A stretch of 64,000 bases of DNA, from the NCBI RefSeq assembly GCF_037023755.1, contig NZ_CP146100.1, positions 5,115,501-5,179,500 on the forward strand, in the 5' to 3' direction. Position numbers and translations under genes: made by a program. This document shows positions 1 through 64,000 of the stretch, piece by piece. The stretch is from Saccharopolyspora sp. SCSIO 74807 (GTDB taxonomy: Bacteria > Actinomycetota > Actinomycetes > Mycobacteriales > Pseudonocardiaceae). Every line of letters starts with the position of its first letter. The first letter of the stretch is position 1. Under the pieces are notes generated by a model, which saw only the letters and a list, made by a program, of their open reading frames with translations, was not told the origin of the DNA and did not search any database.

Positions 1-145
1 GCGCGTTCTCGTGTTCGGACTCCGGCGGAGCCTCGTCGAGCAGGATCACGACGCCGTCGTCGTCGCGCTGGTCGAACACCTCGGGCGCGGCGAGCACGCA
101 CTGCCCGGCGGCACAGCACTTCTCTTCATCCACGGTGATCTTCAT
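1..145 (-). CDS. 3Fe-4S ferredoxin, C-terminus beyond window edge
   Basis: Small ferredoxin expected to pass electrons to the adjacent cytochrome P450. The visible 48 residues begin MKITVDEEKC and carry the first cluster ligands (Cys10, Cys16); the last Cys-Pro lies outside the window. A GGAGGACC-type ribosome site stands just upstream of the ATG. It is nearly the same as the ferredoxin at 6573-6767 in this window, sharing the stretch DGVVILLDEAPPESEH, so the two are recent duplicates. It follows the P450 gene at 294-1508 on the same strand and probably belongs to that operon. P450-linked ferredoxins of this size usually bind a 3Fe-4S cluster because the second ligand position is not Cys. Confidence 0.9.
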   Translation of the reverse strand, partial: MKITVDEEKCCAAGQCVLAAPEVFDQRDDDGVVILLDEAPPESEHENA

Positions 146-293
146 GATGGGTCCTCCTGCTGTGGGATGCGCCGCGCGACGAAGCGGTCCGCTGCGGCGA
201 TGAGTCAGTGTTCGGTGGATGGCGGCGGGTGTTTTCTGCGGCCCGCCCCGGGAAACGCGGGCTGCTGATGACCACCCGTCCGCGCGGTGCGGT

Positions 294-1508
294 TTACCAG
301 GTGACCGGCAGAGCCCGGACGCCGTAGTTCGTGCCGTGGGTGTCCATCGGGACATCCGAGGGATCCACGGCCAGCCGCAGGTTCGGGAAACGCTCGATCA
401 GCCGGGGCAGCACGGTCTTGAGCTCGGCCCGAGCGATGTTCTGTCCGAGGCACTGGTGCACCCCGTACCCGAAGGCCAAGTGGCGGCTCATCTTGCGGTC
501 GAAATCGGCCATGTCCGGGTTGTCGAACGCCCGCGGGTCCCGGTTGGCCGCCGGCATCGCCACCACGACCAGATCACCCTCGCGGATCTGCGCGCCGCCG
601 AGCTCCAGGTCTTCCGTGGCCACCCGACCGAGTCCGAATTGGACGATCGTGAGGTAGCGCAGCAGTTCCTCCACCGCGGTGCCGATCTTGGCGGGCTCAT
701 CGCGCAGCTGTTGCCACTTCTCCGGCTGGCTGAGCAGCGTCATGATCGACAGGCCCATCATGGCCGCTGTGGTGTCGTGCCCGGCGAACAGCAGCAGCGC
801 ACCGACCCCGGTCAGATCCTCGTTGGTCAGGATCGTGCCGCCCTCGTCGGCGATGCGGACCAGCTCGGCCAGCAGACCGGGCGAGTCCGGATTCGCACGC
901 TTCTCCTCGACCAACTTCCCGATGTACTGCAGCAACCACTGCGCACCGGCGTCCCGTTGCTCACGCGGGTTGCTCATGTCCATCATCTGCTCGGTCGCGC
1001 CGTGGAACCCGTCCCGGTCCTCGTACGGCACACCCAGCAGCTCGCAGATCACCAGACACGGGATCGGCAGGCACAGCGCCTGCACCAGATCGACCGGCTC
1101 GTCGGTTGCGGCGATGGCATCCAGGTGCTCGTCCACGATCTTGTCGATGTACGGCTGCAGACGGTTCTGCACGGACTTCGGGGTGAACTTGCCCGCCAGC
1201 AGCTTGCGGTAAGCGCCGTGGTCGGGCTCGTCCATCATCACGAACATCGGAGGCAGCCCACCGCCGCCCTGCTGCTCGGCACCTTCAGGCTCCTCGCCCG
1301 GAGGGTTGTCGTGGCGCGGCCGACGGGCACTCATACGCGGGTCGGAGAAGACCGCGCTGCCTTCCTCGAACCGCGTCACCAACCAGCCCTCGGTGCCGTT
1401 CGGGAACGTCACCCAATGGACCGGCTGCTCCTCCTGCAGGGTCTGGTACTCGGGCGGCGGATCCAGCGGAGCGTCGCCGTCGCGCGTGGTGGGCATCGAC
1501 TGAGTCAT
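294..1508 (-). CDS. cytochrome P450 (first copy)
   Basis: Soluble bacterial class I P450 monooxygenase of 404 residues, a normal full length. Visible landmarks: the I-helix oxygen-activation motif AGHDTT at about 242-247, the K-helix ExxR (EELLR) near 281-285, and the heme loop FGYGVHQCLG with the thiolate Cys at about 353. The start MTQSMPTTRD is chosen because the frame upstream overlaps other genes; the open frame continues much further but the N-terminal extension is not P450-like. It lies between a CMD-family gene upstream and a ferredoxin downstream, all on one strand. Substrate is unknown; the neighbouring reductases suggest catabolism or tailoring of an alicyclic, terpenoid or steroid-like compound. 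Confidence 0.95.
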   Translation of the reverse strand: MTQSMPTTRDGDAPLDPPPEYQTLQEEQPVHWVTFPNGTEGWLVTRFEEGSAVFSDPRMSARRPRHDNPPGEEPEGAEQQGGGGLPPMFVMMDEPDHGAYRKLLAGKFTPKSVQNRLQPYIDKIVDEHLDAIAATDEPVDLVQALCLPIPCLVICELLGVPYEDRDGFHGATEQMMDMSNPREQRDAGAQWLLQYIGKLVEEKRANPDSPGLLAELVRIADEGGTILTNEDLTGVGALLLFAGHDTTAAMMGLSIMTLLSQPEKWQQLRDEPAKIGTAVEELLRYLTIVQFGLGRVATEDLELGGAQIREGDLVVVAMPAANRDPRAFDNPDMADFDRKMSRHLAFGYGVHQCLGQNIARAELKTVLPRLIERFPNLRLAVDPSDVPMDTHGTNYGVRALPVTW

Positions 1509-1540
1509 GTTCGTCCTTCCTCTTCCCGTGGGGATTGCGG

Positions 1541-1927
1541 TCAGTCCTGGTTCGGTTCCGCGGCCGTGGTGGTCTCCGCGACCGCTCGGGCGATTCCCTC
1601 CTGAACCGAGGTGGCGTTGCCCCACCCGACGTAGAACGCCAGCTGCAGCACTGATTCGTGCAGTTCGTCCGGCGTGCAGTCGCCACTGGCGAGGGCGCCG
1701 CGGGCCTGCACCTGCACCAGGTCCGCCCGTCCGAACGCGGCGGTCGCGCCGAGCACGAGCAGCCTCCGGTCCCTTGTAGACAGATCGGGCCGGTTCCAGA
1801 CCTCGCCGAAGAGATGCTCGACCGTCTCCTTCAGAAACGGCCCGCTCTGCCCGTCGAGCGCGGCGCTGAAGCCGGGCCCGTACACCTCGTCCATCACCGC
1901 GCGCCCGCGCTGGTACCGGTCGTTCAT
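1541..1927 (-). CDS. carboxymuconolactone decarboxylase-like protein (first copy)
   Basis: A 128-residue all-helical protein of the CMD/AhpD superfamily. The signature region runs from about residue 50 (LSTRDRRLLVLGATAAFG) through CTPDELHESVLQLAFYVGW, with a single Cys and the following His at the family's active-site position; the AhpD CxxC pair is absent, so peroxidase activity is unlikely. The start ATG overlaps the stop of the upstream reductase gene in an ATGA, so the two are translationally coupled. Its role beside a P450 is unknown; in such clusters CMD proteins may decarboxylate, isomerise or act as small accessory proteins. A second copy lies at 4753-5151. Confidence 0.85.
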   Translation of the reverse strand: MNDRYQRGRAVMDEVYGPGFSAALDGQSGPFLKETVEHLFGEVWNRPDLSTRDRRLLVLGATAAFGRADLVQVQARGALASGDCTPDELHESVLQLAFYVGWGNATSVQEGIARAVAETTTAAEPNQD

Positions 1928-2847
1928 TTCTCCTCCGCTCCGAGGGTCGCCTTCGCCTGGGAACGGGTGACGTCGACCAGCGGCAGGTCGAGCTCCAGCG
2001 CGCTCCCGAGCCGCTGCGCGGCGTCAAGATCCTTGTCCATCAACGGGAAGATCCCGCGCACGACCTCGGCGGCCGCTGCCTGTGCAGCAGGCCCGTCCAG
2101 TTCCGTGTCCGTCTTCGACACGCTGCTGAGCAGCGCCTTAGCGCCGGCCTCGTCCAGTCGCTGCATCCTCAGCAGCTGCAGCAGCGTGCTGCCGTTCGGG
2201 TCGGCCGTGATGATGACCTGCATGAGCGTCTCCGCTGGCACGCCGGCGGCGTCCGCCAGCCCTGCCGCCTCAGCGACCGCGCGCCAGCAGCCGTAGGTCA
2301 CGATGTTGCGCGCGAGCTTGGTCGCCATCCCCGCCCCGAGCGGACCGCAGTGCACGACCTCCTTGGCGAAGTCGGCCAGCACCGGCCGCGTCTTCTCGAC
2401 CGTCTCCGCATCGCCGCCGACCATGGTGACCAGGCCGTTCTCGGCGGCCTTGTCACCCGGAGTGACACCGGAGTCGAGGAAGGCGACACCGGACGCGGCG
2501 CACACCTCGGCGAGTTCCCGCACGATCGACAGTTCGACGGTGCTCAGCAGCACGACCGTCGATCCGGGCTGGGCACCGGCCAGCAACCCGGACTCGCCGG
2601 TGATTACCTCCCGCGCCTGCTCAGCGGAGACAACGGCGATGAGCACCACGTCGCTGCGCGCGGCCACCTCCGCCGGGGAGCCCAGCAGTTCCGGATCACC
2701 CGGCAGCTCGGCGGCCTCCGGGCGAACGTCGTAGACCACCGGCACCCGGCCCCGACGGGCCAGGCTGATGGCGATTCCCCCGCCGATCATGCCGAGCCCG
2801 ACGACGCCGGCGCGCAACGACCGGCCCTCTGCTGCTCCTGCGTCCAT
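1924..2847 (-). CDS. NAD(P)-dependent reductase, 3-hydroxyisobutyrate dehydrogenase family
   Basis: Beta-hydroxyacid dehydrogenase-type oxidoreductase of 307 residues. The N-terminal Rossmann motif GLGMIGGG (near residue 17) binds NAD(P), and GAGMATKLARN near residue 180 contains the family's catalytic Lys and following Asn. The C-terminal half is the helical domain of the family. The chosen ATG starts MDAGAAEG; longer in-frame starts exist, including a GTG six bases upstream, but add no recognisable domain. First gene of the operon running to the ferredoxin at the window edge, with a palindromic operator candidate about 165 bases upstream. It probably oxidises a hydroxy acid or alcohol, or reduces an imine; the substrate cannot be read from sequence. 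Confidence 0.88.
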   Translation of the reverse strand: MDAGAAEGRSLRAGVVGLGMIGGGIAISLARRGRVPVVYDVRPEAAELPGDPELLGSPAEVAARSDVVLIAVVSAEQAREVITGESGLLAGAQPGSTVVLLSTVELSIVRELAEVCAASGVAFLDSGVTPGDKAAENGLVTMVGGDAETVEKTRPVLADFAKEVVHCGPLGAGMATKLARNIVTYGCWRAVAEAAGLADAAGVPAETLMQVIITADPNGSTLLQLLRMQRLDEAGAKALLSSVSKTDTELDGPAAQAAAAEVVRGIFPLMDKDLDAAQRLGSALELDLPLVDVTRSQAKATLGAEEK

Positions 2848-3151
2848 GTCCACTCCGTTCCCCGTACGCGGTCGGCTGGCGGAATCGCAGCCACCGCGCA
2901 CGCCGGGCGCTGTCGCGAGTCCCTAGCCCTCCGCGCGATCGACAAGCCCGCCCGCAGCACCGCTCCGGGGAATCGCGTCGCCTGCCGCCCGACACGAAGA
3001 GTTACCTAACTAAGTTCACTTACAAGTATAGAGGCACCAACAGAACTGGAGGCCAGTAGCGACGGTGACTCCCGTCACACTCGAGTGGAAATCGCGCACC
3101 GCGGCACGATGCGGACAGCATCGCGCCCGAACCGCCCGGAAGGCGCCTGGT
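2848..3151. other. intergenic control region of the first P450 operon
   Basis: No gene is visible in these 304 bases. The strand leading into the reductase contains an AT-rich stretch around 2995-3035 within otherwise very GC-rich DNA, including the palindrome at 3011-3022. This is the only obvious place for the promoter of the reductase-CMD-P450-ferredoxin operon. Confidence 0.6.
3011..3022. promoter_or_regulatory. TetR-type operator candidate
   Basis: Perfect palindrome TAAGT-TC-ACTTA in an AT-rich patch, upstream of the reductase operon and downstream of a TetR gene. On the minus strand it reads AAGTGAACTTA, closely matching AAGTGTAAACTTA at 6822-6839 in front of the second operon. Shared presence before two paralogous operons supports a common operator. 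Confidence 0.55.
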
Positions 3152-3838
3152 TCAGTCCTCGTCGTCGGTGATGGTCCGCGCGAGCACCTGCTCGATCGCG
3201 GTGTCCGGCGGCTGCGCCCCGTGCTGCGGCTCAGCGCTCACCAGAACGTCCACCAGGCCCCCGGCGAGCCCCGCGACCAGGTCTCGATCGGGCTCCAGCG
3301 ACAGGCTGTGCTGCAACGAGAGCATCCCGTGCAGTCCGGTCCAGAGCGTGTGCGCGGCTTGTCGAGGTGGGAGGCCGACGGCGTACCCCGCTGCCAAGCA
3401 CCGCTGAATCCCGCTCCGGAAGCTGCGGGCCACCAGTCGCGACGGGTGCCGGCCGAGCCGCTCCGGATCGACCGCTGGCTGGCGGATCTCGTACATCAAC
3501 CGGTAGTGACCCGGGTTCCGCATCGCGAACCGACAGTAGGCGTGCACCTGCGCGAGCAGCCTCGCGCGAACGTCCTCCCCGGCCACCGCTTCATCGGCCA
3601 GTCGCATGCGGTCGGCCAGCTGCTCGTACTTGTCCGTCAACGCCGCCCACACCAGCTCCGCCTTGTCGCTGAAGTGCAGGTAGATGCTCGGAGCGGCCAC
3701 GCCCACCTCTTTGGCGACCGCCCGCATGGTCAGCTTCTCGTCGCTGCCCCACTCGGCGAGCAACCGGTTCACGGCCTCGAGCACTTCCACTCGAAGCTGT
3801 TCGCCCTGCCCACGGGGACTACGCGGCCGATCGCTCAT
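3152..3838 (-). CDS. TetR-family transcriptional regulator (first copy)
   Basis: Repressor of 228 residues. The N-terminal helix-turn-helix is clear: LTMRAVAKEVGVAAPSIYLHF at about residues 35-55, the usual TetR recognition region. The C-terminal ligand domain (CRFAMRNPGHYRLMYE) resembles the TetR_C-type 13/33 group. Start MSDRPRSPRG is used; a longer frame to 3907 has an unconvincing N-terminus. It shares the PRGQGExLRxEVL segment with the TetR at 6887-7546, so the two regulators are paralogues, like the operons they flank. It likely responds to the P450 substrate and binds the palindromes at 3011 or 6822. Confidence 0.9.
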   Translation of the reverse strand: MSDRPRSPRGQGEQLRVEVLEAVNRLLAEWGSDEKLTMRAVAKEVGVAAPSIYLHFSDKAELVWAALTDKYEQLADRMRLADEAVAGEDVRARLLAQVHAYCRFAMRNPGHYRLMYEIRQPAVDPERLGRHPSRLVARSFRSGIQRCLAAGYAVGLPPRQAAHTLWTGLHGMLSLQHSLSLEPDRDLVAGLAGGLVDVLVSAEPQHGAQPPDTAIEQVLARTITDDED

Positions 3839-3926
3839 GGAGCCATGTTCACAGACGCTCTCATCGTGCGGGCATGACACGCCCCGGCCCGGGGACGGTG
3901 GGGCCACCCCCGGCCGGGTGTCGCCG

Positions 3927-4745
3927 TCAGTAGCCGGGTGGGACGGTCGAAGCGGTGAGCAGGGCGCTGCCGCCGTCGACGGGCAGGACCGTTCCGGTGA
4001 TGAACGCGGCGTCGTCGGAGACGAAAAACAGCGCTGCCTTGGCGATGTCCCAGCCGGTCGCCGGGTACTTCAGCGGGACCATCGCCGCCCGCCCCTCGGC
4101 CACCTCGTCCCGCGGTTTGCCACTGGCTTGCGCCACCGAATCCACGCCCATCGGCGTGTCGACCATGCCCGGCGCGATCGCGTTGACCCGCACGCCGTGC
4201 GGTGCGTAGTCCAAGGCCAGCGATCGGGTCATCGAGTTCACCGCCGACTTCGACGTCGTGTAGACGATCGCGCTCGGCCCGGCCGCGAAACTCGCCAGCG
4301 AAGTGATGTTCACGACCGAACCGGAACCTTGCTCGCGCATGTGCGGCAGCACGTACCGGCAGCTCGACCACATGCCGGTGAGGTTCACGTCGAACCCGCG
4401 CTTCCAGTCCTGTTCGGACAGATCCTCGGTGCTGCCGGGCAGGACGATGCCAACGTTGTTGTGCAACACGTCGATGCGGCCCCAGCTGGTGATCGCGGCT
4501 TCGGCGATGCCGCGGCAGTCCTCGTCGCGGGTGATGTCGGCCTGGTGCGCCTCGGCCTTGAACCCTTCGTCTCGAACCAGCGCCGCGGTCTCGTCCGCCG
4601 ACCCGAGTTCGCGGTCCACCACAAGCACCGCAGCCCCTTCACGGGCGTAGGTCAACGCAGCCGCCCGCCCGTTTCCCACGGTCTGTCCCGCGGTCTGCCC
4701 GCCGCCGACCACCACGGCGACGCGGCCATCAAGTTTCCCGGTCAT
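3927..4745 (-). CDS. short-chain dehydrogenase/reductase
   Basis: Classical SDR of 272 residues. The nucleotide-binding glycine motif is a lengthened variant (GGGQTAGQTVGNG, residues about 14-26), followed by the structural NNVG motif, the catalytic Ser in NITSLAS and YTTSK (YxxxK) around residue 158. VNAIAPGMVDTPM is the usual post-active-site segment. It starts seven bases after the stop of the upstream CMD gene, so it belongs to the second P450 operon. It likely oxidises the alcohol formed by the P450 or reduces a ketone; the acid residue following the second beta strand (VVDRE) favours NAD(H). Confidence 0.92.
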   Translation of the reverse strand: MTGKLDGRVAVVVGGGQTAGQTVGNGRAAALTYAREGAAVLVVDRELGSADETAALVRDEGFKAEAHQADITRDEDCRGIAEAAITSWGRIDVLHNNVGIVLPGSTEDLSEQDWKRGFDVNLTGMWSSCRYVLPHMREQGSGSVVNITSLASFAAGPSAIVYTTSKSAVNSMTRSLALDYAPHGVRVNAIAPGMVDTPMGVDSVAQASGKPRDEVAEGRAAMVPLKYPATGWDIAKAALFFVSDDAAFITGTVLPVDGGSALLTASTVPPGY

Positions 4746-4752
4746 CGCAGCC

Positions 4753-5151
4753 TCACGCCTCCGTCTCGGTGGATCCGGTCTGACCGGTGGTCTCGCGGAT
4801 GATCGTCGACACGCTCGCCCCACGGGGCACGCCCGCGTAGTGCGCGATCTGCAGCGCCGTCTCCCGCATCTGGTCCGGGCTCAGGTCCCCGGAGTCCAGC
4901 GCTCCCCTGATGTGCCAGGGAAGTTCGCGCTCCGCACCAAGAGCCCCCAGAATCCCGAGGGTGATCAGCCTGCGGTCCCGATCGCTGAGCGCATCGTTGG
5001 ACCACAGCTCGCCAAAAACGACCTTCACCGCGTGCTCCTCGACCGAACGCGGTTCGATCGGAGGCGTCGGGGTGTTCTCGTCGACGCAGGTGACTTCGAG
5101 CATGCGTCGCAGTCCGCGCTCTCTGCGGTCATCGAGCGAATCGTTGGTCAT
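4753..5151 (-). CDS. carboxymuconolactone decarboxylase-like protein (second copy)
   Basis: CMD/AhpD-superfamily protein of 132 residues with the core LSDRDRRLITLGILGALGAE and LSPDQMRETALQIAHYAG. The active-site Cys seen in the first copy is missing here (SGDLSPDQMRE against SGDCTPDELHE), so the two probably differ in activity or one is structural. Start MTNDSLDD follows the preceding P450 stop by 11 bases. It sits between P450 and SDR, mirroring the arrangement of the first operon. Confidence 0.85.
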   Translation of the reverse strand: MTNDSLDDRRERGLRRMLEVTCVDENTPTPPIEPRSVEEHAVKVVFGELWSNDALSDRDRRLITLGILGALGAERELPWHIRGALDSGDLSPDQMRETALQIAHYAGVPRGASVSTIIRETTGQTGSTETEA

Positions 5152-5162
5152 GACGGCTCCTT

Positions 5163-6362
5163 TCACCAGGTGACGGGCAGTTCGTGCAAGCCGTAGGTGA
5201 GGTGGGTGTCGAGGAACCGCAGATCGGACTCCGGCACGGCCAGTCGCAGGTCGGGGATGCGGGCGAACAGCTTCGGCCAGGCGACCTGCATCTCCACCCG
5301 CGCCAGGTTCTGCCCGAGGCACTGGTGCACCCCGTGCCCGAAGGCCACGTGCCGCCGCTCGGACCGGGCGACGTCCAGGTTCTCCGGGTCCTCGAATACC
5401 TCGGGGTCGCGGTTGGCCGCGCCCAGCGAGCAGACCACGCCTTCACCGGCCTTGATCAGCTGGCCGCCGATCTCGGCATCTTCCAGCGCGACGCGGCGCG
5501 GCTCGGTCTGCGTGATCGTCCAGTACCGCAGCATCTCCTCGGTGCAGGTGCTGGCCAGCTTGTCCGGATCCGCGAGCAATTTGGCGCGCTGCTCGGGTTC
5601 CCGGATCAGCGCCAGCGCACCGAGTCCGAGCATGTTCGAGGTCGTCTCGTGCCCGGCGCCGATCACGAGCACGCCCAACCGGACGGCCTCGTCGAAGGTG
5701 ATGTCCCCGTTTGGCACGTGCACGTTGACCAGCCGGCTCAGCAACCGCTCGTCGGAGTCACCCCGCTTCTGCTCCGCGTAGCGCGTCAGCAGGTCGACCA
5801 CCTTCTGATGGGCGGCGATCTTGTCGTCGTACGGGGCCTCGATGTCGGTGACGAGCTTCATCGACTCGTGCAGCACGCTCGTCTCGGACTGGTCGACCCC
5901 CAGCACCTCGCAGATCACCGCCGTCGGCACCGCCAACGCGAAGTGCTCGATCAGGTCCAGCGGCCGGGGCTGTCCAAGCATGTCGTCGATCGCGGCTTCG
6001 ACCAGCTCCGCGATGCGGGGCCGCCAGGACTGGGCCCGCTTCGCGGTGAAGTCCGGGTTGAGGATGCGGCGGGTGGGCAGGTGTTCGTCGCCCTCCTTGC
6101 GGAAGAACAGGCCACCTTCCACGTCCGGTTGCGACGGGCTGCTGTTGGGGAAGCCGGCCAACGTGACATCCCCGCTGAACCGCGGATCCAGCAGCATCTG
6201 CTGGACCTGGTCATGCCGCGTGAGCAGCCACGGCGAATCGCCGCGCCAGATCGTCACCCGGCGGGGCCTGCCGTCCTCCCGGGCCTCGGCGTAGAGGTCC
6301 GGCGGAGCGAACGGACAGCTGCGGGAAGCGGGAAAAGCAGGGTGCTCTGTGGTGCTGGTCAT
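5163..6362 (-). CDS. cytochrome P450 (second copy)
   Basis: Class I P450 of 399 residues. I-helix motif AGHETT at about 236-241 (acidic residue Glu rather than the Asp of the first copy), K-helix EEMLR near 275, and the heme loop FGHGVHQCLG with thiolate Cys at about 348. The ATG at 6362 is chosen because AGGAG stands seven bases before it; an ATG 24 bases further upstream lacks a ribosome site. It shares organisation but only moderate sequence similarity with the first P450, so substrate positions may have diverged after duplication. Its electron donor is probably the ferredoxin encoded immediately upstream. Confidence 0.95.
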   Translation of the reverse strand: MTSTTEHPAFPASRSCPFAPPDLYAEAREDGRPRRVTIWRGDSPWLLTRHDQVQQMLLDPRFSGDVTLAGFPNSSPSQPDVEGGLFFRKEGDEHLPTRRILNPDFTAKRAQSWRPRIAELVEAAIDDMLGQPRPLDLIEHFALAVPTAVICEVLGVDQSETSVLHESMKLVTDIEAPYDDKIAAHQKVVDLLTRYAEQKRGDSDERLLSRLVNVHVPNGDITFDEAVRLGVLVIGAGHETTSNMLGLGALALIREPEQRAKLLADPDKLASTCTEEMLRYWTITQTEPRRVALEDAEIGGQLIKAGEGVVCSLGAANRDPEVFEDPENLDVARSERRHVAFGHGVHQCLGQNLARVEMQVAWPKLFARIPDLRLAVPESDLRFLDTHLTYGLHELPVTW

Positions 6363-6572
6363 CCCAGAACTCCTAGATGTGTCCACATTGGTGTGAAGAA
6401 AAGGCGGGCAACGGCAACGAGATCGACGACCTTCCGACCGTCAGCTCGGGTCGATCGCCCTCACGCACAGGTCCGCGAAACGCTGCGGGAGCGATCACCT
6501 CGCGCCGGTGCGTTGAGCCCCAACCCGCGCGCCGTGCGGAGACGGGCCGCGCCCGCTCGCAGCGCGTCAGGG

Positions 6573-6767
6573 TCATTCGTGCACTGCGATCGCGGCAGCC
6601 GGGCACAGCTGCGCGGCGGTGCGAGCGTTGTCGTGCTCGGACTCCGGCGGAGCCTCGTCGAGCAGGATCACGACGCCGTCCTCATCGCGCTGGTCGAAGA
6701 TCTCGGGGGCGCTCAGCACGCACTGGCCGGCACCGACGCACTTCGCCTCGTCGATAGTGATCTTCAA
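6573..6767 (-). CDS. 3Fe-4S ferredoxin
   Basis: A 64-residue ferredoxin starting MKITIDEAKC. Cluster ligands are Cys10, Cys16 and Cys55 (AQLCPAAAI); the position that would be the second Cys of a 4Fe-4S motif is not Cys, typical of the P450-linked 3Fe-4S group. It lies 210 bases upstream of the second P450 on the same strand and is probably the first gene of that operon. Close to identical with the partial ferredoxin at 1-145. Confidence 0.93.
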   Translation of the reverse strand: MKITIDEAKCVGAGQCVLSAPEIFDQRDEDGVVILLDEAPPESEHDNARTAAQLCPAAAIAVHE

Positions 6768-6821
6768 GATCCGTCCTTCACTGGTGGTGGGTGGCCGAAC
6801 AACGCCGGCAGTCAGTCAACG

Positions 6822-6839
6822 CAAGTAAGTTTACACTTG
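6822..6839. promoter_or_regulatory. TetR-type operator candidate of the second operon
   Basis: Inverted repeat CAAGT...ACTTG with an eight-base centre, in an AT-rich island between the second TetR gene and the ferredoxin. The minus-strand core AAGTGTAAACTTA matches the operator candidate at 3011-3022. Confidence 0.55.
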
Positions 6840-6886
6840 TTAAATGACTGCACGCCACCCGTCCGGACCGTCACAAAGGCACTGAG

Positions 6887-7546
6887 TCACATAGCCGACA
6901 AGCGCGGCAAACCGGTCTTCACCAGCGAGTCCACCAGCTTCTCCACATACACGAACACATCACCCAGCGGCCACACGGCCTCGACAGCAGAGGACAACGT
7001 CAACCGCCCGTGCACCGACGACCACACGAACATCGCAGCCTGCTCCGGGGACTGGCTCAGCTCGATGCCCTGCTCCCGCAGCCGCACCACCGCCGCACGC
7101 CACCGCTCGGCCAGCTGCTCCGCCGAGCTCGGCACAGTGCGCATTTCGTCAAAGCCCGCCATCCCTGCCTTGAACATGATCCGGAAGTATCCGAGGTTCT
7201 CCAGCGCGAACCGGCAGTATGCCTGCGCCACCGCGATCAACCGCTCACTCGGAGCACCGCCCGCCGCCGCCTCGTCAGCAGCGTCCATCGCAGCCACCAA
7301 CCGCGCGAACCCGTCCTGCTCGGCAGCGCGGCCCAACTCTTCCTTGTCCGCGAAGTGCCGGTAGAGCGCGGGCGCGGTCACACCCGCTTCGCGCGCCACC
7401 TCGCGCAACGACAGCGGCAACGGACGCATCCGCTCCTCGTCACCAACCAGACGAACCAACGCCGCCAGCACTTCATCGCGCAGCCGCTCGCCTTGCCCTC
7501 GCGGGTTGCGCTCGCGAGGCTCCCGCTCCGGGGCCCGATCTTCCAT
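6887..7546 (-). CDS. TetR-family transcriptional regulator (second copy)
   Basis: Repressor of 219 residues. The N-terminal recognition region LSLREVAREAGVTAPALYRHF (about residues 37-57) is a textbook TetR helix-turn-helix; the ligand domain contains CRFALENLGYFRIMF, matching the corresponding block of the first TetR. The start MEDRAPERE is used although no strong ribosome site is seen; a longer frame to 7624 is possible. It lies directly upstream of the operator candidate at 6822 and is transcribed toward it. The regulator most likely controls the ferredoxin-P450-CMD-SDR operon. Confidence 0.88.
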   Translation of the reverse strand: MEDRAPEREPRERNPRGQGERLRDEVLAALVRLVGDEERMRPLPLSLREVAREAGVTAPALYRHFADKEELGRAAEQDGFARLVAAMDAADEAAAGGAPSERLIAVAQAYCRFALENLGYFRIMFKAGMAGFDEMRTVPSSAEQLAERWRAAVVRLREQGIELSQSPEQAAMFVWSSVHGRLTLSSAVEAVWPLGDVFVYVEKLVDSLVKTGLPRLSAM

Positions 7547-7627
7547 AGAGGACGAATCGTCTGCGCACATGCACCCAGACTGCCACGTCGCCCCGACGAG
7601 GCACGTGCTACCGGCGCCCCACATCGA

Positions 7628-8554
7628 ATGTCCCCGCGAGGCCCCCGTTCACGCTCCCGCGATGCCCGACACCGCACCACGCAAGTTTGGTGGCCCAGGC
7701 TCGAACCACGCATCTCCGAAATCGTCGACCAACACCTCGATCTGCTCGACAGCACCGGGCCGGGCGCCGACTTGATCACGCACTTCGCGCTGCCCGTTCC
7801 CTCGCTGGTCATCTGCGAACTGCTGGGTGTTCCCTACGGTGACCGCGCCGAGTTCCAAGAACGCACGTCGAAGCAGACGGACACCTCGCTGCCGCGGGAA
7901 GAACGTGCGGCACTGGCCCAGGAGGGGCGGGCGTACATGGAGCGGCTGGTCGCCGCCGCGCAAGCCGAGCCGGGCGAGGACATGCTCGGGATGCACGTAC
8001 GCGAGCACGACGAAACCCTCGACGCCGACGCGCTGACCAACATCGCCAGTCTGCTGCTGACCGCGGGCCACGAGACGACCGCGAACATGCTCGCCGTCGG
8101 CACCCTGGCACTGCTCACCCACCCCGACCAACTCGAATGGTTCCGGCAGCACCCGGAACACACCGATCAAGCGGTGGAAGAACTGCTGCGCTTCCTCAGC
8201 GTCGCGCATTCCGGCATCCCGCGGATCACCACGCGCGACGTGGAGATCGGCGGGACAACCATCCCGAAGGGCGACCAAGTCCTGTTCGCCCTCTCCCCCG
8301 CCAACCGCGACCCCCGGTTCATCGGCGAGCCCGACCGGCTCGACCTCACCCGCAAGCCGGGCGCCCACGTCGCGTTCGGCCACGGCGTGCACCACTGCCT
8401 CGGCGCACCACTGGCCAGGATGGAGATGCAGACCGCCTTCCCCGCACTGCTGCGCAGATTCCCGAACCTCGCCCTCGGAATCCCCGAGCACGACATCCGA
8501 TTCCCGCCACACCACGTCGTCTACGGACTCGAAACGCTTCCGATCGTGTGGTGA
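7628..8554 (+). pseudogene. cytochrome P450, 5'-truncated
   Basis: The open frame codes for the C-terminal three quarters of a P450: similarity starts at helix C (RLEPRISEIVDQHL) and continues through AGHETT, EELLRF and the heme loop FGHGVHHCLG to the usual C-terminus. About 95-100 N-terminal residues, including helices A and B, are missing; the ATG at 7628 yields 308 residues with a junk-like first 22. It is on the plus strand, opposite to the two intact P450s. Without the N-terminal part it should not fold, so it is called a remnant. A frame extending upstream to 7010 is only the antisense shadow of the TetR gene. Confidence 0.85.
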
Positions 8555-8638
8555 ACACCCCTGAAGCCAACAGCAGATCCACAGTCGACAGTCGCTCCAG
8601 ATACTCGTCACGGACAACGGTGTCCGGCACCACCACGG

Positions 8639-8833
8639 TCACCGCAACTTCCGGAACGTCGCGCGGACGTCCTCGACCACCGCATCGGGATTCTCCCACG
8701 GCGTGAAATGACCTCCTCGGGCATGTGCCCCGATGTGCACGGGGTTGAACCACCTTCGCTGCTCGCCGTCGTCGAGGAACACCTGGCTGCTGTCCTCGGT
8801 CGTGGCGGCACGACAGGAAACCTTGAGCTGCAA
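8639..8833 (-). pseudogene. epoxide hydrolase-like alpha/beta hydrolase, C-terminal remnant
   Basis: The 64-codon frame ends with RRWFNPVHIGAHARGGHFTP followed by WENPDAVVEDVRATFRKLR, the typical C-terminus of epoxide-hydrolase-type alpha/beta hydrolases, where the His of GGHF is the catalytic base. Nothing of the nucleophile elbow or lid domain is found upstream. It lies tail to tail with the truncated P450. Interpreted as the last sixth of a lost gene. Confidence 0.65.
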
Positions 8834-8989
8834 GACGAGGACGTGCTGACGCAGATCGCCCGAGACCTCGTCGGGATCATGCGGCGCGACGTGAAGACCG
8901 ACTGGACCGTCCGCGACGACGTGCGGGCCAAGCTGCGGTCCTCGATCAAGCAGTTGGTGGTCCAGTACCCACCCGACAAGCAGCCTGAG
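8816..8989 (+). pseudogene. type I restriction enzyme HsdR, C-terminal remnant
   Basis: Within a 127-codon plus frame the segment LTQIARDLVGIMRRDVKTDW followed by TVRDDVRAKLRSSIKQLV and PPDKQPE matches the C-terminal end of HsdR-type restriction subunits. No helicase or nuclease portion exists upstream, where an unrelated remnant lies on the other strand. The residues after 8989 lose the family pattern. A relic of a deleted type I restriction system. Confidence 0.6.
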
Positions 8990-9036
8990 TCAACTTCACC
9001 TCGTCATCGAGCAGGTGGAAGCGATGCTCCCCTGCT

Positions 9037-9408
9037 ATGTCGACACGGATTCGCAAGACCAGGACGGTTGACGCAGCCGGCGGGGAGATGAAGATGCCGG
9101 TGATGACTCGAACAGACCACGGTGGCCAGCCGACGATGAAAGCGGCAAACGGCGAACCCATCACACCTCACCAGCGGTGGGCGTACCGCAAAGGTGCGCG
9201 CGACCCTGTCACCTGTGTCGATGTCCTCCGGCGTGGTTCCGCCCGCCCTGCGCGAGTGCGCGTGCGTTTCGTCGAGGACGACTACCAGGACCGCGAGGAC
9301 TGGGTACCGCCGAATCGGTTGAAAGTCCGCTGGGAAGACGTCGCTGCGTGGCAAGAACGAGAAGAGCGCCGGAACGCCGTGCGGGACGCGCGTCATCCGA
9401 CCAGCTGA
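9037..9408 (+). CDS. hypothetical protein
   Basis: Frame of 123 residues. The middle and end (HQRWAYRKGARDPVTCVDVL and WVPPNRLKVRWEDVAAW) have balanced, protein-like composition and resemble small nucleic-acid-handling accessory proteins found near mobile elements, but I cannot name a family. The true start may be one of the internal Mets (MKMPVM or MTRTD); no strong ribosome site decides it. It converges on the decayed winged-helix gene at 9421-10155, sharing the region of their 3' ends. It could be truncated, given the decayed surroundings. Confidence 0.45.
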   Translation: MSTRIRKTRTVDAAGGEMKMPVMTRTDHGGQPTMKAANGEPITPHQRWAYRKGARDPVTCVDVLRRGSARPARVRVRFVEDDYQDREDWVPPNRLKVRWEDVAAWQEREERRNAVRDARHPTS

Positions 9409-9420
9409 CTTCGTATCCCC

Positions 9421-10155
9421 GTTGCTCAGCCTCCACGAGCAGCACGTGCATGATCCGCATTGCGCGTGGCAGGCCATCCTCCGAGACACCGAGGACTTCG
9501 CCGGGTTTGCTGAGTGCTGCCAGCAGTGGATGCCATTCGTCCACAGAAGACGGCACGCTGATGCGATCCGCATCCGAGGTCGACTTCGAATTGGAGTGAG
9601 ACCCGGACACCAGCCGCACACGATACCGCCTGTCTGCCACTACCCCCTCTCGATCCGCTGGCCAGCCGGTACGAGGCCATTGCGCTTCGCGAAGTCGACC
9701 ACCTTGCGCGTGTCGTCCCTCTGCTCCCGGCTCGCGTCCGCGTGGACCAACTCTCCGTCTCGTTGCAACGTGGCCACCAACTCCGCAGCGACCTTCCGCC
9801 GCTTGGCCGTTATGGCTGCGGTGGCGCGGGGCGGCGGCCTCCGGCCGTTGGCTGTCTCGCTCCCGCTACTGGCGTGCTCGTCACCCGCTTCGCCACGGCG
9901 CTCGTCCGACGTACCGACGTACCGACCCTCACCAGTCGGTCCGGATGATGACCGTGCTCGAGGTAGTAACGACCGGCATCGGTGATCGTCGCGCGCCAAC
10001 CATCGCGTCGACTCACCGTCACCAAACCACGGTCGACAAGCGCCCTCGCCGACCGACGAAGAACAACAGCATCCGGGCTACTGAGATCATCCCCTCAGCG
10101 ATCCTGCGCAGCACCGCAACCTGCTTGTCATTGAGCTTGTCCCACTTCCGCATGC
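9421..10155 (-). pseudogene. winged-helix protein, frameshifted remnant
   Basis: Reading on the minus strand from 10155: MRKWDKLNDKQVAVLRRIAE starts a winged-helix domain, then one base is lost or gained near 10085-10100 and the domain continues in another frame as ALVDRGLVTVSRRDGWRAT and ITDAGRYYLEHGHHPD. Further on, the frame changes again to KRRKVAAELVATLQRDGEL and, in a third stretch, VDEWHPLLAALSKPGEVLGV plus LPRAMRIMHVLLVEAEQRGY. These blocks occur in this order in a family of large actinomycete proteins of unknown role. At least two frame breaks show the gene is dead. The IS982-like element begins 27 bases upstream of the start, which probably removed its promoter. Confidence 0.6.
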
Positions 10156-10181
10156 GATCCCCAAGCGGACGGTTGTCACCA

Positions 10182-11173
10182 CTAGATGGTTGATTCCGTG
10201 AAGATCACGTGAGGTGGGCCGGGCCCGTAGAGGTGGGAGGAGGGTGTTCAAGATCAATGTGTGACGAAAGAACTGAACACCCTCCTGACCGGACTTTACG
10301 TGTTGATCGACGATCACGTCGCCAGGCCCCGAGCGGGGCGGGGCCGTCAGCCGCTGCTGTCCGATAGCGAGCTGCTCACGCTGGCGGTGGCCCAGGTGTT
10401 GCTGGGGTATCACTCCGAACGTCGCTGGATCCGTCACATTCGCAGCAGCCCGCCTGGCGGGCGATGTTTCCGTACCTGCCGGAGCAGCCGGGCTACCACA
10501 AGCGGCTCAAGGCCGCGGAACCGTTGCTGTGCAAGACAATCTTGGTCTTGGCCGAGCGCTGCCCCTCTTGGTTCGACGATATGTGGATCACTGATGCAAC
10601 CCCGGTGCCCTGCGGGTCCTCCCGGGAGACGGTCAGACGATCCGATCTGGCCGGGCACGCCGGGTATGGCTACTGCGCCTCGCATTCCCGGTTCTACTGG
10701 GGGCTGAAGCTGTACCTGGTCTGTGCCGGTGATGGGATGCCGGTCATGTGGTGCCTGGCCCACCCGAAAATCGGGGAACGCGAGGCACTTGCCGCGTTGC
10801 TCGACCACAACCACCACCTGATCCGTCAAGGCCAGATCCTGCTGGCTGACAAGGGCTTTGCAGGCAAGGAGTTCAAACAGGTCACTGAAGCGATGGGGCT
10901 GAGGTTGCTGCGACCGGACCGCAAGGACGAGACCTACACCAACGGCAAACTCGGCAGCGTTCGCCAGTGGATCGAGTCGGTCAACCAGACCCTCAAAGGA
11001 CAGCTTGACCTGGAACGACACGGCGGACGCACCCCCGCAGACGTGATCACCCGCATCACCCAGCGCCTTCTGGCCCTCACCACCGCGATCTGGCACAACT
11101 GGACCACCGGCGCGACCAGCAAACGCTCACTCACAGCATTCGACCACTAAAGATCAAGGAATCACTCATCTAG
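10182..11173 (+). mobile_element. IS982-family insertion sequence
   Basis: About 992 bases bounded by imperfect terminal inverted repeats: the left end reads CTAGATGGTTGATTCC and the complement of the right end reads CTAGATGAGTGATTCC. It contains one transposase gene on the plus strand (10261-11150) split into two frames. I could not see a convincing target-site duplication. Confidence 0.8.
10261..11150 (+). pseudogene. IS982-family transposase, frameshifted
   Basis: DDE transposase. The first frame (GTG at 10261) encodes the N-terminal part MTKELNTLLTGLYVLIDDHV to about RRWIRHIR near 10440; the rest continues in the -1 frame with MFPYLPEQPGYHKRLKAAEP, the first catalytic Asp in ITDATPVPC, the second in LADKGFAG and the Glu in WIESVNQTLKGQ. 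Together they give the normal length of an IS982 transposase. IS982 elements normally use one frame, and no classical slippery heptamer is visible at the join, so I read it as an inactivating frameshift; programmed -1 frameshifting or a sequence error are the alternatives. Confidence 0.8.
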
Positions 11174-11258
11174 CCCCGAGATTCAAACGTTCACACGTTC
11201 ACCCCTGATGTGAACCGACGATTCGACGCGCTAAGTCGCCACTCACGCAGGTCCGCCA

Positions 11259-11456
11259 TTGCACAGGGTGCCTTTGCGAGTTCGGGCCAGCGGACTGGAC
11301 AACTCCGCCACCGTGCCCGGCATCCTGCACGCCTGGCACCAAACCCACACCGGCGACTGGTACGCCCTGACCAGCTTCGAAATCACCAACCGCAACGGCA
11401 CTGCCAGTCTGGTCACGACCCAGCTCGTAACCGCCGACGCGGTCCGCCCGCGCTAA
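11259..11456 (+). CDS. small hypothetical protein
   Basis: A 65-codon frame, with PGILHAWHQTHTGDWYALTS resembling a small beta-rich domain. No clear ribosome site and no recognised family. It could equally be the tail of a gene cut by the neighbouring IS element. Listed with low confidence because composition is protein-like. Confidence 0.3.
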   Translation: MHRVPLRVRASGLDNSATVPGILHAWHQTHTGDWYALTSFEITNRNGTASLVTTQLVTADAVRPR

Positions 11457-11570
11457 CACAGCGCCGAGCACGACCAGCTAGTGCGGCCGGAACTTATGAC
11501 GGTTCCGCGACTGCGCAGGATGTGATCCATGGACCGCTCCCCTAACCACCGGGGTCGGATCGGCTGCGTT

Positions 11571-12281
11571 TCAACGCGCGTCGATCAGCGCGAGGTGCTC
11601 GGCGAACGATGTGCTCAAGCTGTCCAGGATGGCTCGCCCTTTGGCCGCGGTAGCTTCAGAGGGGCGACCGATGACGCCGCTGGGGCTGTAGTGCTCGATC
11701 CCGAGGGTCAGCAGGTGCGGCCGGTCGTCGGCCTGGTGATCAGCGCGGCGGTAGCTCTCGCCGACGAGGTTCGGGTGAGCGTGTAGCAGTAGCGAGGTCT
11801 CGAGTTCACCGGCGTGCATGTCCTCGTGGGACGTGGTGACCGCGCCGACGTGCTCGCGGGCGCGGTTCATGTCGCCCCCGCCAGGAAACAGAACCACGCA
11901 CCGTTCGTCGGTATTGGCTTGCTGGGTGATGTTGGAGAGGACGTAATTTCCACCGTGCCCGTTGACCAGGACCAGCTTGGTAATGTCCGAGCGGCGCAAG
12001 GAAACGCGGATGTCCTCGATCATCGCGACCAGCGTTGTGGCGCTGACGCTGACCGTTCCAGGGAAGGATTCGTGTTCGTGCGAGCACGAAACGGTGATCG
12101 GCGGCAGCAGGAAAAGGTCGTAGTCCTCGGCGATCCGTTGCGCGATCAAGCACGCAATGACGGTGTCGGTGGTCAGCGGAAGGTGCTCGCCGTGTTGCTC
12201 GAAGCTGCCGACGGGAAGCACGGCGACACGTGCCTTCCGGGCTGCTTCATCGGCGGAAGTGGCAGTGGTGAGCACGTCCAC
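11571..12281 (-). CDS. creatininase-family amidohydrolase
   Basis: Metal-dependent amidohydrolase of 236 residues. Metal and active-site motifs of the creatininase/MftE group are all visible: GSFEQHGEHLPLTTDT (Glu, His and Asp ligands), HESFPGT, LVNGHGGN and EDMHAGELETS. A GTG at 12281 is preferred because GAGGAG stands just before it. The gene starts 28 bases after the stop of a Zn-ribbon/XRE/TPR regulator, so the two are probably co-transcribed. The family cleaves small amides or trims peptide C-termini (MftE in mycofactocin formation); no other mycofactocin gene is near, so the substrate is open. Confidence 0.88.
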   Translation of the reverse strand: MDVLTTATSADEAARKARVAVLPVGSFEQHGEHLPLTTDTVIACLIAQRIAEDYDLFLLPPITVSCSHEHESFPGTVSVSATTLVAMIEDIRVSLRRSDITKLVLVNGHGGNYVLSNITQQANTDERCVVLFPGGGDMNRAREHVGAVTTSHEDMHAGELETSLLLHAHPNLVGESYRRADHQADDRPHLLTLGIEHYSPSGVIGRPSEATAAKGRAILDSLSTSFAEHLALIDAR

Positions 12282-12309
12282 GACTCTCCTCAACTTGCTC
12301 GCTTCGGCG

Positions 12310-13683
12310 TCACGCCAATGTCGTCCGCAGCGTACGGCTCAACTGGGACGCCTGATCGTGCGCGCCCGCATCCGCCAACAGCTGCGACGTTCGACGGAGC
12401 TGCCGTGCTGTGCGGTGGGACCGCGTATCGGTCGCGATCGTGAGCGAATGCCGCGCCACGGCGACCGCTTCTTCCGGCTGGTCAGCAACGGCATGGGCAA
12501 CGGCCAACCGCGCAAGCCCGAGTCCGAGGTCCCGGCGGAAGTCCGCGTGCCAGTTCGCGATGCCCTGCTGGAGCGTGGCCAGCGCTTTGACCGGCTTGCC
12601 GAGTTCGACCCAACAGTGCGCGGCTTCCATCTCGACATAGCTCGGCGTGCAATACCGCGCGATGTCGCTCTCGTCGTCGGGCTCGTCGGCCGCGTATCGA
12701 AACGCTCGGTCGATGGCGCGCGAACATCCCTCGTAGTCTCCGGCCATGGCGTGCCCGTGCGCTTCCTGACGCAGTGCAACCGCCTTGAGGCGCGGGCTCA
12801 GCGTCTCCGAGGACCGCAGGGCCGCCTGAGCGAAGTTGATCGTCAAAGCAGGCTTGTGCGCGTCGCTGGCGATATTGCTCTTGCGCATGTGGATGTACGA
12901 AGCCAGGTGTGCGTCCTCGGCCTCGTGGGCGAGATCGAGCGCCGTGTTCGACCACGCCATCGCTTCCTGCAACTTGCCCGCGTCTTGGTCGAGCCATCCC
13001 GTGAACTCGGCGAACCGCGCGGCGACGTACAACAGCGACCGGTGGCTATGCCCTTGGCTCTGCGCGAGCAGTCCGTTGGCGAAGCTTGCTTGCTCAGCGG
13101 CGACCGGAAGCACCGAGCGGGGACCAACGAGGTTGTCGGTGGTGATGTACTGCTTGAGCGTCATCAGCAACGACTCGGCCAACGCCGGCTCGGTGCGCAC
13201 ATTCGCGGCGGGGACAGGTGGGCCTCCCGGCAGAACTACCGCAGCGTGTTTTGGTGGCACCGGTTCGTCAGCGCTATCGCCCGCGTCGAACCACAGCAGT
13301 TCGGGCGGGATGCGCAGCCGCCGGGCGTAATGCCGGAGCTGATCCAGCTCGCGCACCCGGTTCCGCCCGGACTCGATCCTGCTGAGCTGGCTTTGGGTGA
13401 TGCTCAGCCACTTGGCCACATCGGCTTGGGGCAACGGTTTCCGGCCGTGCGCGGGATGAACGCGGTACGCCCGCACGACAGCTCCCATGTCCTTGCCGGC
13501 GAGCGCTTGGCGTAGCCGGTCTTCGGCCCAGAACTCGTCGCCGAAGCGCGGGCCTGCCTCCTGATGATTCTTCGGAACGCGCCGACACGGCGAGCAGACG
13601 GGCGCGGCGTTGTCCCGGGCAAGTTTGCTGCCGCATCTCGCACAGTGGCGCGATGTTTCTGAGCGGCTGGCTTCTGACCTCAT
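12310..13683 (-). CDS. XRE-family regulator with N-terminal zinc ribbon and TPR-like C-terminus
   Basis: Protein of 457 residues. Near the N-terminus two Cys pairs (CARC and CSPC) form a small zinc ribbon; an XRE helix-turn-helix follows at about 85-105 (ADVAKWLSITQSQLSRIESG). The remaining 300 residues are Ala-rich helical repeats of TPR type, as in streptomycete regulators sensing peptides or signals. The ATG at 13683 has GGGAG eight bases upstream. It is divergent from the small gene at 13845 and directly upstream of the creatininase gene, which it probably controls. Confidence 0.85.
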   Translation of the reverse strand: MRSEASRSETSRHCARCGSKLARDNAAPVCSPCRRVPKNHQEAGPRFGDEFWAEDRLRQALAGKDMGAVVRAYRVHPAHGRKPLPQADVAKWLSITQSQLSRIESGRNRVRELDQLRHYARRLRIPPELLWFDAGDSADEPVPPKHAAVVLPGGPPVPAANVRTEPALAESLLMTLKQYITTDNLVGPRSVLPVAAEQASFANGLLAQSQGHSHRSLLYVAARFAEFTGWLDQDAGKLQEAMAWSNTALDLAHEAEDAHLASYIHMRKSNIASDAHKPALTINFAQAALRSSETLSPRLKAVALRQEAHGHAMAGDYEGCSRAIDRAFRYAADEPDDESDIARYCTPSYVEMEAAHCWVELGKPVKALATLQQGIANWHADFRRDLGLGLARLAVAHAVADQPEEAVAVARHSLTIATDTRSHRTARQLRRTSQLLADAGAHDQASQLSRTLRTTLA

Positions 13684-13844
13684 CAAGATCGCTCCCAGTC
13701 GATTCGGGTAGCCATCGTATCTGCCAGGGCCAGCCAGTATGCGCGGTACGCATATTTTTCATGCGCGATCCGGGCAATCGTGCCGGTTGCGCGGCCATAG
13801 CTTTTACATACGCCAGCACCAACGACGCGAGGAGGTGCCTTCGA

Positions 13845-14165
13845 ATGCACGGACGACTCGCTGTGGCAGTTTCCTCAGCTCGACCGGAACAAGTTTCCCG
13901 TAGTGGTCGTACCGCCAAGCGAACGGCCCGCCTGTACTGGTTTTGCGCTCGTGGAGATCCGCAGCGACGTCACGCTACGCCGGAAAGCCTCTCCGCTCTG
14001 CCCGTCAACTCCGCGGTCAAGACCTTGTGCGGGTACGCGGCGACGGTGCCGTTGCCGACGCCGAACGACCGGGTTCCGAAGAGCCGAGCGATCACGGCGC
14101 GATGTGGCGCGTGCGTGAAGGTCGCGGAATCACTCCAGGCCCGTGAGGTCGTCTGGGATTCGTGA
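13845..14165 (+). CDS. small Cys-containing hypothetical protein
   Basis: A 106-residue protein chosen on a very good ribosome site (GAGGAGGTG seven bases before ATG). The C-terminal half contains LCGYAATVPLPTPNDRV and AITARCGACVKV, a spacing like that of small zinc-binding actinomycete proteins of unknown role. It is divergent from the zinc-ribbon XRE regulator, 161 bases away, so the two may be co-regulated. Its stop overlaps a longer frame whose real start is at 14360. Confidence 0.55.
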   Translation: MHGRLAVAVSSARPEQVSRSGRTAKRTARLYWFCARGDPQRRHATPESLSALPVNSAVKTLCGYAATVPLPTPNDRVPKSRAITARCGACVKVAESLQAREVVWDS

Positions 14166-14211
14166 TCGTCCGGTGCCCGCTTGATGTGGCGCGGGCGCCG
14201 GGTCGAGGGCC

Positions 14212-14250
14212 GTGCGGTGCGGATGAAGGCCCCCCGCTTCCGCACCGCGC
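14212..14250. repeat. inverted repeat, possible leader hairpin
   Basis: GTGCGGTGCGG at 14212-14222 pairs with CCGCACCGCGC at 14240-14250 (10 of 11 pairs, 17-base loop). It lies in the gap between two small genes, so it could be a terminator or attenuator for the downstream gene; no T-run follows. Confidence 0.4.
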
Positions 14251-14359
14251 GGTCCGCACTTCCCGCCGAGAGACGAAGAAGCGCAGGAACCTCCCAGTTC
14301 CCGTCCAACCGCCTCAACGAGCACTACTCACCATCCAGGCACGGACTCAAGGAGTTCTG

Positions 14360-14635
14360 ATGATCCAACAGCACACGTCGGCCCCGCCGAAGACCGGTGA
14401 CGTGGTCGAGCTTGGAAAACAGATCCACGACCGGTTGGGCGAAGTCCTGTTCGCACTTCCGGGCCGCAGCACCGTCACCTACGAAGACCTCGGCGATCTT
14501 GGCGCCCGGTTGCGCGGCCTCGCCAAGATCTTCGACCGGTACGCGCCCACCCGCCCGATGGCTGAGCGTCCCGGCTCGGCCACAGCTCCACAGGAGAACG
14601 CGCGAGTCTGGGTTTTCCCGGGCCAGCAGCGATAA
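14360..14635 (+). CDS. hypothetical protein
   Basis: A 91-residue protein beginning MIQQHTSAPP, start set by AAGGAG eight bases upstream of ATG. It has an acidic helical middle (VVELGKQIHDRLGEVLF and EDLGDLGARLRGLAKIF) and a Pro/Arg-rich tail. No family recognised. The open frame runs upstream to 14162 but that part has biased, non-protein-like composition and contains an inverted repeat. Confidence 0.5.
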   Translation: MIQQHTSAPPKTGDVVELGKQIHDRLGEVLFALPGRSTVTYEDLGDLGARLRGLAKIFDRYAPTRPMAERPGSATAPQENARVWVFPGQQR

Positions 14636-15099
14636 CCGACTCCCGGCAAGAGCGTGTCGTGCTCCCCGACACGAGCGCTCCGGCCGGGCGTGGTCTGTGC
14701 CGCCAGGACACCCCTCCACCGGCGGTACAGACCACAACCCCAAGGCGCAGAGCAGGAATCGACATCGGCAGCGCCCCGCATCGCTGCCGGTGCAGATCCC
14801 CTGCAGCGCCCGAGCCGGTCTCCGCCCCGAACGAGAACCGGCTGGCAATGCGGGGGCTCGATCACCACGCCCGCCCCGAGCGGGTCTCGCCGCGGCGAGA
14901 TCCGCGTGTGGTGATCGAGTCCCCAGGTAGACGCGGGCCCGTATTCCGCGCGCACCTCACTACAACCTCATTGCGGGAAGTCTCGACCTTGTCAGCATCC
15001 TGACTTGGCTCGACCGCCTACGACTGCCGCGCCGAATGCCTACCGATCCGTGCCGAAGCTCCTACGCAACGGCACACCGTCCTATCAGGAGAGTTGTGC
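14636..15099. other. gene-free stretch holding a large structured element
   Basis: No convincing gene in 464 bases; the frames crossing it are highly biased and overlap on both strands. Its outstanding content is the nested inverted repeat at 14852-14924. The last bases carry AGGAGAG in front of the next gene. Confidence 0.6.
14852..14924. ncRNA. three-way-junction inverted-repeat element, candidate structured RNA
   Basis: An outer stem pairs 14852-14868 with 14908-14924 over 17 positions, with one G-T (G-U in RNA) pair and the rest Watson-Crick. Inside it lie two adjacent hairpins: CCCGC (14870-14874) with GCGGG (14880-14884), and TCTCGCC (14885-14891) with GGCGAGA (14894-14900). Seven unpaired bases (14901-14907) close the junction. 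The arrangement can form on either strand or as a DNA cruciform. It could be a small RNA, a leader element of the HAD-Nudix gene, or a REP-like mobile repeat. The structure is read directly; the function is unknown. Confidence 0.5.
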
Positions 15100-16230
15100 A
15101 TGAACCGCGGAATCAGTGTGGTGTCGCTGAGCGTCGACAGACTGCTAGGGCACACGTACGGGCAGAGCCTCGGCGATGCATTGGCCACGGCATCCCCGAA
15201 AGAGCCGGCCACTGTCGCCGCAGTCGTGCGCACCCACCTGCACACCGCCACCGCGATCGGCGACGACCTGATCCGCCAAGTCGCGGCCGACCTCGCGCTT
15301 CCTCCCCGACAGCTCGCCGATTTGCTGCACACACCACGGCCACTGCTGTTGAATCCGACCGCGCGTGCGCTGATCGCGGGGCTCCGCGACGCATGCCCCG
15401 ACATCCGAGTCGTGGTCTGCTCCAACCTCGCCGCCGCCGACCACACCCACGCGAACGCGGTGCGCGATGAACTCGGCCAGTTGCTGGATGCGGCCTATTT
15501 CTCCTGCGAGACCGGCCTGGCGAAAGGCACCGGTCCCCCCGTGTTCGAGCACCTCGCTCGGAGCCACGGCGTCGAAGTCGCCGAGATCGTTCACGTCGGT
15601 GACACGCTCCTCGAAGATGTGCAGGCACCGCTGTTGGCCGGAGCACGTGCCCTGTGGGTTCACCCCGACCATGCGCGCATTCCGCGGGTAGCCGGACCGG
15701 ACCGCTACCGTGCCGTTCCCGATCTGGCCGAGGCGATCTGCGAGCTCCGTGAGTGGATGCCGGAAAGCCAACCTCGCCCCGCGTTGCCGGTTCGCGCCGC
15801 AGCGCTGATTCGCGATGCCCAACAACGCATCTTGCTGGTACGCGGTCCCGACGACGAAGACTTTTCGCTGCCTGGCGGCCGGTGCGAGGCCATCGGATCC
15901 GATTCGCCACCCACCGCAATGGCCCGCGAAGTCCACGAAGAACTTCGGCTGGCGGTCACGCCCGGCAAGCTTGTGTGGGCCGGCTGGTCCGAAGCTGAAT
16001 CCGCCACCGGTGACAACAAGATCCACTTCGTGTTCGAGGCGCACATCGTGGGGACCAGCGTCCCGGTTCCGGACGCCGGCGAGGTCGCCGAGATCTGCTG
16101 GTCCGGTCACCACGAGGCGCTGCGCCTGCTCCATCCCGCCGAAGCCGACCGGCTGCACCGCATCGGTTGCGACCGCAGCCACGGATGGCAGTACGACACC
16201 ACCCGCCCACTACGGGCTCAAGGCCCGTAG
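15100..16230 (+). CDS. HAD-like domain fused to Nudix hydrolase
   Basis: A 376-residue fusion. The first 225 residues are a HAD-superfamily fold: VVCSN (motif II), GLAKGTGPPVF with the motif III Lys, and HVGDTLLEDV (motif IV); the motif I nucleophile is not recognisable in VVSLSVDRLLG, so phosphatase activity is doubtful. Residues about 235-365 are a Nudix domain with LPGGRCEAIGSD and AMAREVHEELRL; the REVHEE core is intact but the first conserved Glu is Asp. AGGAGAG precedes the ATG. Possibly a nucleotide-sanitising or signalling enzyme. It is convergent with the XRE/DUF5753 gene. Confidence 0.82.
   Translation: MNRGISVVSLSVDRLLGHTYGQSLGDALATASPKEPATVAAVVRTHLHTATAIGDDLIRQVAADLALPPRQLADLLHTPRPLLLNPTARALIAGLRDACPDIRVVVCSNLAAADHTHANAVRDELGQLLDAAYFSCETGLAKGTGPPVFEHLARSHGVEVAEIVHVGDTLLEDVQAPLLAGARALWVHPDHARIPRVAGPDRYRAVPDLAEAICELREWMPESQPRPALPVRAAALIRDAQQRILLVRGPDDEDFSLPGGRCEAIGSDSPPTAMAREVHEELRLAVTPGKLVWAGWSEAESATGDNKIHFVFEAHIVGTSVPVPDAGEVAEICWSGHHEALRLLHPAEADRLHRIGCDRSHGWQYDTTRPLRAQGP
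16210..16230. terminator. hairpin overlapping the stop of the HAD-Nudix gene
   Basis: CTACGGG (16210-16216) pairs with CCCGTAG (16224-16230), seven-base loop; the stop codon is in the stem. It sits between two convergent genes and may end transcription from either side, although no T-tract follows. Confidence 0.5.
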
Positions 16231-16241
16231 GGCGTGGTGCC

Positions 16242-17120
16242 TTACGAAGAAGCTACGCCGGACTGCTTGCGGAGTTCCGTGGAGCTCTGGGCCAACAGGG
16301 TTTCCAGTTGTGCGCCAGTGATGGCGGCGTCGCGGAGCTGCGCGAAGAAGTCCTCGTAGGCGCGGACGTCGTCGGGCGAATCGAGACGTTGCTGGGCGGT
16401 GAGGGATTCGATGAGGACGTGGTCGTCGTAGAGCAGGAAGTTCGTCAGCGGAAACACGGGCATGGCCGCGGTGAACGGCACGACGCCGATGTCGACCTGC
16501 GGGTAGCCGAGCAGGGCAAGCAGCCGGTCCAGTTGACCGGCGAGGGTCCGGGGGTCTCCGAAATGGGTGTGCAGGGCGGCCTCGCCCATGATGATCCGGA
16601 TCGGTTCTGGCCGGGGCTGGTAGAGGATCTGCTGCCGTTCCATGCGTTTGCCGACGATCTGGTCGATTTCCTCGTCGGCTACCCCGGCGGAAGCTGGGCC
16701 GCAAGGGCGGGTGAGAACTTCACGCGCGTAGGCGGCGGTCTGGAGCAGTCCAGGCATCATGGCGGGCTGGAACTCCGCGATGCGCGCCGAGGCGGCATCT
16801 TCGTTCGTGGTCGCCTGCTGCTCGGCGACAGCACCGCCGTGCTGGCGGTAGCGCTGGCCGAAGGTGGCGTACTCGATGCGGGCGGCACCGGCGAGTTCGA
16901 AGAGCTCGTCCAGTTGCTCGGCGGTGGCGTCGACAGCCTCGCCCCACCGGCGAAGGTCGTCGTCGGTGGGACGCTGGCTACCTTGCTCGAGCTTCGACAC
17001 CCGGGTCTGGTGCCAGTCCAAATGCCGCGCCAACGCACTGCCGGAGGCAAACGCGGTCGCGCGCAGCTCGCGAAGACGTCGAGCGAGCAGTGCTCGCTGC
17101 GGCGTGTTCGGGCCTGGCAC
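16242..17120 (-). CDS. XRE regulator with DUF5753 domain
   Basis: A 292-residue DNA-binding protein. The N-terminal helix-turn-helix (SALARHLDWHQTRVSKLEQG, about residues 28-47) is followed by the DUF5753 effector domain with its usual landmarks ARIAEFQPAMMPGLLQTAAY, RMERQQIL and the acid-rich C-terminal half. It starts with GTG after GAAGGGAAC. Such regulators are common next to small DUF partners in actinomycetes; here it is downstream of the DUF6879 gene and divergent from the lanthipeptide operon, so it is the best candidate for local control. Confidence 0.9.
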   Translation of the reverse strand: MPGPNTPQRALLARRLRELRATAFASGSALARHLDWHQTRVSKLEQGSQRPTDDDLRRWGEAVDATAEQLDELFELAGAARIEYATFGQRYRQHGGAVAEQQATTNEDAASARIAEFQPAMMPGLLQTAAYAREVLTRPCGPASAGVADEEIDQIVGKRMERQQILYQPRPEPIRIIMGEAALHTHFGDPRTLAGQLDRLLALLGYPQVDIGVVPFTAAMPVFPLTNFLLYDDHVLIESLTAQQRLDSPDDVRAYEDFFAQLRDAAITGAQLETLLAQSSTELRKQSGVASS

Positions 17121-17135
17121 GCTCGTTCCCTTCTT

Positions 17136-17675
17136 CTAACGCGAGTCGTACTCGCTCCACGATATTGACTGCGCAATCGCGGCCTCGCGCTGGGCGCACG
17201 CATCGGCGATGCACTGCGGATCGGAGGTCGGCTCGGCGCCGAGCCACGCGCCGTCCGCGGAGTAGCGCATCATCCACAGCCTGCGTGCGTCGATGAGCCA
17301 GTAATCGGCGGCTTGCACGTCGGTCGGCCATCGATCTCCGCGGACGGGAATGATCCGGACGTCCTCGCCCGCTTGAACGTTGGGGGCGTACGAGGCCAGT
17401 TCGAACCGTACGTAGTCGGTCAGCGGTTCGGTCACCACGTGCACGCGCTGGATCCGGCAGCCCTGGCCGACGCGGTGACGGGTGCGTTCGCACCACTGCT
17501 GGAGTTCCGCGGTAATCGGGATGCGGCCGGTGCGTCGCCACTCGGCAAGGGCGTCGTCCTCGCTGCTGCCGGAGTAGTTCTGCAGCGTCTCCAACCGAAA
17601 AAGCGAATAGCGGAAGGCGGCAAGCTCATCGCGGAGCTGGTCGATGCCGTCGCGTAGGTCGTGCGCGGGCGTCAC
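17136..17675 (-). CDS. DUF6879-type protein
   Basis: A 179-residue protein matching the DUF6879 pattern by eye: FRLETLQNYSGSSED, RRVHVVTEPLTDYVRFEL-like (here RIQRVHVVTEPLTDY), RIIPV and the C-terminal DYWLIDARRLWMMRY. It overlaps the preceding small gene by four bases and ends 15 bases before the XRE/DUF5753 gene, so the three form one operon. The family is of unknown biochemical function and typically accompanies XRE/DUF5753 regulators. Confidence 0.8.
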   Translation of the reverse strand: MTPAHDLRDGIDQLRDELAAFRYSLFRLETLQNYSGSSEDDALAEWRRTGRIPITAELQQWCERTRHRVGQGCRIQRVHVVTEPLTDYVRFELASYAPNVQAGEDVRIIPVRGDRWPTDVQAADYWLIDARRLWMMRYSADGAWLGAEPTSDPQCIADACAQREAAIAQSISWSEYDSR

Positions 17676-17890
17676 GGGGTCTTTTCCTGGTAGAGGCGGG
17701 CGGCCTCGACGAGGATCTCGGGCTTGATCAGGACACCCGACTCGCCCGGGAGCAGATTTTCCATGTTGGCGAAGGTCTCCGGGTCCATCTCGAGGCCCTG
17801 GACGGCCATCATGCCGTTCTCAGCGAGGTAGACACTCTGGCAGCCGGTGGGGTTCGACTCCGGGTCCTTGCAGATCTTGTGCAGGTGCAC
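17672..17890 (-). CDS. small regulator-associated protein
   Basis: A 72-residue protein starting with GTG at 17890, selected by GGGAGG five bases upstream; a longer frame to 17977 has no ribosome site. It contains SNPTGCQSVYLAENGMMAVQ, a pattern of small proteins that accompany DUF6879 and XRE genes. The stop overlaps the next ATG in ATGA, indicating translational coupling. Function unknown. Confidence 0.7.
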   Translation of the reverse strand: MHLHKICKDPESNPTGCQSVYLAENGMMAVQGLEMDPETFANMENLLPGESGVLIKPEILVEAARLYQEKTP

Positions 17891-18141
17891 GACGGCCTCC
17901 CGTCTCGTCGGGGCACGAACGCCACGATCTTCGCTTAGAACGACCTTGACTGTCCATAACCTTACTGACAACCTCAACCTAACCGCGCTCTAACCTTGAT
18001 CGTTGTCGGGTCGCGTTCCCGATAGTCCGTCGGCGGCTTTCCCCTCCCTACCCACCAGGGCGCGAGGACGGCTGACGTACAGGGAGCACACGCGCGTGCG
18101 GCGAACGAGGGAAGACCATCGAAAGAGAGGCAGGAAGCCCG

Positions 18142-19452
18142 GTGAGCACATCTTCCGAACAGGTTCCGGACGACTCGCTGGAGCCGGACGTGAGCCCCGC
18201 CGCCGAGGCAACCCAGATTCAGCGGGCGCGGGCGGCGATGGTGCAGCGGTTGTGGGAGCTCGATGCGCTGCGTTCGGAACGTGTCGCGGAGGTCTTCGCC
18301 ACGGTCGACAGGCACGTGTTCGCGCCGGGTGTGCCGGTGGCAGAGGTCTACGACGCTACGACCGCGGTGCGAACGAAGTGGGACGAGCACGGCAGCGCGA
18401 TCAGCTCGATCTCCGCTCCACAGATCCAGGCATTCATGTTGGAACAAGCGGATGTCCGGCCGGGGATGCGCGTGTTGGAGGTCGGCTCGGGCGGCGTCAA
18501 CGCCGCGATGCTGGCCGAACTCGTCGGCGACACCGGCCACGTGACCACAATGGACATTGATCCGGAGATCACTGGCCGGTCCCGAAAGCTGTTGGATGCG
18601 GCGGGATACCCGCAGGTGCACGTGGAGTGCGCGGACGCCGAGCATGGCGTGCCCGCACGAGCACCGTTCGACGTGGTGCTGGTGACGGTCGGCTGCTGGG
18701 ATCTTCCTGCCGCGTTGACGGACCAGCTTGCCGAAAGCGGACGCATCGTCGTTCCGCTGCGGATGCGGGGAATTACGCGATCCCTGTCGTTGCATCGCGC
18801 CGGTGACCACTTGCTGGCGGATTCGGCCGAGGTGTGCGGGTTCGTCAAGGCACAAGGTCTTGGCGCGCACCAGGAAAGGATGCTGCTGCTGCACGGCGAC
18901 CGGATCGCTCTGCGCTTCGACGACGACACCGCACCTGCCGATCCGTCTCGGCTCGACGGCGCGTTGGGTACTGATCGCGCTGACGTGTGGTCCGGCATCA
19001 CCGTGGAAGCGATGGAGCCATTCGACAGCCTGGGGCTGTGGCTGGCCTCCGTGCTGCCGGGCTCGTGCCGACTCGCGGTCGATCCCGACTACGACCGGGC
19101 AATCGACAGCGGTCCGGTGATGGTCGTCCCCGAAGGCCGCTGGTTCCCAGACGCCTACGTGAACTCGCACGAGGACTCGTTCGCCTATCTCGCTACCCGG
19201 CGCCTCGACGACGGGCTCTTCGAGTTCGGCGCCCACGCCTTCGGCCCGCACGCCGGAGAGGCCGCCGAGGCGATGGTGGAGCAGATCCGCGCGTGGGACC
19301 GCGACTATCGCCACGGCCCTGACCCGGTCATCGCCGTCTGGCCGTACGACGCCCCGGACGACGCACTGCTGTCCCCGGACGCCGCTGCGACCACGGTGAT
19401 CGCGAAGCGGCACACCAGCATCACGATCTCCTGGCCGCGCCCTTCGGCATAG
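18142..19452 (+). CDS. FxLD-type lanthipeptide methyltransferase (PCMT-like)
   Basis: A 436-residue SAM-dependent methyltransferase of the protein L-isoaspartyl methyltransferase type found in FxLD lanthipeptide loci. The SAM motif I is VLEVGSG (about 111-117), followed by MDIDPE (acidic ribose ligand) and FDVVLVTVGCWDLP. The C-terminal 200 residues are the extension typical of the lanthipeptide-associated group. The family methylates an Asp side chain of a ring-containing precursor, allowing aspartimide and then isoaspartate formation. It is the first gene of the operon; the precursor gene follows after 51 bases. Confidence 0.9.
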   Translation: MSTSSEQVPDDSLEPDVSPAAEATQIQRARAAMVQRLWELDALRSERVAEVFATVDRHVFAPGVPVAEVYDATTAVRTKWDEHGSAISSISAPQIQAFMLEQADVRPGMRVLEVGSGGVNAAMLAELVGDTGHVTTMDIDPEITGRSRKLLDAAGYPQVHVECADAEHGVPARAPFDVVLVTVGCWDLPAALTDQLAESGRIVVPLRMRGITRSLSLHRAGDHLLADSAEVCGFVKAQGLGAHQERMLLLHGDRIALRFDDDTAPADPSRLDGALGTDRADVWSGITVEAMEPFDSLGLWLASVLPGSCRLAVDPDYDRAIDSGPVMVVPEGRWFPDAYVNSHEDSFAYLATRRLDDGLFEFGAHAFGPHAGEAAEAMVEQIRAWDRDYRHGPDPVIAVWPYDAPDDALLSPDAAATTVIAKRHTSITISWPRPSA

Positions 19453-19503
19453 CAGCCGAGACGGCCAGGTTCGTTTGGAACAGAACAACGAGGAAGGAAA
19501 CGC

Positions 19504-19689
19504 ATGGCGGCCAACACGACCACGCTGTCCCGCACCGAGGACGTCGACATCAGCGACGATTTCACGCTCGACTTCCAGGTGATCGAGTCCGCGTATCCGC
19601 TCGCGAAGTTGAGCTGCGACACCGATGACGGGTGCGGGCAGACCTGCTCCACCAGCGCTTGCAACAGCCAGGCCAACAACCCGTCGTGA
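19504..19689 (+). CDS. FxLD-family lanthipeptide precursor
   Basis: A 61-residue precursor with a strong ribosome site (GAGGAAGGAAA). The leader carries the hallmark FTLDFQVIES (residues 20-29), recognised by LanB. The C-terminal core region contains Cys38, Cys44, Cys48 and Cys53 with Ser/Thr at 37, 40, 47, 49-51, 55 and 61, enough for up to four (methyl)lanthionine rings. Asp39, Asp41 and Asp42 are candidate sites for the co-encoded methyltransferase. The leader cleavage site is not evident and no protease gene is in the cluster. Confidence 0.93.
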   Translation: MAANTTTLSRTEDVDISDDFTLDFQVIESAYPLAKLSCDTDDGCGQTCSTSACNSQANNPS

Positions 19690-19762
19690 ACCCTGCCCTC
19701 GCCGGGACGCTGATCCCTCTGGCGTCCCGGCGGGAACGCTCTGTCCGATCCAGGAGGTGCGC

Positions 19763-22700
19763 GTGGCCACGCCGCGCCGTTTTCGTCACGCCGATTTCGT
19801 ACTGGTTCGAGCGAGCACCGACCCGGGAGGGCTGAGCCTGCCGCGGCTGGATCTGCACACCGCCGAGGATGCCGAGACGACCGGCCGGGAATGGCTCACC
19901 GAGTTATGGGGGCGCGATGTCGTACGCACCGCCTTCGGTGTCGCCAGCCCGGCGCTGTGCGAGCAGATCGCCGCCGCAGTCGACGGCGCGAAACTCAACC
20001 GCCGCTCCTGGCGCAGCCTGCTGGTCTCGACGTGCTCTTACGTCCTGCGCTGGCAACAGCGCCCCACTCCTTTCGGCCTGTTCGCCGGAGTGACCACCGC
20101 GGCGATCGGCGCCTCCACGCGCGTCGTCTTCGGCGAGCAGCATGAGCTGCACCGGCAGATCGACCCGAGCTGGCTCCACGAGTTGATCAGCGAGCTCGAA
20201 TCCGATCCCGAGGTGCTGGCGAAGGCATCGCTCGTGGTCAACAACGCGGGCACTGTCCGCGGCGACCGATTCGTCGTCCCCAACCATTCCTCCGGTACCG
20301 CTGAGGACAAGCCCTCGGCGCAGGTGGCCGCTGGGCTCGATGAGGTGGAACTGGCGCTGCGTCGCACTCGCCCGGTCGATGCCGCACTTGCTGCTGCGCG
20401 CGTCCCGATCCCGGGACGAATGCTGTTCGACCAACTACACCGTGAATTCCCGTCGGTTCCGCGTGAGCAGGTCGCGACGTTGCTCAGCGGACTTGTCGCG
20501 CACCGCGTGCTGGTGACCAGCCTCCGGGCTCCATCGGCGTGCCCGAACCCTGCCGAGCATGTTCTCGCGCAGCTGGACGATCCCCGCCGCGAAAGCGAGG
20601 AGAACGATCATGTCGGCGATGCTCGCGAGGATCTGCGCTCCTTCTTTAGCTCGGGATCGCAGGCGAAGACCACCGTGTCCGAAGCCGCGAGTCCGGCTCG
20701 CCCGTCACCTCCGTCCAGTGTGGACGTCTCGCTCGACGGACGGGTCACGCTGCCGGAGCCCGTGCTGCGCGAAGCCGAGTCGGCGGCCTCCGTCCTGCTC
20801 GAGGTGACTCCGAGCCCGTTCGGCACCGCCCCGTGGCGCGACTACCACCTGCGGTTCCGAGAACGGTACGGCTCCGGTGCGCTGGTACCGGTACGCGAGT
20901 TGGTATCCGACTCCGGGCTCGGTTTCCCAACCGGATTCCTCGGCGCGGCCCGCGAACAAGGGGCTCGTTTGCTGACCGATCGCGACGCCGCCCTGCAAGC
21001 GATGCTGCAGGAGACCGTCCTCGATGGACGGACCGAAGTCGCCTTGTCCGAGGAATTGATCGAGCAACTCTCCGTCGGAGACCACCGCGATCTGACGCCG
21101 CCCGAGCGGGTCGAGCTGGCCTTCACGATCCACACAACCTCGACCGAGGCCCTGGACCAGGGACGGTTCCGGCTGTGGGTCACCGGGGCTCCGGTGCCGA
21201 CCTCCAGCATGGCCGGGCGCTTCGCCGCCGTGCTCGACGAGCACGCGCGGCAACAGCTGTCCCGCACCTACCCCACAGGGGACGAGGTGATGGTCGCCCA
21301 ACTTTCCTTTCCCCCGCGACGCATCGCCAATGAAGCCGTCACCCGCACTCCGGACCTGTTGCCATGGCTGTTGCCCATCGGCGAACACCCGCCAGAGCTC
21401 GGCGCCGACTCAGCTCGGTTACTCCATCTCGACGACCTCGCGGTGACTGCCAGCTCCGCCCAGTTCTTCCTCATCCACCGCCCCAGCGGAAAACCGGTGC
21501 ACCCTTACGTGCCACACGCCTTGGAAACCACCATCTACACGCCACCACTGGCGCGCTTCCTCGCCGAACTGCCCATCGCGCGGCGGGCGGTGTTCGGCCC
21601 CATCGACTTCGGTGCGAGCCGGACCCTGCGATTCCTGCCCCGAATCCGACACGGCCGCAGCGTGCTGTCCCCGGCGCGGTGGCTGCTGCACGCCACCGAC
21701 CTCCCCGGCCCACGCGCCGCGAGCACTGAATGGGAGCAAGCGTTGAAAAGGTGGCGCGAGCGCTGGCGGGTTCCCGCCCACCTGCTCCTCGTCGAAGGAG
21801 AACAACGCCTGCCACTCGACCTCGACGAACCGACCCAGCGCAGCCTGCTGCGCGTACGGTTGCACCGAGCAGGCAAGGCGGAGCTTCGCGAAGCAGGTGA
21901 TCCTGCACGACGCGGCTGGACGGGACGCGCGTGCGAATTCCTGGTGCCGCTCACCGCTAGCCCGAGCCCGTCCGCGCCGCCGGTCAGCCGGAAAGTCGTC
22001 GTCCGCGATGACAGCGTCGGCTCGCCCGCCCGAAACGACGGCGCCTTCCCGGGCACTTCATCGCTCGTCTTGTCCAAATTGGAGGGACCCCCGCAGCGGT
22101 TCGACACCATCCTGACCGAGCATCTCCCGAACCTGCGCCAGCACCTCGGCGACGAGATCCAACGCCTGTGGTTCCGCCGCCACCACGACACCACCCGGCC
22201 TGACTCGGACCACTCGCTACAGCTATGGCTGAGGCTGACCAGCGCCGACCGCTACGGGTCCGCTACGACATGCCTGGCCGGATGGGCCGAAGACCTGCGC
22301 GCGTCCGGGTTGCTGGCCCAAGTCAGCTTCGAGACCGCCTGGGCACAACCCGGCAAGTACGGCGATCTGTCCGCCGCCGAGCGGGTGTTCGCAGCCGATT
22401 CCGCAGCCGCACTTGCCGAGATCTCCTATGCCGAACAGCTCCAGCTGCCTCGGCCTGCGGTGGCTGCGGTGTCGATGGTTGATCTCGCCACAGCCCTCGC
22501 GTCGGACGCGGAGAAGGGCTGGGAGATGGTGATCGCCAGCCTCCCGCAGCAGACCGGTCCGCTCGACACTGCGCTGCGCGAGCGCGCCCTCGGCCTTGCA
22601 CGTCACCTACAACAGGACCAACCGCACGTCCGCAACGATGCAGTGCAGGCAGCATGGGCCGCGCGCCGCGAAGCGCTCGAAACGTACCGAGCGCAGCTCG

Positions 22701-22852
22701 ACCGGCCGCCGGAATCAGTACTCCGAGCGCTGTTGCACGAACATTTCCGGAGGACCATCGCGGTTTCCCGCGAACAGGAGGAGACCACCAACCGGCTCGC
22801 CCGCGCCGTCGCGTTGCAGGCGCTCGCGCTGACCCAACGAGGTGTCGGATGA
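19763..22852 (+). CDS. class I lanthipeptide dehydratase LanB
   Basis: A 1029-residue full-length LanB that should dehydrate Ser/Thr in the core using glutamyl-tRNA. The N-terminal glutamylation domain shows RPTPFGLFAGVTTA at about 95; the C-terminal elimination (SpaB-C-like) domain spans roughly 770-1010 (SLQLWLRLTSADRYG, VFAADSAAALAEI). The GTG start at 19763 has CAGGAGGTG four bases upstream; the frame opens earlier, across the precursor gene, but that part is not LanB-like. It overlaps the LanC start in ATGA. Confidence 0.93.
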   Translation: MATPRRFRHADFVLVRASTDPGGLSLPRLDLHTAEDAETTGREWLTELWGRDVVRTAFGVASPALCEQIAAAVDGAKLNRRSWRSLLVSTCSYVLRWQQRPTPFGLFAGVTTAAIGASTRVVFGEQHELHRQIDPSWLHELISELESDPEVLAKASLVVNNAGTVRGDRFVVPNHSSGTAEDKPSAQVAAGLDEVELALRRTRPVDAALAAARVPIPGRMLFDQLHREFPSVPREQVATLLSGLVAHRVLVTSLRAPSACPNPAEHVLAQLDDPRRESEENDHVGDAREDLRSFFSSGSQAKTTVSEAASPARPSPPSSVDVSLDGRVTLPEPVLREAESAASVLLEVTPSPFGTAPWRDYHLRFRERYGSGALVPVRELVSDSGLGFPTGFLGAAREQGARLLTDRDAALQAMLQETVLDGRTEVALSEELIEQLSVGDHRDLTPPERVELAFTIHTTSTEALDQGRFRLWVTGAPVPTSSMAGRFAAVLDEHARQQLSRTYPTGDEVMVAQLSFPPRRIANEAVTRTPDLLPWLLPIGEHPPELGADSARLLHLDDLAVTASSAQFFLIHRPSGKPVHPYVPHALETTIYTPPLARFLAELPIARRAVFGPIDFGASRTLRFLPRIRHGRSVLSPARWLLHATDLPGPRAASTEWEQALKRWRERWRVPAHLLLVEGEQRLPLDLDEPTQRSLLRVRLHRAGKAELREAGDPARRGWTGRACEFLVPLTASPSPSAPPVSRKVVVRDDSVGSPARNDGAFPGTSSLVLSKLEGPPQRFDTILTEHLPNLRQHLGDEIQRLWFRRHHDTTRPDSDHSLQLWLRLTSADRYGSATTCLAGWAEDLRASGLLAQVSFETAWAQPGKYGDLSAAERVFAADSAAALAEISYAEQLQLPRPAVAAVSMVDLATALASDAEKGWEMVIASLPQQTGPLDTALRERALGLARHLQQDQPHVRNDAVQAAWAARREALETYRAQLDRPPESVLRALLHEHFRRTIAVSREQEETTNRLARAVALQALALTQRGVG

Positions 22853-24078
22853 ACCGGCAGCATTTCGCCGCGCCCGGCAACGCGAAGCACGCCGAACTCC
22901 TCAGCGTCATGGCGACGCCCCTGACCGAACCCGCCACCGGGCAGGCCGAGCTGGCCCAATCGTTGTCTCGCGGAGCCGCTGGCATCGCCCTCTGGCATCT
23001 CGAACGCTCCCACCACGATGTGCCCGAAGCACGGCCTCTGCTGCACCAGTGGGTGCGCGCCGCCCTAGCTTCGCCGATCAGTTCCGCCGAAACCGCGGGC
23101 CTGCACGCAGGTCTGCCCGCGATCACGTTCCTGCTGCATCTCGCCGAGCCCGTACTGCCCGAATACCGTCCCGCCATCACCGAGTTCGACCAGCACCTGA
23201 GACGGCTCGCCCACCGCCGGGTCGACGTCGCGCTGGAACGCATCCGGCACGGCCGTCCGGCTGGTTTCGCCGAGTACGACCTGATGCGCGGGCTGACCGG
23301 GATCGGGCACCTGCTGCTGCACCACCAGCCAGGCACCGACGCCCTGGCCCGCGTCCTGGACTACCTCGTCCGACTGACCAAACCGCTCACCGTCGACGGA
23401 GAGACACTGCCGGGATGGTGGGTCGACCACGCACCCGACCAGCTGCTGCCGACACCGGGCGGGCACAGCAACCTCGGCATTGCCCACGGCATCACCGGCC
23501 CGCTCGCCGTGCTCGCCCACGCGGCCCGCCGCGCGATCACCGTCGATGGCCACTACGACGCCATAGACCGGATCTGCGCACACCTCGACCACTGGCAGCA
23601 GGACAACGCCGGACCCTGGTGGCCGTATTGGATCGACCACCACGACTACGCCCGCGGGTGCCTCACCAGCCACCAGCCGGGACGGCCATCGTGGTGCTAC
23701 GGCACCCCAGGGATCGCCCGAGCACAACAACTCGCAGGACTCGCCACCGGCGATACCACTCGGCAACACGCCGCGGAGACAGCGCTGCTGGCCTGCCTGA
23801 ACGACGACAGCCAAACCGACCTGATCAGCGACATGGGGCTATGTCACGGATGGGCCGGGCTGTACCTCACGGCAGCGCGAACCGCCCACGATGGAGCCAC
23901 CCCGGGCCTCGCCGCACTTCTGCCTTCACTCGCACAGCAACTCGTCCAACACGCCGAAGCCACTCCGCCTCCCGAACTCGGCTTGCTCGACAGCGCGACC
24001 GGCGTCGCCCTCGCCCTTCACGCCGTCACGACGGGCGTCCCGATATCCGGATGGGACCAATGCCTCTTAATCAGCTGA
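22849..24078 (+). CDS. lanthipeptide cyclase LanC
   Basis: A 409-residue zinc enzyme that closes thioether rings by adding Cys thiols to dehydroamino acids. The zinc ligands are present: Cys283 in SWCYGTPG and Cys332-His333 in GLCHGWAG; the conserved His of GIAHG (about 213) is also there. Seven GxxG-type helical barrel repeats are suggested along the chain. Start overlaps the LanB stop by four bases; its own stop overlaps the next gene by 19 bases, so LanB, LanC and the downstream protein are translated as a unit. Confidence 0.94.
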   Translation: MNRQHFAAPGNAKHAELLSVMATPLTEPATGQAELAQSLSRGAAGIALWHLERSHHDVPEARPLLHQWVRAALASPISSAETAGLHAGLPAITFLLHLAEPVLPEYRPAITEFDQHLRRLAHRRVDVALERIRHGRPAGFAEYDLMRGLTGIGHLLLHHQPGTDALARVLDYLVRLTKPLTVDGETLPGWWVDHAPDQLLPTPGGHSNLGIAHGITGPLAVLAHAARRAITVDGHYDAIDRICAHLDHWQQDNAGPWWPYWIDHHDYARGCLTSHQPGRPSWCYGTPGIARAQQLAGLATGDTTRQHAAETALLACLNDDSQTDLISDMGLCHGWAGLYLTAARTAHDGATPGLAALLPSLAQQLVQHAEATPPPELGLLDSATGVALALHAVTTGVPISGWDQCLLIS

Positions 24079-25067
24079 ACACCTCGGCAGCGCCCGCCGA
24101 ACTCATCGCGACGGCCGTCCGCAGCGTGATGGCAGGCGAAACCCTCCCCGAAGCCGCCGCAGCCCACGACCTCGACGTCGGCGAGCTCGCTGACGCACTC
24201 GACACGTACGACCGGGCTGGGCGCGCCGCCGTGTATGACCGCACGGCAGACACGACCTGGTGGCAAGCACATCTCGAATTCAGCGCATGGGAGCAAGCCG
24301 AACTCATCGCAGCCTCAGCCCTCGCACCACTCCTGAACGCTTGGTGCCGGACCGGACTCCTCCGGCAATGGTGGTTCATCCGAAAAGCACCGAGCTGGCG
24401 CCTTCGCCTGCAACCCGACACCGACCACGATGCTCTACGCACCCGCGCCGCCGCCGAGCTCGACCGACTCGTCCAGCAAGGTCACCTCGCCAGCTGGCGC
24501 CCGAGCCACTACGAACCCGAAGCTCTCGCATTCGGAGGCCCCAGCGGAATCCGCATCGCACACACCCTGTTCAGCGCCGACAGCGCCAACCTCCTCGCTC
24601 ACCTTCACACCCGCCACGTGCCGCTCGGCCGCGTCGAGCTCTCGATGCTGTTGTGCACCCAGCTCTTCCGCGCCGCGGGACAAGAGCAGTTCGAGGCCGG
24701 CGACATCTGGCACCGCGTCACCTACCTGCGTCCGCACCCGCAACACCCCAGTACCGACACCGGACACCACACCGACTTGACCCGGCAGCTACGCACACTG
24801 CTGACCTACGACGCTCGCCCCACCGGGCCGCTCTTCGCTCCCGAAGGCTCGCTCCACGCAGCCCACGACTGGGCACACGCCTTCCACGAAGCTGGACGTG
24901 ACCTCGCCCGCGCAGCACGAGAATCCAAGGTGCACAGGGGAATCCGCCACATCCTCGCCCACCACGTGATCTTCCACTGGAACCGGCTCGGCCTCGACAC
25001 CAACACCCAGCACGCACTCGCCCACGCCGCGACCTGCGCACTGCTCCCGCTCGAAACCACACCCTGA
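24060..25067 (+). CDS. stand-alone SpaB-C-like (thiopeptide-type) lanthipeptide biosynthesis protein
   Basis: A 335-residue protein related to the elimination domain of LanB. A helical N-terminal 60 residues precede WWQAHLEFSAWEQAE, WFIRKAPSWRLRLQPD (typical hRxxxxWRLR strand) and the C-terminal HVIFHWNRLGL block found in thiopeptide-type bacteriocin enzymes. It could supply glutamate elimination, another addition to the peptide, or an adaptor role, since LanB in this cluster already has such a domain. The start lies inside the end of lanC in another frame. Confidence 0.85.
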   Translation: MPLNQLNTSAAPAELIATAVRSVMAGETLPEAAAAHDLDVGELADALDTYDRAGRAAVYDRTADTTWWQAHLEFSAWEQAELIAASALAPLLNAWCRTGLLRQWWFIRKAPSWRLRLQPDTDHDALRTRAAAELDRLVQQGHLASWRPSHYEPEALAFGGPSGIRIAHTLFSADSANLLAHLHTRHVPLGRVELSMLLCTQLFRAAGQEQFEAGDIWHRVTYLRPHPQHPSTDTGHHTDLTRQLRTLLTYDARPTGPLFAPEGSLHAAHDWAHAFHEAGRDLARAARESKVHRGIRHILAHHVIFHWNRLGLDTNTQHALAHAATCALLPLETTP

Positions 25068-25189
25068 GCTCGGCACCGAAAACGAGATCATCCCAAGCGT
25101 GCCTGCGCCTAATGATGCCGACAGCCCCAAGCGGGTGCGGCCACAACACCTCGTGTTTCGCCCTGGAGCCGACTCCCGCAGAAGGGCAC

Positions 25190-25684
25190 TTATCCGAGCA
25201 GTGGCGCCATCGAGTCGGGGCCGTACAGCTCGGTCGGTTCCAAGTGGTCGTCGACCGGCCACACCTCCAAAAGGTGCTGTTCGATCGCCTCGGTTATCGG
25301 TTCGCCATGACTGACCGCTTCGTGGCGGCCGCGGACGGAAACGCGCAACCGGACCCAGCCAGCCGGGACCATGATGCGGGTCGGCGTGTCGGCGACGTAG
25401 AGCTCACGAAGGTCGAGCTGCCCGTCCCCGCAGTCCAGAGTCCACTCCGCGGCCATATCCCAGGCACGATCGACCTGGTCAGGTGCCGCTCGGTGCACAT
25501 GCACGGTCACGGCGACCGGTCCCCACTCGGTCCCGCACAGAATCGTGACCCAGTTGTCCCCACCGACGAACAGTCCATAGACGGGATCCGACCACGGATT
25601 TTCTTCGCCCGGCTGTCCACGCAGCTGGTACTGACCGTCCCTGGAATAGACGGTCAGTACCAGCGGAATCGATGCTTCACTCAC
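25190..25684 (-). CDS. hypothetical protein downstream of toxin locus
   Basis: A 164-residue beta-rich protein starting at GTG 25684, selected by AGGAG eight bases upstream. Segments PLVLTVYSRDGQYQLRG, NWVTILCGTEWGPVAVTV and MVPAGWVRLRVSVRG suggest a sandwich fold. No family recognised. It ends the minus-strand gene string Rhs toxin - SUKH-like - small protein - this gene, so it might be an additional immunity protein, but this rests only on position. Confidence 0.55.
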   Translation of the reverse strand: MSEASIPLVLTVYSRDGQYQLRGQPGEENPWSDPVYGLFVGGDNWVTILCGTEWGPVAVTVHVHRAAPDQVDRAWDMAAEWTLDCGDGQLDLRELYVADTPTRIMVPAGWVRLRVSVRGRHEAVSHGEPITEAIEQHLLEVWPVDDHLEPTELYGPDSMAPLLG

Positions 25685-25700
25685 GAATCGTGCTCCTGCT

Positions 25701-25916
25701 CTACCAGGCGGGAGTTCCGTCTGCGAGCACAGCTTGAACGTAGAACGAGTCGCGATCAAGGACGCGATACCGGTCGTAGTTAGCGTTCGTCAGACCGCCC
25801 TGGGAACGATTCGCTCCGATGGGAACGGTACGAGTGGATCGGTCGTCCGGAGCGGCTCCGTCGCCTCCCTGGTACGTGGTGGCCAACGGGCATTCGTCGC
25901 AGCTCGGATCCCCACA
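25701..25916 (-). CDS. small protein with N-terminal CxxC
   Basis: A 71-residue frame read from a GTG at 25916: the N-terminus VGDPSCDECPLATTYQGG has a Cys pair and the C-terminus DRYRVLDRDSFYVQAVLADG is strongly protein-like. The GTG overlaps the stop of the SUKH-like gene upstream, suggesting coupling, but no ribosome site is obvious; TTG at 25886 is another start. No family recognised; may be part of a toxin/immunity array. Confidence 0.45.
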   Translation of the reverse strand, partial: CGDPSCDECPLATTYQGGDGAAPDDRSTRTVPIGANRSQGGLTNANYDRYRVLDRDSFYVQAVLADGTPAW

Positions 25917-25917
25917 T

Positions 25918-26448
25918 CTATGCGTCTTGCAGCGCTTCGCGAACCTTCTGGTGAAAGCCCTCTAGGAGGCTTGGGAGTTCGTTCGCGATTACTTCGACGC
26001 CACCGGACTCGACCTCGTAGGTGGATCCGACGAGGGCGCCGCCTTGGAGGAGGTAGATTTTGCCATCTGAACGACTCAGGGCGAACAGCCCTCCACCGCC
26101 GTCGGACCCGATGACGATGACCGAGTCCTCGACAGCGCCCGTAACGCGGGTGGGTTGACCGTCTTTCGCGCCGTCGACAACCGCTGTGGCCGATTCGATA
26201 AACAGGCCGTTCTGCACGTCGGGAAGTGATACCTCGTGAACTTCCGAGTAGAACTCAAGCAGGTCCGAAGAAGCACCCATCGACGAAAGTTCGGCGATGG
26301 CTTCGCTCTCGCCGCCAGCTTCCGCCCTGGTCACCACGTTGTCGTCGGGAGGGTATCCGAAAATGCCCTCGAATCCGCGCATGAGTTCGTCGAGGTCTTG
26401 CGACATCGACTGAACCCAGTCATTTAGGCTCTGCCCAGAAATATTCAC
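25918..26448 (-). CDS. SUKH (SMI1/KNR4)-like immunity protein candidate
   Basis: A 176-residue protein with the general build of SUKH immunity proteins: N-terminal helices with SSDLLEFYSEVHEVSLPD, then a beta region DSVIVIGSDGGGGLFALSRS and DGKIYLLQGGALVG, and a C-terminal helix. The GTG start at 26448 overlaps the last codons of the Rhs toxin; an ATG at 26406 would shorten it by 14 residues. Position directly after the toxin tip is the classic place for the cognate immunity gene. Confidence 0.7.
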   Translation of the reverse strand: MNISGQSLNDWVQSMSQDLDELMRGFEGIFGYPPDDNVVTRAEAGGESEAIAELSSMGASSDLLEFYSEVHEVSLPDVQNGLFIESATAVVDGAKDGQPTRVTGAVEDSVIVIGSDGGGGLFALSRSDGKIYLLQGGALVGSTYEVESGGVEVIANELPSLLEGFHQKVREALQDA

Positions 26449-29400
26449 CGTAGCCCCTATCGATCTGGCTCGTTACGTCTTCGATCTCAGCTCGCGTAGG
26501 GTTCGGGTTGAGATCGTGGAACCACTTCCACTGATTCGTGATTTCCTGGTGGACGTTGGCCCCGCGAGATCCCATCCTACTACCGGGGATCCCGCGCATG
26601 TTGGACGGCGCGTCGAAGTCGAAGTCGTGGAATTCCGGGTGGTTCCGGTACTCCTGCGGCACCGCGTGGTGGGCGTCCCAGTCCTTCGGGAGTCGCTGGA
26701 AGCCATTCTTGTTCAGCCAAGCGTTGAATCTGCCACGGTAGTTGTCCTTACTGATGGAGGGGAATTCGGGGTCGCGTCCTGCCGCCTGGCCGCCCTGGTA
26801 GGGCGAGAGCCCTACCGGGTCCGATAACCGGAAGGGGTTGTCGACGTACGAAGTCGGATTCGGCGCCGGTCCCAGTCCAAGCGGGTCCGCGGATGCGTAC
26901 TGTCCTGTTTCGGGCGAGTAATGCCGGTGGTAGTTGTAGTAGAGTTCACTTTCCTCATCGTGGTACTGGCCGGGAAAGCGCAGCGGCGTAGCGGCGTCGT
27001 GTTCCCGTCGACCGGGCACGGTTCCCCACATTGTCATGCGGCTATGCCAAGCGACCGCGCCGTCATCATCGACCAGCTCCGCGGGAGAACCCACGAGATC
27101 AGTGACGATCAGGTGGAAGCGCTCGTCGATGGTTTCTTGGGACGCCTCGCGGAGAGATCCCCGTTCTCGTTGGGTGACCGGACGGAACGTTCCTGGTTCG
27201 TAGTCCCAGACCATCACCGACGCATTGGCAGATTCCGGGTTTTCCGCGCTTTCATGAGTCTGGGATTGCTCCGCGAGCTGTGCGCCGTCCCAGGCGAACG
27301 TGACCTGCTCGATGATCGAGCCGTCCAGGGCGAGACGTTGCTTGGCGGTGCGTCGCCCCAAGGCGTCGTATCGATAGCGCCAGTGGGATCCCTCCGGTGT
27401 GGCCACACGCGTAAGCCGGTCATCGGCGTCCCAGGTGTATCGCCATGTGGCGGGCTTCTGCGACAGGCGCTTCTGCTGCCGCAACACCAACCGGCCTTGC
27501 GCGTCGTGTTCGTAGCGGACCTTGCCGGCTCGCCTGATCAGGCTGCCGCTGTATTCGCGCTCGCCCAACGCCTCGGACTCGCTCTCCGGCGCAGGCCACG
27601 ATGCACTGGTGATGTTGCCCGCCGTGTCGTAGGCGTAGCGTTCACTCCACCCGGAACCGTGCACAGCGGTGACGCGTCCGACGTGGTCAAGGTCGAAGCG
27701 ACGAGGCCCCGCGATCTGGTCCTCGATGCCGACCAAGTAGCCGTCGGGACGATAGGCGTAGGCACGATGCTGGGTCTGCCTTTCGGCCGTTCCGATCACG
27801 GCCTGTGCCGTGAGCTGATGGTTGGCGTCCCATTCTTGGGTCAGCGCCACATTCGCTCCGAGGGATCTGCGGATTTCTCGCCCGGCTGCATCGTGGCTGA
27901 ACCGCACCGTGCGTCCCGCGGTGTGCAGCGCGAGCGGGTTGCTTCCCTCGTCGTAGTCCCACACGCTTTCCGCGCCGGAGGGAGTGAGTCGTCGAGTGCG
28001 CCGTCCCAGTGCGTCGTAGGTCGAGCTGACAGTGCGGCCGTTGACGGATTCAGTGAGCACGCGGCCCAGCGAGTCACGTTCAAAGCGCACCTGTGCGTCG
28101 TCGTTGGTTGCTTCCAGCAGCCTTCCGAGGGCGTCATAGCGGAACGACGCCACAGAACCTCCACTGCGGCGTTCGAGGACCTGGCCCAACGGATCACGGA
28201 GGAACGAGGTCGTCTCGCCCGCTCCGTTGGTGCGTGCAACGAGTTCACCTGCGGCGTCGTGCTGGTAAGTGAGGGTTCGTCCGTCGAAGTCGTGCTCGGC
28301 GGTGAGGTTGCCCGCAGCGTCGTATTCGTAGCTCCACACCAAGCCGCGCTGGTTCGTGACGCTGACGAGTCGGAGTTCGGTGTCGTAGCCGAATTCCAGT
28401 CGCGTGCCGTCGGGACGGACTTCGGCCGAGGGCAGTTCGAAGTGCGTGGCTTCGGAACGGGTGGTCTGACCGAGCGGGTCGATGTGAGTGCGGAGGTTGC
28501 CCTCGCCGTCGTAGAGCCACCGTTCGGTGGCACCACTGGGTAGGATCCGCCATGCGGGTTTGCCGTCGACGGTATAGCCGAGCCGGGTCACGCCGCCAAC
28601 CGGATCGATGTTGGCGACGACGCGGCCGAAGCCGTCCCGCTCGTACCGGGTCGTCCCGCCGGTCGGCCCGGTAATCGCCGTCGGAAGTCCCGCCGCGTTC
28701 GTTTCGACCGTACTGGCATGCCCCAACGTGTCGGTGACAGCAGTGAGATGGCCGCGCTCGTTGTAGCCGTAGGCGGTTACCGCGCCCATCGGGTCGATGA
28801 CCCGGGTGAGGTTGCCCGCGTCGTCGTACTCATGACGCTTGAGCGTGCCGTCGGGCGCGATCATGGTAACCGGCTGCCGTAGCTCGTTGTACTCCACGGA
28901 AATCCGGTTGCCGTCCGGCCTAAGCACGGTCGTGACGTTCCCGTTGTCGTCATACCAGTACCGCGTGGTGCGCCCGAGGGGGTCGGTGCGCGAGGAAAGC
29001 CGCCGGTGCTCGTCCCATTCGGACAATGTCTCGCTGCCCAACGGGCCGACCTCGCGGATGATTTTGCCGTCATCGTTGAGGTGGTATTCAGTCTGATTGC
29101 CGAGGGAATCGGTGAGGTAGGTGATCGAGTTGTCGCTGTCGTACGCCAGCGTGCAGCTGAGGAACCCGTCTGCGCCTTCCCCGCGGATGCAGCGGCCTTC
29201 GCCGTCGTAGGTGAAGCGGTACGAGCTGCCGACGCGGTCTTGCCAACCGGTGATGCGACCGGCGTCGTCGTAGTCGAACCGCATCGGTTGTCCGGAGGCG
29301 TTGATGACCTCGGTGAGCCGGTCTCCCCGGTACCGGTAGCGCATCAGCGGCACGTCCGCGCCGTTGTCAGCGCCGCACAGGTACAGCGCCGTCACGAGGC

Positions 29401-30913
29401 GGTCGGTGGTCTCGATCCGGATCCGGTAGCCACCGCTGTGGCGGACCTCGGTGGGCAGACCGGTGTCGTCGTGGACGAAGTCGATGCGGTGGCCGTTGCG
29501 GTCGGTGATCGCCGTGAGCGGCCAGTGCGTGTCGTGCTGCGTGAAGTGCAGGAACCGTCCCTGCTCCACGTCGGTGAGCACATACTCGCCGTCCTCGGTA
29601 CGGGTCAGCGGCCATTGCGGCCCGACGCGTGGAAGGACCGTGACCCCGGGCATCGGGTCCGGGTAGGCCAGCGCGAGGGCGTCGTCCGAGGCGAAATACG
29701 CGCCATCGCCGTCGACTTCCAAGCGCTGGTCCAATGTGGATGCCCAACTCGACCCGAACGCCTGCCCGATCCGATACGACGACAGATGAGTCCGGCGTAG
29801 CACCAACGGAAGAACGCCGTCGAGCTCGACATCGGTCTGCGTCTGCAGCATGCGCCCGCTGTTGACGTCGATCGGGTCTCCGCCCGTGGTCAGGGATTTC
29901 GTCTCGTCGGTGTGGCTGGCGAGGTCGCCGCCGTGCTTGGTGCCTCGGGCGTTCTTGGCAACCTTGGACAGGCCCCCGACCACTTTGCTGCCGAGTTTGG
30001 CGACCTTGCCGAACGGGATGACCGTTAATGCCGTGTCCACGAGGATCGAGGTGAGGCTGCCTTCGCCGGTGGCGGCGTAGATACCGGCGTCAATGGCCAG
30101 CGCCGCACCACCGGTGATGCCCGCGGCGATCAGGAACGCTCCGCCGACGGCGTTGCCGACCACCGGGATCGCCTGCAGCACTAGGCCGACGACCGCGAGC
30201 GCACCCGACACCACCTTGAGCGCTTCCGAAATGCTCTTGAGCACGTCCTTGTTCTCGCGGATGAAGTCCCGGCCCTGCCCGATGAGGTCATAGCTGGCTG
30301 GAGGCTCCTGGAACCGCATCTCCTTGGCCTCGTTGATGCGGTTCGTGCACTCCCGCGCGGCTGCGGTCATCTCCGTGCGCAGACCATTGGCCTTGTCCAC
30401 ACAGTCCTGCCAGGCCACGCGCGCTGACGACAACGCCGCCGAGGCGTCCCCGGTATCCGATTCGTACGGGGTTCCAGGCGGTGGCGGAGCATGCCCGGCC
30501 GGGGCATGAGCGGCGCGATCTTGCTCAGACCGAGCATGAGCGCGGTCGGCCGACTGAGCGCGCTCCACACGTCCCTCACTGGCCTTGAGCTGCTCCCACA
30601 GGCCGGGCGCCTGATGCGCCAGCGGTCGCATCTTGCCCTGCAGCTCCGACAATCGCGACGAGAAGGTGTCCAACGCCGTCCCGACCTGGCTGAACGCCGT
30701 CCCGGTCACCCGCAGGTTCGGCGGCAGCTCCGAATCGACCTTCTCCCGGAACTGCTCAGCCTCCGGCCCCTGAAACTGGCCGGTATCCATGCCGGTGATC
30801 CGCTCGGCTGCGTGCGACGCGGACCCGCCGAAGCGGTCATACCGGCGCGCCGAACCCGCGATCGCTTCCGGTGATCCACCCAGCGAGAACAAGTGCTCCG
30901 GAAAATCCGCCAT
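26420..30913 (-). CDS. Rhs/YD-repeat polymorphic toxin with AHH-like nuclease tip
   Basis: A 1497-residue polymorphic toxin. Residues 1-220 are helical and WXG/EsxA-like; a hydrophobic region lies near 250-300 (AVVGLVLQAIPVVGNAVGGA). DUF6531-like GDPIDVNSGRMLQTQTDVEL near 360 starts the shell, followed by some thirty YD repeats such as RFDYDDAGRITGW and the core end SELYYNYHRHYSPETGQYAS with DPLG and DPVGL. The final 130 residues are the variable toxin: WDAHHAVPQEYRNHPEFHDF and IPGSRMGSRGANVHQEI resemble AHH/HNH-type nucleases (AHH, later HQE). Start ATG 30913 has GGGGG upstream; longer frames add nothing recognisable. Likely exported by a type VII-like route. Confidence 0.9.
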   Translation of the reverse strand: MADFPEHLFSLGGSPEAIAGSARRYDRFGGSASHAAERITGMDTGQFQGPEAEQFREKVDSELPPNLRVTGTAFSQVGTALDTFSSRLSELQGKMRPLAHQAPGLWEQLKASEGRVERAQSADRAHARSEQDRAAHAPAGHAPPPPGTPYESDTGDASAALSSARVAWQDCVDKANGLRTEMTAAARECTNRINEAKEMRFQEPPASYDLIGQGRDFIRENKDVLKSISEALKVVSGALAVVGLVLQAIPVVGNAVGGAFLIAAGITGGAALAIDAGIYAATGEGSLTSILVDTALTVIPFGKVAKLGSKVVGGLSKVAKNARGTKHGGDLASHTDETKSLTTGGDPIDVNSGRMLQTQTDVELDGVLPLVLRRTHLSSYRIGQAFGSSWASTLDQRLEVDGDGAYFASDDALALAYPDPMPGVTVLPRVGPQWPLTRTEDGEYVLTDVEQGRFLHFTQHDTHWPLTAITDRNGHRIDFVHDDTGLPTEVRHSGGYRIRIETTDRLVTALYLCGADNGADVPLMRYRYRGDRLTEVINASGQPMRFDYDDAGRITGWQDRVGSSYRFTYDGEGRCIRGEGADGFLSCTLAYDSDNSITYLTDSLGNQTEYHLNDDGKIIREVGPLGSETLSEWDEHRRLSSRTDPLGRTTRYWYDDNGNVTTVLRPDGNRISVEYNELRQPVTMIAPDGTLKRHEYDDAGNLTRVIDPMGAVTAYGYNERGHLTAVTDTLGHASTVETNAAGLPTAITGPTGGTTRYERDGFGRVVANIDPVGGVTRLGYTVDGKPAWRILPSGATERWLYDGEGNLRTHIDPLGQTTRSEATHFELPSAEVRPDGTRLEFGYDTELRLVSVTNQRGLVWSYEYDAAGNLTAEHDFDGRTLTYQHDAAGELVARTNGAGETTSFLRDPLGQVLERRSGGSVASFRYDALGRLLEATNDDAQVRFERDSLGRVLTESVNGRTVSSTYDALGRRTRRLTPSGAESVWDYDEGSNPLALHTAGRTVRFSHDAAGREIRRSLGANVALTQEWDANHQLTAQAVIGTAERQTQHRAYAYRPDGYLVGIEDQIAGPRRFDLDHVGRVTAVHGSGWSERYAYDTAGNITSASWPAPESESEALGEREYSGSLIRRAGKVRYEHDAQGRLVLRQQKRLSQKPATWRYTWDADDRLTRVATPEGSHWRYRYDALGRRTAKQRLALDGSIIEQVTFAWDGAQLAEQSQTHESAENPESANASVMVWDYEPGTFRPVTQRERGSLREASQETIDERFHLIVTDLVGSPAELVDDDGAVAWHSRMTMWGTVPGRREHDAATPLRFPGQYHDEESELYYNYHRHYSPETGQYASADPLGLGPAPNPTSYVDNPFRLSDPVGLSPYQGGQAAGRDPEFPSISKDNYRGRFNAWLNKNGFQRLPKDWDAHHAVPQEYRNHPEFHDFDFDAPSNMRGIPGSRMGSRGANVHQEITNQWKWFHDLNPNPTRAEIEDVTSQIDRGYGEYFWAEPK

Positions 30914-31152
30914 CGCGACCCCCAAATCACCAGGGCTCATGTCCGCGGTGGTGTGCGCCGACACCTCTGCACGGGCGACACCGCGACGAGCACTCAAGCG
31001 CGACCACTATCCATGATCACGACAGACCGCTGGCAGTTTACGACACCGGCTTGTCCCGTAGTGGCCGAACGAAGAATCCCGTCCTCCAGAAGCACACAGC
31101 CGAGCCGTCGCGGGCATCTATCGGCAGAGGGCATCCAGGCTGTTCTGGCCTG

Positions 31153-33372
31153 TCAGTCGGCGAGATCAAGCGAGTCCAGCTGGTCTTGGATGCGGTCGGC
31201 TTCGGGGTCGCCGATGTTGTCGGCGATCTGGAGTGCGCGGCGCCATGCCTGTGCGGCGTCGTCGGGGTGGTGTTGGGCTTTGCGGGTTTGGCCGAGGATG
31301 TCGAGGGCGTCGACTTCGCTGAACTGGGCGGTGTGTTCGTGGGCGTAGTCGGCGGCGTGCTGGGCGAGCTCGGCCGCGTCGGCGAGTTCGTGTTGGTGCA
31401 GGCGGGTTTCGGCGAGGCGGGTGTAGGCGTAGCAGTGCAGCAGCGGGTCGCCGCCGACGGGGAGTTGTTCGACCGCGCGGGTCAAGTCGGCGGCGGCCGT
31501 GTCGAGGTCGCGGGCGGCGAGGTTCAGGGTTCCTCGAAGGGAACGTGCGCTCGCGGACGCGGAGGTGCCGCCGATGCTGTCGAGGGCGTCGATCGCCTCG
31601 GTCAGCGTTGCGGTGACGGTGTCGGGCGAGTCTCCGCGGAGTAGTTGGGCTCGTCCGAGTCCTTGGGCGGCCCAGCCGATATCGCGCAGGTCGCCGCGCC
31701 GGCGGCGGAGTTGCAGGGCTTGCTCGAGATGCTCCACGGCGTCGTCAAGGTGGTGTCGTTCGGTGTCGATGTAGCCGAGGATGTTGAGCATCCAGGCGTG
31801 ACCTTCGACCGAGTCGGATCGCTCGGTGACCTCCAAGACCTGCTGCGTCAGTCGATACGCCTGGTCATAGCTTTTCACGAGGATGATGTAGCTGAAGGCG
31901 CTGGCGACGAGTTGCCAGGCGAGCCGGTTCCATCCTTTGTCGATGGCGGTGCGGACGGCAGCGGGGAGGTATTCCCAGCGGGATTCCGACCAGGCAAGGG
32001 CGGCTTCGTAGGAGTCGAAATGCGGTGGGCGGACCCCGGCCGGTGGCGGTTCCAGCGGAGGACCGGCGGCGCGGTCGGGGGCGAGCATGACGCCGGCGTT
32101 GGCCCAGCCGTGCAGCATGTAGCCGAGGGTGCGTTCGGCGGCGTTGTCGCGGACCGCGCGCGAGTCGACACGGTGTGATTCTTCGAGCGCGAAAGCCCGG
32201 TGCAGCTCGTGGTATTTCCATTCGCGGCCGTGCTTGGTCAAAAGCGACACATCGGCGACGGCGTTGAGTAGCTCGCGGACTTGCGGGGTGTCGAGACCGG
32301 TGATCGCTGCCGCCGACTCCGGGGTCACGTCCGGCAGGTAGGCGCACAGCCGCCAGGCCCGGGCCTGTTCGTCGGTGAGGTGCTCGTAGGAGGCGCGGGC
32401 GGCGCCGCGCACGGCATCGGGAGGGACGGTGTCGGCGGACATTTCGGCGATCATCTCCTCGTCGGCATCATGCGCGGCGATGTAGTCCCCGAGTGCTCGC
32501 AATGCCAGCGGCAGCCCCGCGCCGCGGGCGGCGAGACCGGCTACCCGGTGGTGCGGTTGGTGGGCGCGGGCGGCGATCAGGGCGGTGGCGTCGTCGATGT
32601 TCAGTGGTGGCACCGATACCCACCGGACCCGTCCGGGCACGTCGGGCACTCGATCACGACTGGTTATCAGCACCACGCTACCGGGCGAGGCCGGGATCAG
32701 GGCAGAGATCTGATCGGATCGAGCGTTGTCCACACCGATGATGTAGCGCTTGTCCAGCAGGCTGCTGCGCCACAGTCCGACGAGTTCGTCGAGGTCGGAC
32801 GGGAGTTCGGTCACCGGGGTCTGGGTGGTCAACGCGCACCATGAGCGCAGCACCGTGGCCGGGATGCGAGGCCCGGTGTTGGTGTCCCACCCGCGCATGT
32901 CGGCCCACAACACCCCGTCGAAACGCTGCCGTAGCTGCGCAGCGGCCGTGGCCGCGACCGCGGTTTTGCCGATGCCTCCCGGGCCGGTCAGCACCAGCGT
33001 CATCGGCGACGACGTACCGGGGCTTGTCGGTGAGGTGGCCTCCCGGGTGATCGTTTCCAGCAAGGCGACGCGATCGACGAGTTCTTCGACCGGGGGAACC
33101 TGGGCCACTACGGCGGCAGCGCGCCCGTGGGCGTTGCCTGCGGGGTCGTCGCCGTTGACCGGCAACCGCGACACGGCGTCGACGAAGTGACCGCTGGTTT
33201 CCAGCTCGCGATCAAGAATCTCGGCCAACTCGCGCCGCAATCGGCGGTGTCCTGCCTCGAGCCGGGAGAGCTGGCCGTGGCTGATGCTGATCTGTTTGGC
33301 GAGTTCCCGCACCGACAGATCGCGCTTGCGTCGCCACTCCTTCACCAGCGCGCCCACACGGTGATCGTCCAC
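31153..33372 (-). CDS. XRE / NB-ARC / TPR regulator
   Basis: A 739-residue STAND-type regulator. An N-terminal XRE helix-turn-helix (LSVRELAKQISISHGQLSRL, about 19-38) precedes an NB-ARC ATPase with Walker A GPGGIGKT near 130, an Asp-containing Walker B (YIIGVDNA) and GLPLALRALG (GLPL motif). The last 300 residues are TPR repeats. The GTG at 33372 is preferred because GGAGGTGCGC places the ribosome site six bases away. It is divergent from the Tad pilus operon across a 237-base region with a long inverted repeat, and may act as its switch. Confidence 0.92.
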   Translation of the reverse strand: MDDHRVGALVKEWRRKRDLSVRELAKQISISHGQLSRLEAGHRRLRRELAEILDRELETSGHFVDAVSRLPVNGDDPAGNAHGRAAAVVAQVPPVEELVDRVALLETITREATSPTSPGTSSPMTLVLTGPGGIGKTAVAATAAAQLRQRFDGVLWADMRGWDTNTGPRIPATVLRSWCALTTQTPVTELPSDLDELVGLWRSSLLDKRYIIGVDNARSDQISALIPASPGSVVLITSRDRVPDVPGRVRWVSVPPLNIDDATALIAARAHQPHHRVAGLAARGAGLPLALRALGDYIAAHDADEEMIAEMSADTVPPDAVRGAARASYEHLTDEQARAWRLCAYLPDVTPESAAAITGLDTPQVRELLNAVADVSLLTKHGREWKYHELHRAFALEESHRVDSRAVRDNAAERTLGYMLHGWANAGVMLAPDRAAGPPLEPPPAGVRPPHFDSYEAALAWSESRWEYLPAAVRTAIDKGWNRLAWQLVASAFSYIILVKSYDQAYRLTQQVLEVTERSDSVEGHAWMLNILGYIDTERHHLDDAVEHLEQALQLRRRRGDLRDIGWAAQGLGRAQLLRGDSPDTVTATLTEAIDALDSIGGTSASASARSLRGTLNLAARDLDTAAADLTRAVEQLPVGGDPLLHCYAYTRLAETRLHQHELADAAELAQHAADYAHEHTAQFSEVDALDILGQTRKAQHHPDDAAQAWRRALQIADNIGDPEADRIQDQLDSLDLAD

Positions 33373-33457
33373 GCGCACCTCCGGAAACAGCCTCGCTCCC
33401 GCCTCGGTGATAACACGCCAGGGACGAACGAACCCAGATGCTCACTCGTCCGAGTGA

Positions 33458-33502
33458 TTCCGTGGTGCCAAGCGTGAGGTTCCAAAGTTTGGCACCACGG
33501 AA
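33458..33502. promoter_or_regulatory. 14-bp perfect inverted repeat, operator candidate
   Basis: TTCCGTGGTGCCAA at 33458-33471 is repeated inverted as TTGGCACCACGGAA at 33489-33502 with a 17-base centre. It stands in the divergent control region between the NB-ARC regulator and the Tad operon. The half-sites are two helical turns plus apart (31 bases centre to centre), suited to a dimeric DNA-binding protein; a terminator-like hairpin is the alternative. Confidence 0.55.
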
Positions 33503-33609
33503 CCACTACCGGAACCACCACCACGCCACCCACGGTTCAGCTCAGGCAAGAAAACGAAATCTCGCTCCCCTGAAGCAGCAATTCAACATCATTCGAGAAG
33601 GAGCAGGTT

Positions 33610-34329
33610 ATGAGCGACACCGTGGGATGGACGGCGACCGCACCGGAAGTCGTCGGCAACGCCGCGCTGATCCATTACGTGTGCACCCGTAGCACGAGGC
33701 TGGAGGCCGAGAACGGCGAACTGCGCAGGCAGATCGAGTTCTGGCGTGATTACACCGGTGAACTGGAACGAGAACTGGCGCGGGCCAGCGCGCAGGCCTG
33801 GGACACCGTGGCCGAAGTACCGATCCGCGCGGTGTGGGAGTCCATCGTGGACGCCCGCCTGGCCGGTGAACCCGGCCGTACCGCGGTGGTCTGGGCCGAT
33901 CTCGACCACTTCAAGCAGGTCAACGACCGGCACGGGCACCTCGTCGGCGACGCGGTGCTGCGCGAGGTCGCGCGCCGTCTGCAGGACGCCTTCGCCGTGC
34001 GCTCACCGGTGGTGACGCGGCTGGGCGGGGACGAGTTCGGCGTCGTCGTCAGCGACCTCGACGAGAACACGGATCTCGCGCGGTTCGCCACGTTGATGCT
34101 CGAACCGGTCCCGCTCCCCGCTGGACGGTCGGTGCACGTGTCCGCCTCGGTCGGATACGCCCACGCCGCCGAGCTGCCCTGTGGAGCGGGCCGGGACGAG
34201 CTGTTGCGGCGCGCCGATGCGGGCGTCTACGCGCACAAGCCCGACACGGCCGCCGAGGTCCGCTGCACACCTGGCCCGCGTGGCCGCGCGCGGGCCTCGG
34301 CCGATGCGGTGCTGGGAGCGGCGCGATGA
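33610..34329 (+). CDS. GGDEF-domain diguanylate cyclase-like protein
   Basis: A 239-residue protein. Residues 25-65 form a short coiled-coil (TRLEAENGELRRQIEFWRDY). The GGDEF domain spans about 80-210 with WADLDHFKQVND (metal-binding Asp) and the intact signature RLGGDEFGV. It should make cyclic di-GMP if dimerised. AAGGAG precedes the ATG. It is the first gene of the Tad pilus locus, so second-messenger control of pilus assembly on this element is suggested; no inhibitory RxxD site is obvious just before the signature. Confidence 0.88.
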   Translation: MSDTVGWTATAPEVVGNAALIHYVCTRSTRLEAENGELRRQIEFWRDYTGELERELARASAQAWDTVAEVPIRAVWESIVDARLAGEPGRTAVVWADLDHFKQVNDRHGHLVGDAVLREVARRLQDAFAVRSPVVTRLGGDEFGVVVSDLDENTDLARFATLMLEPVPLPAGRSVHVSASVGYAHAAELPCGAGRDELLRRADAGVYAHKPDTAAEVRCTPGPRGRARASADAVLGAAR

Positions 34330-34371
34330 ACCGCGAACACACCAACGCGCACACGGAACAGGATCTCGGAC

Positions 34372-34956
34372 GTGACCACGATGCTGTGCGGGCTCGTCGC
34401 CGCCCCGCTGGTGACCCTCGGGTTGATGCCGTGGTTTCCCAGCTGGCCGGTGTGGACGCCGACCTTGATCGGGGCGGGAATGGCGGTGCTGTCGGCGGCG
34501 GTGCACGCGCGGTTCGCGGCGGATCCGGCGTGGGCGGCGTGGTGGTGGCTCGCGGTGATCGGCACGGTGCTCGGCCTGATCGACACCAAGCATCACCGGC
34601 TGCCGTACCCGTGGCTGACGATCCTGGCGATCGGCGGCGTAACCATGCTCGGAGCAGTGCGCCCCGAGCTGATCGGATGGTTGATCGGCGCGAGCCTGCT
34701 GGTACTGGCGCTCGGGCTGCTGGTGCAGTGGCTGATGCCGAGCGAGGTCGGATTCGGCGACACACTCCTGCTCGCCGCGCTGGCACCGTTCTGGGCCTGG
34801 CACGGCTGGACGACCGTGCTCACCGGACTGACCACGGCGCACCTGATGCTCGGGGCTTTCGCGGGGCTGGCATGGTTGTCCAGGCTCCGCGAGCCAAGCA
34901 CGCGAATCGCGGCCGGACCGGGGCTGCTGTTGGGGGCGTGGATTCCGTTGCTGTGA
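34372..34956 (+). CDS. A24-family prepilin peptidase (TadV/CpaA-like)
   Basis: A 194-residue integral membrane aspartic peptidase with about six hydrophobic segments. The two catalytic Asp motifs are visible: GLIDTKHHRLPYPW and VGFGDTLLLAALA. It should cleave the leader of the pilin at 40965 and of the TadE-like pseudopilins. Start is GTG; an ATG nine bases on is possible. The stop overlaps the next gene's GTGA start. Confidence 0.88.
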   Translation: MTTMLCGLVAAPLVTLGLMPWFPSWPVWTPTLIGAGMAVLSAAVHARFAADPAWAAWWWLAVIGTVLGLIDTKHHRLPYPWLTILAIGGVTMLGAVRPELIGWLIGASLLVLALGLLVQWLMPSEVGFGDTLLLAALAPFWAWHGWTTVLTGLTTAHLMLGAFAGLAWLSRLREPSTRIAAGPGLLLGAWIPLL

Positions 34957-35492
34957 GCCGGATCCGACGCTGCTTCGCGGCGGCTGGCGTCGTGCTAGCA
35001 GCCGGGCTGCTGGCCTCCTGCGCGAGTGCGACGCCTCCGGCACCGCCAGAGGAACCGGCGATCGCAGCGCCTCCACAAGCGCAGGCCGGGCATTCTGGTC
35101 CCGACGGGGACGTCGAGCGTGCGTATGAGCGGTTTTGGCAGGTGTCGCGGTCGTTGCCGCAGCGTCCGGTCGAGCGCTGGCGCCCGGAGTTGGAACGGGT
35201 CGCGGCCGGACCGATGGCCGAGACGATCCTGGCCAACCTGGCACAACAGCGCGCGGCCGGAATCGGCTTGTACGGGGAGATTCACCCCCGCATCACCGGA
35301 GTTCGCTTCGAGGGCACTCGTGCGGTGGTGACCGATTGCCAGGACACCAGCCAGTCCGGGCAGGCCGAGGCCGGCACCGGTAAGCCCCGCACGGTCGGCG
35401 TCGCCCGCAACCTCACCTCCGGCACGCTCGAACGCGGCCGAGACGGGACCTGGCGGGTCGTGCGCATCGACTACCCGCACGGAGGCTGCTGA
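34953..35492 (+). CDS. secreted lipoprotein of the Tad locus
   Basis: A 179-residue protein with an N-terminal signal and lipobox (LLASC, Cys near 20), then a Pro/Ala-rich linker and a compact domain containing YERFWQVSRSLPQRPVERWR and VARNLTSGTLERGRDGTWRV. Unrecognised family, but lipoproteins of this layout recur in actinomycete Tad loci. It overlaps the peptidase stop and its own stop overlaps the next start, so it is co-translated. Likely cell-surface anchored near the pilus base. Confidence 0.75.
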   Translation: MSRIRRCFAAAGVVLAAGLLASCASATPPAPPEEPAIAAPPQAQAGHSGPDGDVERAYERFWQVSRSLPQRPVERWRPELERVAAGPMAETILANLAQQRAAGIGLYGEIHPRITGVRFEGTRAVVTDCQDTSQSGQAEAGTGKPRTVGVARNLTSGTLERGRDGTWRVVRIDYPHGGC

Positions 35493-36343
35493 TGCGCCCG
35501 CGCCGCGGTGTTCTCGCAGTCCTGACCTGCCTCGGAGCGGGCACGCTGCTGCCAGTGCCCGCGGTGGCCGACGGCGACGTGGTGGTCACGCCCGGGGATG
35601 CGGACGGGCTCTACGGTGCCCCATCGGTCGACCTCGGCGCCGTGGCGGGCGGGACGCCGTCGTCTCCGGGCCAGTCCGGCTCGGCGCCCTCGGGTAGGGC
35701 GGAAGCCGGTGCCGGGGTGGCGGGGCCGCCGTTGGGGTTGAGTTGGTCGGCACCGGGAAGCGGGGTGCCGGAATGGTTCACCGTGGCACCGGAGTTCCGG
35801 TTCCCGGACTTCAGTGACCCCGCGGTCGCGCCCTCGCCGGATGTGCTGGCGGGACAGGCCGCCGGGCAGTTGCGGTTGCCGTTGCCGACGCCGCGGCATT
35901 CGCCGGATCTGCGGTTGCCGGACGGGCGCGCGGCCACGGTGGTCGGCGAGCACACCTGGTTCTGGACCGAACCCGGCGCGTGGCGGCCGGTATCGCGGCG
36001 GACCCAGGCCGGGCCGGTGTGGGTCGAGGTCACCGCCACACCCCGCACGTTGAGCCTGGATCCCGGGACCGGACAACCAGCGTCCTCCTGCACCGGGCCA
36101 GGGACTCCCTACAACCGGTCGTTCGGATTGCACGCCGCTTCCCCGGATTGCGATGTGGTGTTCGCGCACTCCTCAGCGGGCCGTCCTGGCGAGCAGGTCC
36201 CGGCTCGGTGGGCGATCACCTGGCAGGTGTCCTGGCGAGGGTTCGACGGCACCGCCCCGGTCGGCGGCACCTTAGCGCCGATGACCTCCCGCGCCGAAGC
36301 CGAGTTGGCCGTGGCCGAGGCCCAAGCCCTCACCACCGACTAA
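35492..36343 (+). CDS. secreted hypothetical protein of the Tad locus
   Basis: A 283-residue protein with a cleavable-looking signal peptide (GVLAVLTCLGAGTLLPVPAVA). A Gly/Pro/Ser-rich linker of about 60 residues leads to a domain with EHTWFWTEPGAWRPVSRRTQ, VWVEVTATPRTLSLDPG and two Cys near SSCTGPGTPYNRSF that may form a disulfide. Its start is coupled to the lipoprotein stop. Family unknown; presumably works outside the membrane with the pilus. Confidence 0.7.
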   Translation: MRPRRGVLAVLTCLGAGTLLPVPAVADGDVVVTPGDADGLYGAPSVDLGAVAGGTPSSPGQSGSAPSGRAEAGAGVAGPPLGLSWSAPGSGVPEWFTVAPEFRFPDFSDPAVAPSPDVLAGQAAGQLRLPLPTPRHSPDLRLPDGRAATVVGEHTWFWTEPGAWRPVSRRTQAGPVWVEVTATPRTLSLDPGTGQPASSCTGPGTPYNRSFGLHAASPDCDVVFAHSSAGRPGEQVPARWAITWQVSWRGFDGTAPVGGTLAPMTSRAEAELAVAEAQALTTD

Positions 36344-36391
36344 CGCAACTCGTTTTTCTCGTCGATTTTCCTTTCTTCCTTGGGGATACCT

Positions 36392-37066
36392 ATGTCCACA
36401 ACAGACACAGCACGCGCCAGCAGCTCTGCGGCACGAGAACCGACGACCCCACGCGTACCGCGCAAGCGACGCTGGTGGATGTGGGGCACCGCCCTCGTGC
36501 TCGTGCTCGGTGCCGCCGGGGGCAATGCCGCGCTGATCGCTCAGGTCGCGGATCGGGAGCCGATGCTGGTGCTGGCCCGCGATGTTCCGTGGGGCGAGCG
36601 CATTTCCGGCGCCGATGTGCGGCAAGCAGACCTTCCCGCCCCGGTCGGGGACTTCGCCGTCCCGGACACCGAACGCGGCCAGGTCGTGGGGTTGGTCGCC
36701 GGGCACAACCTCAAGGCCGGGAGCCTGCTGGCCCACAGCGACCTGATTCGCCAAGCGGTCCCTGGTCCTGGGCAGCAAGTGGTCGGGCTGCGGCTCGAAC
36801 CCGGCCGGTTTCCCGCCCGCGGGCTGGCACCGAACGATCCGGTCGTCGTGCGGCCTGCGCCTGAGAACTCCAGCACCGCGGCGGATTCCGGCGCACAGAT
36901 CAGCCCGCAGGGCACCGAGTTCACCGCTCGCGTCGTGCGCAGTTCCCCACCCGATGCCGACGGGGCGATCACGGTCGACCTGCTCGTTGCCGAGGACACC
37001 GCGTCGGCGGCCGCACAAGCAGCAGTCACTGGTGCCCAGGTGAGCCTGCTCGGCCCACCGCACTGA
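36392..37066 (+). CDS. SAF-domain protein (CpaB/RcpC-like)
   Basis: A 224-residue membrane-anchored protein. A single TM segment (about 30-50, WGTALVLVLGAAGGNAALI) is followed by a SAF domain: MLVLARDVPWGERISGADVR and KAGSLLAHSDLI. CpaB/RcpC proteins support Tad pilus assembly in the periplasm of Gram-negatives; actinomycetes keep a shorter form. Start MSTTDTARA is preferred over a TTG 12 bases upstream. Confidence 0.82.
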   Translation: MSTTDTARASSSAAREPTTPRVPRKRRWWMWGTALVLVLGAAGGNAALIAQVADREPMLVLARDVPWGERISGADVRQADLPAPVGDFAVPDTERGQVVGLVAGHNLKAGSLLAHSDLIRQAVPGPGQQVVGLRLEPGRFPARGLAPNDPVVVRPAPENSSTAADSGAQISPQGTEFTARVVRSSPPDADGAITVDLLVAEDTASAAAQAAVTGAQVSLLGPPH

Positions 37067-37094
37067 ATTGCCCATGAGTGAAAGGAGTTGTGGC

Positions 37095-37892
37095 ATGGCG
37101 ATCACGACGGTGATCAGTGCGCTCGGTGCGCCGGGCGTGTCCACGACGGTGGCGGCGTTGGCCACCGCCTGGCCCGGCCCGGTGCTGGCCGTGGATGCCG
37201 ATCCGGTGCGCGGGTCGCTGGTGCCGGGCTGGCTCTCGCGCTGGTGGGTCGACGGGCGCATCACGACCGAGGCCGGGGTGGTGACCTTCGCCGCCAGTAC
37301 CCGGCGGATGACCTCGGTGCCGGCCGAAGGACTGGTGGGGCACACCGCGGAAGTGCCGAACGCGCGCCACATCCGGGTGCTGCCCGGAGTGGTGCACGCC
37401 GAGCAGGCGGTCGCGATCGGCGCGGACGGCTGGTCGCGGCTGGCCAGCGCCCTGCGGGACCTGTCCGAGACGGGTCCGGATGTGCTGGTGGATGCGGGCC
37501 GGTGGTGCCCGCAAACACCGTGGCCGCTGCTGAACGCGGCCGACCGCGTGCTGCTAGCGGTACGGCCGAACCTGCGGTCCTGCTCGGGCAGCACGGACCT
37601 CGCCCGCCACTTGGCCGACCGGTTCGAGCGCGTCGAGCTGGCGGTGCTGGCCGCGGACTCCCGCGGTGCCTCCGATACCGCCCGCGCCGTGGACGCGCCT
37701 CGCGGGCTGACGCTGCCCGATGACACACCCAGCGCCCGCGTGTTCGCCGACGGCGCGACCGAGCCGCTTCATCTCGCACGGCGTCCGTTGTGGAAAGCGA
37801 CCCGCCGCACCGCCCGCGTGCTGCACGCCCAAGCGCACAGGCCCGTCGGCTTCCACCGCGGGCTCGAGACAACGCAGGCAGGTGTCGAATGA
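37095..37892 (+). CDS. TadZ/CpaE-like P-loop-fold protein
   Basis: A 265-residue MinD/ParA-fold protein placed between the SAF protein and TadA. The N-terminal loop is GAPGVSTT where an active ATPase would have GxGGxGKT, so the Walker lysine is absent; VLAVDADPVRGS and PDVLVDAGRW retain the fold. TadZ proteins position the pilus machine in the cell; the lost lysine suggests nucleotide-independent or altered behaviour. AGGAG precedes the ATG and the stop overlaps the tadA start. Confidence 0.8.
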   Translation: MAITTVISALGAPGVSTTVAALATAWPGPVLAVDADPVRGSLVPGWLSRWWVDGRITTEAGVVTFAASTRRMTSVPAEGLVGHTAEVPNARHIRVLPGVVHAEQAVAIGADGWSRLASALRDLSETGPDVLVDAGRWCPQTPWPLLNAADRVLLAVRPNLRSCSGSTDLARHLADRFERVELAVLAADSRGASDTARAVDAPRGLTLPDDTPSARVFADGATEPLHLARRPLWKATRRTARVLHAQAHRPVGFHRGLETTQAGVE

Positions 37893-39232
37893 CTCCCACG
37901 ATGCTGCCGTGGTTCGACGACGGCGACCCCATCCCCGATCCGGCCACTGTGGACACTCTTCGTACCCGTGCCGCGGCCCGGCTCGACAACCACGAACCCG
38001 ACCAGCACGCGGTCGTGTCCGATGAAGTGTTCGCCTGGGCCGCCGACCGCGCCGCCGCCGGACGGCCACCCATGCCCGAAGCTGTCGAACGGCGCCTCAT
38101 CCGGGCTGTGCATGGCGGGCTGGCCGGGCTCGGCGGACTCGCCGCGGTGCTGGACCGTGACGCCATCGAGAACATCCACGTCCACGGCCACGACCACGTG
38201 CTGGTGAACACCGCAGACGGCACCACCGCCCGCTGGCCGCACCCGGTGGCCGACTCCGACGAAGCGCTGCTGGATCTGCTCGGGGAACTGTTCGCCCGCG
38301 CCGGGCGCACGTCGCGGGAGTTCTCCCCGGCCCATCCGATCGCGAACATCCGCATCCCCGCCGGAGGCCCGCTCGGCGCGCGGATCGCGGCGGTGCGCGA
38401 ACTCTGCGACCGGCCACGGGTGGCGATCCGGCGCCACCGGCTCGCCCACGCCGCCCTGGAGGATCTGCGCGCGAACGGCACCCTCGACGCCCGGCTGCAG
38501 CAGTTCTTGTCCGCGGCCGTGGCCGCGGGACTGAACCTGCTGGTCACCGGCGGGCCGTATGCCGGGAAAACCACGCTGTTGCGAGCGTTGTGCCAGGAGA
38601 TCCCCGCGCCGGAGCATGTGGTCACCGTCGAGGACGACTACGAACTCGGCCTGCACCTCGACCACGGGCGGCACCCGCTGGTCACCGCGTTGGAATCGCG
38701 CACCGCCGGCGCCGAAGGCACCGGAGAGATCACCCTCGACGATCTGCTCAAACAAGCCCTGCGGCACTCGCCATCGCGAGTGATCGTCGGTGAGGTCCGT
38801 GCCGGGGAGATCACCGCCATGATGCGGGCCTTGGGCAACGGGGCCGCCGGCGGGATGGGCACCCTGCACGCCACCTCCGCCCGGGCCGTGCCGGATCGCA
38901 TCGCCGCGCTCGGCCAGCTGGCCGACCCGCCCTTGCCGATCGCCGCGGCGCACCGGTGGACCGCCTCGGCGCTGGATGTGATCGTGCACGTCACCCGCCA
39001 CGACCAACCTGACGGCCGACACCGCACCGTCGGGGAGATCGTGGAAGTCGGCCCCGTCGGCGACGCCGAAGCCCCCGATCTCACTCCGCTGTTCGCCACC
39101 GCCCCCGGTCAACGGCACCCGATCCCGGTCGGCCCGCCGAGCCCTGAGCTGCTGGAGCGGCTCGTCGCGACCGGGCTCGATGCCGGGGTGTTCGACCTGC
39201 CCGCACGCGCCTGGGGCGGTGAGCACCGATGA
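37889..39232 (+). CDS. Tad pilus assembly ATPase TadA/CpaF
   Basis: A 447-residue secretion ATPase powering pilus assembly. Walker A GGPYAGKTT near 222, the Asp box region EDDYELGLHLDH, Walker B RVIVGEVRAGE and the His box MGTLHATSARA are all visible. The N-terminal domain is CpaF-like (LRTRAAARLDNHE). Start ATG overlaps the upstream stop, and its stop overlaps tadB, a fully coupled string. Cytoplasmic, docking on the TadB/TadC membrane pair. Confidence 0.94.
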   Translation: MTPTMLPWFDDGDPIPDPATVDTLRTRAAARLDNHEPDQHAVVSDEVFAWAADRAAAGRPPMPEAVERRLIRAVHGGLAGLGGLAAVLDRDAIENIHVHGHDHVLVNTADGTTARWPHPVADSDEALLDLLGELFARAGRTSREFSPAHPIANIRIPAGGPLGARIAAVRELCDRPRVAIRRHRLAHAALEDLRANGTLDARLQQFLSAAVAAGLNLLVTGGPYAGKTTLLRALCQEIPAPEHVVTVEDDYELGLHLDHGRHPLVTALESRTAGAEGTGEITLDDLLKQALRHSPSRVIVGEVRAGEITAMMRALGNGAAGGMGTLHATSARAVPDRIAALGQLADPPLPIAAAHRWTASALDVIVHVTRHDQPDGRHRTVGEIVEVGPVGDAEAPDLTPLFATAPGQRHPIPVGPPSPELLERLVATGLDAGVFDLPARAWGGEHR

Positions 39233-40074
39233 GCCCCGATCTGCTCACCGCCGGAGCGTGCGGGCTCGCACTCGCCGTCGCGATCCTGCTCGTGCTCGCC
39301 GGCCGCACCGGAGTGCCGCAGCGTCGAGCGACCTCGCCGAGGACGTGGTCCCACCGAGGGCTGCGCCTCGGCACTGCCGGGCTTCTACTGGGTGCCGGTG
39401 CGTGGTGGGCGACCGGGTGGCCGGTGGCCATGTTGATCGTCGCCGCCGCGGCCGTGGGCCTGCCGCGCGTGCTCGCGCCGAGCGCGGCGACCGAGGCCAT
39501 CGCCCGCGCCGAAGCACTCGCGACCTGGACCCGACGACTCGGTGACCTGCTCGCCTCCGGCGCCGGAGGCCTCTCGCAGGCGATCACCCGCTCGGCCGCC
39601 ACCGCGCCGGAACCGTTGACCACACCCGTGCAGCGCCTCGCGCACCGGCTGCGCACCCACGGCACCGAAACAGCGCTGCGCGCCTTCGCCGACGACCTCG
39701 CCGACCCCGCCGTCGACGCGGTCGTGCTCGCCCTGCTGCTACGGCTACGCGCCGGCGGCCGCGGCCTCGCCGACCTCCTGCACCACCACGCCGACGCCCA
39801 AGCCCGGGAAATCACCGCCCGGCGCCAAGTCGAAGCCGACCGGGCCAAACCCCGCACCACCGTGCGCTGCCTGATCGGCATCACCCTGGTGATGCTCGCC
39901 GGGCTCGTGGCCTTCGCCGGGCACTACCTCGCCCCGTTCGCCACCGCGGCCGGGCAAGGCGCGCTCGCCGTGATCGCGCTGCTCGCAGCCGGAGCGATCA
40001 CGTGGATGCACCGCCTCACGACCCCGCCGCCTGCTCAGCGCTACCTCATCACCCGGCGAAGGGAAACCGCATGA
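39229..40074 (+). CDS. TadB-like type II secretion F-domain membrane protein
   Basis: A 281-residue membrane protein with N-terminal and C-terminal TM pairs and a central cytoplasmic T2SS-F domain (RRLGDLLASGAGGLSQAIT; HHHADAQAREITARRQVEAD). With TadC it forms the inner-membrane platform of the pilus. Overlaps both neighbours by four bases. Confidence 0.88.
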   Translation: MSPDLLTAGACGLALAVAILLVLAGRTGVPQRRATSPRTWSHRGLRLGTAGLLLGAGAWWATGWPVAMLIVAAAAVGLPRVLAPSAATEAIARAEALATWTRRLGDLLASGAGGLSQAITRSAATAPEPLTTPVQRLAHRLRTHGTETALRAFADDLADPAVDAVVLALLLRLRAGGRGLADLLHHHADAQAREITARRQVEADRAKPRTTVRCLIGITLVMLAGLVAFAGHYLAPFATAAGQGALAVIALLAAGAITWMHRLTTPPPAQRYLITRRRETA

Positions 40075-40946
40075 TCGCGCTCGGAACCATGCTCGGCGTG
40101 CTGGCAGGCACCGGGCTCGCCGCCGGACTCGTCGCTACCGTTCCTGTCGGCCGGCTCGATCTCGCCGCCGCGCTGCACCGCACCACCCGCGCCGCACCGC
40201 GGGCCGCTACGGGTCCGGGCGGCGTCGCCGCCGCCCGGCTCGCCGCCCATGCCCGCCGAGCGCGGCACCCGTGGCTCGGGCTCCCCGAGCCGGACCTGGA
40301 CCTGCTGGAACTCGCACCCGAGCACTACCTCACCCGCCGCCTGCGCGCGGCCGCACTCGGCCTCGCGACCGGAGCCGTGCTCGGCGCACTCGGGCTGGCT
40401 GCCGAGATGCTTCCCGCTGCGGTAGCGCTCGCGTGCGGCCTCGTCGGCGCCGCGGCGGGCGGGATGCTGCCGTACTTCCAACTCCGCGAGGCCGCCGCCC
40501 AGCGCAGGGATGCGTATCGGCGGGTGCTGGCGGTCTATCTCGACCTCGTCGCCCAAGAACGCCGCGCCGGACGTGCCGCCACCCCAGCGCTGCGCGAAGC
40601 CGCCGAAACCAGCGACCACCCGCTACTCCTCCGCATCCGCACCACGGTGCTGCAGGCGCACCGGCTCGGCCACACCCCCTGGGACGCACTCCGCGAGCTC
40701 GGCACCCGGCTGCGAGTGCCGGAACTGGTCGACGTCGCCGACCTCGCCGACACCGCCGCCGACGGCGCCGCCATCGCCACCAGCCTGCACACCAAAGCCA
40801 CCTCGCTGCGCCACGCCGCCCTGGCCGACGACACCACCACAGCGAACGCACGCAGCGAGCAACTCACCATCCCGGTCGCGTTGCTGATGCTCGCCTTCCT
40901 CGGCCTGCTGCTGTACCCGACCACCGCCGCACTCCTGAACAGCTAA
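40071..40946 (+). CDS. TadC-like type II secretion F-domain membrane protein
   Basis: A 291-residue partner of TadB with N-terminal TM segments, the F domain (VLAVYLDLVAQERRAGRAAT; AHRLGHTPWDALRELGTRL; LHTKATSLRHAALADD) and a C-terminal TM helix (IPVALLMLAFLGLLLYPTTA). The start is internal to a longer frame and is fixed by overlap with the tadB stop. Confidence 0.87.
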   Translation: MIALGTMLGVLAGTGLAAGLVATVPVGRLDLAAALHRTTRAAPRAATGPGGVAAARLAAHARRARHPWLGLPEPDLDLLELAPEHYLTRRLRAAALGLATGAVLGALGLAAEMLPAAVALACGLVGAAAGGMLPYFQLREAAAQRRDAYRRVLAVYLDLVAQERRAGRAATPALREAAETSDHPLLLRIRTTVLQAHRLGHTPWDALRELGTRLRVPELVDVADLADTAADGAAIATSLHTKATSLRHAALADDTTTANARSEQLTIPVALLMLAFLGLLLYPTTAALLNS

Positions 40947-40964
40947 CTCCGAAAGGAACCCGGC

Positions 40965-41213
40965 ATGCACACCTTGCGCACCACCTCCGCACGTCTCGCC
41001 CGCACCGCCTGGACCCTGCTGCTTCCCCTGGCCTGGGCACTCACCGACGCCATCGACCACGTCCAGAACCGGGAGCGACGCCTCATGGTCGATGACCGCG
41101 GTTCCGAAACCGTGGAAAAAGCCGTGATGACCGCGTTGGTGCTCGGTCTCGCCCTCGGCCTGGCCGGGGTGATCGCCGCCGTCGTGCACAAATTCCAAGG
41201 CCAAATCCACTAA
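40965..41213 (+). CDS. Flp/Tad-type pilin candidate
   Basis: An 82-residue small pilin-like protein: a basic N-terminus, then DDRGSETVEKAVMTALVLGL, i.e. Gly followed by a Glu-containing hydrophobic helix, as in Flp and TadE-type pre-pilins cut by A24 peptidases. GAAAGGAACCC precedes the ATG. The unusually long N-terminal leader (about 45 residues) has an extra hydrophobic stretch; a shorter translation from MVDDRGSE is possible. Likely the major pilus subunit. Confidence 0.8.
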   Translation: MHTLRTTSARLARTAWTLLLPLAWALTDAIDHVQNRERRLMVDDRGSETVEKAVMTALVLGLALGLAGVIAAVVHKFQGQIH

Positions 41214-41224
41214 GGACACGACCT

Positions 41225-41632
41225 ATGACTGTCCACACCAGACACCTCACTGCGGAGCGAGGTTCGGAGACCGTGGAAACCGCTGTGCTCATCGGTCTCG
41301 CGCTCGCGCTGCTGGTCTCGGTCGTGCAGGCCGGATTGTGGTGGCACACCCGCACCCTGTGCCTGCACGCCGCCGCCACCGGCCTGCAAGCCGCCCGCAC
41401 CCTGCACGCCACCCCCGAAGCCGGACAACAGGCCGCTTCCGCATTCCTCACCCGCGCACCGAACGCCGCCACCGACCCCGTCGCCACCGTGTCGACCACC
41501 AGCGGCAACGTCGTCGTCGAGGTCTCCGCGACCGCGCCGCACCTGCTGCCGATCCCGGGCCTGGAGTTCCGGCTGTCCCAGACCGCCAGCGCCACCCGCG
41601 AAGCCTTCACCACACCCGGAGGCACCCCATGA
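41225..41632 (+). CDS. TadE-like pseudopilin
   Basis: A 135-residue protein with the prepilin-like N-terminus ERGSETVETAVLIGLALALL and one TM helix, then an extracytoplasmic domain. TadE family members are minor pilins processed by the A24 peptidase. Overlaps the next gene's ATG by four bases. Confidence 0.83.
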   Translation: MTVHTRHLTAERGSETVETAVLIGLALALLVSVVQAGLWWHTRTLCLHAAATGLQAARTLHATPEAGQQAASAFLTRAPNAATDPVATVSTTSGNVVVEVSATAPHLLPIPGLEFRLSQTASATREAFTTPGGTP

Positions 41633-42057
41633 ACACCCACGCGCGCGAACAGGGATCGGCCAGTCTCGAACTAGCCGTGCTGACGCCGGTCGTGCTGCTG
41701 GTGCTGGCCCTGGTCATCGCCGGAGCACGGATCGTGACCGCACACGCGGCGCTGGACACCGCCACCGCCGCAGCCGCCCGCGCCGCCACCCTGACCCGCA
41801 CCGCCCCCGCCGCACAGACCGCCGCGCAGCGCGCCGCCGACCACACTCTCGGCCAGAACGGCCTGCGCTGCGCCCAGCGACAGACCACTGTGGACACCAG
41901 TGGCTTCGCGACCGCGCCGGGACAACCGGGCACCGTGACCGTGACCGCCTCCTGCACCGTACCACTGGCTGATCTCGCGCTACCCGGCCTACCGGGTCGT
42001 GTGCCGCTCTCGAGCAGCTTCGCCAGTCCCCTGGACCCGTACCGGGAGCGCACATGA
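41629..42057 (+). CDS. TadE/TadF-like pseudopilin
   Basis: A 142-residue protein: EQGSASLELAVLTPVVLLVL (TadE-type start with one TM helix), a helical Ala-rich segment, and a C-terminal domain with Cys in LRCAQRQT and TASCTVPLADL. Similar in plan to the preceding gene. Co-translated with both neighbours through ATGA overlaps. Confidence 0.83.
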   Translation: MNTHAREQGSASLELAVLTPVVLLVLALVIAGARIVTAHAALDTATAAAARAATLTRTAPAAQTAAQRAADHTLGQNGLRCAQRQTTVDTSGFATAPGQPGTVTVTASCTVPLADLALPGLPGRVPLSSSFASPLDPYRERT

Positions 42058-42467
42058 CCACCACGCCGCACCCACGCGACCGCGGCTCGATCAGCCTGCT
42101 GGTGGCCGTGCTGCTGCCCTGTCTGCTGCTGGTGCTCGCGCTCGTCGTCGACGGCGCCGACCGGATGCGCGCGCTGGCCCGCGCCGACGCGGTCGCCGCC
42201 GAAGCCGCCCGCGCCGCGCTGACCGCGCTGGACACCCGTGCCACGAGCATCACCGTCGATACCCGCCACGCCCGCCGCGCCGCACAGTCCACACTGGCCG
42301 CCAGCAAGCACCGCGGCGAGATCACCCTCGAGGGCCGCACCGTGCGGGTTTCGGTGCAGCACTCCGAACCCGCCGCCATCGGCCTGCTCGGCACCAGCCA
42401 CCAGGTCACCGGCCACGCCACCGCCGCACTCGGCATCGGCACCAGCAACCCAGGACTCGCCCCATGA
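42054..42467 (+). CDS. TadG-like / Flp-pilus-associated protein
   Basis: A 137-residue protein with N-terminal DRGSISLLVAVLLPCLLLVL, the mark of Flp-associated TadG-like proteins, followed by a helical region and a VRVSVQHSEPAAIG beta domain. Last of the three pseudopilin-like genes; overlaps the following LysM-BTAD gene by four bases. Confidence 0.8.
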   Translation: MTTTPHPRDRGSISLLVAVLLPCLLLVLALVVDGADRMRALARADAVAAEAARAALTALDTRATSITVDTRHARRAAQSTLAASKHRGEITLEGRTVRVSVQHSEPAAIGLLGTSHQVTGHATAALGIGTSNPGLAP

Positions 42468-45445
42468 TCCGCGCCGTGCTGCGCCGCCTGCCCGCCGTGC
42501 TCGGCATCCTCCTACTGGTCACCGTCATGCCCGCCGTGCTGGTGCTCTGGACACGGTGGACCGACTGGCCCCACGTGACCTGGCCACCCCTGCACTCCGG
42601 ATTCCTCGGCGCTGTCGAACCCGCCGACCTCCGCACGTGGGCAGTAGCGACCTACCACGAAATCCGCCTCAGCCTCGGCACCAACGGACTCCTGCTGGCG
42701 ACCTGCCTCCTGGCCCTGTGGATCACGTGGACGGTGATGCTCTGCTGCCTGGCCGCCGACACCCTGCGCCTGCTGCGCTACGGCGCCCACCGCCTGCGCG
42801 CCAACGGACCCGACGGCGTCCGCGGCTGGATCACCGCCCTGGTCACCAGCACCGTCCTCGTCGGCACCGCCAGCCCCAGCATCGCCTCGGCTCTTCCCCA
42901 CAGTCCGGTGGCGGCCAGTGCTCCTCGCCACCCCAGCGGCGCGCACCATGCTCCGGTGCGGGCCGTCCCGGAGGCGGACGGGTTCGACTCCGGCCCGTCC
43001 GCCTCCGGGCTCTGGCTGCGGACTCACCGCGGCGATTCGCTGTGGGAAATCGCGACAATCCACCTCGGCGACGGCACCCGGTGGCGCGAGATCACCGACC
43101 TCAACCCATACCTGTCCCCCGAACCCCACGTCCTCCGCGCCGGCGACTGGCTCCGCCTGCCCGACGACGCGGTGAACGTCGACCCCGCACCGCTGCCGGA
43201 CGGAGTCCGGTGGATCACCGTCGCCGACGGCGACACCCTCTCCCGCCTCGCCCACCACCACCTCGACGACCCCGACCGCTGGCAGGAGATCTTCGAGCTC
43301 AACCGCGGCCGCACCCAAGACACCGACCGCACCCTGCGCAGACCCGGCTTCCTCATGCCCGGCTGGCGCCTCGCAATCCCACCCACCGAGCCCCGCAACC
43401 TCGACGCCGACGGCGTCACCGAAGGCGCCGTCCTGGGATCGCTCGAGTGGGAACCGATGTCGCCCCAACAACCACCCGCCGCCGTACCGGCCACACCCGA
43501 GCCCATGCCCCCGCCGGCAGCACCGTCAGGGCAGGACACCGCTCGCGCACCGCAGGATGCGTCCGGCCCGGCGATCATGCTTCCGACCAGCGGGCTGGTC
43601 GCCACCGGCTTGGCCGCCGCCGTCGCGGTCGGCATGTACCTGCACCGCCGAGGTCGGCGCCGCACCTACACGCCCGGCAGCGGCGACCGCACCCCACCCG
43701 CCGAGCCAGGTCCGGCGGTCCGCGCGCTGCGCCTGGCCGACGACCACGCCCGCGGCAGCGACGACGAACCTGCCACCACCGAACCCGTCCTCCTTCCCAC
43801 CACGACCGACCCGGACAGGACCGCGACCGAAGACGGCACCGATCCCGCTACCTGCCCCACGGCGGAGACCGCAGTGCAGATCGGTGTTCGCGACGGGCGC
43901 GCACACGCGCTCGATCTCGCCACCCTGCGGGGGCTCGGCGTGACCGGCCCCGGCGCCGAAGCCGCCGTCCGCGCCCTGTTGGTGCACCTGCTGGCCACCA
44001 CCACCATCACCGTGGTCCTACCCCGCCTCGACGCACTGGCCCTGCTCGGCGAGGAACCCGCCACCGCACCTCGGCTGCACATCACCACCGACCTTTCCGA
44101 GGCGCACGCCACGCTCGCGCACCGCAACGCTCCCGCCGGCGCCGGCTGCGAGGTCGTGCTCGTCACCCGTCTCGATCACCCCGACGACGACCTTGCCGAT
44201 CTGCTCGCCGCCGATGCCGGTGTCGCGGGCCTTCTACTCGGCGACTGGCCGTCGGGGCACACCGTGCGGGTGCGCGCCGACGGGATTGTCACCGCCAGCG
44301 ATCCGGCCTTCGCCGAGCTCCGCGGCGCCCAGCTGTTCCACCTCGGTGCCACCGACACCCGCGACCTGCTCCACGTCCTCACCGACACCGCACCAGCCGC
44401 GAGCACCGATGACGGGAACGACTCGACCAGCACCGAGTCCAGCAGTCCCGACACCACCCTTTCCGTTGAAGCCACGAGCGGCGATCCCGCAGACCGCGAA
44501 CAGCAGGAGGGCATTCCCGAACAGCACGAGCCCGGAACCGGCTCCGCGCGCTTCACGCTGTTGTCCGATACGACGCCGGCCCGCGACGCGCACGACGAGC
44601 CCGCCGCGGGCGCACTTCCGCAGAACCCCGCGGATTCCACCCGCGACGACACCGATGCCCGGACCAGCCCCTTACAGCTCACCGTGTTCGGCCCGCCCAC
44701 CCTGAGCTGGCACAACCCACACGGCACCACTGAGGACCTCACCACCGTGCTCGCACCGAAACACCACGCACTGCTGGTGTTCCTCGCCCTGCACCCCCGC
44801 GGCACCTCCCGCGACGCAGTGCGCGACGCCCTCTGGCCCGACGCGCGGGGACGCCGCCCCTACAACGCCTTCTACGCCGCGCTGTCCCAAATCCGCGCCA
44901 GCCTCACCGCCGCTACCCACAACCAAGCCACCGAGCTGATCCATCAGCACGGCGAACACATCACCCTCAACCCCGAATTCGTCGCCGTCGACTACTGGGA
45001 CCACGCCCAGGCCGAACACGACCAACACCGCGCCACCAGCCACCAGCAACGACTCACGGCCTGGTCCCGCATCAGCAGCGTCTACCGCGGCGAACTCGCC
45101 GCCGGATTCTCAGCGCTCTGGCTCGACGCGCCCCGCGAAGCCGCCCACCGCACCACCGTCGATGCTCTGACCAACCTCGCCGCCCATTACCGCGACCACG
45201 ACCCTCACCGAGGCCTTCAATTCCTCGAACACGCCCGCCATCTGGACCCCGACAACGAAAATCTCTACCGCGCCATCATCCGCACCCAGGCCGACCTCGG
45301 CCTCACCGACGCCATCCCCCGCACCCTCCAGCTGCTCACCACCGCGCTCGCCGACCTCGGATTGCGCCCGGACCCCACGACCCTCACCCTCGCCCGGACG
45401 CTCCAGAACCCACCGACAACCGCCACGATTCCACCGGCCCAATAG
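42464..45445 (+). CDS. LysM-transmembrane-BTAD fusion protein
   Basis: A 993-residue membrane protein. TM helices at about 8-29, 74-97 and 118-135; two LysM domains at about 183-236 (HRGDSLWEIATIHLGDGTRW) and 248-305 (ADGDTLSRLAHHHLDDPDRW); another TM near 376 (GLVATGLAAAVAVGMYL); a mixed domain at 440-620; and a C-terminal BTAD region from about 738 (LTVFGPPTLSW, APKHHALLVFLALHPRGTSR). LysM binds peptidoglycan while BTAD domains occur in SARP and LuxR-like signalling proteins, so it may link wall state to transcription or assembly. Closes the Tad operon. No P-loop is visible. Confidence 0.88.
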   Translation: MIRAVLRRLPAVLGILLLVTVMPAVLVLWTRWTDWPHVTWPPLHSGFLGAVEPADLRTWAVATYHEIRLSLGTNGLLLATCLLALWITWTVMLCCLAADTLRLLRYGAHRLRANGPDGVRGWITALVTSTVLVGTASPSIASALPHSPVAASAPRHPSGAHHAPVRAVPEADGFDSGPSASGLWLRTHRGDSLWEIATIHLGDGTRWREITDLNPYLSPEPHVLRAGDWLRLPDDAVNVDPAPLPDGVRWITVADGDTLSRLAHHHLDDPDRWQEIFELNRGRTQDTDRTLRRPGFLMPGWRLAIPPTEPRNLDADGVTEGAVLGSLEWEPMSPQQPPAAVPATPEPMPPPAAPSGQDTARAPQDASGPAIMLPTSGLVATGLAAAVAVGMYLHRRGRRRTYTPGSGDRTPPAEPGPAVRALRLADDHARGSDDEPATTEPVLLPTTTDPDRTATEDGTDPATCPTAETAVQIGVRDGRAHALDLATLRGLGVTGPGAEAAVRALLVHLLATTTITVVLPRLDALALLGEEPATAPRLHITTDLSEAHATLAHRNAPAGAGCEVVLVTRLDHPDDDLADLLAADAGVAGLLLGDWPSGHTVRVRADGIVTASDPAFAELRGAQLFHLGATDTRDLLHVLTDTAPAASTDDGNDSTSTESSSPDTTLSVEATSGDPADREQQEGIPEQHEPGTGSARFTLLSDTTPARDAHDEPAAGALPQNPADSTRDDTDARTSPLQLTVFGPPTLSWHNPHGTTEDLTTVLAPKHHALLVFLALHPRGTSRDAVRDALWPDARGRRPYNAFYAALSQIRASLTAATHNQATELIHQHGEHITLNPEFVAVDYWDHAQAEHDQHRATSHQQRLTAWSRISSVYRGELAAGFSALWLDAPREAAHRTTVDALTNLAAHYRDHDPHRGLQFLEHARHLDPDNENLYRAIIRTQADLGLTDAIPRTLQLLTTALADLGLRPDPTTLTLARTLQNPPTTATIPPAQ

Positions 45446-45737
45446 GCCGTGCCACCCTCGGTGCGAAGGGTCGAGCAGACAACAGCGTCCCTCGACGGGA
45501 GAAACCGAGAGACGCCTGACAATGCCTGGCAACCGCGCATTACTGGTAACCTGACAGTCGCACACTAACCCGCAGAAAACCTGCGTTCTCGTGCGGCCCA
45601 CGCTCTCCCACCGCCCGCACCGACGGACGCTGTTGCCGCCGGGCCCCGCCAACGCGGACACGGCCCCATCGAACTGCGGTTCCGCCTCGCACCCTCGCGT
45701 GCCACCGCTGCGTCGGCCCCTGGCGCCGCGTGCTCGG

Positions 45738-45785
45738 TCATCGACCTGCTCATGCGCCCACTCATGCGCTCGCTCATCGACCCGT
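45738..45785. repeat. four tandem 12-base repeats
   Basis: Units begin with TCAT at 45738, 45750, 45762 and 45774: TCATCGACCTGC, TCATGCGCCCAC, TCATGCGCTCGC, TCATCGACCCGT. The spacing is exactly 12 bases; the outer and inner pairs match each other best. Possible iteron-like or regulator-binding array. Confidence 0.55.
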
Positions 45786-46136
45786 TAAGCAGGAAGCCCC
45801 CTCGCGCCACCTTGTTGCAGGTCAGCGCGCCGCTGGCCCTTCCCGAACCTCCCCAGCCTCGGTACCCCACGGGAACTTGCTGACGACTGAAGGGAAAAGG
45901 CATCGCCAGCAACCGAAGGGAGGACAGGGCGTGCAATACCACTTTCCATGTCGCTTTTTATTCCATTTCCAAATCCAACTCTTTGCCCTGAAATGGGATG
46001 CTTCACCACAACACAGAATCGTAAGCTCTTCGCGACTTCGCACTTCCCCTTGGGCATGAACATCCGCGCTGGTCACACTCCCACAAAGAACAGATCGCAC
46101 CATTCACAACGAACTCGGGAAAATCTTGACTTGAGG

Positions 46137-46165
46137 TTGTGCCCGCTTGGCGCCGGCGTTAAAGT
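46137..46165 (+). promoter_or_regulatory. promoter candidate for accessory genes
   Basis: TTGTGC (46137-46142) and TAAAGT (46160-46165) are separated by 17 bases, a sigma-70-like layout, followed by AT-rich DNA leading to the gene at 46280. Confidence 0.4.
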
Positions 46166-46279
46166 AGAGATATCCGAACACAGGGAAAGAACCCTATGAA
46201 CGTCCGAGCAGGAAGAAAATCGCGGGCAGGGATTCGCACCCCGCTACGTCCGCATCCGCAATCAGTGAAAGGCATTCTC

Positions 46280-46882
46280 ATGACTCATGTGTCTGTCGAA
46301 GCGTGGTCACACGGTGACGGGTATCTGACCGTGGACACGCAGGAATGGATTAACGATCGCGGCGAGTACGCCGCGGATTTGACCGAGGACCTGCGGGAGT
46401 GGATGGACGCCGGTGACCACCGGTGGCCGACTGACGAGGTGCTCACCGAATGGATCACCGACCGCACCGGCACACCTCCCGCCGGGCTGCACGGTGATGG
46501 CGAGATGTGGCATCACAACTTGTTCAACTTCGCCGATCATCTGGTCGATGATCTCGGGTTCGTCGTGCTCGCGGCCATGCAGCTCGGAGACCTGATGATC
46601 ACCGTCAGCGGCGAAGGGGGCCGCTACGAAGCACCGACGGTGTACCGCTCCACTGTGGACGACACCACCGATTGGGCGGACTACTCGAACGCCGAGGGCG
46701 AGTGCATCAACGGGCACCGATGGAGCACGAACGACACCGTGCATCTACATCCGTGGGATAGCGCGGACGTGGACACCTACCGCGTGCTGACCCTGATCCG
46801 GGTGCCGTTCGGTGACCAGGCGCGCGCCTACGTCGCGTGCCCGTCCTGCGGGAAGTCCGTGCGGTTCTCCTGCCGCTTCTGA
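46280..46882 (+). CDS. hypothetical accessory protein with C-terminal Cys pair
   Basis: A 200-residue acidic protein starting MTHVSVEAWS, with GAAAGGC before the ATG. Segments EWITDRTGTPPAGLHGDGEM and NLFNFADHLVDDLGFVVLAA are helical; the C-terminus YVACPSCGKSVRFSCRF holds a CPSC pair and a further Cys, a probable zinc ribbon. Similar small acidic proteins occur on actinomycete conjugative elements. Function unknown. Confidence 0.65.
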   Translation: MTHVSVEAWSHGDGYLTVDTQEWINDRGEYAADLTEDLREWMDAGDHRWPTDEVLTEWITDRTGTPPAGLHGDGEMWHHNLFNFADHLVDDLGFVVLAAMQLGDLMITVSGEGGRYEAPTVYRSTVDDTTDWADYSNAEGECINGHRWSTNDTVHLHPWDSADVDTYRVLTLIRVPFGDQARAYVACPSCGKSVRFSCRF

Positions 46883-46889
46883 ACTCGCC

Positions 46890-46920
46890 GCGCGGCCGGC
46901 CGCGCCAGCCTTTCGGGCTG
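46890..46920. terminator. tandem hairpins after the accessory gene
   Basis: A perfect 16-base palindrome GCGCGGCCGGCCGCGC at 46890-46905 is followed directly by CAGCC-TTTCG-GGCTG (46906-46920). Eight bases after the stop codon, these are likely a transcription terminator or mRNA-stabilising end; no T-run. Confidence 0.5.
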
Positions 46921-46984
46921 CTGCCGCGGCGGCCGGTCGCGCACCCCTCCATCACTGTTGATCTTTGTTTCTGCGAGGTGTGCT

Positions 46985-47473
46985 GTGTTCGTGCTGTCTG
47001 CCAACGGCGAGATGGTCTCCACCGACTACGACGGTGACTCCTCCGTGATCACGTTCGACAACGCCGAGGACACCGAATGGCGCTGCGAAACATGCGGCGA
47101 AGCTCTGTACGAGGATGCGTGCGGCTACACCGACGAATCCGGCTCGGCGGTGTGCACGGCCTACATCCCCGATGCGGATTCTGACGACGACGGCACCGAG
47201 CCGGAGACCGGTGAAGGGCCGCACCGTCCGCAGCGTGTGACGCTGTGGTGGGCCAACGGCGCCACGATCCGCACCGAGCCCGACGAGGACTCGATCACGG
47301 TCACCATCAGCGTCGGCGACCCGCGCGGCGCATTCGCCTTCACCGTGCGCCGCATCCCCGACGACGCACCCGCCAACGGCGGCCGACTGATCATGCACAC
47401 CCCGTACCCGGGTGAACCCCTGCCGCACGCCGAGCTGACCACCGACCACACCGGAACCTACTGGGTCGGCTGA
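46985..47473 (+). CDS. hypothetical acidic accessory protein
   Basis: A 162-residue, very acidic protein starting with GTG at 46985 (GAGG upstream). The N-terminal third has EWRCETCGEALYEDACGYTD followed by another Cys, a zinc-ribbon-like set; then an Asp/Glu-rich linker and a beta domain VTLWWANGATIRTEPDEDS. No family recognised. High net negative charge is reminiscent of DNA-mimic or anti-restriction proteins, but this is only composition. Confidence 0.6.
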   Translation: MFVLSANGEMVSTDYDGDSSVITFDNAEDTEWRCETCGEALYEDACGYTDESGSAVCTAYIPDADSDDDGTEPETGEGPHRPQRVTLWWANGATIRTEPDEDSITVTISVGDPRGAFAFTVRRIPDDAPANGGRLIMHTPYPGEPLPHAELTTDHTGTYWVG

Positions 47474-47906
47474 GCCTGCAGGGGCGCTCGCGGCCTACCC
47501 GGGCGCCCCGTCCGGGCTTGCTTACCCGCAACAACGACACCGGCCGCCGACGACGGGGCCGGAAAAGCGGTTGCCCGGTCTCGGCCGCACCCCTGCTGAC
47601 CAGAACCACAACGAACGACACAGCGCGAGCGGTACAGGCCTCCGCGGTGGCTCAGTGAGCTACCCTAGCCGCGCCTCCCCTCGGGGATGGCAGCCCTTTC
47701 ACAGGGTTGCGGCAGGCCGGCGGACCGTGCGAACACCCTTCGGGTGGGTCCGTCGGCCCTCGTATGTTCGGCCTTCTCGTGACGCTCGCGTCGCCACTGC
47801 GACCGAACTCCCAGGCAAGCCGCTCCGACTCCGCGGTCTCGGATCGCGGCGCTGCGGTCGTCTCTTGGCTGCCCGTTGCCGATTCCCGAAGAAAGGGTCG
47901 ATACCC
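47474..47906. other. 433-base gap with strong secondary structure
   Basis: No gene is evident; frames here are Arg/Pro-rich shadows. It contains a small CCCC-TC-GGGG hairpin around 47677-47686 and the long stem at 47715-47758. Possibly a transfer origin, a structured leader of the next gene or a non-coding RNA. Confidence 0.5.
47715..47758. ncRNA. long stem-loop, candidate structured RNA or transfer-origin hairpin
   Basis: GGCCGGCGGACC (47715-47726) pairs with GGTCCGTCGGCC (47747-47758) over 12 positions, one of them G-T (G-U in RNA). An inner hairpin CACCC-TTC-GGGTG (47734-47746) sits on top, with seven unpaired bases on the 5' side. It lies 150 bases upstream of an accessory gene. The pairing is read directly; whether it acts as RNA or as DNA is unknown. 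Confidence 0.45.
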
Positions 47907-48671
47907 ATGCACACCGACATCACACGCCCAAACACACTGTTCGCCCTCGGCCGCGGCGCAGACGCCCAACCGCTGGGCGCGTTCGGCGGTTTCGTCGTCC
48001 CCGACGACATGGCGCGCTTTCCCATCGGACGGCAACTGCTGGCATCCACCGCAGCGGCCGACGTTCGCGACCTCTTCACACGGTTCGCTCTGGCCTGGGA
48101 CGTGGCTGGATTCGACACGTTCGCTCCGACATTCGGAAAAGCTGCGGTCCCCGAGGCCACGGCTGGTCGCGCCGACTGGATACCGCACGAAGATCGCTGC
48201 AACGTCTACGCTTTCGACGACGGCCAGTGGTTCCACTGGATCGCCACGGACTACCCCCAGTGGTATTGGTTGACCCTCGCCGGCGGCGTCGTGACCGAGC
48301 AGCCGGTGAATCGTGTCTATGGCACCGACTACGCCCGTACGCACGGGCTCGACATGCCCTGTCTTGCAGCTTGGATCATGGGCGCGGCCACGACGCGACT
48401 AAACCGCCCCGATGCGGCCTTCTCCGCCGACGTCGACACGGGCGAGACGACGGCAGAACCGATCATCCATCTCAAGGTCCATCACGGACAGCCAGACGAA
48501 CTGGACGCGATCTCGGCCGAGCTGGAATCGATCGCCCAGTCCTGCAACTGGTCCAACCCCTGCGATCCAGAAGACCGGCGATTCGACTGGTGCACACCGT
48601 GCACCCACAAGACAGGCGCCATGCACCCAGGCGACATGTTCATCGTCACCGATCAACTGTACAACGAATAA
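47907..48671 (+). CDS. hypothetical accessory protein
   Basis: A 254-residue protein beginning MHTDITRPNT, with GAAAGGG upstream. Globular, rich in Trp and Tyr around FAFDDGQWFHWIATDY-like text (here YAFDDGQWFHWIATDYPQWY); the C-terminus has Cys in SCNWSNPCDP and DWCTPCTHKTG. No family recognised. Its position between element accessory genes and the methylase suggests a plasmid or integrative-element maintenance gene. Confidence 0.65.
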   Translation: MHTDITRPNTLFALGRGADAQPLGAFGGFVVPDDMARFPIGRQLLASTAAADVRDLFTRFALAWDVAGFDTFAPTFGKAAVPEATAGRADWIPHEDRCNVYAFDDGQWFHWIATDYPQWYWLTLAGGVVTEQPVNRVYGTDYARTHGLDMPCLAAWIMGAATTRLNRPDAAFSADVDTGETTAEPIIHLKVHHGQPDELDAISAELESIAQSCNWSNPCDPEDRRFDWCTPCTHKTGAMHPGDMFIVTDQLYNE

Positions 48672-49243
48672 AGAACTCGCCCGAAACGGGACGTAACACA
48701 CCTACGCATTCGTTTCTGAATTCTCCTTCCTTCATCTCGGGCGCATTCCTCATCGGGCACACCTGTGCCCGATGCAGAAAAGCGCCGGGCACCACCGCCG
48801 CACAACCACGAGGGCAGACACGTGAGCCAATCCACCAGACACCGGCGCGCGCCTCGCGACCCCGCTCAGCACGCCGTCGCCATCGCTGAAGCCGTCGACA
48901 CGGCATTCAGCAAGGCCAACCACTCGGGCCGCCGCGATGTGGCTTTGTCAGTCGTGGCCGCGTTGTCCCTCGTCGGCCAACGCAACGCGGACGGCCCCGA
49001 CCTCGCCGAACAGCTGCACGCGCAAAGCCCCGGGACTTCACCGGCACTCTGCGGGACATCTACACCGCGCTGGTCAATGCCCGTCCGGACATAATGCACC
49101 TGGTCTATCCGCTCATGCAGTGGGTTTTCGAAGACCCTCAACCCGCGTTGCAGCAGGCCGCGAAGCGCACCGGCGATGCCGCCCTGCACGAAGGGCAGCT
49201 CGAACTCACAGGCACCGACCGCCGTTTCGACACCGACCTGCTA

Positions 49244-50128
49244 AACGTTGTCTCGTAACCCGGTGGTTGTGGTCGTGTGCTGATCGTTGATCATGGGTGG
49301 ATGCAGGTGATCTCGGCGGCTGGGTCGGAGTGGATTGCCCCGTTCACGGGGTTGGAACCACGGCAGTTCCGGAAGCTGGTGGGCACGGTCGCTGCCCGTG
49401 GTGGGGAGGCGATCGCGGATGGACGTCCGGGTCGGCAGTGGAGGCTGCGGCTGGAGGACCGGGTGTTGCTGGTGGCGGTGTACTGGCGCACGAACCTGAC
49501 GATGCGCCAGATCGGCCCGCTGTTCGGAATCTCGCACGCGGCTGCCCACCGTGTGATCGACTCCCTCGGCCCGTTGCTGGCGCTGGCCCCGGTGCGCAAG
49601 CGCCGCACCGATCAGGTCGCGATCGTGGACGGCACCCTGGTACCCACCCGCGACCGGCGAGTGGCCGCGCCGTCGAAGAACTACCGGTACTCCACGAACC
49701 TGCAGGTCGCGATCGATGCTGACAGTCGCCTGGTCATCGCCACCAGCGAGCCGCAACCCGGCAACCGCAACGACACCACCGCCTACCGGGAATCCGGCAT
49801 GGACCAGAAATTGGCTGCTCGCCCGGTGATGGCCGACGGCGGCTACCGCGGCAACCATGGGGTGATCATGCCCTACCGGAATCACCCTGGCGACCACGAT
49901 TTGCCGCCATGGCAGGAAAAAATCAACGGCGAGCACCGCCAGATCCGCGCCCGCGTCGAGCACGCCCTGGCAGGCATGAAGACCTGGAAAATCCTCCGCG
50001 ACTACCGACGCGCCGCGGCCACCCTCGCCGACACCGCCTCCGGAATCGCCCATCTCCGCAACCTCGCCCTCACCGGCTGAAGCAACCCCGCACCACACCA
50101 ACCACAAGATCAGTTACGAGACATCATT
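49244..50128 (+). mobile_element. IS5-family insertion sequence
   Basis: 885 bases with imperfect terminal inverted repeats: left AACGTTGTCTCGTAAC, right end complement AATGATGTCTCGTAAC. A TA target duplication is visible (49242-49243 and 50129-50130). It carries one intact transposase and interrupts an N6 methylase gene. Confidence 0.88.
49277..50080 (+). CDS. IS5-family transposase
   Basis: A 267-residue DDE transposase. The N-terminal helix-turn-helix (NLTMRQIGPLFGISHAAAHR, about 75-94) precedes the catalytic Asp in IVDGTLVP, the second in VMADGGYRG and the Glu in RARVEHALAGMKTW. Frame is uninterrupted and ends 48 bases before the IS terminus, so the element could be active. GTG start. 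Confidence 0.92.
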   Translation: MLIVDHGWMQVISAAGSEWIAPFTGLEPRQFRKLVGTVAARGGEAIADGRPGRQWRLRLEDRVLLVAVYWRTNLTMRQIGPLFGISHAAAHRVIDSLGPLLALAPVRKRRTDQVAIVDGTLVPTRDRRVAAPSKNYRYSTNLQVAIDADSRLVIATSEPQPGNRNDTTAYRESGMDQKLAARPVMADGGYRGNHGVIMPYRNHPGDHDLPPWQEKINGEHRQIRARVEHALAGMKTWKILRDYRRAAATLADTASGIAHLRNLALTG

Positions 50129-50610
50129 TAGGCGTCGTGCTCAGCCTGCTCAAATCCGACACGGCCGGCAAAGCCAACGCCCAGATCTACACCCCCGCGC
50201 CGGTCGCGGACATGCTGGCGCGGATGACCGTGCCCGACGAGGGCAGCTCGGTCTGCGATCCCGCCGTGGGCACCGGCGGACTCCTCCGAGCCGCCGCCCA
50301 AGCGATGCGCGAACACGGCCGAGACCCCGCGACCGTGACGTGGTACGGCGCCGACATCGACGACCTGGCCATCGCCGCCTGCGCGATCAACAGCCTGCTG
50401 TGGCAACTCGGCCCCCGCATCGTGCTGTGCGTGGCCAACACGCTGACCGAAGGCGACTGGGCGCACCGCGCCGAAGCACAACGCGCCGAAAGCCTGCAAC
50501 TGTCCGAGACGATCCGCCGGGACAAGCTAATGATCAACGCCGTCCGCAACGCCCAACGCCTCACCGAGTTTGTCGACGACGACCGCTCGAACAATGAGGA
50601 CCAGGCCTGA

Positions 50611-51032
50611 CCGGTGCGAGACCATTCAGCGCCGCCGACTCGCCGAGGCGTCCGGGTAACGCGCGGAGCAGCACTAGCGACCCGTGACTGCTGAATGGGA
50701 CTGAATCAAAAAGGCGCGCAGCAGTCGGCCCGGAGTCGTTGTCAAAGCAGCTATGCGCGATCGCCTCGTTGACAAGGTTGACGATTTGGACTTACCAATT
50801 TTCGACGCCGTCCTCGCGGGAATCCTGAAACGCTTGATCACCTCTGCTAGGACACTGAGATAGGCGCTACTTCTGTTCTCAGGCGGAGGGCAGAATCGCG
50901 CTTCTCGTCCAGCTGGCTCTGACTCGCTAGGCCCATCCGTCCTAGCTGTTTACCGCCGAAACAGCGCAGTGTTTCTGCTGCTCCCCGGCTGGGGTGGTGT
51001 CGCCGTGCGGGCGACCGATGCATCATGAATAC
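50611..51032. other. gene-poor stretch
   Basis: No convincing gene. A 36-codon frame at 50753-50863 (MRDRLVDKVDDLDLPIFDAV...) has protein-like composition but no clear ribosome site; it may be chance. The stretch is somewhat less GC-rich than its neighbours, in keeping with a junction between conjugative backbone and cargo. Confidence 0.4.
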
Positions 51033-51929
51033 ATGGCCGATGACACGAACACCGGGTATGCGGGACCGCCGCCACCGCGCCCCAAGCGGCGGAATGCCGT
51101 GCTCCGTTTGTTCGACGCGCCCTTGTGGCGTGACTGGATCGTCTGGCTAGCAGCCGTGTGGGTTGTCGCAGGGATCGGAACACTGCTCGATCCTCCAGAG
51201 CCGCAGCCGCCGGCGGGATGGGGCGAACTTGTGATGCTCCCGCTGACTTTCGCGCTGGTGTTCGGAGTCGTGCCAGCCTGGATTCGTTTGCAGCTGCGAC
51301 GGTGGTGGTGGCACAGGCGCCACGGCAGCCACAGCGGTACCCGCAACCGCCACGGCGCCCCTGGTGGTGCCGATGTCCTCGCCGAAGCACCGAGAGGGCT
51401 TGGCATCACAGCATCCGATCCCCAATTGGTCGGCTTAACGCCCGAGCCGGTGGATACCATAACCCGTGTCCAGTTCGATTGGTCACAGCTCGACCCGGAC
51501 AGTTTCGAATACCTGCTCACCCGCCTGTTGGAGGAGTCCGGTTCGTATGAACATGTCAGACGTTTGATGTCCGTGAATGCACCTGATAGCGGATTGGATG
51601 TGGAAGCCTACCGCGTCATTCGCGACGAATTGACTGAGCCGAGACGCGAGCGGGTAATCGTCCAGGGAAGGCACCGCCCGAAGCGCGGGGTCAACGCTTC
51701 GGACATCGCAGATTTGGTGCACGCGAAAATCCCATTGTGGGAAGGGGTGCCGGTTCGTGGGCTTATCGTTGCCACCACCGGCCATTTCACCCAAGACGCA
51801 GTGCGTTGGGTCAACGACCACAACGACATGGCCAAGCGTCCGGACATTGTTCTGTGGTCTCGCAACGAGTTGACCGCTTTGTTGACTCGGCGTCCCTGGA
51901 TCGCCCAGGAGTGCGGGGTGATCCAATAA
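51033..51929 (+). CDS. membrane-anchored Mrr-like restriction nuclease-fold protein
   Basis: A 298-residue protein. Two TM helices at about 35-52 and 67-88 (WLAAVWVVAGIGTLL; LTFALVFGVVPAW), a basic linker, then an Mrr-like domain from about 155: DPDSFEYLLTRLLEESGSYE, DSGLDVEAYRV, RVIVQGRHRP and VRGLIVATTGHFTQDAVRWV. The catalytic D-(n)-E-x-Q pattern appears as D...DVEAYR...VIVQGRH, where the usual QCKR Lys is not conserved, so nuclease activity is uncertain. TM-anchored Mrr proteins are candidates for membrane-sensing defence. Start ATG 51033; a slightly longer frame is open. Confidence 0.75.
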   Translation: MADDTNTGYAGPPPPRPKRRNAVLRLFDAPLWRDWIVWLAAVWVVAGIGTLLDPPEPQPPAGWGELVMLPLTFALVFGVVPAWIRLQLRRWWWHRRHGSHSGTRNRHGAPGGADVLAEAPRGLGITASDPQLVGLTPEPVDTITRVQFDWSQLDPDSFEYLLTRLLEESGSYEHVRRLMSVNAPDSGLDVEAYRVIRDELTEPRRERVIVQGRHRPKRGVNASDIADLVHAKIPLWEGVPVRGLIVATTGHFTQDAVRWVNDHNDMAKRPDIVLWSRNELTALLTRRPWIAQECGVIQ

Positions 51930-52350
51930 GCACTACTGTGCCCACCCCCGAGCGCTGCTCGTTCAAGCCTCGGGTACGACGTATTCGACGCAGTCTACGT
52001 GCAAGCGCGACAGCTAGTTAAGATTGTCAGCGCGTTGGATGAAGAAGCCTTCTGCTAACACGAACGAGCACTCTCAAGGAGCCATATGAGACTACGCGAA
52101 CGTGGTGATCACATGTAAACGGCCACATGCATACGTTCCCAAACATGTGACCCAAAGCCGACCTTCTGAATGAAAATAGGAACTGAGCACAAAGTTCGCG
52201 TTCGCGGGGACGTTCCGGGTAATGGTTCCGGCCATCGACCTGGCCGATCGCTGCCAAAGGTGCTCGGGTCGTAGTCACTGTGGGATGGGCGTTCAACGTC
52301 CCGATGGCCCGGGCGGGATCGGCGGGTGGTTGTGCGCGAAGCTCGCGGCT
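51930..52350. other. gap with an inverted repeat
   Basis: No gene is visible between the Mrr-like gene and the nucleoside hydrolase gene, which converge here. TCACATGT (52109-52116) and ACATGTGA (52143-52150) form a perfect 8-base inverted repeat with a 26-base centre in AT-richer DNA; it may be an operator or part of a lost gene's control region. Confidence 0.4.
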
Positions 52351-53292
52351 TCAAGCGAAGGTCTTGGTCAGTAGGGCTGTCAGGATGGTCGGGTCTGCGT
52401 TGAGGGCGACGTGGGCGTTCCGGACCGCGGCAGTGTCGGATCGGGTGTCCAGAACGGTTCGCCCCACGGTTAGCGGGCCCGTGGTCTCGACGGCAACGGG
52501 TACGGAGCGCGTCGTAACCACGTTGGGCTGGACCAGGTATGCAGTGCAGACCACGTCGTGCACCGGTGCCGCCCCGTCGACACCAGTACCGGCGTAGGCG
52601 TCGATCCGCCGGTCGATGAACCGCGCGGCGGCGGTTCCAGCAGGACTGCCGAGCGCGTCGAGCTTGCGGCAGGCGTCGCGTGTGATCACGGCGCGATGTG
52701 TCGCGTCAAGGGTGACGAGGGTCAGCCGTGGGAATCCGGCCGCGAAGACCATCGCGGCGGCTTCGGGATCGGCCCAGATGTTGAACTCTGCCGACGCCGT
52801 CACGTTCGTGGATGTGTGGCCGCCGCCCATGATGACGATCTCTTCCACACGGCCGGTCAGCGCCGGGTCGAGCGCGAGTGCGGTGGCGATGTTGCTGAGT
52901 GGTCCGACCGCGACCAACGTGATGGGTTCGTCCTCCGTCCGCAGGGTGTCAATCAGGTACTCCACTGCGCCTCTGTCCTGGGCTTTGCTGTGCGGCGCAG
53001 GGATGTCCAGGGCGCTACCGTGTGGATCATCGTCGCCGTCCGACTCGAAGTGCTGTGATGCGGGGAAACCGGTCCGTGCGATGGGGCGCGCTAGCCCCGC
53101 GAAGACTGGGATCTCAAGGTGTCCGATCCAGTCGAGGACCCGCAGGGTGTTGTCCGTCGTGTTGGTGAGCGGCACGTTGCCGTTGACTGTGGTCACACCC
53201 AGGAGGTCGAGCTCGGGATGCAGCGCTGCGAACATGATCGCCACGGCATCGTCGGTTCCGGTGTCCACGTCCATGATCACTTTACGTGCCAT
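52351..53292 (-). CDS. inosine/uridine-preferring nucleoside hydrolase
   Basis: A 313-residue IUNH-family enzyme that splits ribonucleosides to base and ribose for salvage. The calcium-binding signature DVDTGTDDAVAIM starts at about residue 8, the conserved Asn of VNGN near 38 and FNIWADPEAA near 167 complete the active site; DVVCTAYLV near 245 is the last ligand Asp. Cytoplasmic. It stands alone among cargo genes without other salvage genes near. Confidence 0.92.
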   Translation of the reverse strand: MARKVIMDVDTGTDDAVAIMFAALHPELDLLGVTTVNGNVPLTNTTDNTLRVLDWIGHLEIPVFAGLARPIARTGFPASQHFESDGDDDPHGSALDIPAPHSKAQDRGAVEYLIDTLRTEDEPITLVAVGPLSNIATALALDPALTGRVEEIVIMGGGHTSTNVTASAEFNIWADPEAAAMVFAAGFPRLTLVTLDATHRAVITRDACRKLDALGSPAGTAAARFIDRRIDAYAGTGVDGAAPVHDVVCTAYLVQPNVVTTRSVPVAVETTGPLTVGRTVLDTRSDTAAVRNAHVALNADPTILTALLTKTFA

Positions 53293-53469
53293 GCTGCCTC
53301 CCCGTCAGTGACCATCGGTTCGGCACTCTAGCGGAGATGCGCGATGGTCCGGCACGGCTGCTCAACGGTCCACGACTGGGCGTTCAACACCAGGCATGGA
53401 ACCTCATCAGCACGACGTCTGAACCGATAGCGAGTGGTGCGCAGGCAGACCGCGTCGGTTCTGCTCGGA

Positions 53470-53826
53470 TCAGTTGCACAGCGCCAAGTCTTGCTGCTGG
53501 TAAAACGCGGCGGGGTCGATCGGTTCACTGGTTTCGTCGAGCTGGAAGTGCAGATGTGGGCCGGTGGATTTGCCGCGGTTGCCGACCTCAGCGATCGACT
53601 GTCCCGCATGTACGGGGTGGACGAGGTTGCGGTGGTTGGGCCCGTAGGTGCTCACCAGCCCATCGGGATGCTGGATGCGTACCCACAGCCCGTACCCGCT
53701 GGCGAGCCCGGCATCCAGCACGGTGCCGCCGCTGGCCGCCACTATGGGTGTCCCGATGGCGGCGGCGAGATCCTGGCCTGCACGGAATCCCCCGCCCCGG
53801 AAACCGAATCCTGAGCTTGTATTCGA
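53470..53826 (-). pseudogene. M23 peptidase remnant (copy A)
   Basis: Only the last 118 residues of a SLT/M23 wall hydrolase remain: SSGFGFRGGGFRAGQDLAAA to GPHLHFQLDETSEPIDPAAF. The metal ligands of the first motif are damaged (FRAGQD instead of FHxGQD), and relative to copy C at 56553 it lacks nine bases (three residues) near the VHP segment. Copy A and copy C are close at nucleotide level and form a direct repeat of about 340 bases. Confidence 0.75.
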
Positions 53827-53858
53827 GACTTTTTAACGGGCGTTGGGACCTCTACGGC

Positions 53859-54591
53859 TCAGCTCGCTGTGCTGGAGAGACGTACTGCGGATACGACAGC
53901 AGTGGTGATCAATACGGTGGCGGCTGCGATTGATGCGGTCGCCATGCCTTCCGTGAAGGCGTGCTGAGCCGCGTGGCGTACCGGCTCGGATCCGGGCGAG
54001 TAAAAGACGAATTTGCCAAGCTCACCCTGACCGCGGCATAATCCAGTGTCCGCTCAAGCGGGAACACTTCAACAGCAGCCCTCCCAGCACCGGACCGAGA
54101 GCGGCACCGACACTGTTGGCCGAGGTCCACAACCCGAGCGCGAGGGCGCGTTCACGCTGGTCGACGAACACGTTGCGGATGATGGCCACGGTCGCGGCCA
54201 TCATCATGGCCGCCCCGATGCCCAGCGCCGCCCGCGCCAGGATGAGCTGTACCGCAGTGGCCGAGGCCGCCGCGCCAACCGAGGCGAGCCCGAACACGAC
54301 AAACCCGCCCAGTACCAGGCGCTTGCGGCCCCACCGGTCCGCGAGGGTGCCGAACGTGACGAGCAGAGCCGCCACCGTCAACGGATAGATATCGACGATC
54401 CACAACAGCTGAGCCGTACCCGGCAGCAGCTGGCGACTGATCGTGGGCACCGCGACGTGGAGCACGGTCAGGTCGATGCCGACCAACAGCAGGCTGGCAC
54501 ACAACACCCCCAGAACCGCCCACCGTCGTAGCGACGCGACAACTCCGGGCGCGGGCGTACTGCTCGTTTGAGACGTGGGTTCAGTACTCAC
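53859..54591 (-). pseudogene. MFS drug transporter with internal deletion
   Basis: The N-terminal part encodes the first five or so TM helices of a 14-TM DHA2-type transporter: LLLVGIDLTVLHVAVPTISR, LADRWGRKRLVLGG (motif A) and ALGPVLGGLLLK (motif C). Right after LGGLLLK the sequence becomes unrelated, then a last TM segment appears (AAQHAFTEGMATASIAAATV followed by LITTAVVSAVRLSSTAS) with the stop. The middle half is gone, so it cannot work. It is divergent from an HxlR regulator, which presumably controlled it. Confidence 0.75.
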
Positions 54592-54704
54592 AGAGGCAAG
54601 ACTCGCCAGCCACCCTCATCTGTAACAAGTACGGTCTTTTCTGTGACGTAGTGCCATTTCATATACCTATGCAGGGCACGACGGTACGGGGAAGGAAAGA
54701 GGCC

Positions 54705-55067
54705 ATGCGTGAAGACATCGAGCAGATGCCGGACTACTGCACCATCGAGGTGGCCATGACCGTGCTCGGTGGTAAGTGGAAGCTAGTCATCCTCAACTAC
54801 CTCTTCGCCGAGCCACGCCGCTTCGGAGAACTGAGGCGTCTCCTGCCCAGCATTACCCAGCGCATGCTGACCCGGCAGCTGCGCGAACTCGAGGCCGACG
54901 GTTTGCTCGTCCGAACCGTCTACCGCGAGGTACCGCCCAAGGTCGAATACTCACTGACCACTACCGGCCGCAGCCTCGAAACCATCGCCGACCAACTCGA
55001 CCAATGGGGACAGTGGTACCGCGATACCCAAATCACCGAGTCAACCGGCGACAACCAGTCCACTTGA
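54705..55067 (+). CDS. HxlR-family transcriptional regulator
   Basis: A 120-residue winged-helix regulator: DYCTIEVAMTVLGGKWKLVI (the HxlR signature with Cys), RFGELRRLLPSITQRMLTRQ and the wing PPKVEYSLTTTGRSL. GGAAGGAAAGAGG precedes the ATG chosen; a longer frame starts at 54651. Divergent from the broken MFS gene, so it has probably lost its target. Confidence 0.9.
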   Translation: MREDIEQMPDYCTIEVAMTVLGGKWKLVILNYLFAEPRRFGELRRLLPSITQRMLTRQLRELEADGLLVRTVYREVPPKVEYSLTTTGRSLETIADQLDQWGQWYRDTQITESTGDNQST

Positions 55068-55188
55068 GATTCCTGTACTGGGAAGGAACGGTGGGTGAGT
55101 CGGGTCTGGGGCTGTAACCCTGCTGAGTCAAAACCCGATATCGGCGGCATTCCGTGACCGCCCAACTGCTTAGCAGCGCGGCCCCTTG

Positions 55189-55662
55189 TCAACGACAAAA
55201 CCGCAGCCCGCGCTGCTCATAGAAGGCCACCGGATCGACCGGACCACCGCCGGTGTCGATCTGGAAGTGCAGGTGCGGGCCGGTGGACTGGCCGCGGTTG
55301 CCGACCTCGGCGATCGGCTGCCCGGCGCGGACCGGTTGGCCCGGGGTGACGTGGTTGGTGTGGTTGTGCCCGTAGGTCGTGATCGTGCCGTTTGGGTGCT
55401 GCACGCGGTCCCAGAGGTCGTAGCCGCTGGCGGGTCCTGCGTCGAGCACGGTGCCGTCGGCCGCGGCCATGATCGGTGTGCCGATCGGCGGCGAGGTCTT
55501 GCCCCTGGTGGAAGTCCCCGTCTCGCGGGCCGAACCCGGAAGTGCACCGGCCCGCCGCGGGAACCGCCCAACCGCCCGCCGAGGCCGGTGGCGTGCTGAC
55601 CGCAGCGCGGTAACGCTCCGCTTGGACGAGCACCTTGTCGACGTATCAGTCGGCGTGGTTGA
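55189..55662 (-). pseudogene. M23 peptidase remnant (copy B)
   Basis: Homologous to copy C but dead: in NHAD-stop-YVDKVLVQ the Trp codon of the intact copy became TGA (55646-55648), and the frame shifts near 55495 after DGDFHQGQDLAA, resuming as AAADGTVLDAGPASGYDLWD to GPHLHFQIDTGGGPVDPVAF. The M23 ligands (FHQGQD, HLHF) are still readable. Lies just downstream of the phosphotransferase gene. Confidence 0.75.
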
Positions 55663-55699
55663 TGCTTCGCATGCTGGTCAAGCTGAGACCAGCTCTTGT

Positions 55700-56548
55700 T
55701 CAGCTCAGTGCTTGTTCCAGGGCGTTGCGGTGCTGGTCGAGCCAGAGCAGTGAGCGGGCGATGTTGACGGTGAACCGCCCGCTGTTCCAGTGACGCGCGG
55801 TTTCCGGATTGTGGCCGAGTGCGCCAGCGGCGACCCGGGCGGCTTGGTTGACTTGGACTCGAGCCACCTCGTCGAGCAAACCGACTCGCTGCGCCTGCTC
55901 GATTCGACATGCCTCGGCGAAGATTTTCAACCGCCGGGGACGCTCCGACGACGATGGTGGGGCAGCGCCGTCGCCCATCGGTTCGTCGTGCAGCGGGACC
56001 ATGTGCCAGGCGGCGTAGGCCACGTCCTCGATCGCGCGGCCCGGACGGGCGGAGTCGAAGTCGACCAGCCCGGACAGCCGCTGGTCGACTTCGAGCATGT
56101 TCCAGGGAGCGATGTCGTTGTGGATCACCGTGTCCCCGTGTAGCGGCCAGCCTTCCGGATTGCGCCAGGTCGCACCGGGTGGAGTGCGGAAATCACGGAC
56201 GGCCTCGGCGAGGCTGGCAATGGCTTGTCCGACCTCGATGAGCTGGGAATCGCCTCGCAACGTCGGTACCGGCACACCGGGCACCCGGGTCAGCACATCG
56301 CGCCCTTGGTCGTCGATGCCGAGGTACCGCGGCGAATAGGGATATTCGCGACGCTCCAGGTGCCGGAGCAACGCCGCGACCGCGTCGCTGTGCGGGCCGC
56401 GCTCGCGACGCACCGTGTCGTCGACGATCCACAGCCTGCCCATCGAGCCGCGCCCGACGATCTCGTGTTCCGCCACCCGGGCAGTGTCACGCAACCACAG
56501 CCCGCCGACCAACGATTTTGCCCGCGCAGGGACAAGATCTCGGCACAT
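55700..56548 (-). CDS. aminoglycoside phosphotransferase-family kinase
   Basis: A 282-residue protein-kinase-like small-molecule phosphotransferase. The catalytic loop VIHNDIAPWNML (His-x-Asp...Asn) is near 139-150 and the metal Asp in GLVDFD near 160; the N-lobe contains VRRERGPHSDAV, where the usual ATP-binding Lys is replaced or displaced. APH-family enzymes phosphorylate aminoglycosides or metabolites such as choline; the substrate cannot be named. It starts five bases after the stop of the M23 fragment upstream; a GTG near 56476 is another possible start. Confidence 0.8.
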   Translation of the reverse strand: MCRDLVPARAKSLVGGLWLRDTARVAEHEIVGRGSMGRLWIVDDTVRRERGPHSDAVAALLRHLERREYPYSPRYLGIDDQGRDVLTRVPGVPVPTLRGDSQLIEVGQAIASLAEAVRDFRTPPGATWRNPEGWPLHGDTVIHNDIAPWNMLEVDQRLSGLVDFDSARPGRAIEDVAYAAWHMVPLHDEPMGDGAAPPSSSERPRRLKIFAEACRIEQAQRVGLLDEVARVQVNQAARVAAGALGHNPETARHWNSGRFTVNIARSLLWLDQHRNALEQALS

Positions 56549-56552
56549 CGGG

Positions 56553-57195
56553 TCAGCGGCACAACATCAGCCCTCCGCCCCGATAGAAGGCGGCAGGGTC
56601 GATCGCTTCGCCGGTCTGCTCGAGTTGAAAGTGCACGTGGGGACCGCTGGATTGACCACGGTTGCCGACCTCGGCGATCGGCTGTCCCGCATGTATGGGC
56701 TGGCCGGGGTGGACGAGGTTGCGGTGGTTGTGCCCGTAGGTGCTCACCACCCCGTCAGGGTGCTGGACCCGGACCCAGAGCCCGTACCCGCTGGCGGGCC
56801 CGGCATCCAGCACGGTGCCGCCGCTGGCCGCCACGATGGGTGTCCCGATGGCGGCGGCGAGATCCTGGCCTGCATGGAACTCCCCGCCCCGGGAACCGAA
56901 TCCTGAACTGCATCGCCCCTCGACGGGCACGACCCAGCCTCCCGCCGGGGGTGCCGCGGCCCGGTATGCCTGGGCTTGGTCAAGGACTTTGCGGACGTAC
57001 CAGTCCGCCCTGTTGTAGGCGAAGATCGCGCCGTAGGCATCGTGCCCGTCCCGCGCGCCGGAATCGCACAGATAGCGGGAAGCGGCGTAGATCGCGTTGA
57101 CCGGGTCATACGGGCTCGGCGGGTGGCTCCCGTCCGGTGGCACGGGCTCGGTGTAGCCCGCGAAGGTCGCCGGCAGGAACTGCATCGGCCCCGCC
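56553..57195 (-). pseudogene. SLT-M23 wall hydrolase, 3' half (copy C)
   Basis: C-terminal part of a bifunctional wall hydrolase: GPMQFLPATFAGYTEPVPPD and YDPVNAIYAASRYLCDSGAR (end of the lytic transglycosylase domain), NRADWYVRKVLDQAQAYRAA linker, then an intact-looking M23 domain (SSGFGSRGGEFHAGQDLAAA; GPHVHFQLEQTGEAIDPAAF). Its N-terminal half is found 2.5 kb away at 59728-60023 in the same orientation. The break coincides with an inverted repeat at 57196, so the gene was split by an insertion. Confidence 0.8.
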
Positions 57196-57478
57196 GTTAT
57201 CTAGAGGTGTGCGCGAAAGCGGCTGGCGACAGACTTGTACCTGATTCAGTCACGTGAGGTACGTGGATTGAGCACCCACGGTCGACCTGGGCTCCGTGGT
57301 GCCACGGCTAGCCGACAGGTCCAGGAGTGCAACGGTCAGCCACCCCTCACTGAGAATCTTTCCGCACCACCTATGTGAGACACCGCTGGTCGTGGCCGCG
57401 GCGGCCAGTGGACACCACGGTGAAGGATGTGCGGTGGGGGTTCGGTTACTGAGATCCGTGAGGACGTGCCGCACACCG

Positions 57479-58306
57479 TCACGGACGCGTCGCGACGAAG
57501 CTTGCGACCGCCTCGTCGAAGAGTGCGGATGTCGGTTCCATGTTGGAGATGTGCTGGCCACCCGGAATCACGACGAGTTGCGCTGTGGGGATGCGCTCGC
57601 TCATTCGGGTGGCTCCCTCAGCGGGAAGCGTGTCTGCCTCGCCGTGCAGGATCAGGGCAGGGGCTTTGACTTTCTCGTACTCCTGCAGGATGGTCAGGTC
57701 TTCCGGGCAGAATCGACGTTGCGACAGACGTTTCACGATCGGGTCACCCCGCATCTCCTTGAACTGCTCGAATAGGGCGTTCCGTTCAGCCTCTGACGTC
57801 GAACTGCCTTGCTTGAGCCGGGAGAGCGACACCTCGACGTAGTCCAGCAGTTGCTCGTCGCTCATGGACTCGAGATCGGCGATCGCCTCGTTGTCCTGCG
57901 GGGGCTCGAAGTCCTCGGCCAGGTACGGCGATCCTCCGAGGATGATCCCGTCGACACGGTGGGGGTAGCGGCGTGCCAGGATCTGCGCGACCTGGGCGCC
58001 CATCGAGATCCCTGCGACGTACGCGTGCTCGACGCCCAGCTGATTGAGAACCTCGGCGGCGTCGTCAGCGAGCTGGACGAGCGAGAGTAGGTCCTCGTTG
58101 AGAGTCGACTGGCCGAACCCACGCTGGTCGTAGGCGATGAGCCGCAACCGATCGGTCAGCGTCTGGAATTGAGGCCGCCAGTCCTGCCACGTGCGGCCGT
58201 TGCCGTGCAGGAGCAACAGCGCAGGACCGGCACCGCGATCGACGAGGTTGACCTCGCCCAACGGCAGCATCGTCGGCTCTAACGCGTTGATCTCTCCCCT
58301 GGTCAC
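57479..58306 (-). CDS. alpha/beta-fold hydrolase
   Basis: A 275-residue alpha/beta hydrolase. Oxyanion region LLLHGNGRTWQDW, nucleophile elbow GISMGAQ (Ser near 96), acid in ILHGEAD near 226 and the His in IPGGQHISN near 254 complete the triad. Lid region about 120-200 is acidic and helical. Resembles 3-oxoadipate enol-lactonase and related esterases, but the exact substrate is open. It lies inside the inverted-repeat-bounded segment. Confidence 0.88.
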   Translation of the reverse strand: MTRGEINALEPTMLPLGEVNLVDRGAGPALLLLHGNGRTWQDWRPQFQTLTDRLRLIAYDQRGFGQSTLNEDLLSLVQLADDAAEVLNQLGVEHAYVAGISMGAQVAQILARRYPHRVDGIILGGSPYLAEDFEPPQDNEAIADLESMSDEQLLDYVEVSLSRLKQGSSTSEAERNALFEQFKEMRGDPIVKRLSQRRFCPEDLTILQEYEKVKAPALILHGEADTLPAEGATRMSERIPTAQLVVIPGGQHISNMEPTSALFDEAVASFVATRP

Positions 58307-58488
58307 GAACTCTCCCTTGCTCGGCCGCAGCCGGGTACGTTGAACACGTTATCTACCTCAGAAGCGCGGCTCATCATTCACGAATGCCACGCTGCCTAGG
58401 TGCGGGAACTTTGTCGAGACGGCATCGCCATCAGCGAACATCGCCTCGTCACCAGAAGCCAGGGAGTGCCCGGCCGATTACGGACCCC

Positions 58489-59442
58489 TTACTGAGACGG
58501 GCCACACAGCTGTGGTGCTGACTGCTGCCGGTAGAACGCGACAGGATCGATGGCCTGTCCGTTGGCTTCGATCTGGAAATGCAGGTGGGGGCCGGTGGAC
58601 TCGCCGCGGTTGCCGACCTCCGCGATGATCTCCTGCGGCTGTACCGACTGGCCAATGTGGACGTGGTTGTGGTGGTTGTGCCCGTAGGTGGTGATGACGC
58701 CGCCGGGGTGTTGGATGCGTACCCAGAGTCCGTAGCCGGTGGCAGGGCCGGAGTCGATCACTGTGCCGCTATTGGCTGCGCGGATGGGAGTCCCGCTGGG
58801 CGCGGCGATGTCCTGTCCACGGTGGAATGCTCCCGCTCGCGCGCCAAAGCCCGAGGTGCATGTTCCTTCGGCGGGGACGGTCCAGGTTCCGGTCGGTGAA
58901 CCTGTGCAGGCAACGCCGTGGACAAGTCCGAGGAGTTGGCGTGCTGCGGGCTCGTGGCGTCCGTAGGCATCAGGGACACCGGAGTGCTGGACGGTCTGTG
59001 CGGCCTCGTTGAGGCTCATCTGTCGCCAGCCGGGCACGGCCAGCAGGTGCCGGTAGAACTGCGAGGCGCTGTAGGCAGGGTTCATGATCTGTTCCGAGCT
59101 GCCCCAGCCTTGTGACGGGCGTTGCTGGAACAGTCCGAGGCTGTCGCGGTCACCGTGGTCGAGGTTGCGCAGCCCGGACTCCTGGATCGCGGTGGCCAGG
59201 GCCACGACCCAGCCTTGCTGCGGGACGTTCATCTGCTGTCCGACCGCGACGATCGTGGCGGCGCTGCTGAGTTGCTCACGCTCGTAGCCAGCCATCACTC
59301 CAAACTCAGCCTCAGCCGGAGCGCACGTCGCCGAGCCAGCTCCACCGGCAAACATCGAGACAACGGCGCCGACTGCAGCAGCAATCACGACGACGAATAA
59401 CGACAAGCACACGCCGACGGCGATGCCGATCTTTGCGAACAT
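58489..59442 (-). CDS. M23-family peptidoglycan peptidase with N-terminal anchor (copy D)
   Basis: A 317-residue cell-wall hydrolase, probably surface-exposed. An N-terminal TM/signal segment (FAKIGIAVGVCLSLFVVVIA) precedes a helical domain at about 60-165 (VAVGQQMNVPQQGWVVALAT; DSLGLFQQRPSQGWG), and an M23 domain at 190-310 with FHRGQDIAA and GPHLHFQIE carrying the zinc ligands. Start MFAKIGIAVG has GGAG six bases upstream; the frame extends to 59583. Related enzymes open the wall for conjugation machines. The only intact M23 gene of the four copies here. Confidence 0.88.
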   Translation of the reverse strand: MFAKIGIAVGVCLSLFVVVIAAAVGAVVSMFAGGAGSATCAPAEAEFGVMAGYEREQLSSAATIVAVGQQMNVPQQGWVVALATAIQESGLRNLDHGDRDSLGLFQQRPSQGWGSSEQIMNPAYSASQFYRHLLAVPGWRQMSLNEAAQTVQHSGVPDAYGRHEPAARQLLGLVHGVACTGSPTGTWTVPAEGTCTSGFGARAGAFHRGQDIAAPSGTPIRAANSGTVIDSGPATGYGLWVRIQHPGGVITTYGHNHHNHVHIGQSVQPQEIIAEVGNRGESTGPHLHFQIEANGQAIDPVAFYRQQSAPQLCGPSQ

Positions 59443-59727
59443 GACGCACTCCGGGGACAACGAGAGCAGGACGATGACTGCCGACCCGTGCACCGCGATG
59501 CTGGGCATTGGATGCCCGTGGGCGGAAAGCGGGCGTTGACGCGCGTCGCGGACGCTGCGAGACCTCGCGGGAGAGCGAGCCATGTGTCAGACACGAGATG
59601 GTGCGGTTCGAGAGACGCCGAAACCGCACGGACACGTGCCTAACAGCTTGCGGATACGCCACTGGCAAGCAGCGCGCGTCGCCCAGAAACCCCACATGCC
59701 TCATACCGCCAGCGACCTAGAGATAAC

Positions 59728-60023
59728 CTGCGCGCCTGCGGAATTGGCTCCACTGTGGACGCCTGGTGCGTTGAGGCGGCCGTGGTTGGTTTCGACCTTG
59801 CCAATGGCCGCAAGCACCGCCCAGTCCAACATGGGGCATTCTCCGGCTGCCTGCTGATACAGGGTGAGGTAGTCGGCGGGGATGTCGGAGAGTGCGACGG
59901 GCTGGGTGCACCGCCAACTGCGGAGTTGCCGCCGATGAGCGCGGAGACGACTCCGGCCACAGCAGCGGTGATGATGACGGTCAAAGCGGTGATCGCGCCG
60001 ATCACGGTGGCTGCGAGTTTGAC
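59728..60023 (-). pseudogene. SLT-M23 wall hydrolase, 5' half
   Basis: Encodes the membrane anchor VKLAATVIGAITALTVIITA and, after a one-base frame break near 59905, the transglycosylase start ALSDIPADYLTLYQQAAGEC and MLDWAVLAAIGKVETNHGRL with the catalytic Glu (KVET), ending at GANSAGA where the inverted repeat starts. The rest of the gene is at 56553-57195. So the gene carries both an internal frameshift and the insertion. It begins close behind the stop of the replication-relaxation gene, its original operon partner. Confidence 0.75.
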
Positions 60024-60033
60024 CGTGCCGGGA

Positions 60034-61071
60034 TCACCTCGGGTTCCAGGTCAGGTCGTTGGTCTGCCACGGCGGCATCGGTGCCGGCGGGCTCAAGCGG
60101 GCCACGGGACTCGGCTCGGTGGTGGAGCTGGTGGTGTCGGTGGAGCTGGTCGGTGCTTCGAGCTGGGGCCAGGCCGAGAGCAGGCTGATCAGCCGGTGGC
60201 GACCGGGCTCGGTGTGATGCAGAGGCAGCCACACCGCTTCGGTGGGGCTCCCTGCGGCGCGGAGATGTTCGGCGGTGGTGGTGGCGATCGGCAGGTCGCG
60301 CTGCCGGGCATCAGTGCGCCTATGTTCGGCGAGGTGTGCTCGCGCGTGGGTTTCGCGGGCGGCGGTGGCGAAGACCGCGAGCAGCGGGGTGATGATGTGA
60401 GTCGCGGTGGATAGCTTGGTGTAGCCGGGGAGTTTCGCGACGAAGCGGGCCAGTTGGTAGCTGCCGGTGTCCCATTCGAGGAACCATTCGATGTCACGGC
60501 CTGCTTCGTGCCAGCGTCCGTAGCCGTCGGGGCGGACGTGGTCGCCGAAGTGGCGGGCACAGCGGGTTTCGGACCACCACGCGGTCAGCGCGCGCTCGGT
60601 GCTGGCCTCGGCCACAGCCTCGGCTAGCAGGGCGGTGAAGAAGTTGTTGACGCCCTGCAGGTGGGCCAGCCGCAGGCTGTTGGCGATGCCGACGGAGCGT
60701 TCGGGGCGGAATTTCAGGTCTGTGGGGTCGAGGCCGTCTTCGTGGGCGAGTAGGTGGGCTCCGGTGGTGTCGAGGACGTAGTACATGGGGGCGCGGCCGC
60801 GGCCGATGTAGGGCTGGAAGCGGTCCAGCACCCGCCAGGCATACAGCTTCTGCAGCCGGTGGTTGGCCGAGCGGCGCGAGCCGAAGGCGATCGCGGCGAT
60901 CTGCGGCGAGGGCAGCACGCGGTGTTCGGCCACGATGCGGGCCAGCCACCGGTCGCGGCTGGTGAGGTGGGCGGCGACCTGGGTTTGGTGCTCGGCGGAG
61001 GCCGCGAAGCGCAGGCTCGGTCGCTGCGGGATCGGGGTGCGCATATCGCGCTGCTGATGATTCGCGAACAA
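60034..61071 (-). CDS. replication-relaxation family protein
   Basis: A 345-residue protein of the replication-relaxation (MobC-like winged-helix) group found on actinomycete conjugative elements. The N-terminal winged helix is LPSPQIAAIAFGSRRSANHR and LQKLYAWRVLDRFQPYIGRG, followed by EWFLEWDTGSYQLARFVAKL, a restriction-fold-like EWD...E region. It may open the origin for transfer or replication. The start is TTG at 61071 after AAGAGGAACGAG; an ATG at 61044 lacks a ribosome site. Ends just before the split SLT-M23 gene. Confidence 0.82.
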   Translation of the reverse strand: MFANHQQRDMRTPIPQRPSLRFAASAEHQTQVAAHLTSRDRWLARIVAEHRVLPSPQIAAIAFGSRRSANHRLQKLYAWRVLDRFQPYIGRGRAPMYYVLDTTGAHLLAHEDGLDPTDLKFRPERSVGIANSLRLAHLQGVNNFFTALLAEAVAEASTERALTAWWSETRCARHFGDHVRPDGYGRWHEAGRDIEWFLEWDTGSYQLARFVAKLPGYTKLSTATHIITPLLAVFATAARETHARAHLAEHRRTDARQRDLPIATTTAEHLRAAGSPTEAVWLPLHHTEPGRHRLISLLSAWPQLEAPTSSTDTTSSTTEPSPVARLSPPAPMPPWQTNDLTWNPR

Positions 61072-61150
61072 ACTCGTTCCTCTTTCCTCAGTGGACGGGA
61101 GGAAGCGACGGCGATCTCCTGTCGAGGAAGGACCGCACTCGGGTGCGGGG

Positions 61151-63637
61151 TCAGACCGCGCGGCGCGGGTCTGTGCCGGTGGTTTCCGGCTGCTCGCCGG
61201 TGTCGTCGCTGCGGGCGTCCAGCGGACGGGTGTGGGCGGCGGCGGCTTCGCGCACCGTCCGGGAACGCCCGGGGATGGCCGTCGGCAGTGGTTGGGTGGT
61301 TACCGTGCACGGCTGGGTTTCCGCGCCGCCGACGACCAGGCGCGCGGCGGCGTGGTAGACGTCGAGGTGTGCGAGGTCGTGCTCGGAGATGCGTGGTGTG
61401 GTGTGGCGGGACAGCTCGCGAGCATCTTCTGGCGAGGCGCTGAAGAAGATCTTGCTGCGGGCGTTGGTGGAGATACCTTCCTTGAGATCTTTGGGAAGTT
61501 GTCCCAAGTGCTGGTGGGCCAAGGCCATACTCAGCCGGTAGCCGCGGGCTTCGGCGAGCATGTCCTCCATCGCGTAGGGCAGATTCAGGAAGTTGTGCGC
61601 CTCGTCGACGTAGAGCCCGGCGTCGCGGCGTTCCCGCTGCGGCAGGGCTGCGCGGGCGGTGGTGGCTTGCCAGACGCGGGCGACGATCAGTGATCCGAGC
61701 AGTCGGGTAGTGTCTTCGCCGAGGCTGCCTTTGGGGATGCGCACCAGGCACAGTCCGCCGTCCAGCGTGCTGGTTAGGTCCACTGTGGATGGCCCGGCGG
61801 TGATGGCCTTGACCACGAACGGGCGCAGCAGGAACGCGCGGAGCTTGTTCAGCAGCGGCGCGGTCGCCTGGGACCGCGAGGCATCGGAGAGTTGCTCATA
61901 CCATTCCCAGAACCCGCGCAGGGTCGGATCAGCCGCTACCCGGTCGCGGTGCCGCGCCCGGGTTGCGGGGTCGGTGAGCAGCTGCGGCAACGTCGCCAGG
62001 GTGGGTGTGTCGGAGACGGCTCGCAGGGTCAGGCACCCGGCGCGGAGGATGTCCTCGGTGCGTGGGCCCCAGGCTGAGGAGAAAACGCGGGAGAACACCG
62101 ACACGAGGTTGTCCACTGCGGATTCTTTCGGCCCTTCCAGGGGATTCAGGCACGGGGTTGGTCCGCGGGAGTCGGAGTCGAACAGCACGACCTTGTGCGC
62201 GGCGTGCTCGGGCATGCGTTGCAGCAGGTCGGTGATCAGATCGCCTTTGGGGTCGATGACCACCGCGCCGCGGCCGTGTTCGGCGTCGGCGAGGATCATC
62301 CGCGCGAGCATCGTGGACTTCCCCGACCCGGTGGCGCCGAGGATGTGCAGGTGGTGCCGGGAATCGGAGACCTGCAGCCCGACCGGGCGGGCGTGGCCGG
62401 TATCCGAGACGCCGACCGGGCGGATCAGCGCGCCTTCGGTGGGCGTGTTCGGCGGAGGCGGGACCGCCCGCGCCCCGGCGCGGGCCACGCCTGGCAATCC
62501 CTCATCGGTCGGCAGGTGGGCGATGCCCGCCAGTTCCGGCACGGATAGCAAGTCACCCCGTCGCAGGCGCCGACGAGACAAGGCGCGCACGGGGTGGCGC
62601 AGGCGTTGGCGGCGGTAGTGGTTGTGCTCGGTGAATCCGGAGAACGTGCCGGCGATGGCGTGGGCACGGCCGCGTGCTTGCTCGCGCACCCGCGTGGTCT
62701 GCTCCTTGGGGGTCTCGATCGGCACCGTGGTCGTGACCGCGTACCGGATCAGCGTGTCCCACTGCGGGCCGCGTTGTTTGGCGACGATGGCGCGGTTCTG
62801 CGCCTGGAACTCCAACGACGTTTGCGGGTCCAGCGTCGGCTGGCTGCTCGACGGCTTCGTGCCCGATGGGCCCGGGGTGACCAGGTCGAGCAGGCGACCC
62901 ACCAGGCGGGCGGAGCGCCCGGCGTTGAGGTGGCGGGCGGCGCGTCGGGCCTGTTTGACCCGGCGCCCGGTGACCGGGCGGGCGAGGACCTGCACGGCCA
63001 CGGTGTCGTTGATGCCGAGTCCCACTGGAGCGCCCAACAGGGCACGGATCGGGTCGGCGTCGAAGCCGGTGCGAATCGGCAGCGCCTCCGACCTGGCCAA
63101 CCGCAGCGTGCCGCCGGTCACCAGCTGACGGCGTCCCGCACTTGGCGCCGTGGGCACCGGCGGGTCGGCCTCGGCGGTGCGGGTGTGGGATCCGGGCCAG
63201 GCCGCTTCGATGGCACGTTCCACCATCCCGGGCGGGACCGTGCCCGGCACCCATAGCCGCAGCTGCACTCCGTCATGGCCGAAGACGTACTCCCACGCCA
63301 GATGCGGCTGCCCGGTCATCAGGCGCTGCACCCTGGGGCGCACCAGTCCGATCAGGTTCGACCACACCGCCTCGGCTCCACCTGGGTCGACCGTGGGCGG
63401 TGCCAGAACGGTGATCACCCGTGACCGTTCGTGCAACGCATCCTGGCAACGCAGGAACCACCAGCGCCGCAGGAGAACCAAGCCTGCGGCTCCGAGTACT
63501 ACCGTGGGCAGCGCGATCAGTCCCCAGGTCTGCAGCCAGGACCACGCCTGGTCCAGCACGTGCTGAATCGCACCCCACGGATCGGTCAGCACTCTCCTCA
63601 GTGGACTGTTCACGAGAGACGACTCTGCGATGTTCAT
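61151..63637 (-). CDS. VirD4/TraG-like conjugative coupling ATPase
   Basis: An 828-residue membrane ATPase. A single TM helix at about 38-56 (GLIALPTVVLGAAGLVLLRR), a large extracatalytic N-terminal region, then the P-loop GATGSGKST at 434-442 and the Walker B GLYVDEAHNFL at 674-684; LAHQHLGQL and ISEHDLAHLDVYHAAARLVV follow as in type IV coupling or TraC-like DNA transfer ATPases. It should recruit and pump plasmid DNA through a conjugation pore. AAGGAG is 11 bases before the ATG. Confidence 0.9.
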   Translation of the reverse strand: MNIAESSLVNSPLRRVLTDPWGAIQHVLDQAWSWLQTWGLIALPTVVLGAAGLVLLRRWWFLRCQDALHERSRVITVLAPPTVDPGGAEAVWSNLIGLVRPRVQRLMTGQPHLAWEYVFGHDGVQLRLWVPGTVPPGMVERAIEAAWPGSHTRTAEADPPVPTAPSAGRRQLVTGGTLRLARSEALPIRTGFDADPIRALLGAPVGLGINDTVAVQVLARPVTGRRVKQARRAARHLNAGRSARLVGRLLDLVTPGPSGTKPSSSQPTLDPQTSLEFQAQNRAIVAKQRGPQWDTLIRYAVTTTVPIETPKEQTTRVREQARGRAHAIAGTFSGFTEHNHYRRQRLRHPVRALSRRRLRRGDLLSVPELAGIAHLPTDEGLPGVARAGARAVPPPPNTPTEGALIRPVGVSDTGHARPVGLQVSDSRHHLHILGATGSGKSTMLARMILADAEHGRGAVVIDPKGDLITDLLQRMPEHAAHKVVLFDSDSRGPTPCLNPLEGPKESAVDNLVSVFSRVFSSAWGPRTEDILRAGCLTLRAVSDTPTLATLPQLLTDPATRARHRDRVAADPTLRGFWEWYEQLSDASRSQATAPLLNKLRAFLLRPFVVKAITAGPSTVDLTSTLDGGLCLVRIPKGSLGEDTTRLLGSLIVARVWQATTARAALPQRERRDAGLYVDEAHNFLNLPYAMEDMLAEARGYRLSMALAHQHLGQLPKDLKEGISTNARSKIFFSASPEDARELSRHTTPRISEHDLAHLDVYHAAARLVVGGAETQPCTVTTQPLPTAIPGRSRTVREAAAAHTRPLDARSDDTGEQPETTGTDPRRAV

Positions 63638-63688
63638 CGTGCGGAAATCTCCTTGCTGGCCGGGCAGAAGCGGTCGGGCTCGGTGTGT

Positions 63689-64000
63689 TCAAGCCGCGTG
63701 GTCCTCGGAGTCCGGGCCACGGCGAGTGCGGGCTGATGGGGCGTTGGTGATCGAGCGGACCGTGGCCTGGCCGCCCGTGCGGCGGTGCGCGTCGAGGTCG
63801 GCCTGCCACTCGGAAAACCGCCGCCCGGCCAGCCGTTTCAGGAAGTGCGGGATGTTGTTCGCCGGGATGCCCACCAAGTGGGGCCCGAGGACCGCGAGCA
63901 GGTCCGAGGCGTCCTGCGATGACCAGCCCGCCTCGTGAATGGCGTCCTCACCGGGGAAGACATCGGCCACCCGGTCCACCGCGGGGTCCAGCAGTGCGTC
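63689..64000 (-). CDS. conjugation-locus protein, 3' end only
   Basis: The frame is open to the window edge; 103 C-terminal residues are visible, DALLDPAVDRVADVFPGEDA through SDLLAVLGPHLVGIPANNIP to an Arg-rich tail. It is upstream of the coupling ATPase by 51 bases and surely shares its operon. The visible part matches no family I can name; transfer proteins of such loci sit here. Confidence 0.65.
   Translation of the reverse strand, partial: DALLDPAVDRVADVFPGEDAIHEAGWSSQDASDLLAVLGPHLVGIPANNIPHFLKRLAGRRFSEWQADLDAHRRTGGQATVRSITNAPSARTRRGPDSEDHAA

Follow-up and report, generated by a model that had tools for sequence, protein, structure and literature searches.

According to PMC7268733, FxLD-type precursors outnumber all other types of class I precursor in Actinobacteria. 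Described clusters offer close comparisons for the locus analysed here, which lies in a window of 64,000 nucleotides from Saccharopolyspora sp. SCSIO 74807 (NZ_CP146100.1). The coi cluster of Streptomyces coelicolor A3(2) (CoiA1/B/C/SA) likewise comprises a class I system with LanSA, a full-length LanB, LanC and an additional syn-glutamyl lyase. However, the syn-lyase is fused to LanSA in coi and stand-alone here, the lyase domain of CoiB is canonical whereas the LanB of the window lacks the Arg pair, and the core of the window precursor carries an extra cysteine, Cys38, two residues before Thr40. The olv cluster of Streptomyces olivaceus NRRL B-3009 (OlvA/B/C/SA) shares an additional Cys towards the N-terminal end of the core. 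Unlike the present locus, it lacks a second lyase, and its OlvB has been described as canonical. In the spt cluster (SapT; SptBa/SptBb) the syn-lyase is also a separate protein, which gives (E)-Dhb and D-allo-L-MeLan. The LanB of spt is truly split, whereas here it has an altered lyase domain and is accompanied by a LanSA.

Gene content of the FxLD locus

The eight genes that an earlier note had described as intact were confirmed gene for gene as present and open (Table 1). The coupled starts that it listed hold for two junctions, LanB/LanC (4-base overlap) and LanC/SpaB-C-like (19-base overlap). Family scores in the Pfam and NCBIfam profile search were far above chance, and PF14028 gave 97 bits at the locus in addition to its match in LanB. 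The real start of the 17672..17977 ORF probably lies downstream of the listed TTG.

Table 1. Features of the lanthipeptide locus, in window positions
Feature	Position	Strand	Profile matches
XRE/DUF5753 regulator (putative)	16242..17120	-	PF19054 (129 bits), PF13560
DUF6879 protein	17136..17675	-	PF21806 (162 bits)
Small protein, 101-codon ORF	17672..17977	-	No Pfam or NCBIfam match at E 0.01
LanSA, PCMT-like Asp O-methyltransferase (predicted) of FxLD system, 436 aa	18142..19452	+	TIGR04364 (500 bits), PF01135 (124 bits)
LanA precursor, 61 aa	19504..19689	+	TIGR04363 (53.5 bits)
LanB, 1029 aa	19763..22852	+	PF04738 (640 bits), PF14028 (68 bits)
LanC cyclase, 409 aa	22849..24078	+	PF05147 (129 bits)
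SpaB-C-like protein, stand-alone syn-glutamyl lyase (predicted), 335 aa	24060..25067	+	TIGR03891 (184.5 bits)

The LanSA match to TIGR04364 covers residues 28-431 and exceeds the cut-off of 320 bits. The precursor, with its FTLD motif and four cysteines, passes the TIGR04363 cut-off of 30 bits. With both curated cut-offs passed, the locus is a member of the NCBIfam FxLD system, from which it shows no difference. The residues of a class I synthetase are also present, namely the LanB equivalents of NisB Y80, R83, R87 and T89 and the zinc ligands of LanC; the motif columns of LanC retain the catalytic His as well. These family models, together with published work on the OlvSA and CoiSA clusters, support the assignment to class I (FxLD) lanthipeptide loci that include an Asp-methylating enzyme, and we have high confidence in both the cluster type and the role of LanSA as Asp methyltransferase. 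The cluster is of a common, already described kind (PMC7268733, PMC9486935), with a LanSA of the OlvSA type. Within the host family, 118 of 297 genomes score over the cut-off of the methyltran_FxLD model. The locus as first presented has little novelty, given the abundance of such precursors in Actinobacteria reported in PMC7268733.

As the earlier note had stated, no transporter, protease or immunity gene is found in the locus (0/8 genes match such families in Pfam or NCBIfam). Ten flanking ORFs, a selection mostly drawn from the 62 listed, were scanned with Pfam; they include two P450s, a transposase, NUDIX/HAD, Rhs, NB-ARC, GGDEF and creatininase proteins and two ORFs with no match, and none is a transporter or protease. 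The XRE/DUF5753 and DUF6879 genes share a locus in only 7/46 non-duplicate loci, so the regulator appears only loosely tied to the cluster.

An atypical elimination domain in LanB

The least expected feature of the locus, missed in the earlier note, is the elimination domain of LanB. In NisB-equivalent numbering, R784 is replaced by Q, R786 by W, E823 by Q, R826 by K and Tyr776 by His, while the equivalents of H961 and R966 are kept. Because only His961 is retained of the five residues of a canonical anti-glutamyl lyase (Arg784, Arg786, Glu823, Arg826, His961), this LanB was not classed as one. On balance, the residue pattern suggests that its own domain no longer performs canonical anti-elimination.

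LanBs were compared across 88 searched loci, of which 12 lacked a two-domain LanB ORF (L006, L009, L010, L011, L049, L060, L064, L067, L074, L076, L079 and L081). Removal of six near-identical sequences from 77 LanBs left 71 non-redundant ones. L002own was counted in class a for residues and excluded from co-occurrence; G294:C28, whose score equals that of an included locus, was left out. The sequences fall into two classes. In class a (38/71) R784, R786, E823 and R826 are kept in all 38. Class b comprises the other 33, including the LanB of the window, and has lost R784 in 32/33, and R786 and E823 in 33/33. R826 is more variable in this class: 24 sequences keep it, one has a gap there, and eight carry another residue, which is Lys in three, the LanB of the window among them. 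In a tree of N-domain sequences alone, class b forms a single clade (SH-aLRT 99), so its 33 members are not independent.

The altered site nevertheless looks like an active site under selection, since His961 is kept in 31 of the 32 readable class b sequences (it is lost in L075), R966 in 32/32, and Tyr776 is replaced by His in 31/33. Moreover, the ratio of lyase to N-domain identity is 0.95 in class b compared to 1.02 in class a (18 and 16 LanBs respectively), a difference so slight that the domain does not seem to be simply decaying. The description 'vestigial lyase domain' was thus not adopted as stated. An AlphaFold2 model of LanB from four sequences had a mean pLDDT of 41 and was set aside, and P0004 gave no PDB relative in a sequence search at E 0.1.

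These observations bear on two other readings of the locus. It is possible, though rather doubtful, that the class b domain remains active as an anti-glutamyl lyase but recognises glutamate in a rewired way, with the His at position 776 and an inserted R/K-P-x-x-D loop substituting for the Arg pair. The cluster would then work like coi: some Thr would become (Z)-Dhb through LanB and another (E)-Dhb through the syn-lyase. The retention of His961 and R966, the good conservation of the domain, the invariance of R806-H807 in 18 class b LanBs (His at that position in 31/33) and the coi precedent, which requires both lyases, all fit such a lyase; the loss of R786 and E823 in 33/33 and of R784 in 32/33, the replacement or gapping of R826 in 9/33 and the loss of H961 in L075 do not. 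We consider it unlikely that the cluster is an ordinary coi/olv-type one whose LanB differences are neutral drift of the clade, with no effect on the product. Its gene set is indeed the same as that of described clusters. However, the substitutions are shared across the clade of 33 LanBs and hit positions with which NisB binds its substrate glutamate, and drift over the domain as a whole is mild.

A probable stand-alone lyase accompanies the altered LanBs

The second SpaB-C-like protein, left unexplained in the earlier note, carries the motifs FIRK-APSW-RLR and YEPEALAFGG. They contain the published signature of syn-lyases, in which Lys replaces Tyr, two Arg follow at +5 and +7, and Arg826 is exchanged for a hydrophobic residue, here Ala; the Lys and both Arg match K46, R51 and R53 of CoiSA(ED). 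The protein is thus most probably a stand-alone syn-glutamyl lyase. A thiopeptide-style cycloaddition or other tailoring activity, a possibility raised for such proteins by Walker et al. 2020, is very improbable, since the Lys/Arg/Arg signature matches CoiSA(ED) and SptBb, both with demonstrated lyase activity.

Of the 70 non-redundant loci whose LanB has both domains, 49 combine LanB and LanC with a syn-lyase outside any coi-type unit; 32 of these belong to class b and 17 to class a. A separate syn-lyase was found in 32/33 class b loci (in two pieces in L095), the 33rd lying at a contig edge; ten of the 37 class a loci have no syn-lyase. Among eight further LanB loci from a phylum sample, two read as class b, one of them truncated, and both have a separate syn-lyase. 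Of the eight phylum-search loci L083-L090, L089 aligned too poorly for class assignment.

A third arrangement, class c, is represented by six clusters, one of them in this genome, in which LanB has no lyase domain and the only syn-lyase is fused to LanSA. For class c, five P0009 matches of at least 63% identity and frames of 676-767 aa were taken; weaker short-frame matches, such as G157:C1, G248:C463 and G001:C4:207232, were not counted. Sole syn-elimination thus appears to occur in nature. No clear LanC change common to classes b and c was found: the single shared column is at chance level, as nine other group pairs give 0-1.

Precursor core and proposed maturation

The precursor has an FTLD leader and the core ...SCDTDDGCGQTCSTSACNSQANNPS, with four cysteines (38, 44, 48 and 53) and Asp39, Asp41 and Asp42, as the earlier note had read them. 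Precursors were surveyed in 46 non-duplicate loci, requiring only an FxLD-like motif and Cys. One was picked by eye in 36, the other ten listing none or only unrelated ORFs. T-x-D-[GNE]-C is present in 36/36 of those picked, while the positions of Asp39 and Asp41 vary. The earlier proposal that one of the three Asp is altered can therefore be narrowed to Asp42 (T-x-D-G-C in the window), which is the probable modified residue.

A Cys just before TxDxC was considered as a mark of single-lyase clusters. Such a Cys is present in olv loci (7/7; four at -2, three at -4), class b (32/32, at -2) and class c (6/6, at -2) and absent from class a loci with syn-lyase (0/17) and coi loci (0/10); no core was found for one locus each of class b and olv. 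As these counts presuppose a TxDxC match, the motif itself is tested only by the 46-locus survey. As for the two other class a loci without an observed syn-lyase, L109 runs against the idea in lacking an upstream Cys, and L111 has a Cys elsewhere in -6 to -1. In the dual-lyase cluster L043, a second listed precursor bears a Cys at -2. Out of sample, three new dual-lyase loci (L142-L144) fit, but L140, the sole new class b locus with a core, has no Cys at -2. The relation is a tendency, not a rule. With the exception of L140, most class b cores thus resemble those of syn-only class c and not dual-lyase cores, which also speaks against a rewired anti-lyase.

From the observed gene content, family membership, residue states and co-occurrence we infer the chemistry, ring pattern and division of labour between the lyases. 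LanB would move Glu from Glu-tRNA onto Ser/Thr of the FxLD precursor. Since the Arg pair that binds glutamate is missing from its lyase domain, as is Glu823, the stand-alone syn-lyase would then eliminate glutamate, mainly or solely. LanC would add the cysteines, probably forming Thr40-Cys44, Thr47-Cys53 and Cys48-Ser55 rings by analogy with CoiA1, leaving Cys38 unassigned. LanSA would next methylate Asp42 within the first ring, and the ester would pass through an aspartimide to mostly isoaspartate. If syn-elimination is general, each Thr-derived ring would arise via (E)-Dhb as D-allo-L-methyllanthionine. We favour this overall reading, a class I lanthipeptide with elimination mainly or only by the stand-alone syn-lyase and Asp42 methylated by LanSA.

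Published enzymology points both ways. When the CoiB lyase is inactivated, CoiSA(ED) carries out the elimination at each of the three Thr of CoiA1, which supports sole syn-elimination. Against such a hand-over, the lyase-dead CoiB was made by a His change (H994A). A lyase may also tolerate losing the Arg pair, since CoiSA(ED) R51A and R53A remain active and the R784A variant of NisB still achieves sevenfold dehydration. Furthermore, CoiC failed to cyclise CoiA1 when dehydration had relied on CoiSA(ED) and a lyase-dead CoiB. Several class b targets are Ser, where E/Z geometry is irrelevant.

We tentatively propose, as slightly less than an even call, that in a clade of full-length LanBs the anti-lyase was disabled or changed and a separate syn-lyase took over. 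Classes b and c would then make isoaspartate lanthipeptides whose Thr rings are all D-allo-L-MeLan; alternatively, the altered domain would be a third kind of glutamyl lyase using the His at the Tyr/Lys switch position. No earlier description of the class b clade was found in the literature examined. According to PMC9486935 all full-length LanBs are predicted anti-lyases, a statement that class b would qualify. By its authors' account, the SapT pathway was the first in which ribosomal peptides were seen to contain (E)-Dhb, and the stereochemistry of thioether rings is reported to matter for lanthipeptide activity. A LanB clade that had given up anti-elimination would supply all-allo lanthipeptides naturally and illustrate how evolution reassigns the lyase step.

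Gene content and type of the FxLD locus

The locus at 16242-25067, described in the earlier note as a complete FxLD lanthipeptide locus with an aspartate-methylating enzyme, was borne out together with its coordinates, and all of its genes were recovered in place. An operon of XRE/DUF5753, DUF6879 and small-protein genes faces the strand carrying the five genes from LanSA, the PCMT-like Asp methyltransferase, to a SpaB-C-like protein. Judged by the curated models, the assignment as an FxLD class I lanthipeptide cluster with LanSA is beyond doubt. The host is near Saccharopolyspora, and the nearest named locus is L005 from Saccharopolyspora sp. HNM0986 (92% for LanSA).

Genes of the LanSA strand and their matches to curated models
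Gene	Position	Strand	Match
LanSA	18142-19452	same as precursor, LanB, LanC and SpaB-C-like	TIGR04364, 500 bits (cut-off 320)
Precursor	19504-19689	same as LanSA	TIGR04363, 53.5 bits (cut-off 30)
LanB	19763-22852	same as LanSA	PF04738, 640 bits
LanC	22849-24078	same as LanSA	PF05147, 129 bits
SpaB-C-like protein	24060-25067	same as LanSA	TIGR03891, 184.5 bits

The cluster type is not new, since the methyltransferase model scored over its cut-off in 118 of the 297 host-family genomes sampled and since Walker et al. 2020 described class I clusters in which a full-length LanB is accompanied by an additional elimination-domain protein and by a PCMT, named there as the highest co-occurring protein (PMC7268733).

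The XRE/DUF5753 and DUF6879 genes share the LanSA locus in 7/46 non-duplicate loci (window 16242-17977 and the fetched loci L005, L006, L007, L067, L074 and L076); three of these seven are without a LanB match and one has a LanB fragment only. L006 (9001-11448, Saccharopolyspora spinosa NRRL 18395) carries LanSA and a near-identical precursor core, with a 252-aa LanB fragment and no LanC or lyase match, and probably represents a decayed cluster related to that of the window. Six loci (L009, L060, L064, L067, L074 and L081) showed an FxLD-type methyltransferase and no LanB or LanC match in the ~19-20 kb searched in each; they are possibly pamtide/imiditide-like or remnant loci. At 26420-33378 of the window, a large protein with Rhs repeats and a putative T7SS signal domain (1525-aa ORF) adjoins an HTH/NB-ARC/TPR protein.

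Predicted lyase domains of the SpaB-C-like protein and of LanB

Additional SpaB-C proteins of this kind were shown to be syn-glutamyl lyases by Sarksian et al. 2022; (E)-Dhb was demonstrated for SptBb, and the CoiSA elimination domain, CoiSA(ED), was linked to D-allo-L-MeLan. Their marks are a Lys for Tyr, two conserved Arg and, at the NisB Arg826 position, a hydrophobic residue; the Lys and the Arg pair correspond to K46, R51 and R53 of CoiSA(ED) (PMC9011353, PMC9486935, PMC9890492). The window protein, with FIRK-APSW-RLR and YEPEALAFGG, matches this signature at every position. Stand-alone syn-lyases next to full-length LanBs are already a known arrangement (PMC9486935), and the window gene therefore belongs to an already known kind. 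In the same genome, L139 (8706-10273, ~6.478 Mb) holds an orphan syn-lyase (335 aa) next to a partial LanC; no LanB match was found in the 19.5 kb searched, and it looks like a remnant cluster.

All full-length LanBs have been predicted to be anti-lyases (PMC9486935), a statement that the window LanB does not fit. Relative to NisB, Arg784 is replaced by Gln, Arg786 by Trp, Glu823 by Gln, Arg826 by Lys and Tyr776 by His; His961 and Arg966 are retained, as are the glutamylation residues Y80, R83, R87 and T89. The NisB numbering of the HIRLR motif, whose letters after residue 781 are taken as given, was derived from 6m7y with an offset of 3 residues, and the residue roles follow published work.

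The survey of 88 loci yielded 77 two-domain LanBs (76 loci supplied one each, and the last came from a different cluster in the window's own genome), of which 71 were left once near-copies were removed. These split cleanly into class a, with a canonical lyase domain (38), and class b, with an altered one (33, including the window LanB). Class a has R784, R786, E823 and R826 in 38/38, H961 in 37/37 readable sequences, and position 776 occupied by Tyr in 27 and by Phe in 11. In class b, R784 is lost in 32/33 and both R786 and E823 in 33/33, while R826 gives way to another residue in 8 and falls in a gap in 1; H961 is retained in 31 of the 32 readable sequences, and His occupies position 776 in 31/33. 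Class b forms a single clade on a tree of the N-domain only (SH-aLRT 99; quick search without bootstrap). A neighbour-blind search with a profile built from 18 class-b LanBs found beside LanSA recovered 37 LanBs of at least 1066 bits in the 297 genomes. Thirty-six of them are in the survey, window included; judged by their residues, 35 fall in class b and one (L109, genome G201) in class a. No description of LanSA-cluster LanBs whose lyase domain is altered or absent was found in the passages of open-access papers that the search covered, and such LanBs may have been noticed earlier.

A second LanSA cluster of the same genome, L132 (4912-10438, ~3.59 Mb; core MCSTGDGCGSSCPSACTTS), has a 680-aa LanB that stops ahead of the lyase domain (class c), followed by LanC and then a syn-lyase/LanSA fusion. 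Five close relatives (L134-L138) were found in other host-family genomes by the 297-genome search, and the six class-c clusters group in a single clade next to coi (SH-aLRT 98), separate from class b. No lyase other than the syn kind was found in the 18-19 kb fetched per class-c cluster; the window's genome has five PF14028 domains in total, so that a lyase from another cluster may act for L132. A third class I cluster of the window's genome, L133 (8226-13160, ~2.89 Mb), has a canonical LanB, a LanC and a precursor with CTPGC, part of the lipid II-binding motif SxxxCTP(G/S)C (PMC7268733).

Precursor cores and the candidate modified Asp

OlvSA converts a conserved Asp to aspartimide and isoAsp (PMC13001092), and Lee et al. 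reported the motif TxDGC (PMC10787088). With an FxLD-like motif and Cys as the only search criteria, an FxLD precursor was picked in 36 of the 46 non-duplicate loci, and T-x-D-[GNE]-C occurs in 36/36. The window precursor matches it with T40-D41-D42-G43-C44, which makes Asp42 the candidate modified residue. By analogy with CoiA1, the coi precursor and sole template for the ring pattern, Asp42 would be placed within a Thr40-Cys44 ring; Cys38 lies outside the predicted pattern.

Where a core was found, Cys stands at -2 from the Thr of TxDxC in 32/32 class-b and 6/6 class-c loci. Olv-type cores (olv-like loci without a second lyase) have Cys at -2 or -4 in 7/7, and the first-listed cores of dual-lyase loci (LanB lyase plus syn-lyase) have an upstream Cys in 0/27. 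This distribution of the upstream Cys is a tendency, with exceptions in L140 (class b, out of sample), in L109, where neither a syn-lyase nor an upstream Cys was seen, and in the second precursor of L043, a dual-lyase locus, which has Cys at -2.

Proposed division of labour between LanB and the syn-lyase

A separate syn-lyase is present in 32/33 class-b loci (in two pieces in L095), the remaining locus, L106, running into a contig edge; these counts are not phylogenetically independent because class b is one clade. Among class-a loci it is present in 27/37, comprising 17 not of coi type and 10 of coi type, where it is fused to LanSA in 9 and adjoining in 1 (L122). None was found in the other 10/37, namely 8 olv-type loci, L109 and L111. 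Sampling 396 genomes from the phylum gave eight further loci for inspection; two, from another family, read as class b (L140, complete; L141, truncated), and both have a separate syn-lyase.

A fair rival explanation is that the class-b LanB lyase is rewired but active, possibly via the His at position 776. The domain is still well conserved, with an identity ratio of lyase domain to N-domain of 0.95 in class b vs 1.02 in class a (34 LanBs), and class b retains His961, whereas lyase-dead CoiB, the coi LanB, was obtained by a His change (H994A) (PMC9486935). Moreover, CoiC, the coi LanC, failed to cyclise CoiA1 dehydrated by CoiSA(ED) and lyase-dead CoiB (PMC9486935), which speaks against elimination by the syn-lyase only. 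The simplest reading is that the two tasks are divided: LanB would carry out glutamylation, and the syn-lyase elimination. CoiSA(ED) eliminates all three CoiA1 Thr alongside lyase-dead CoiB (PMC9486935), and such an arrangement can therefore dehydrate.
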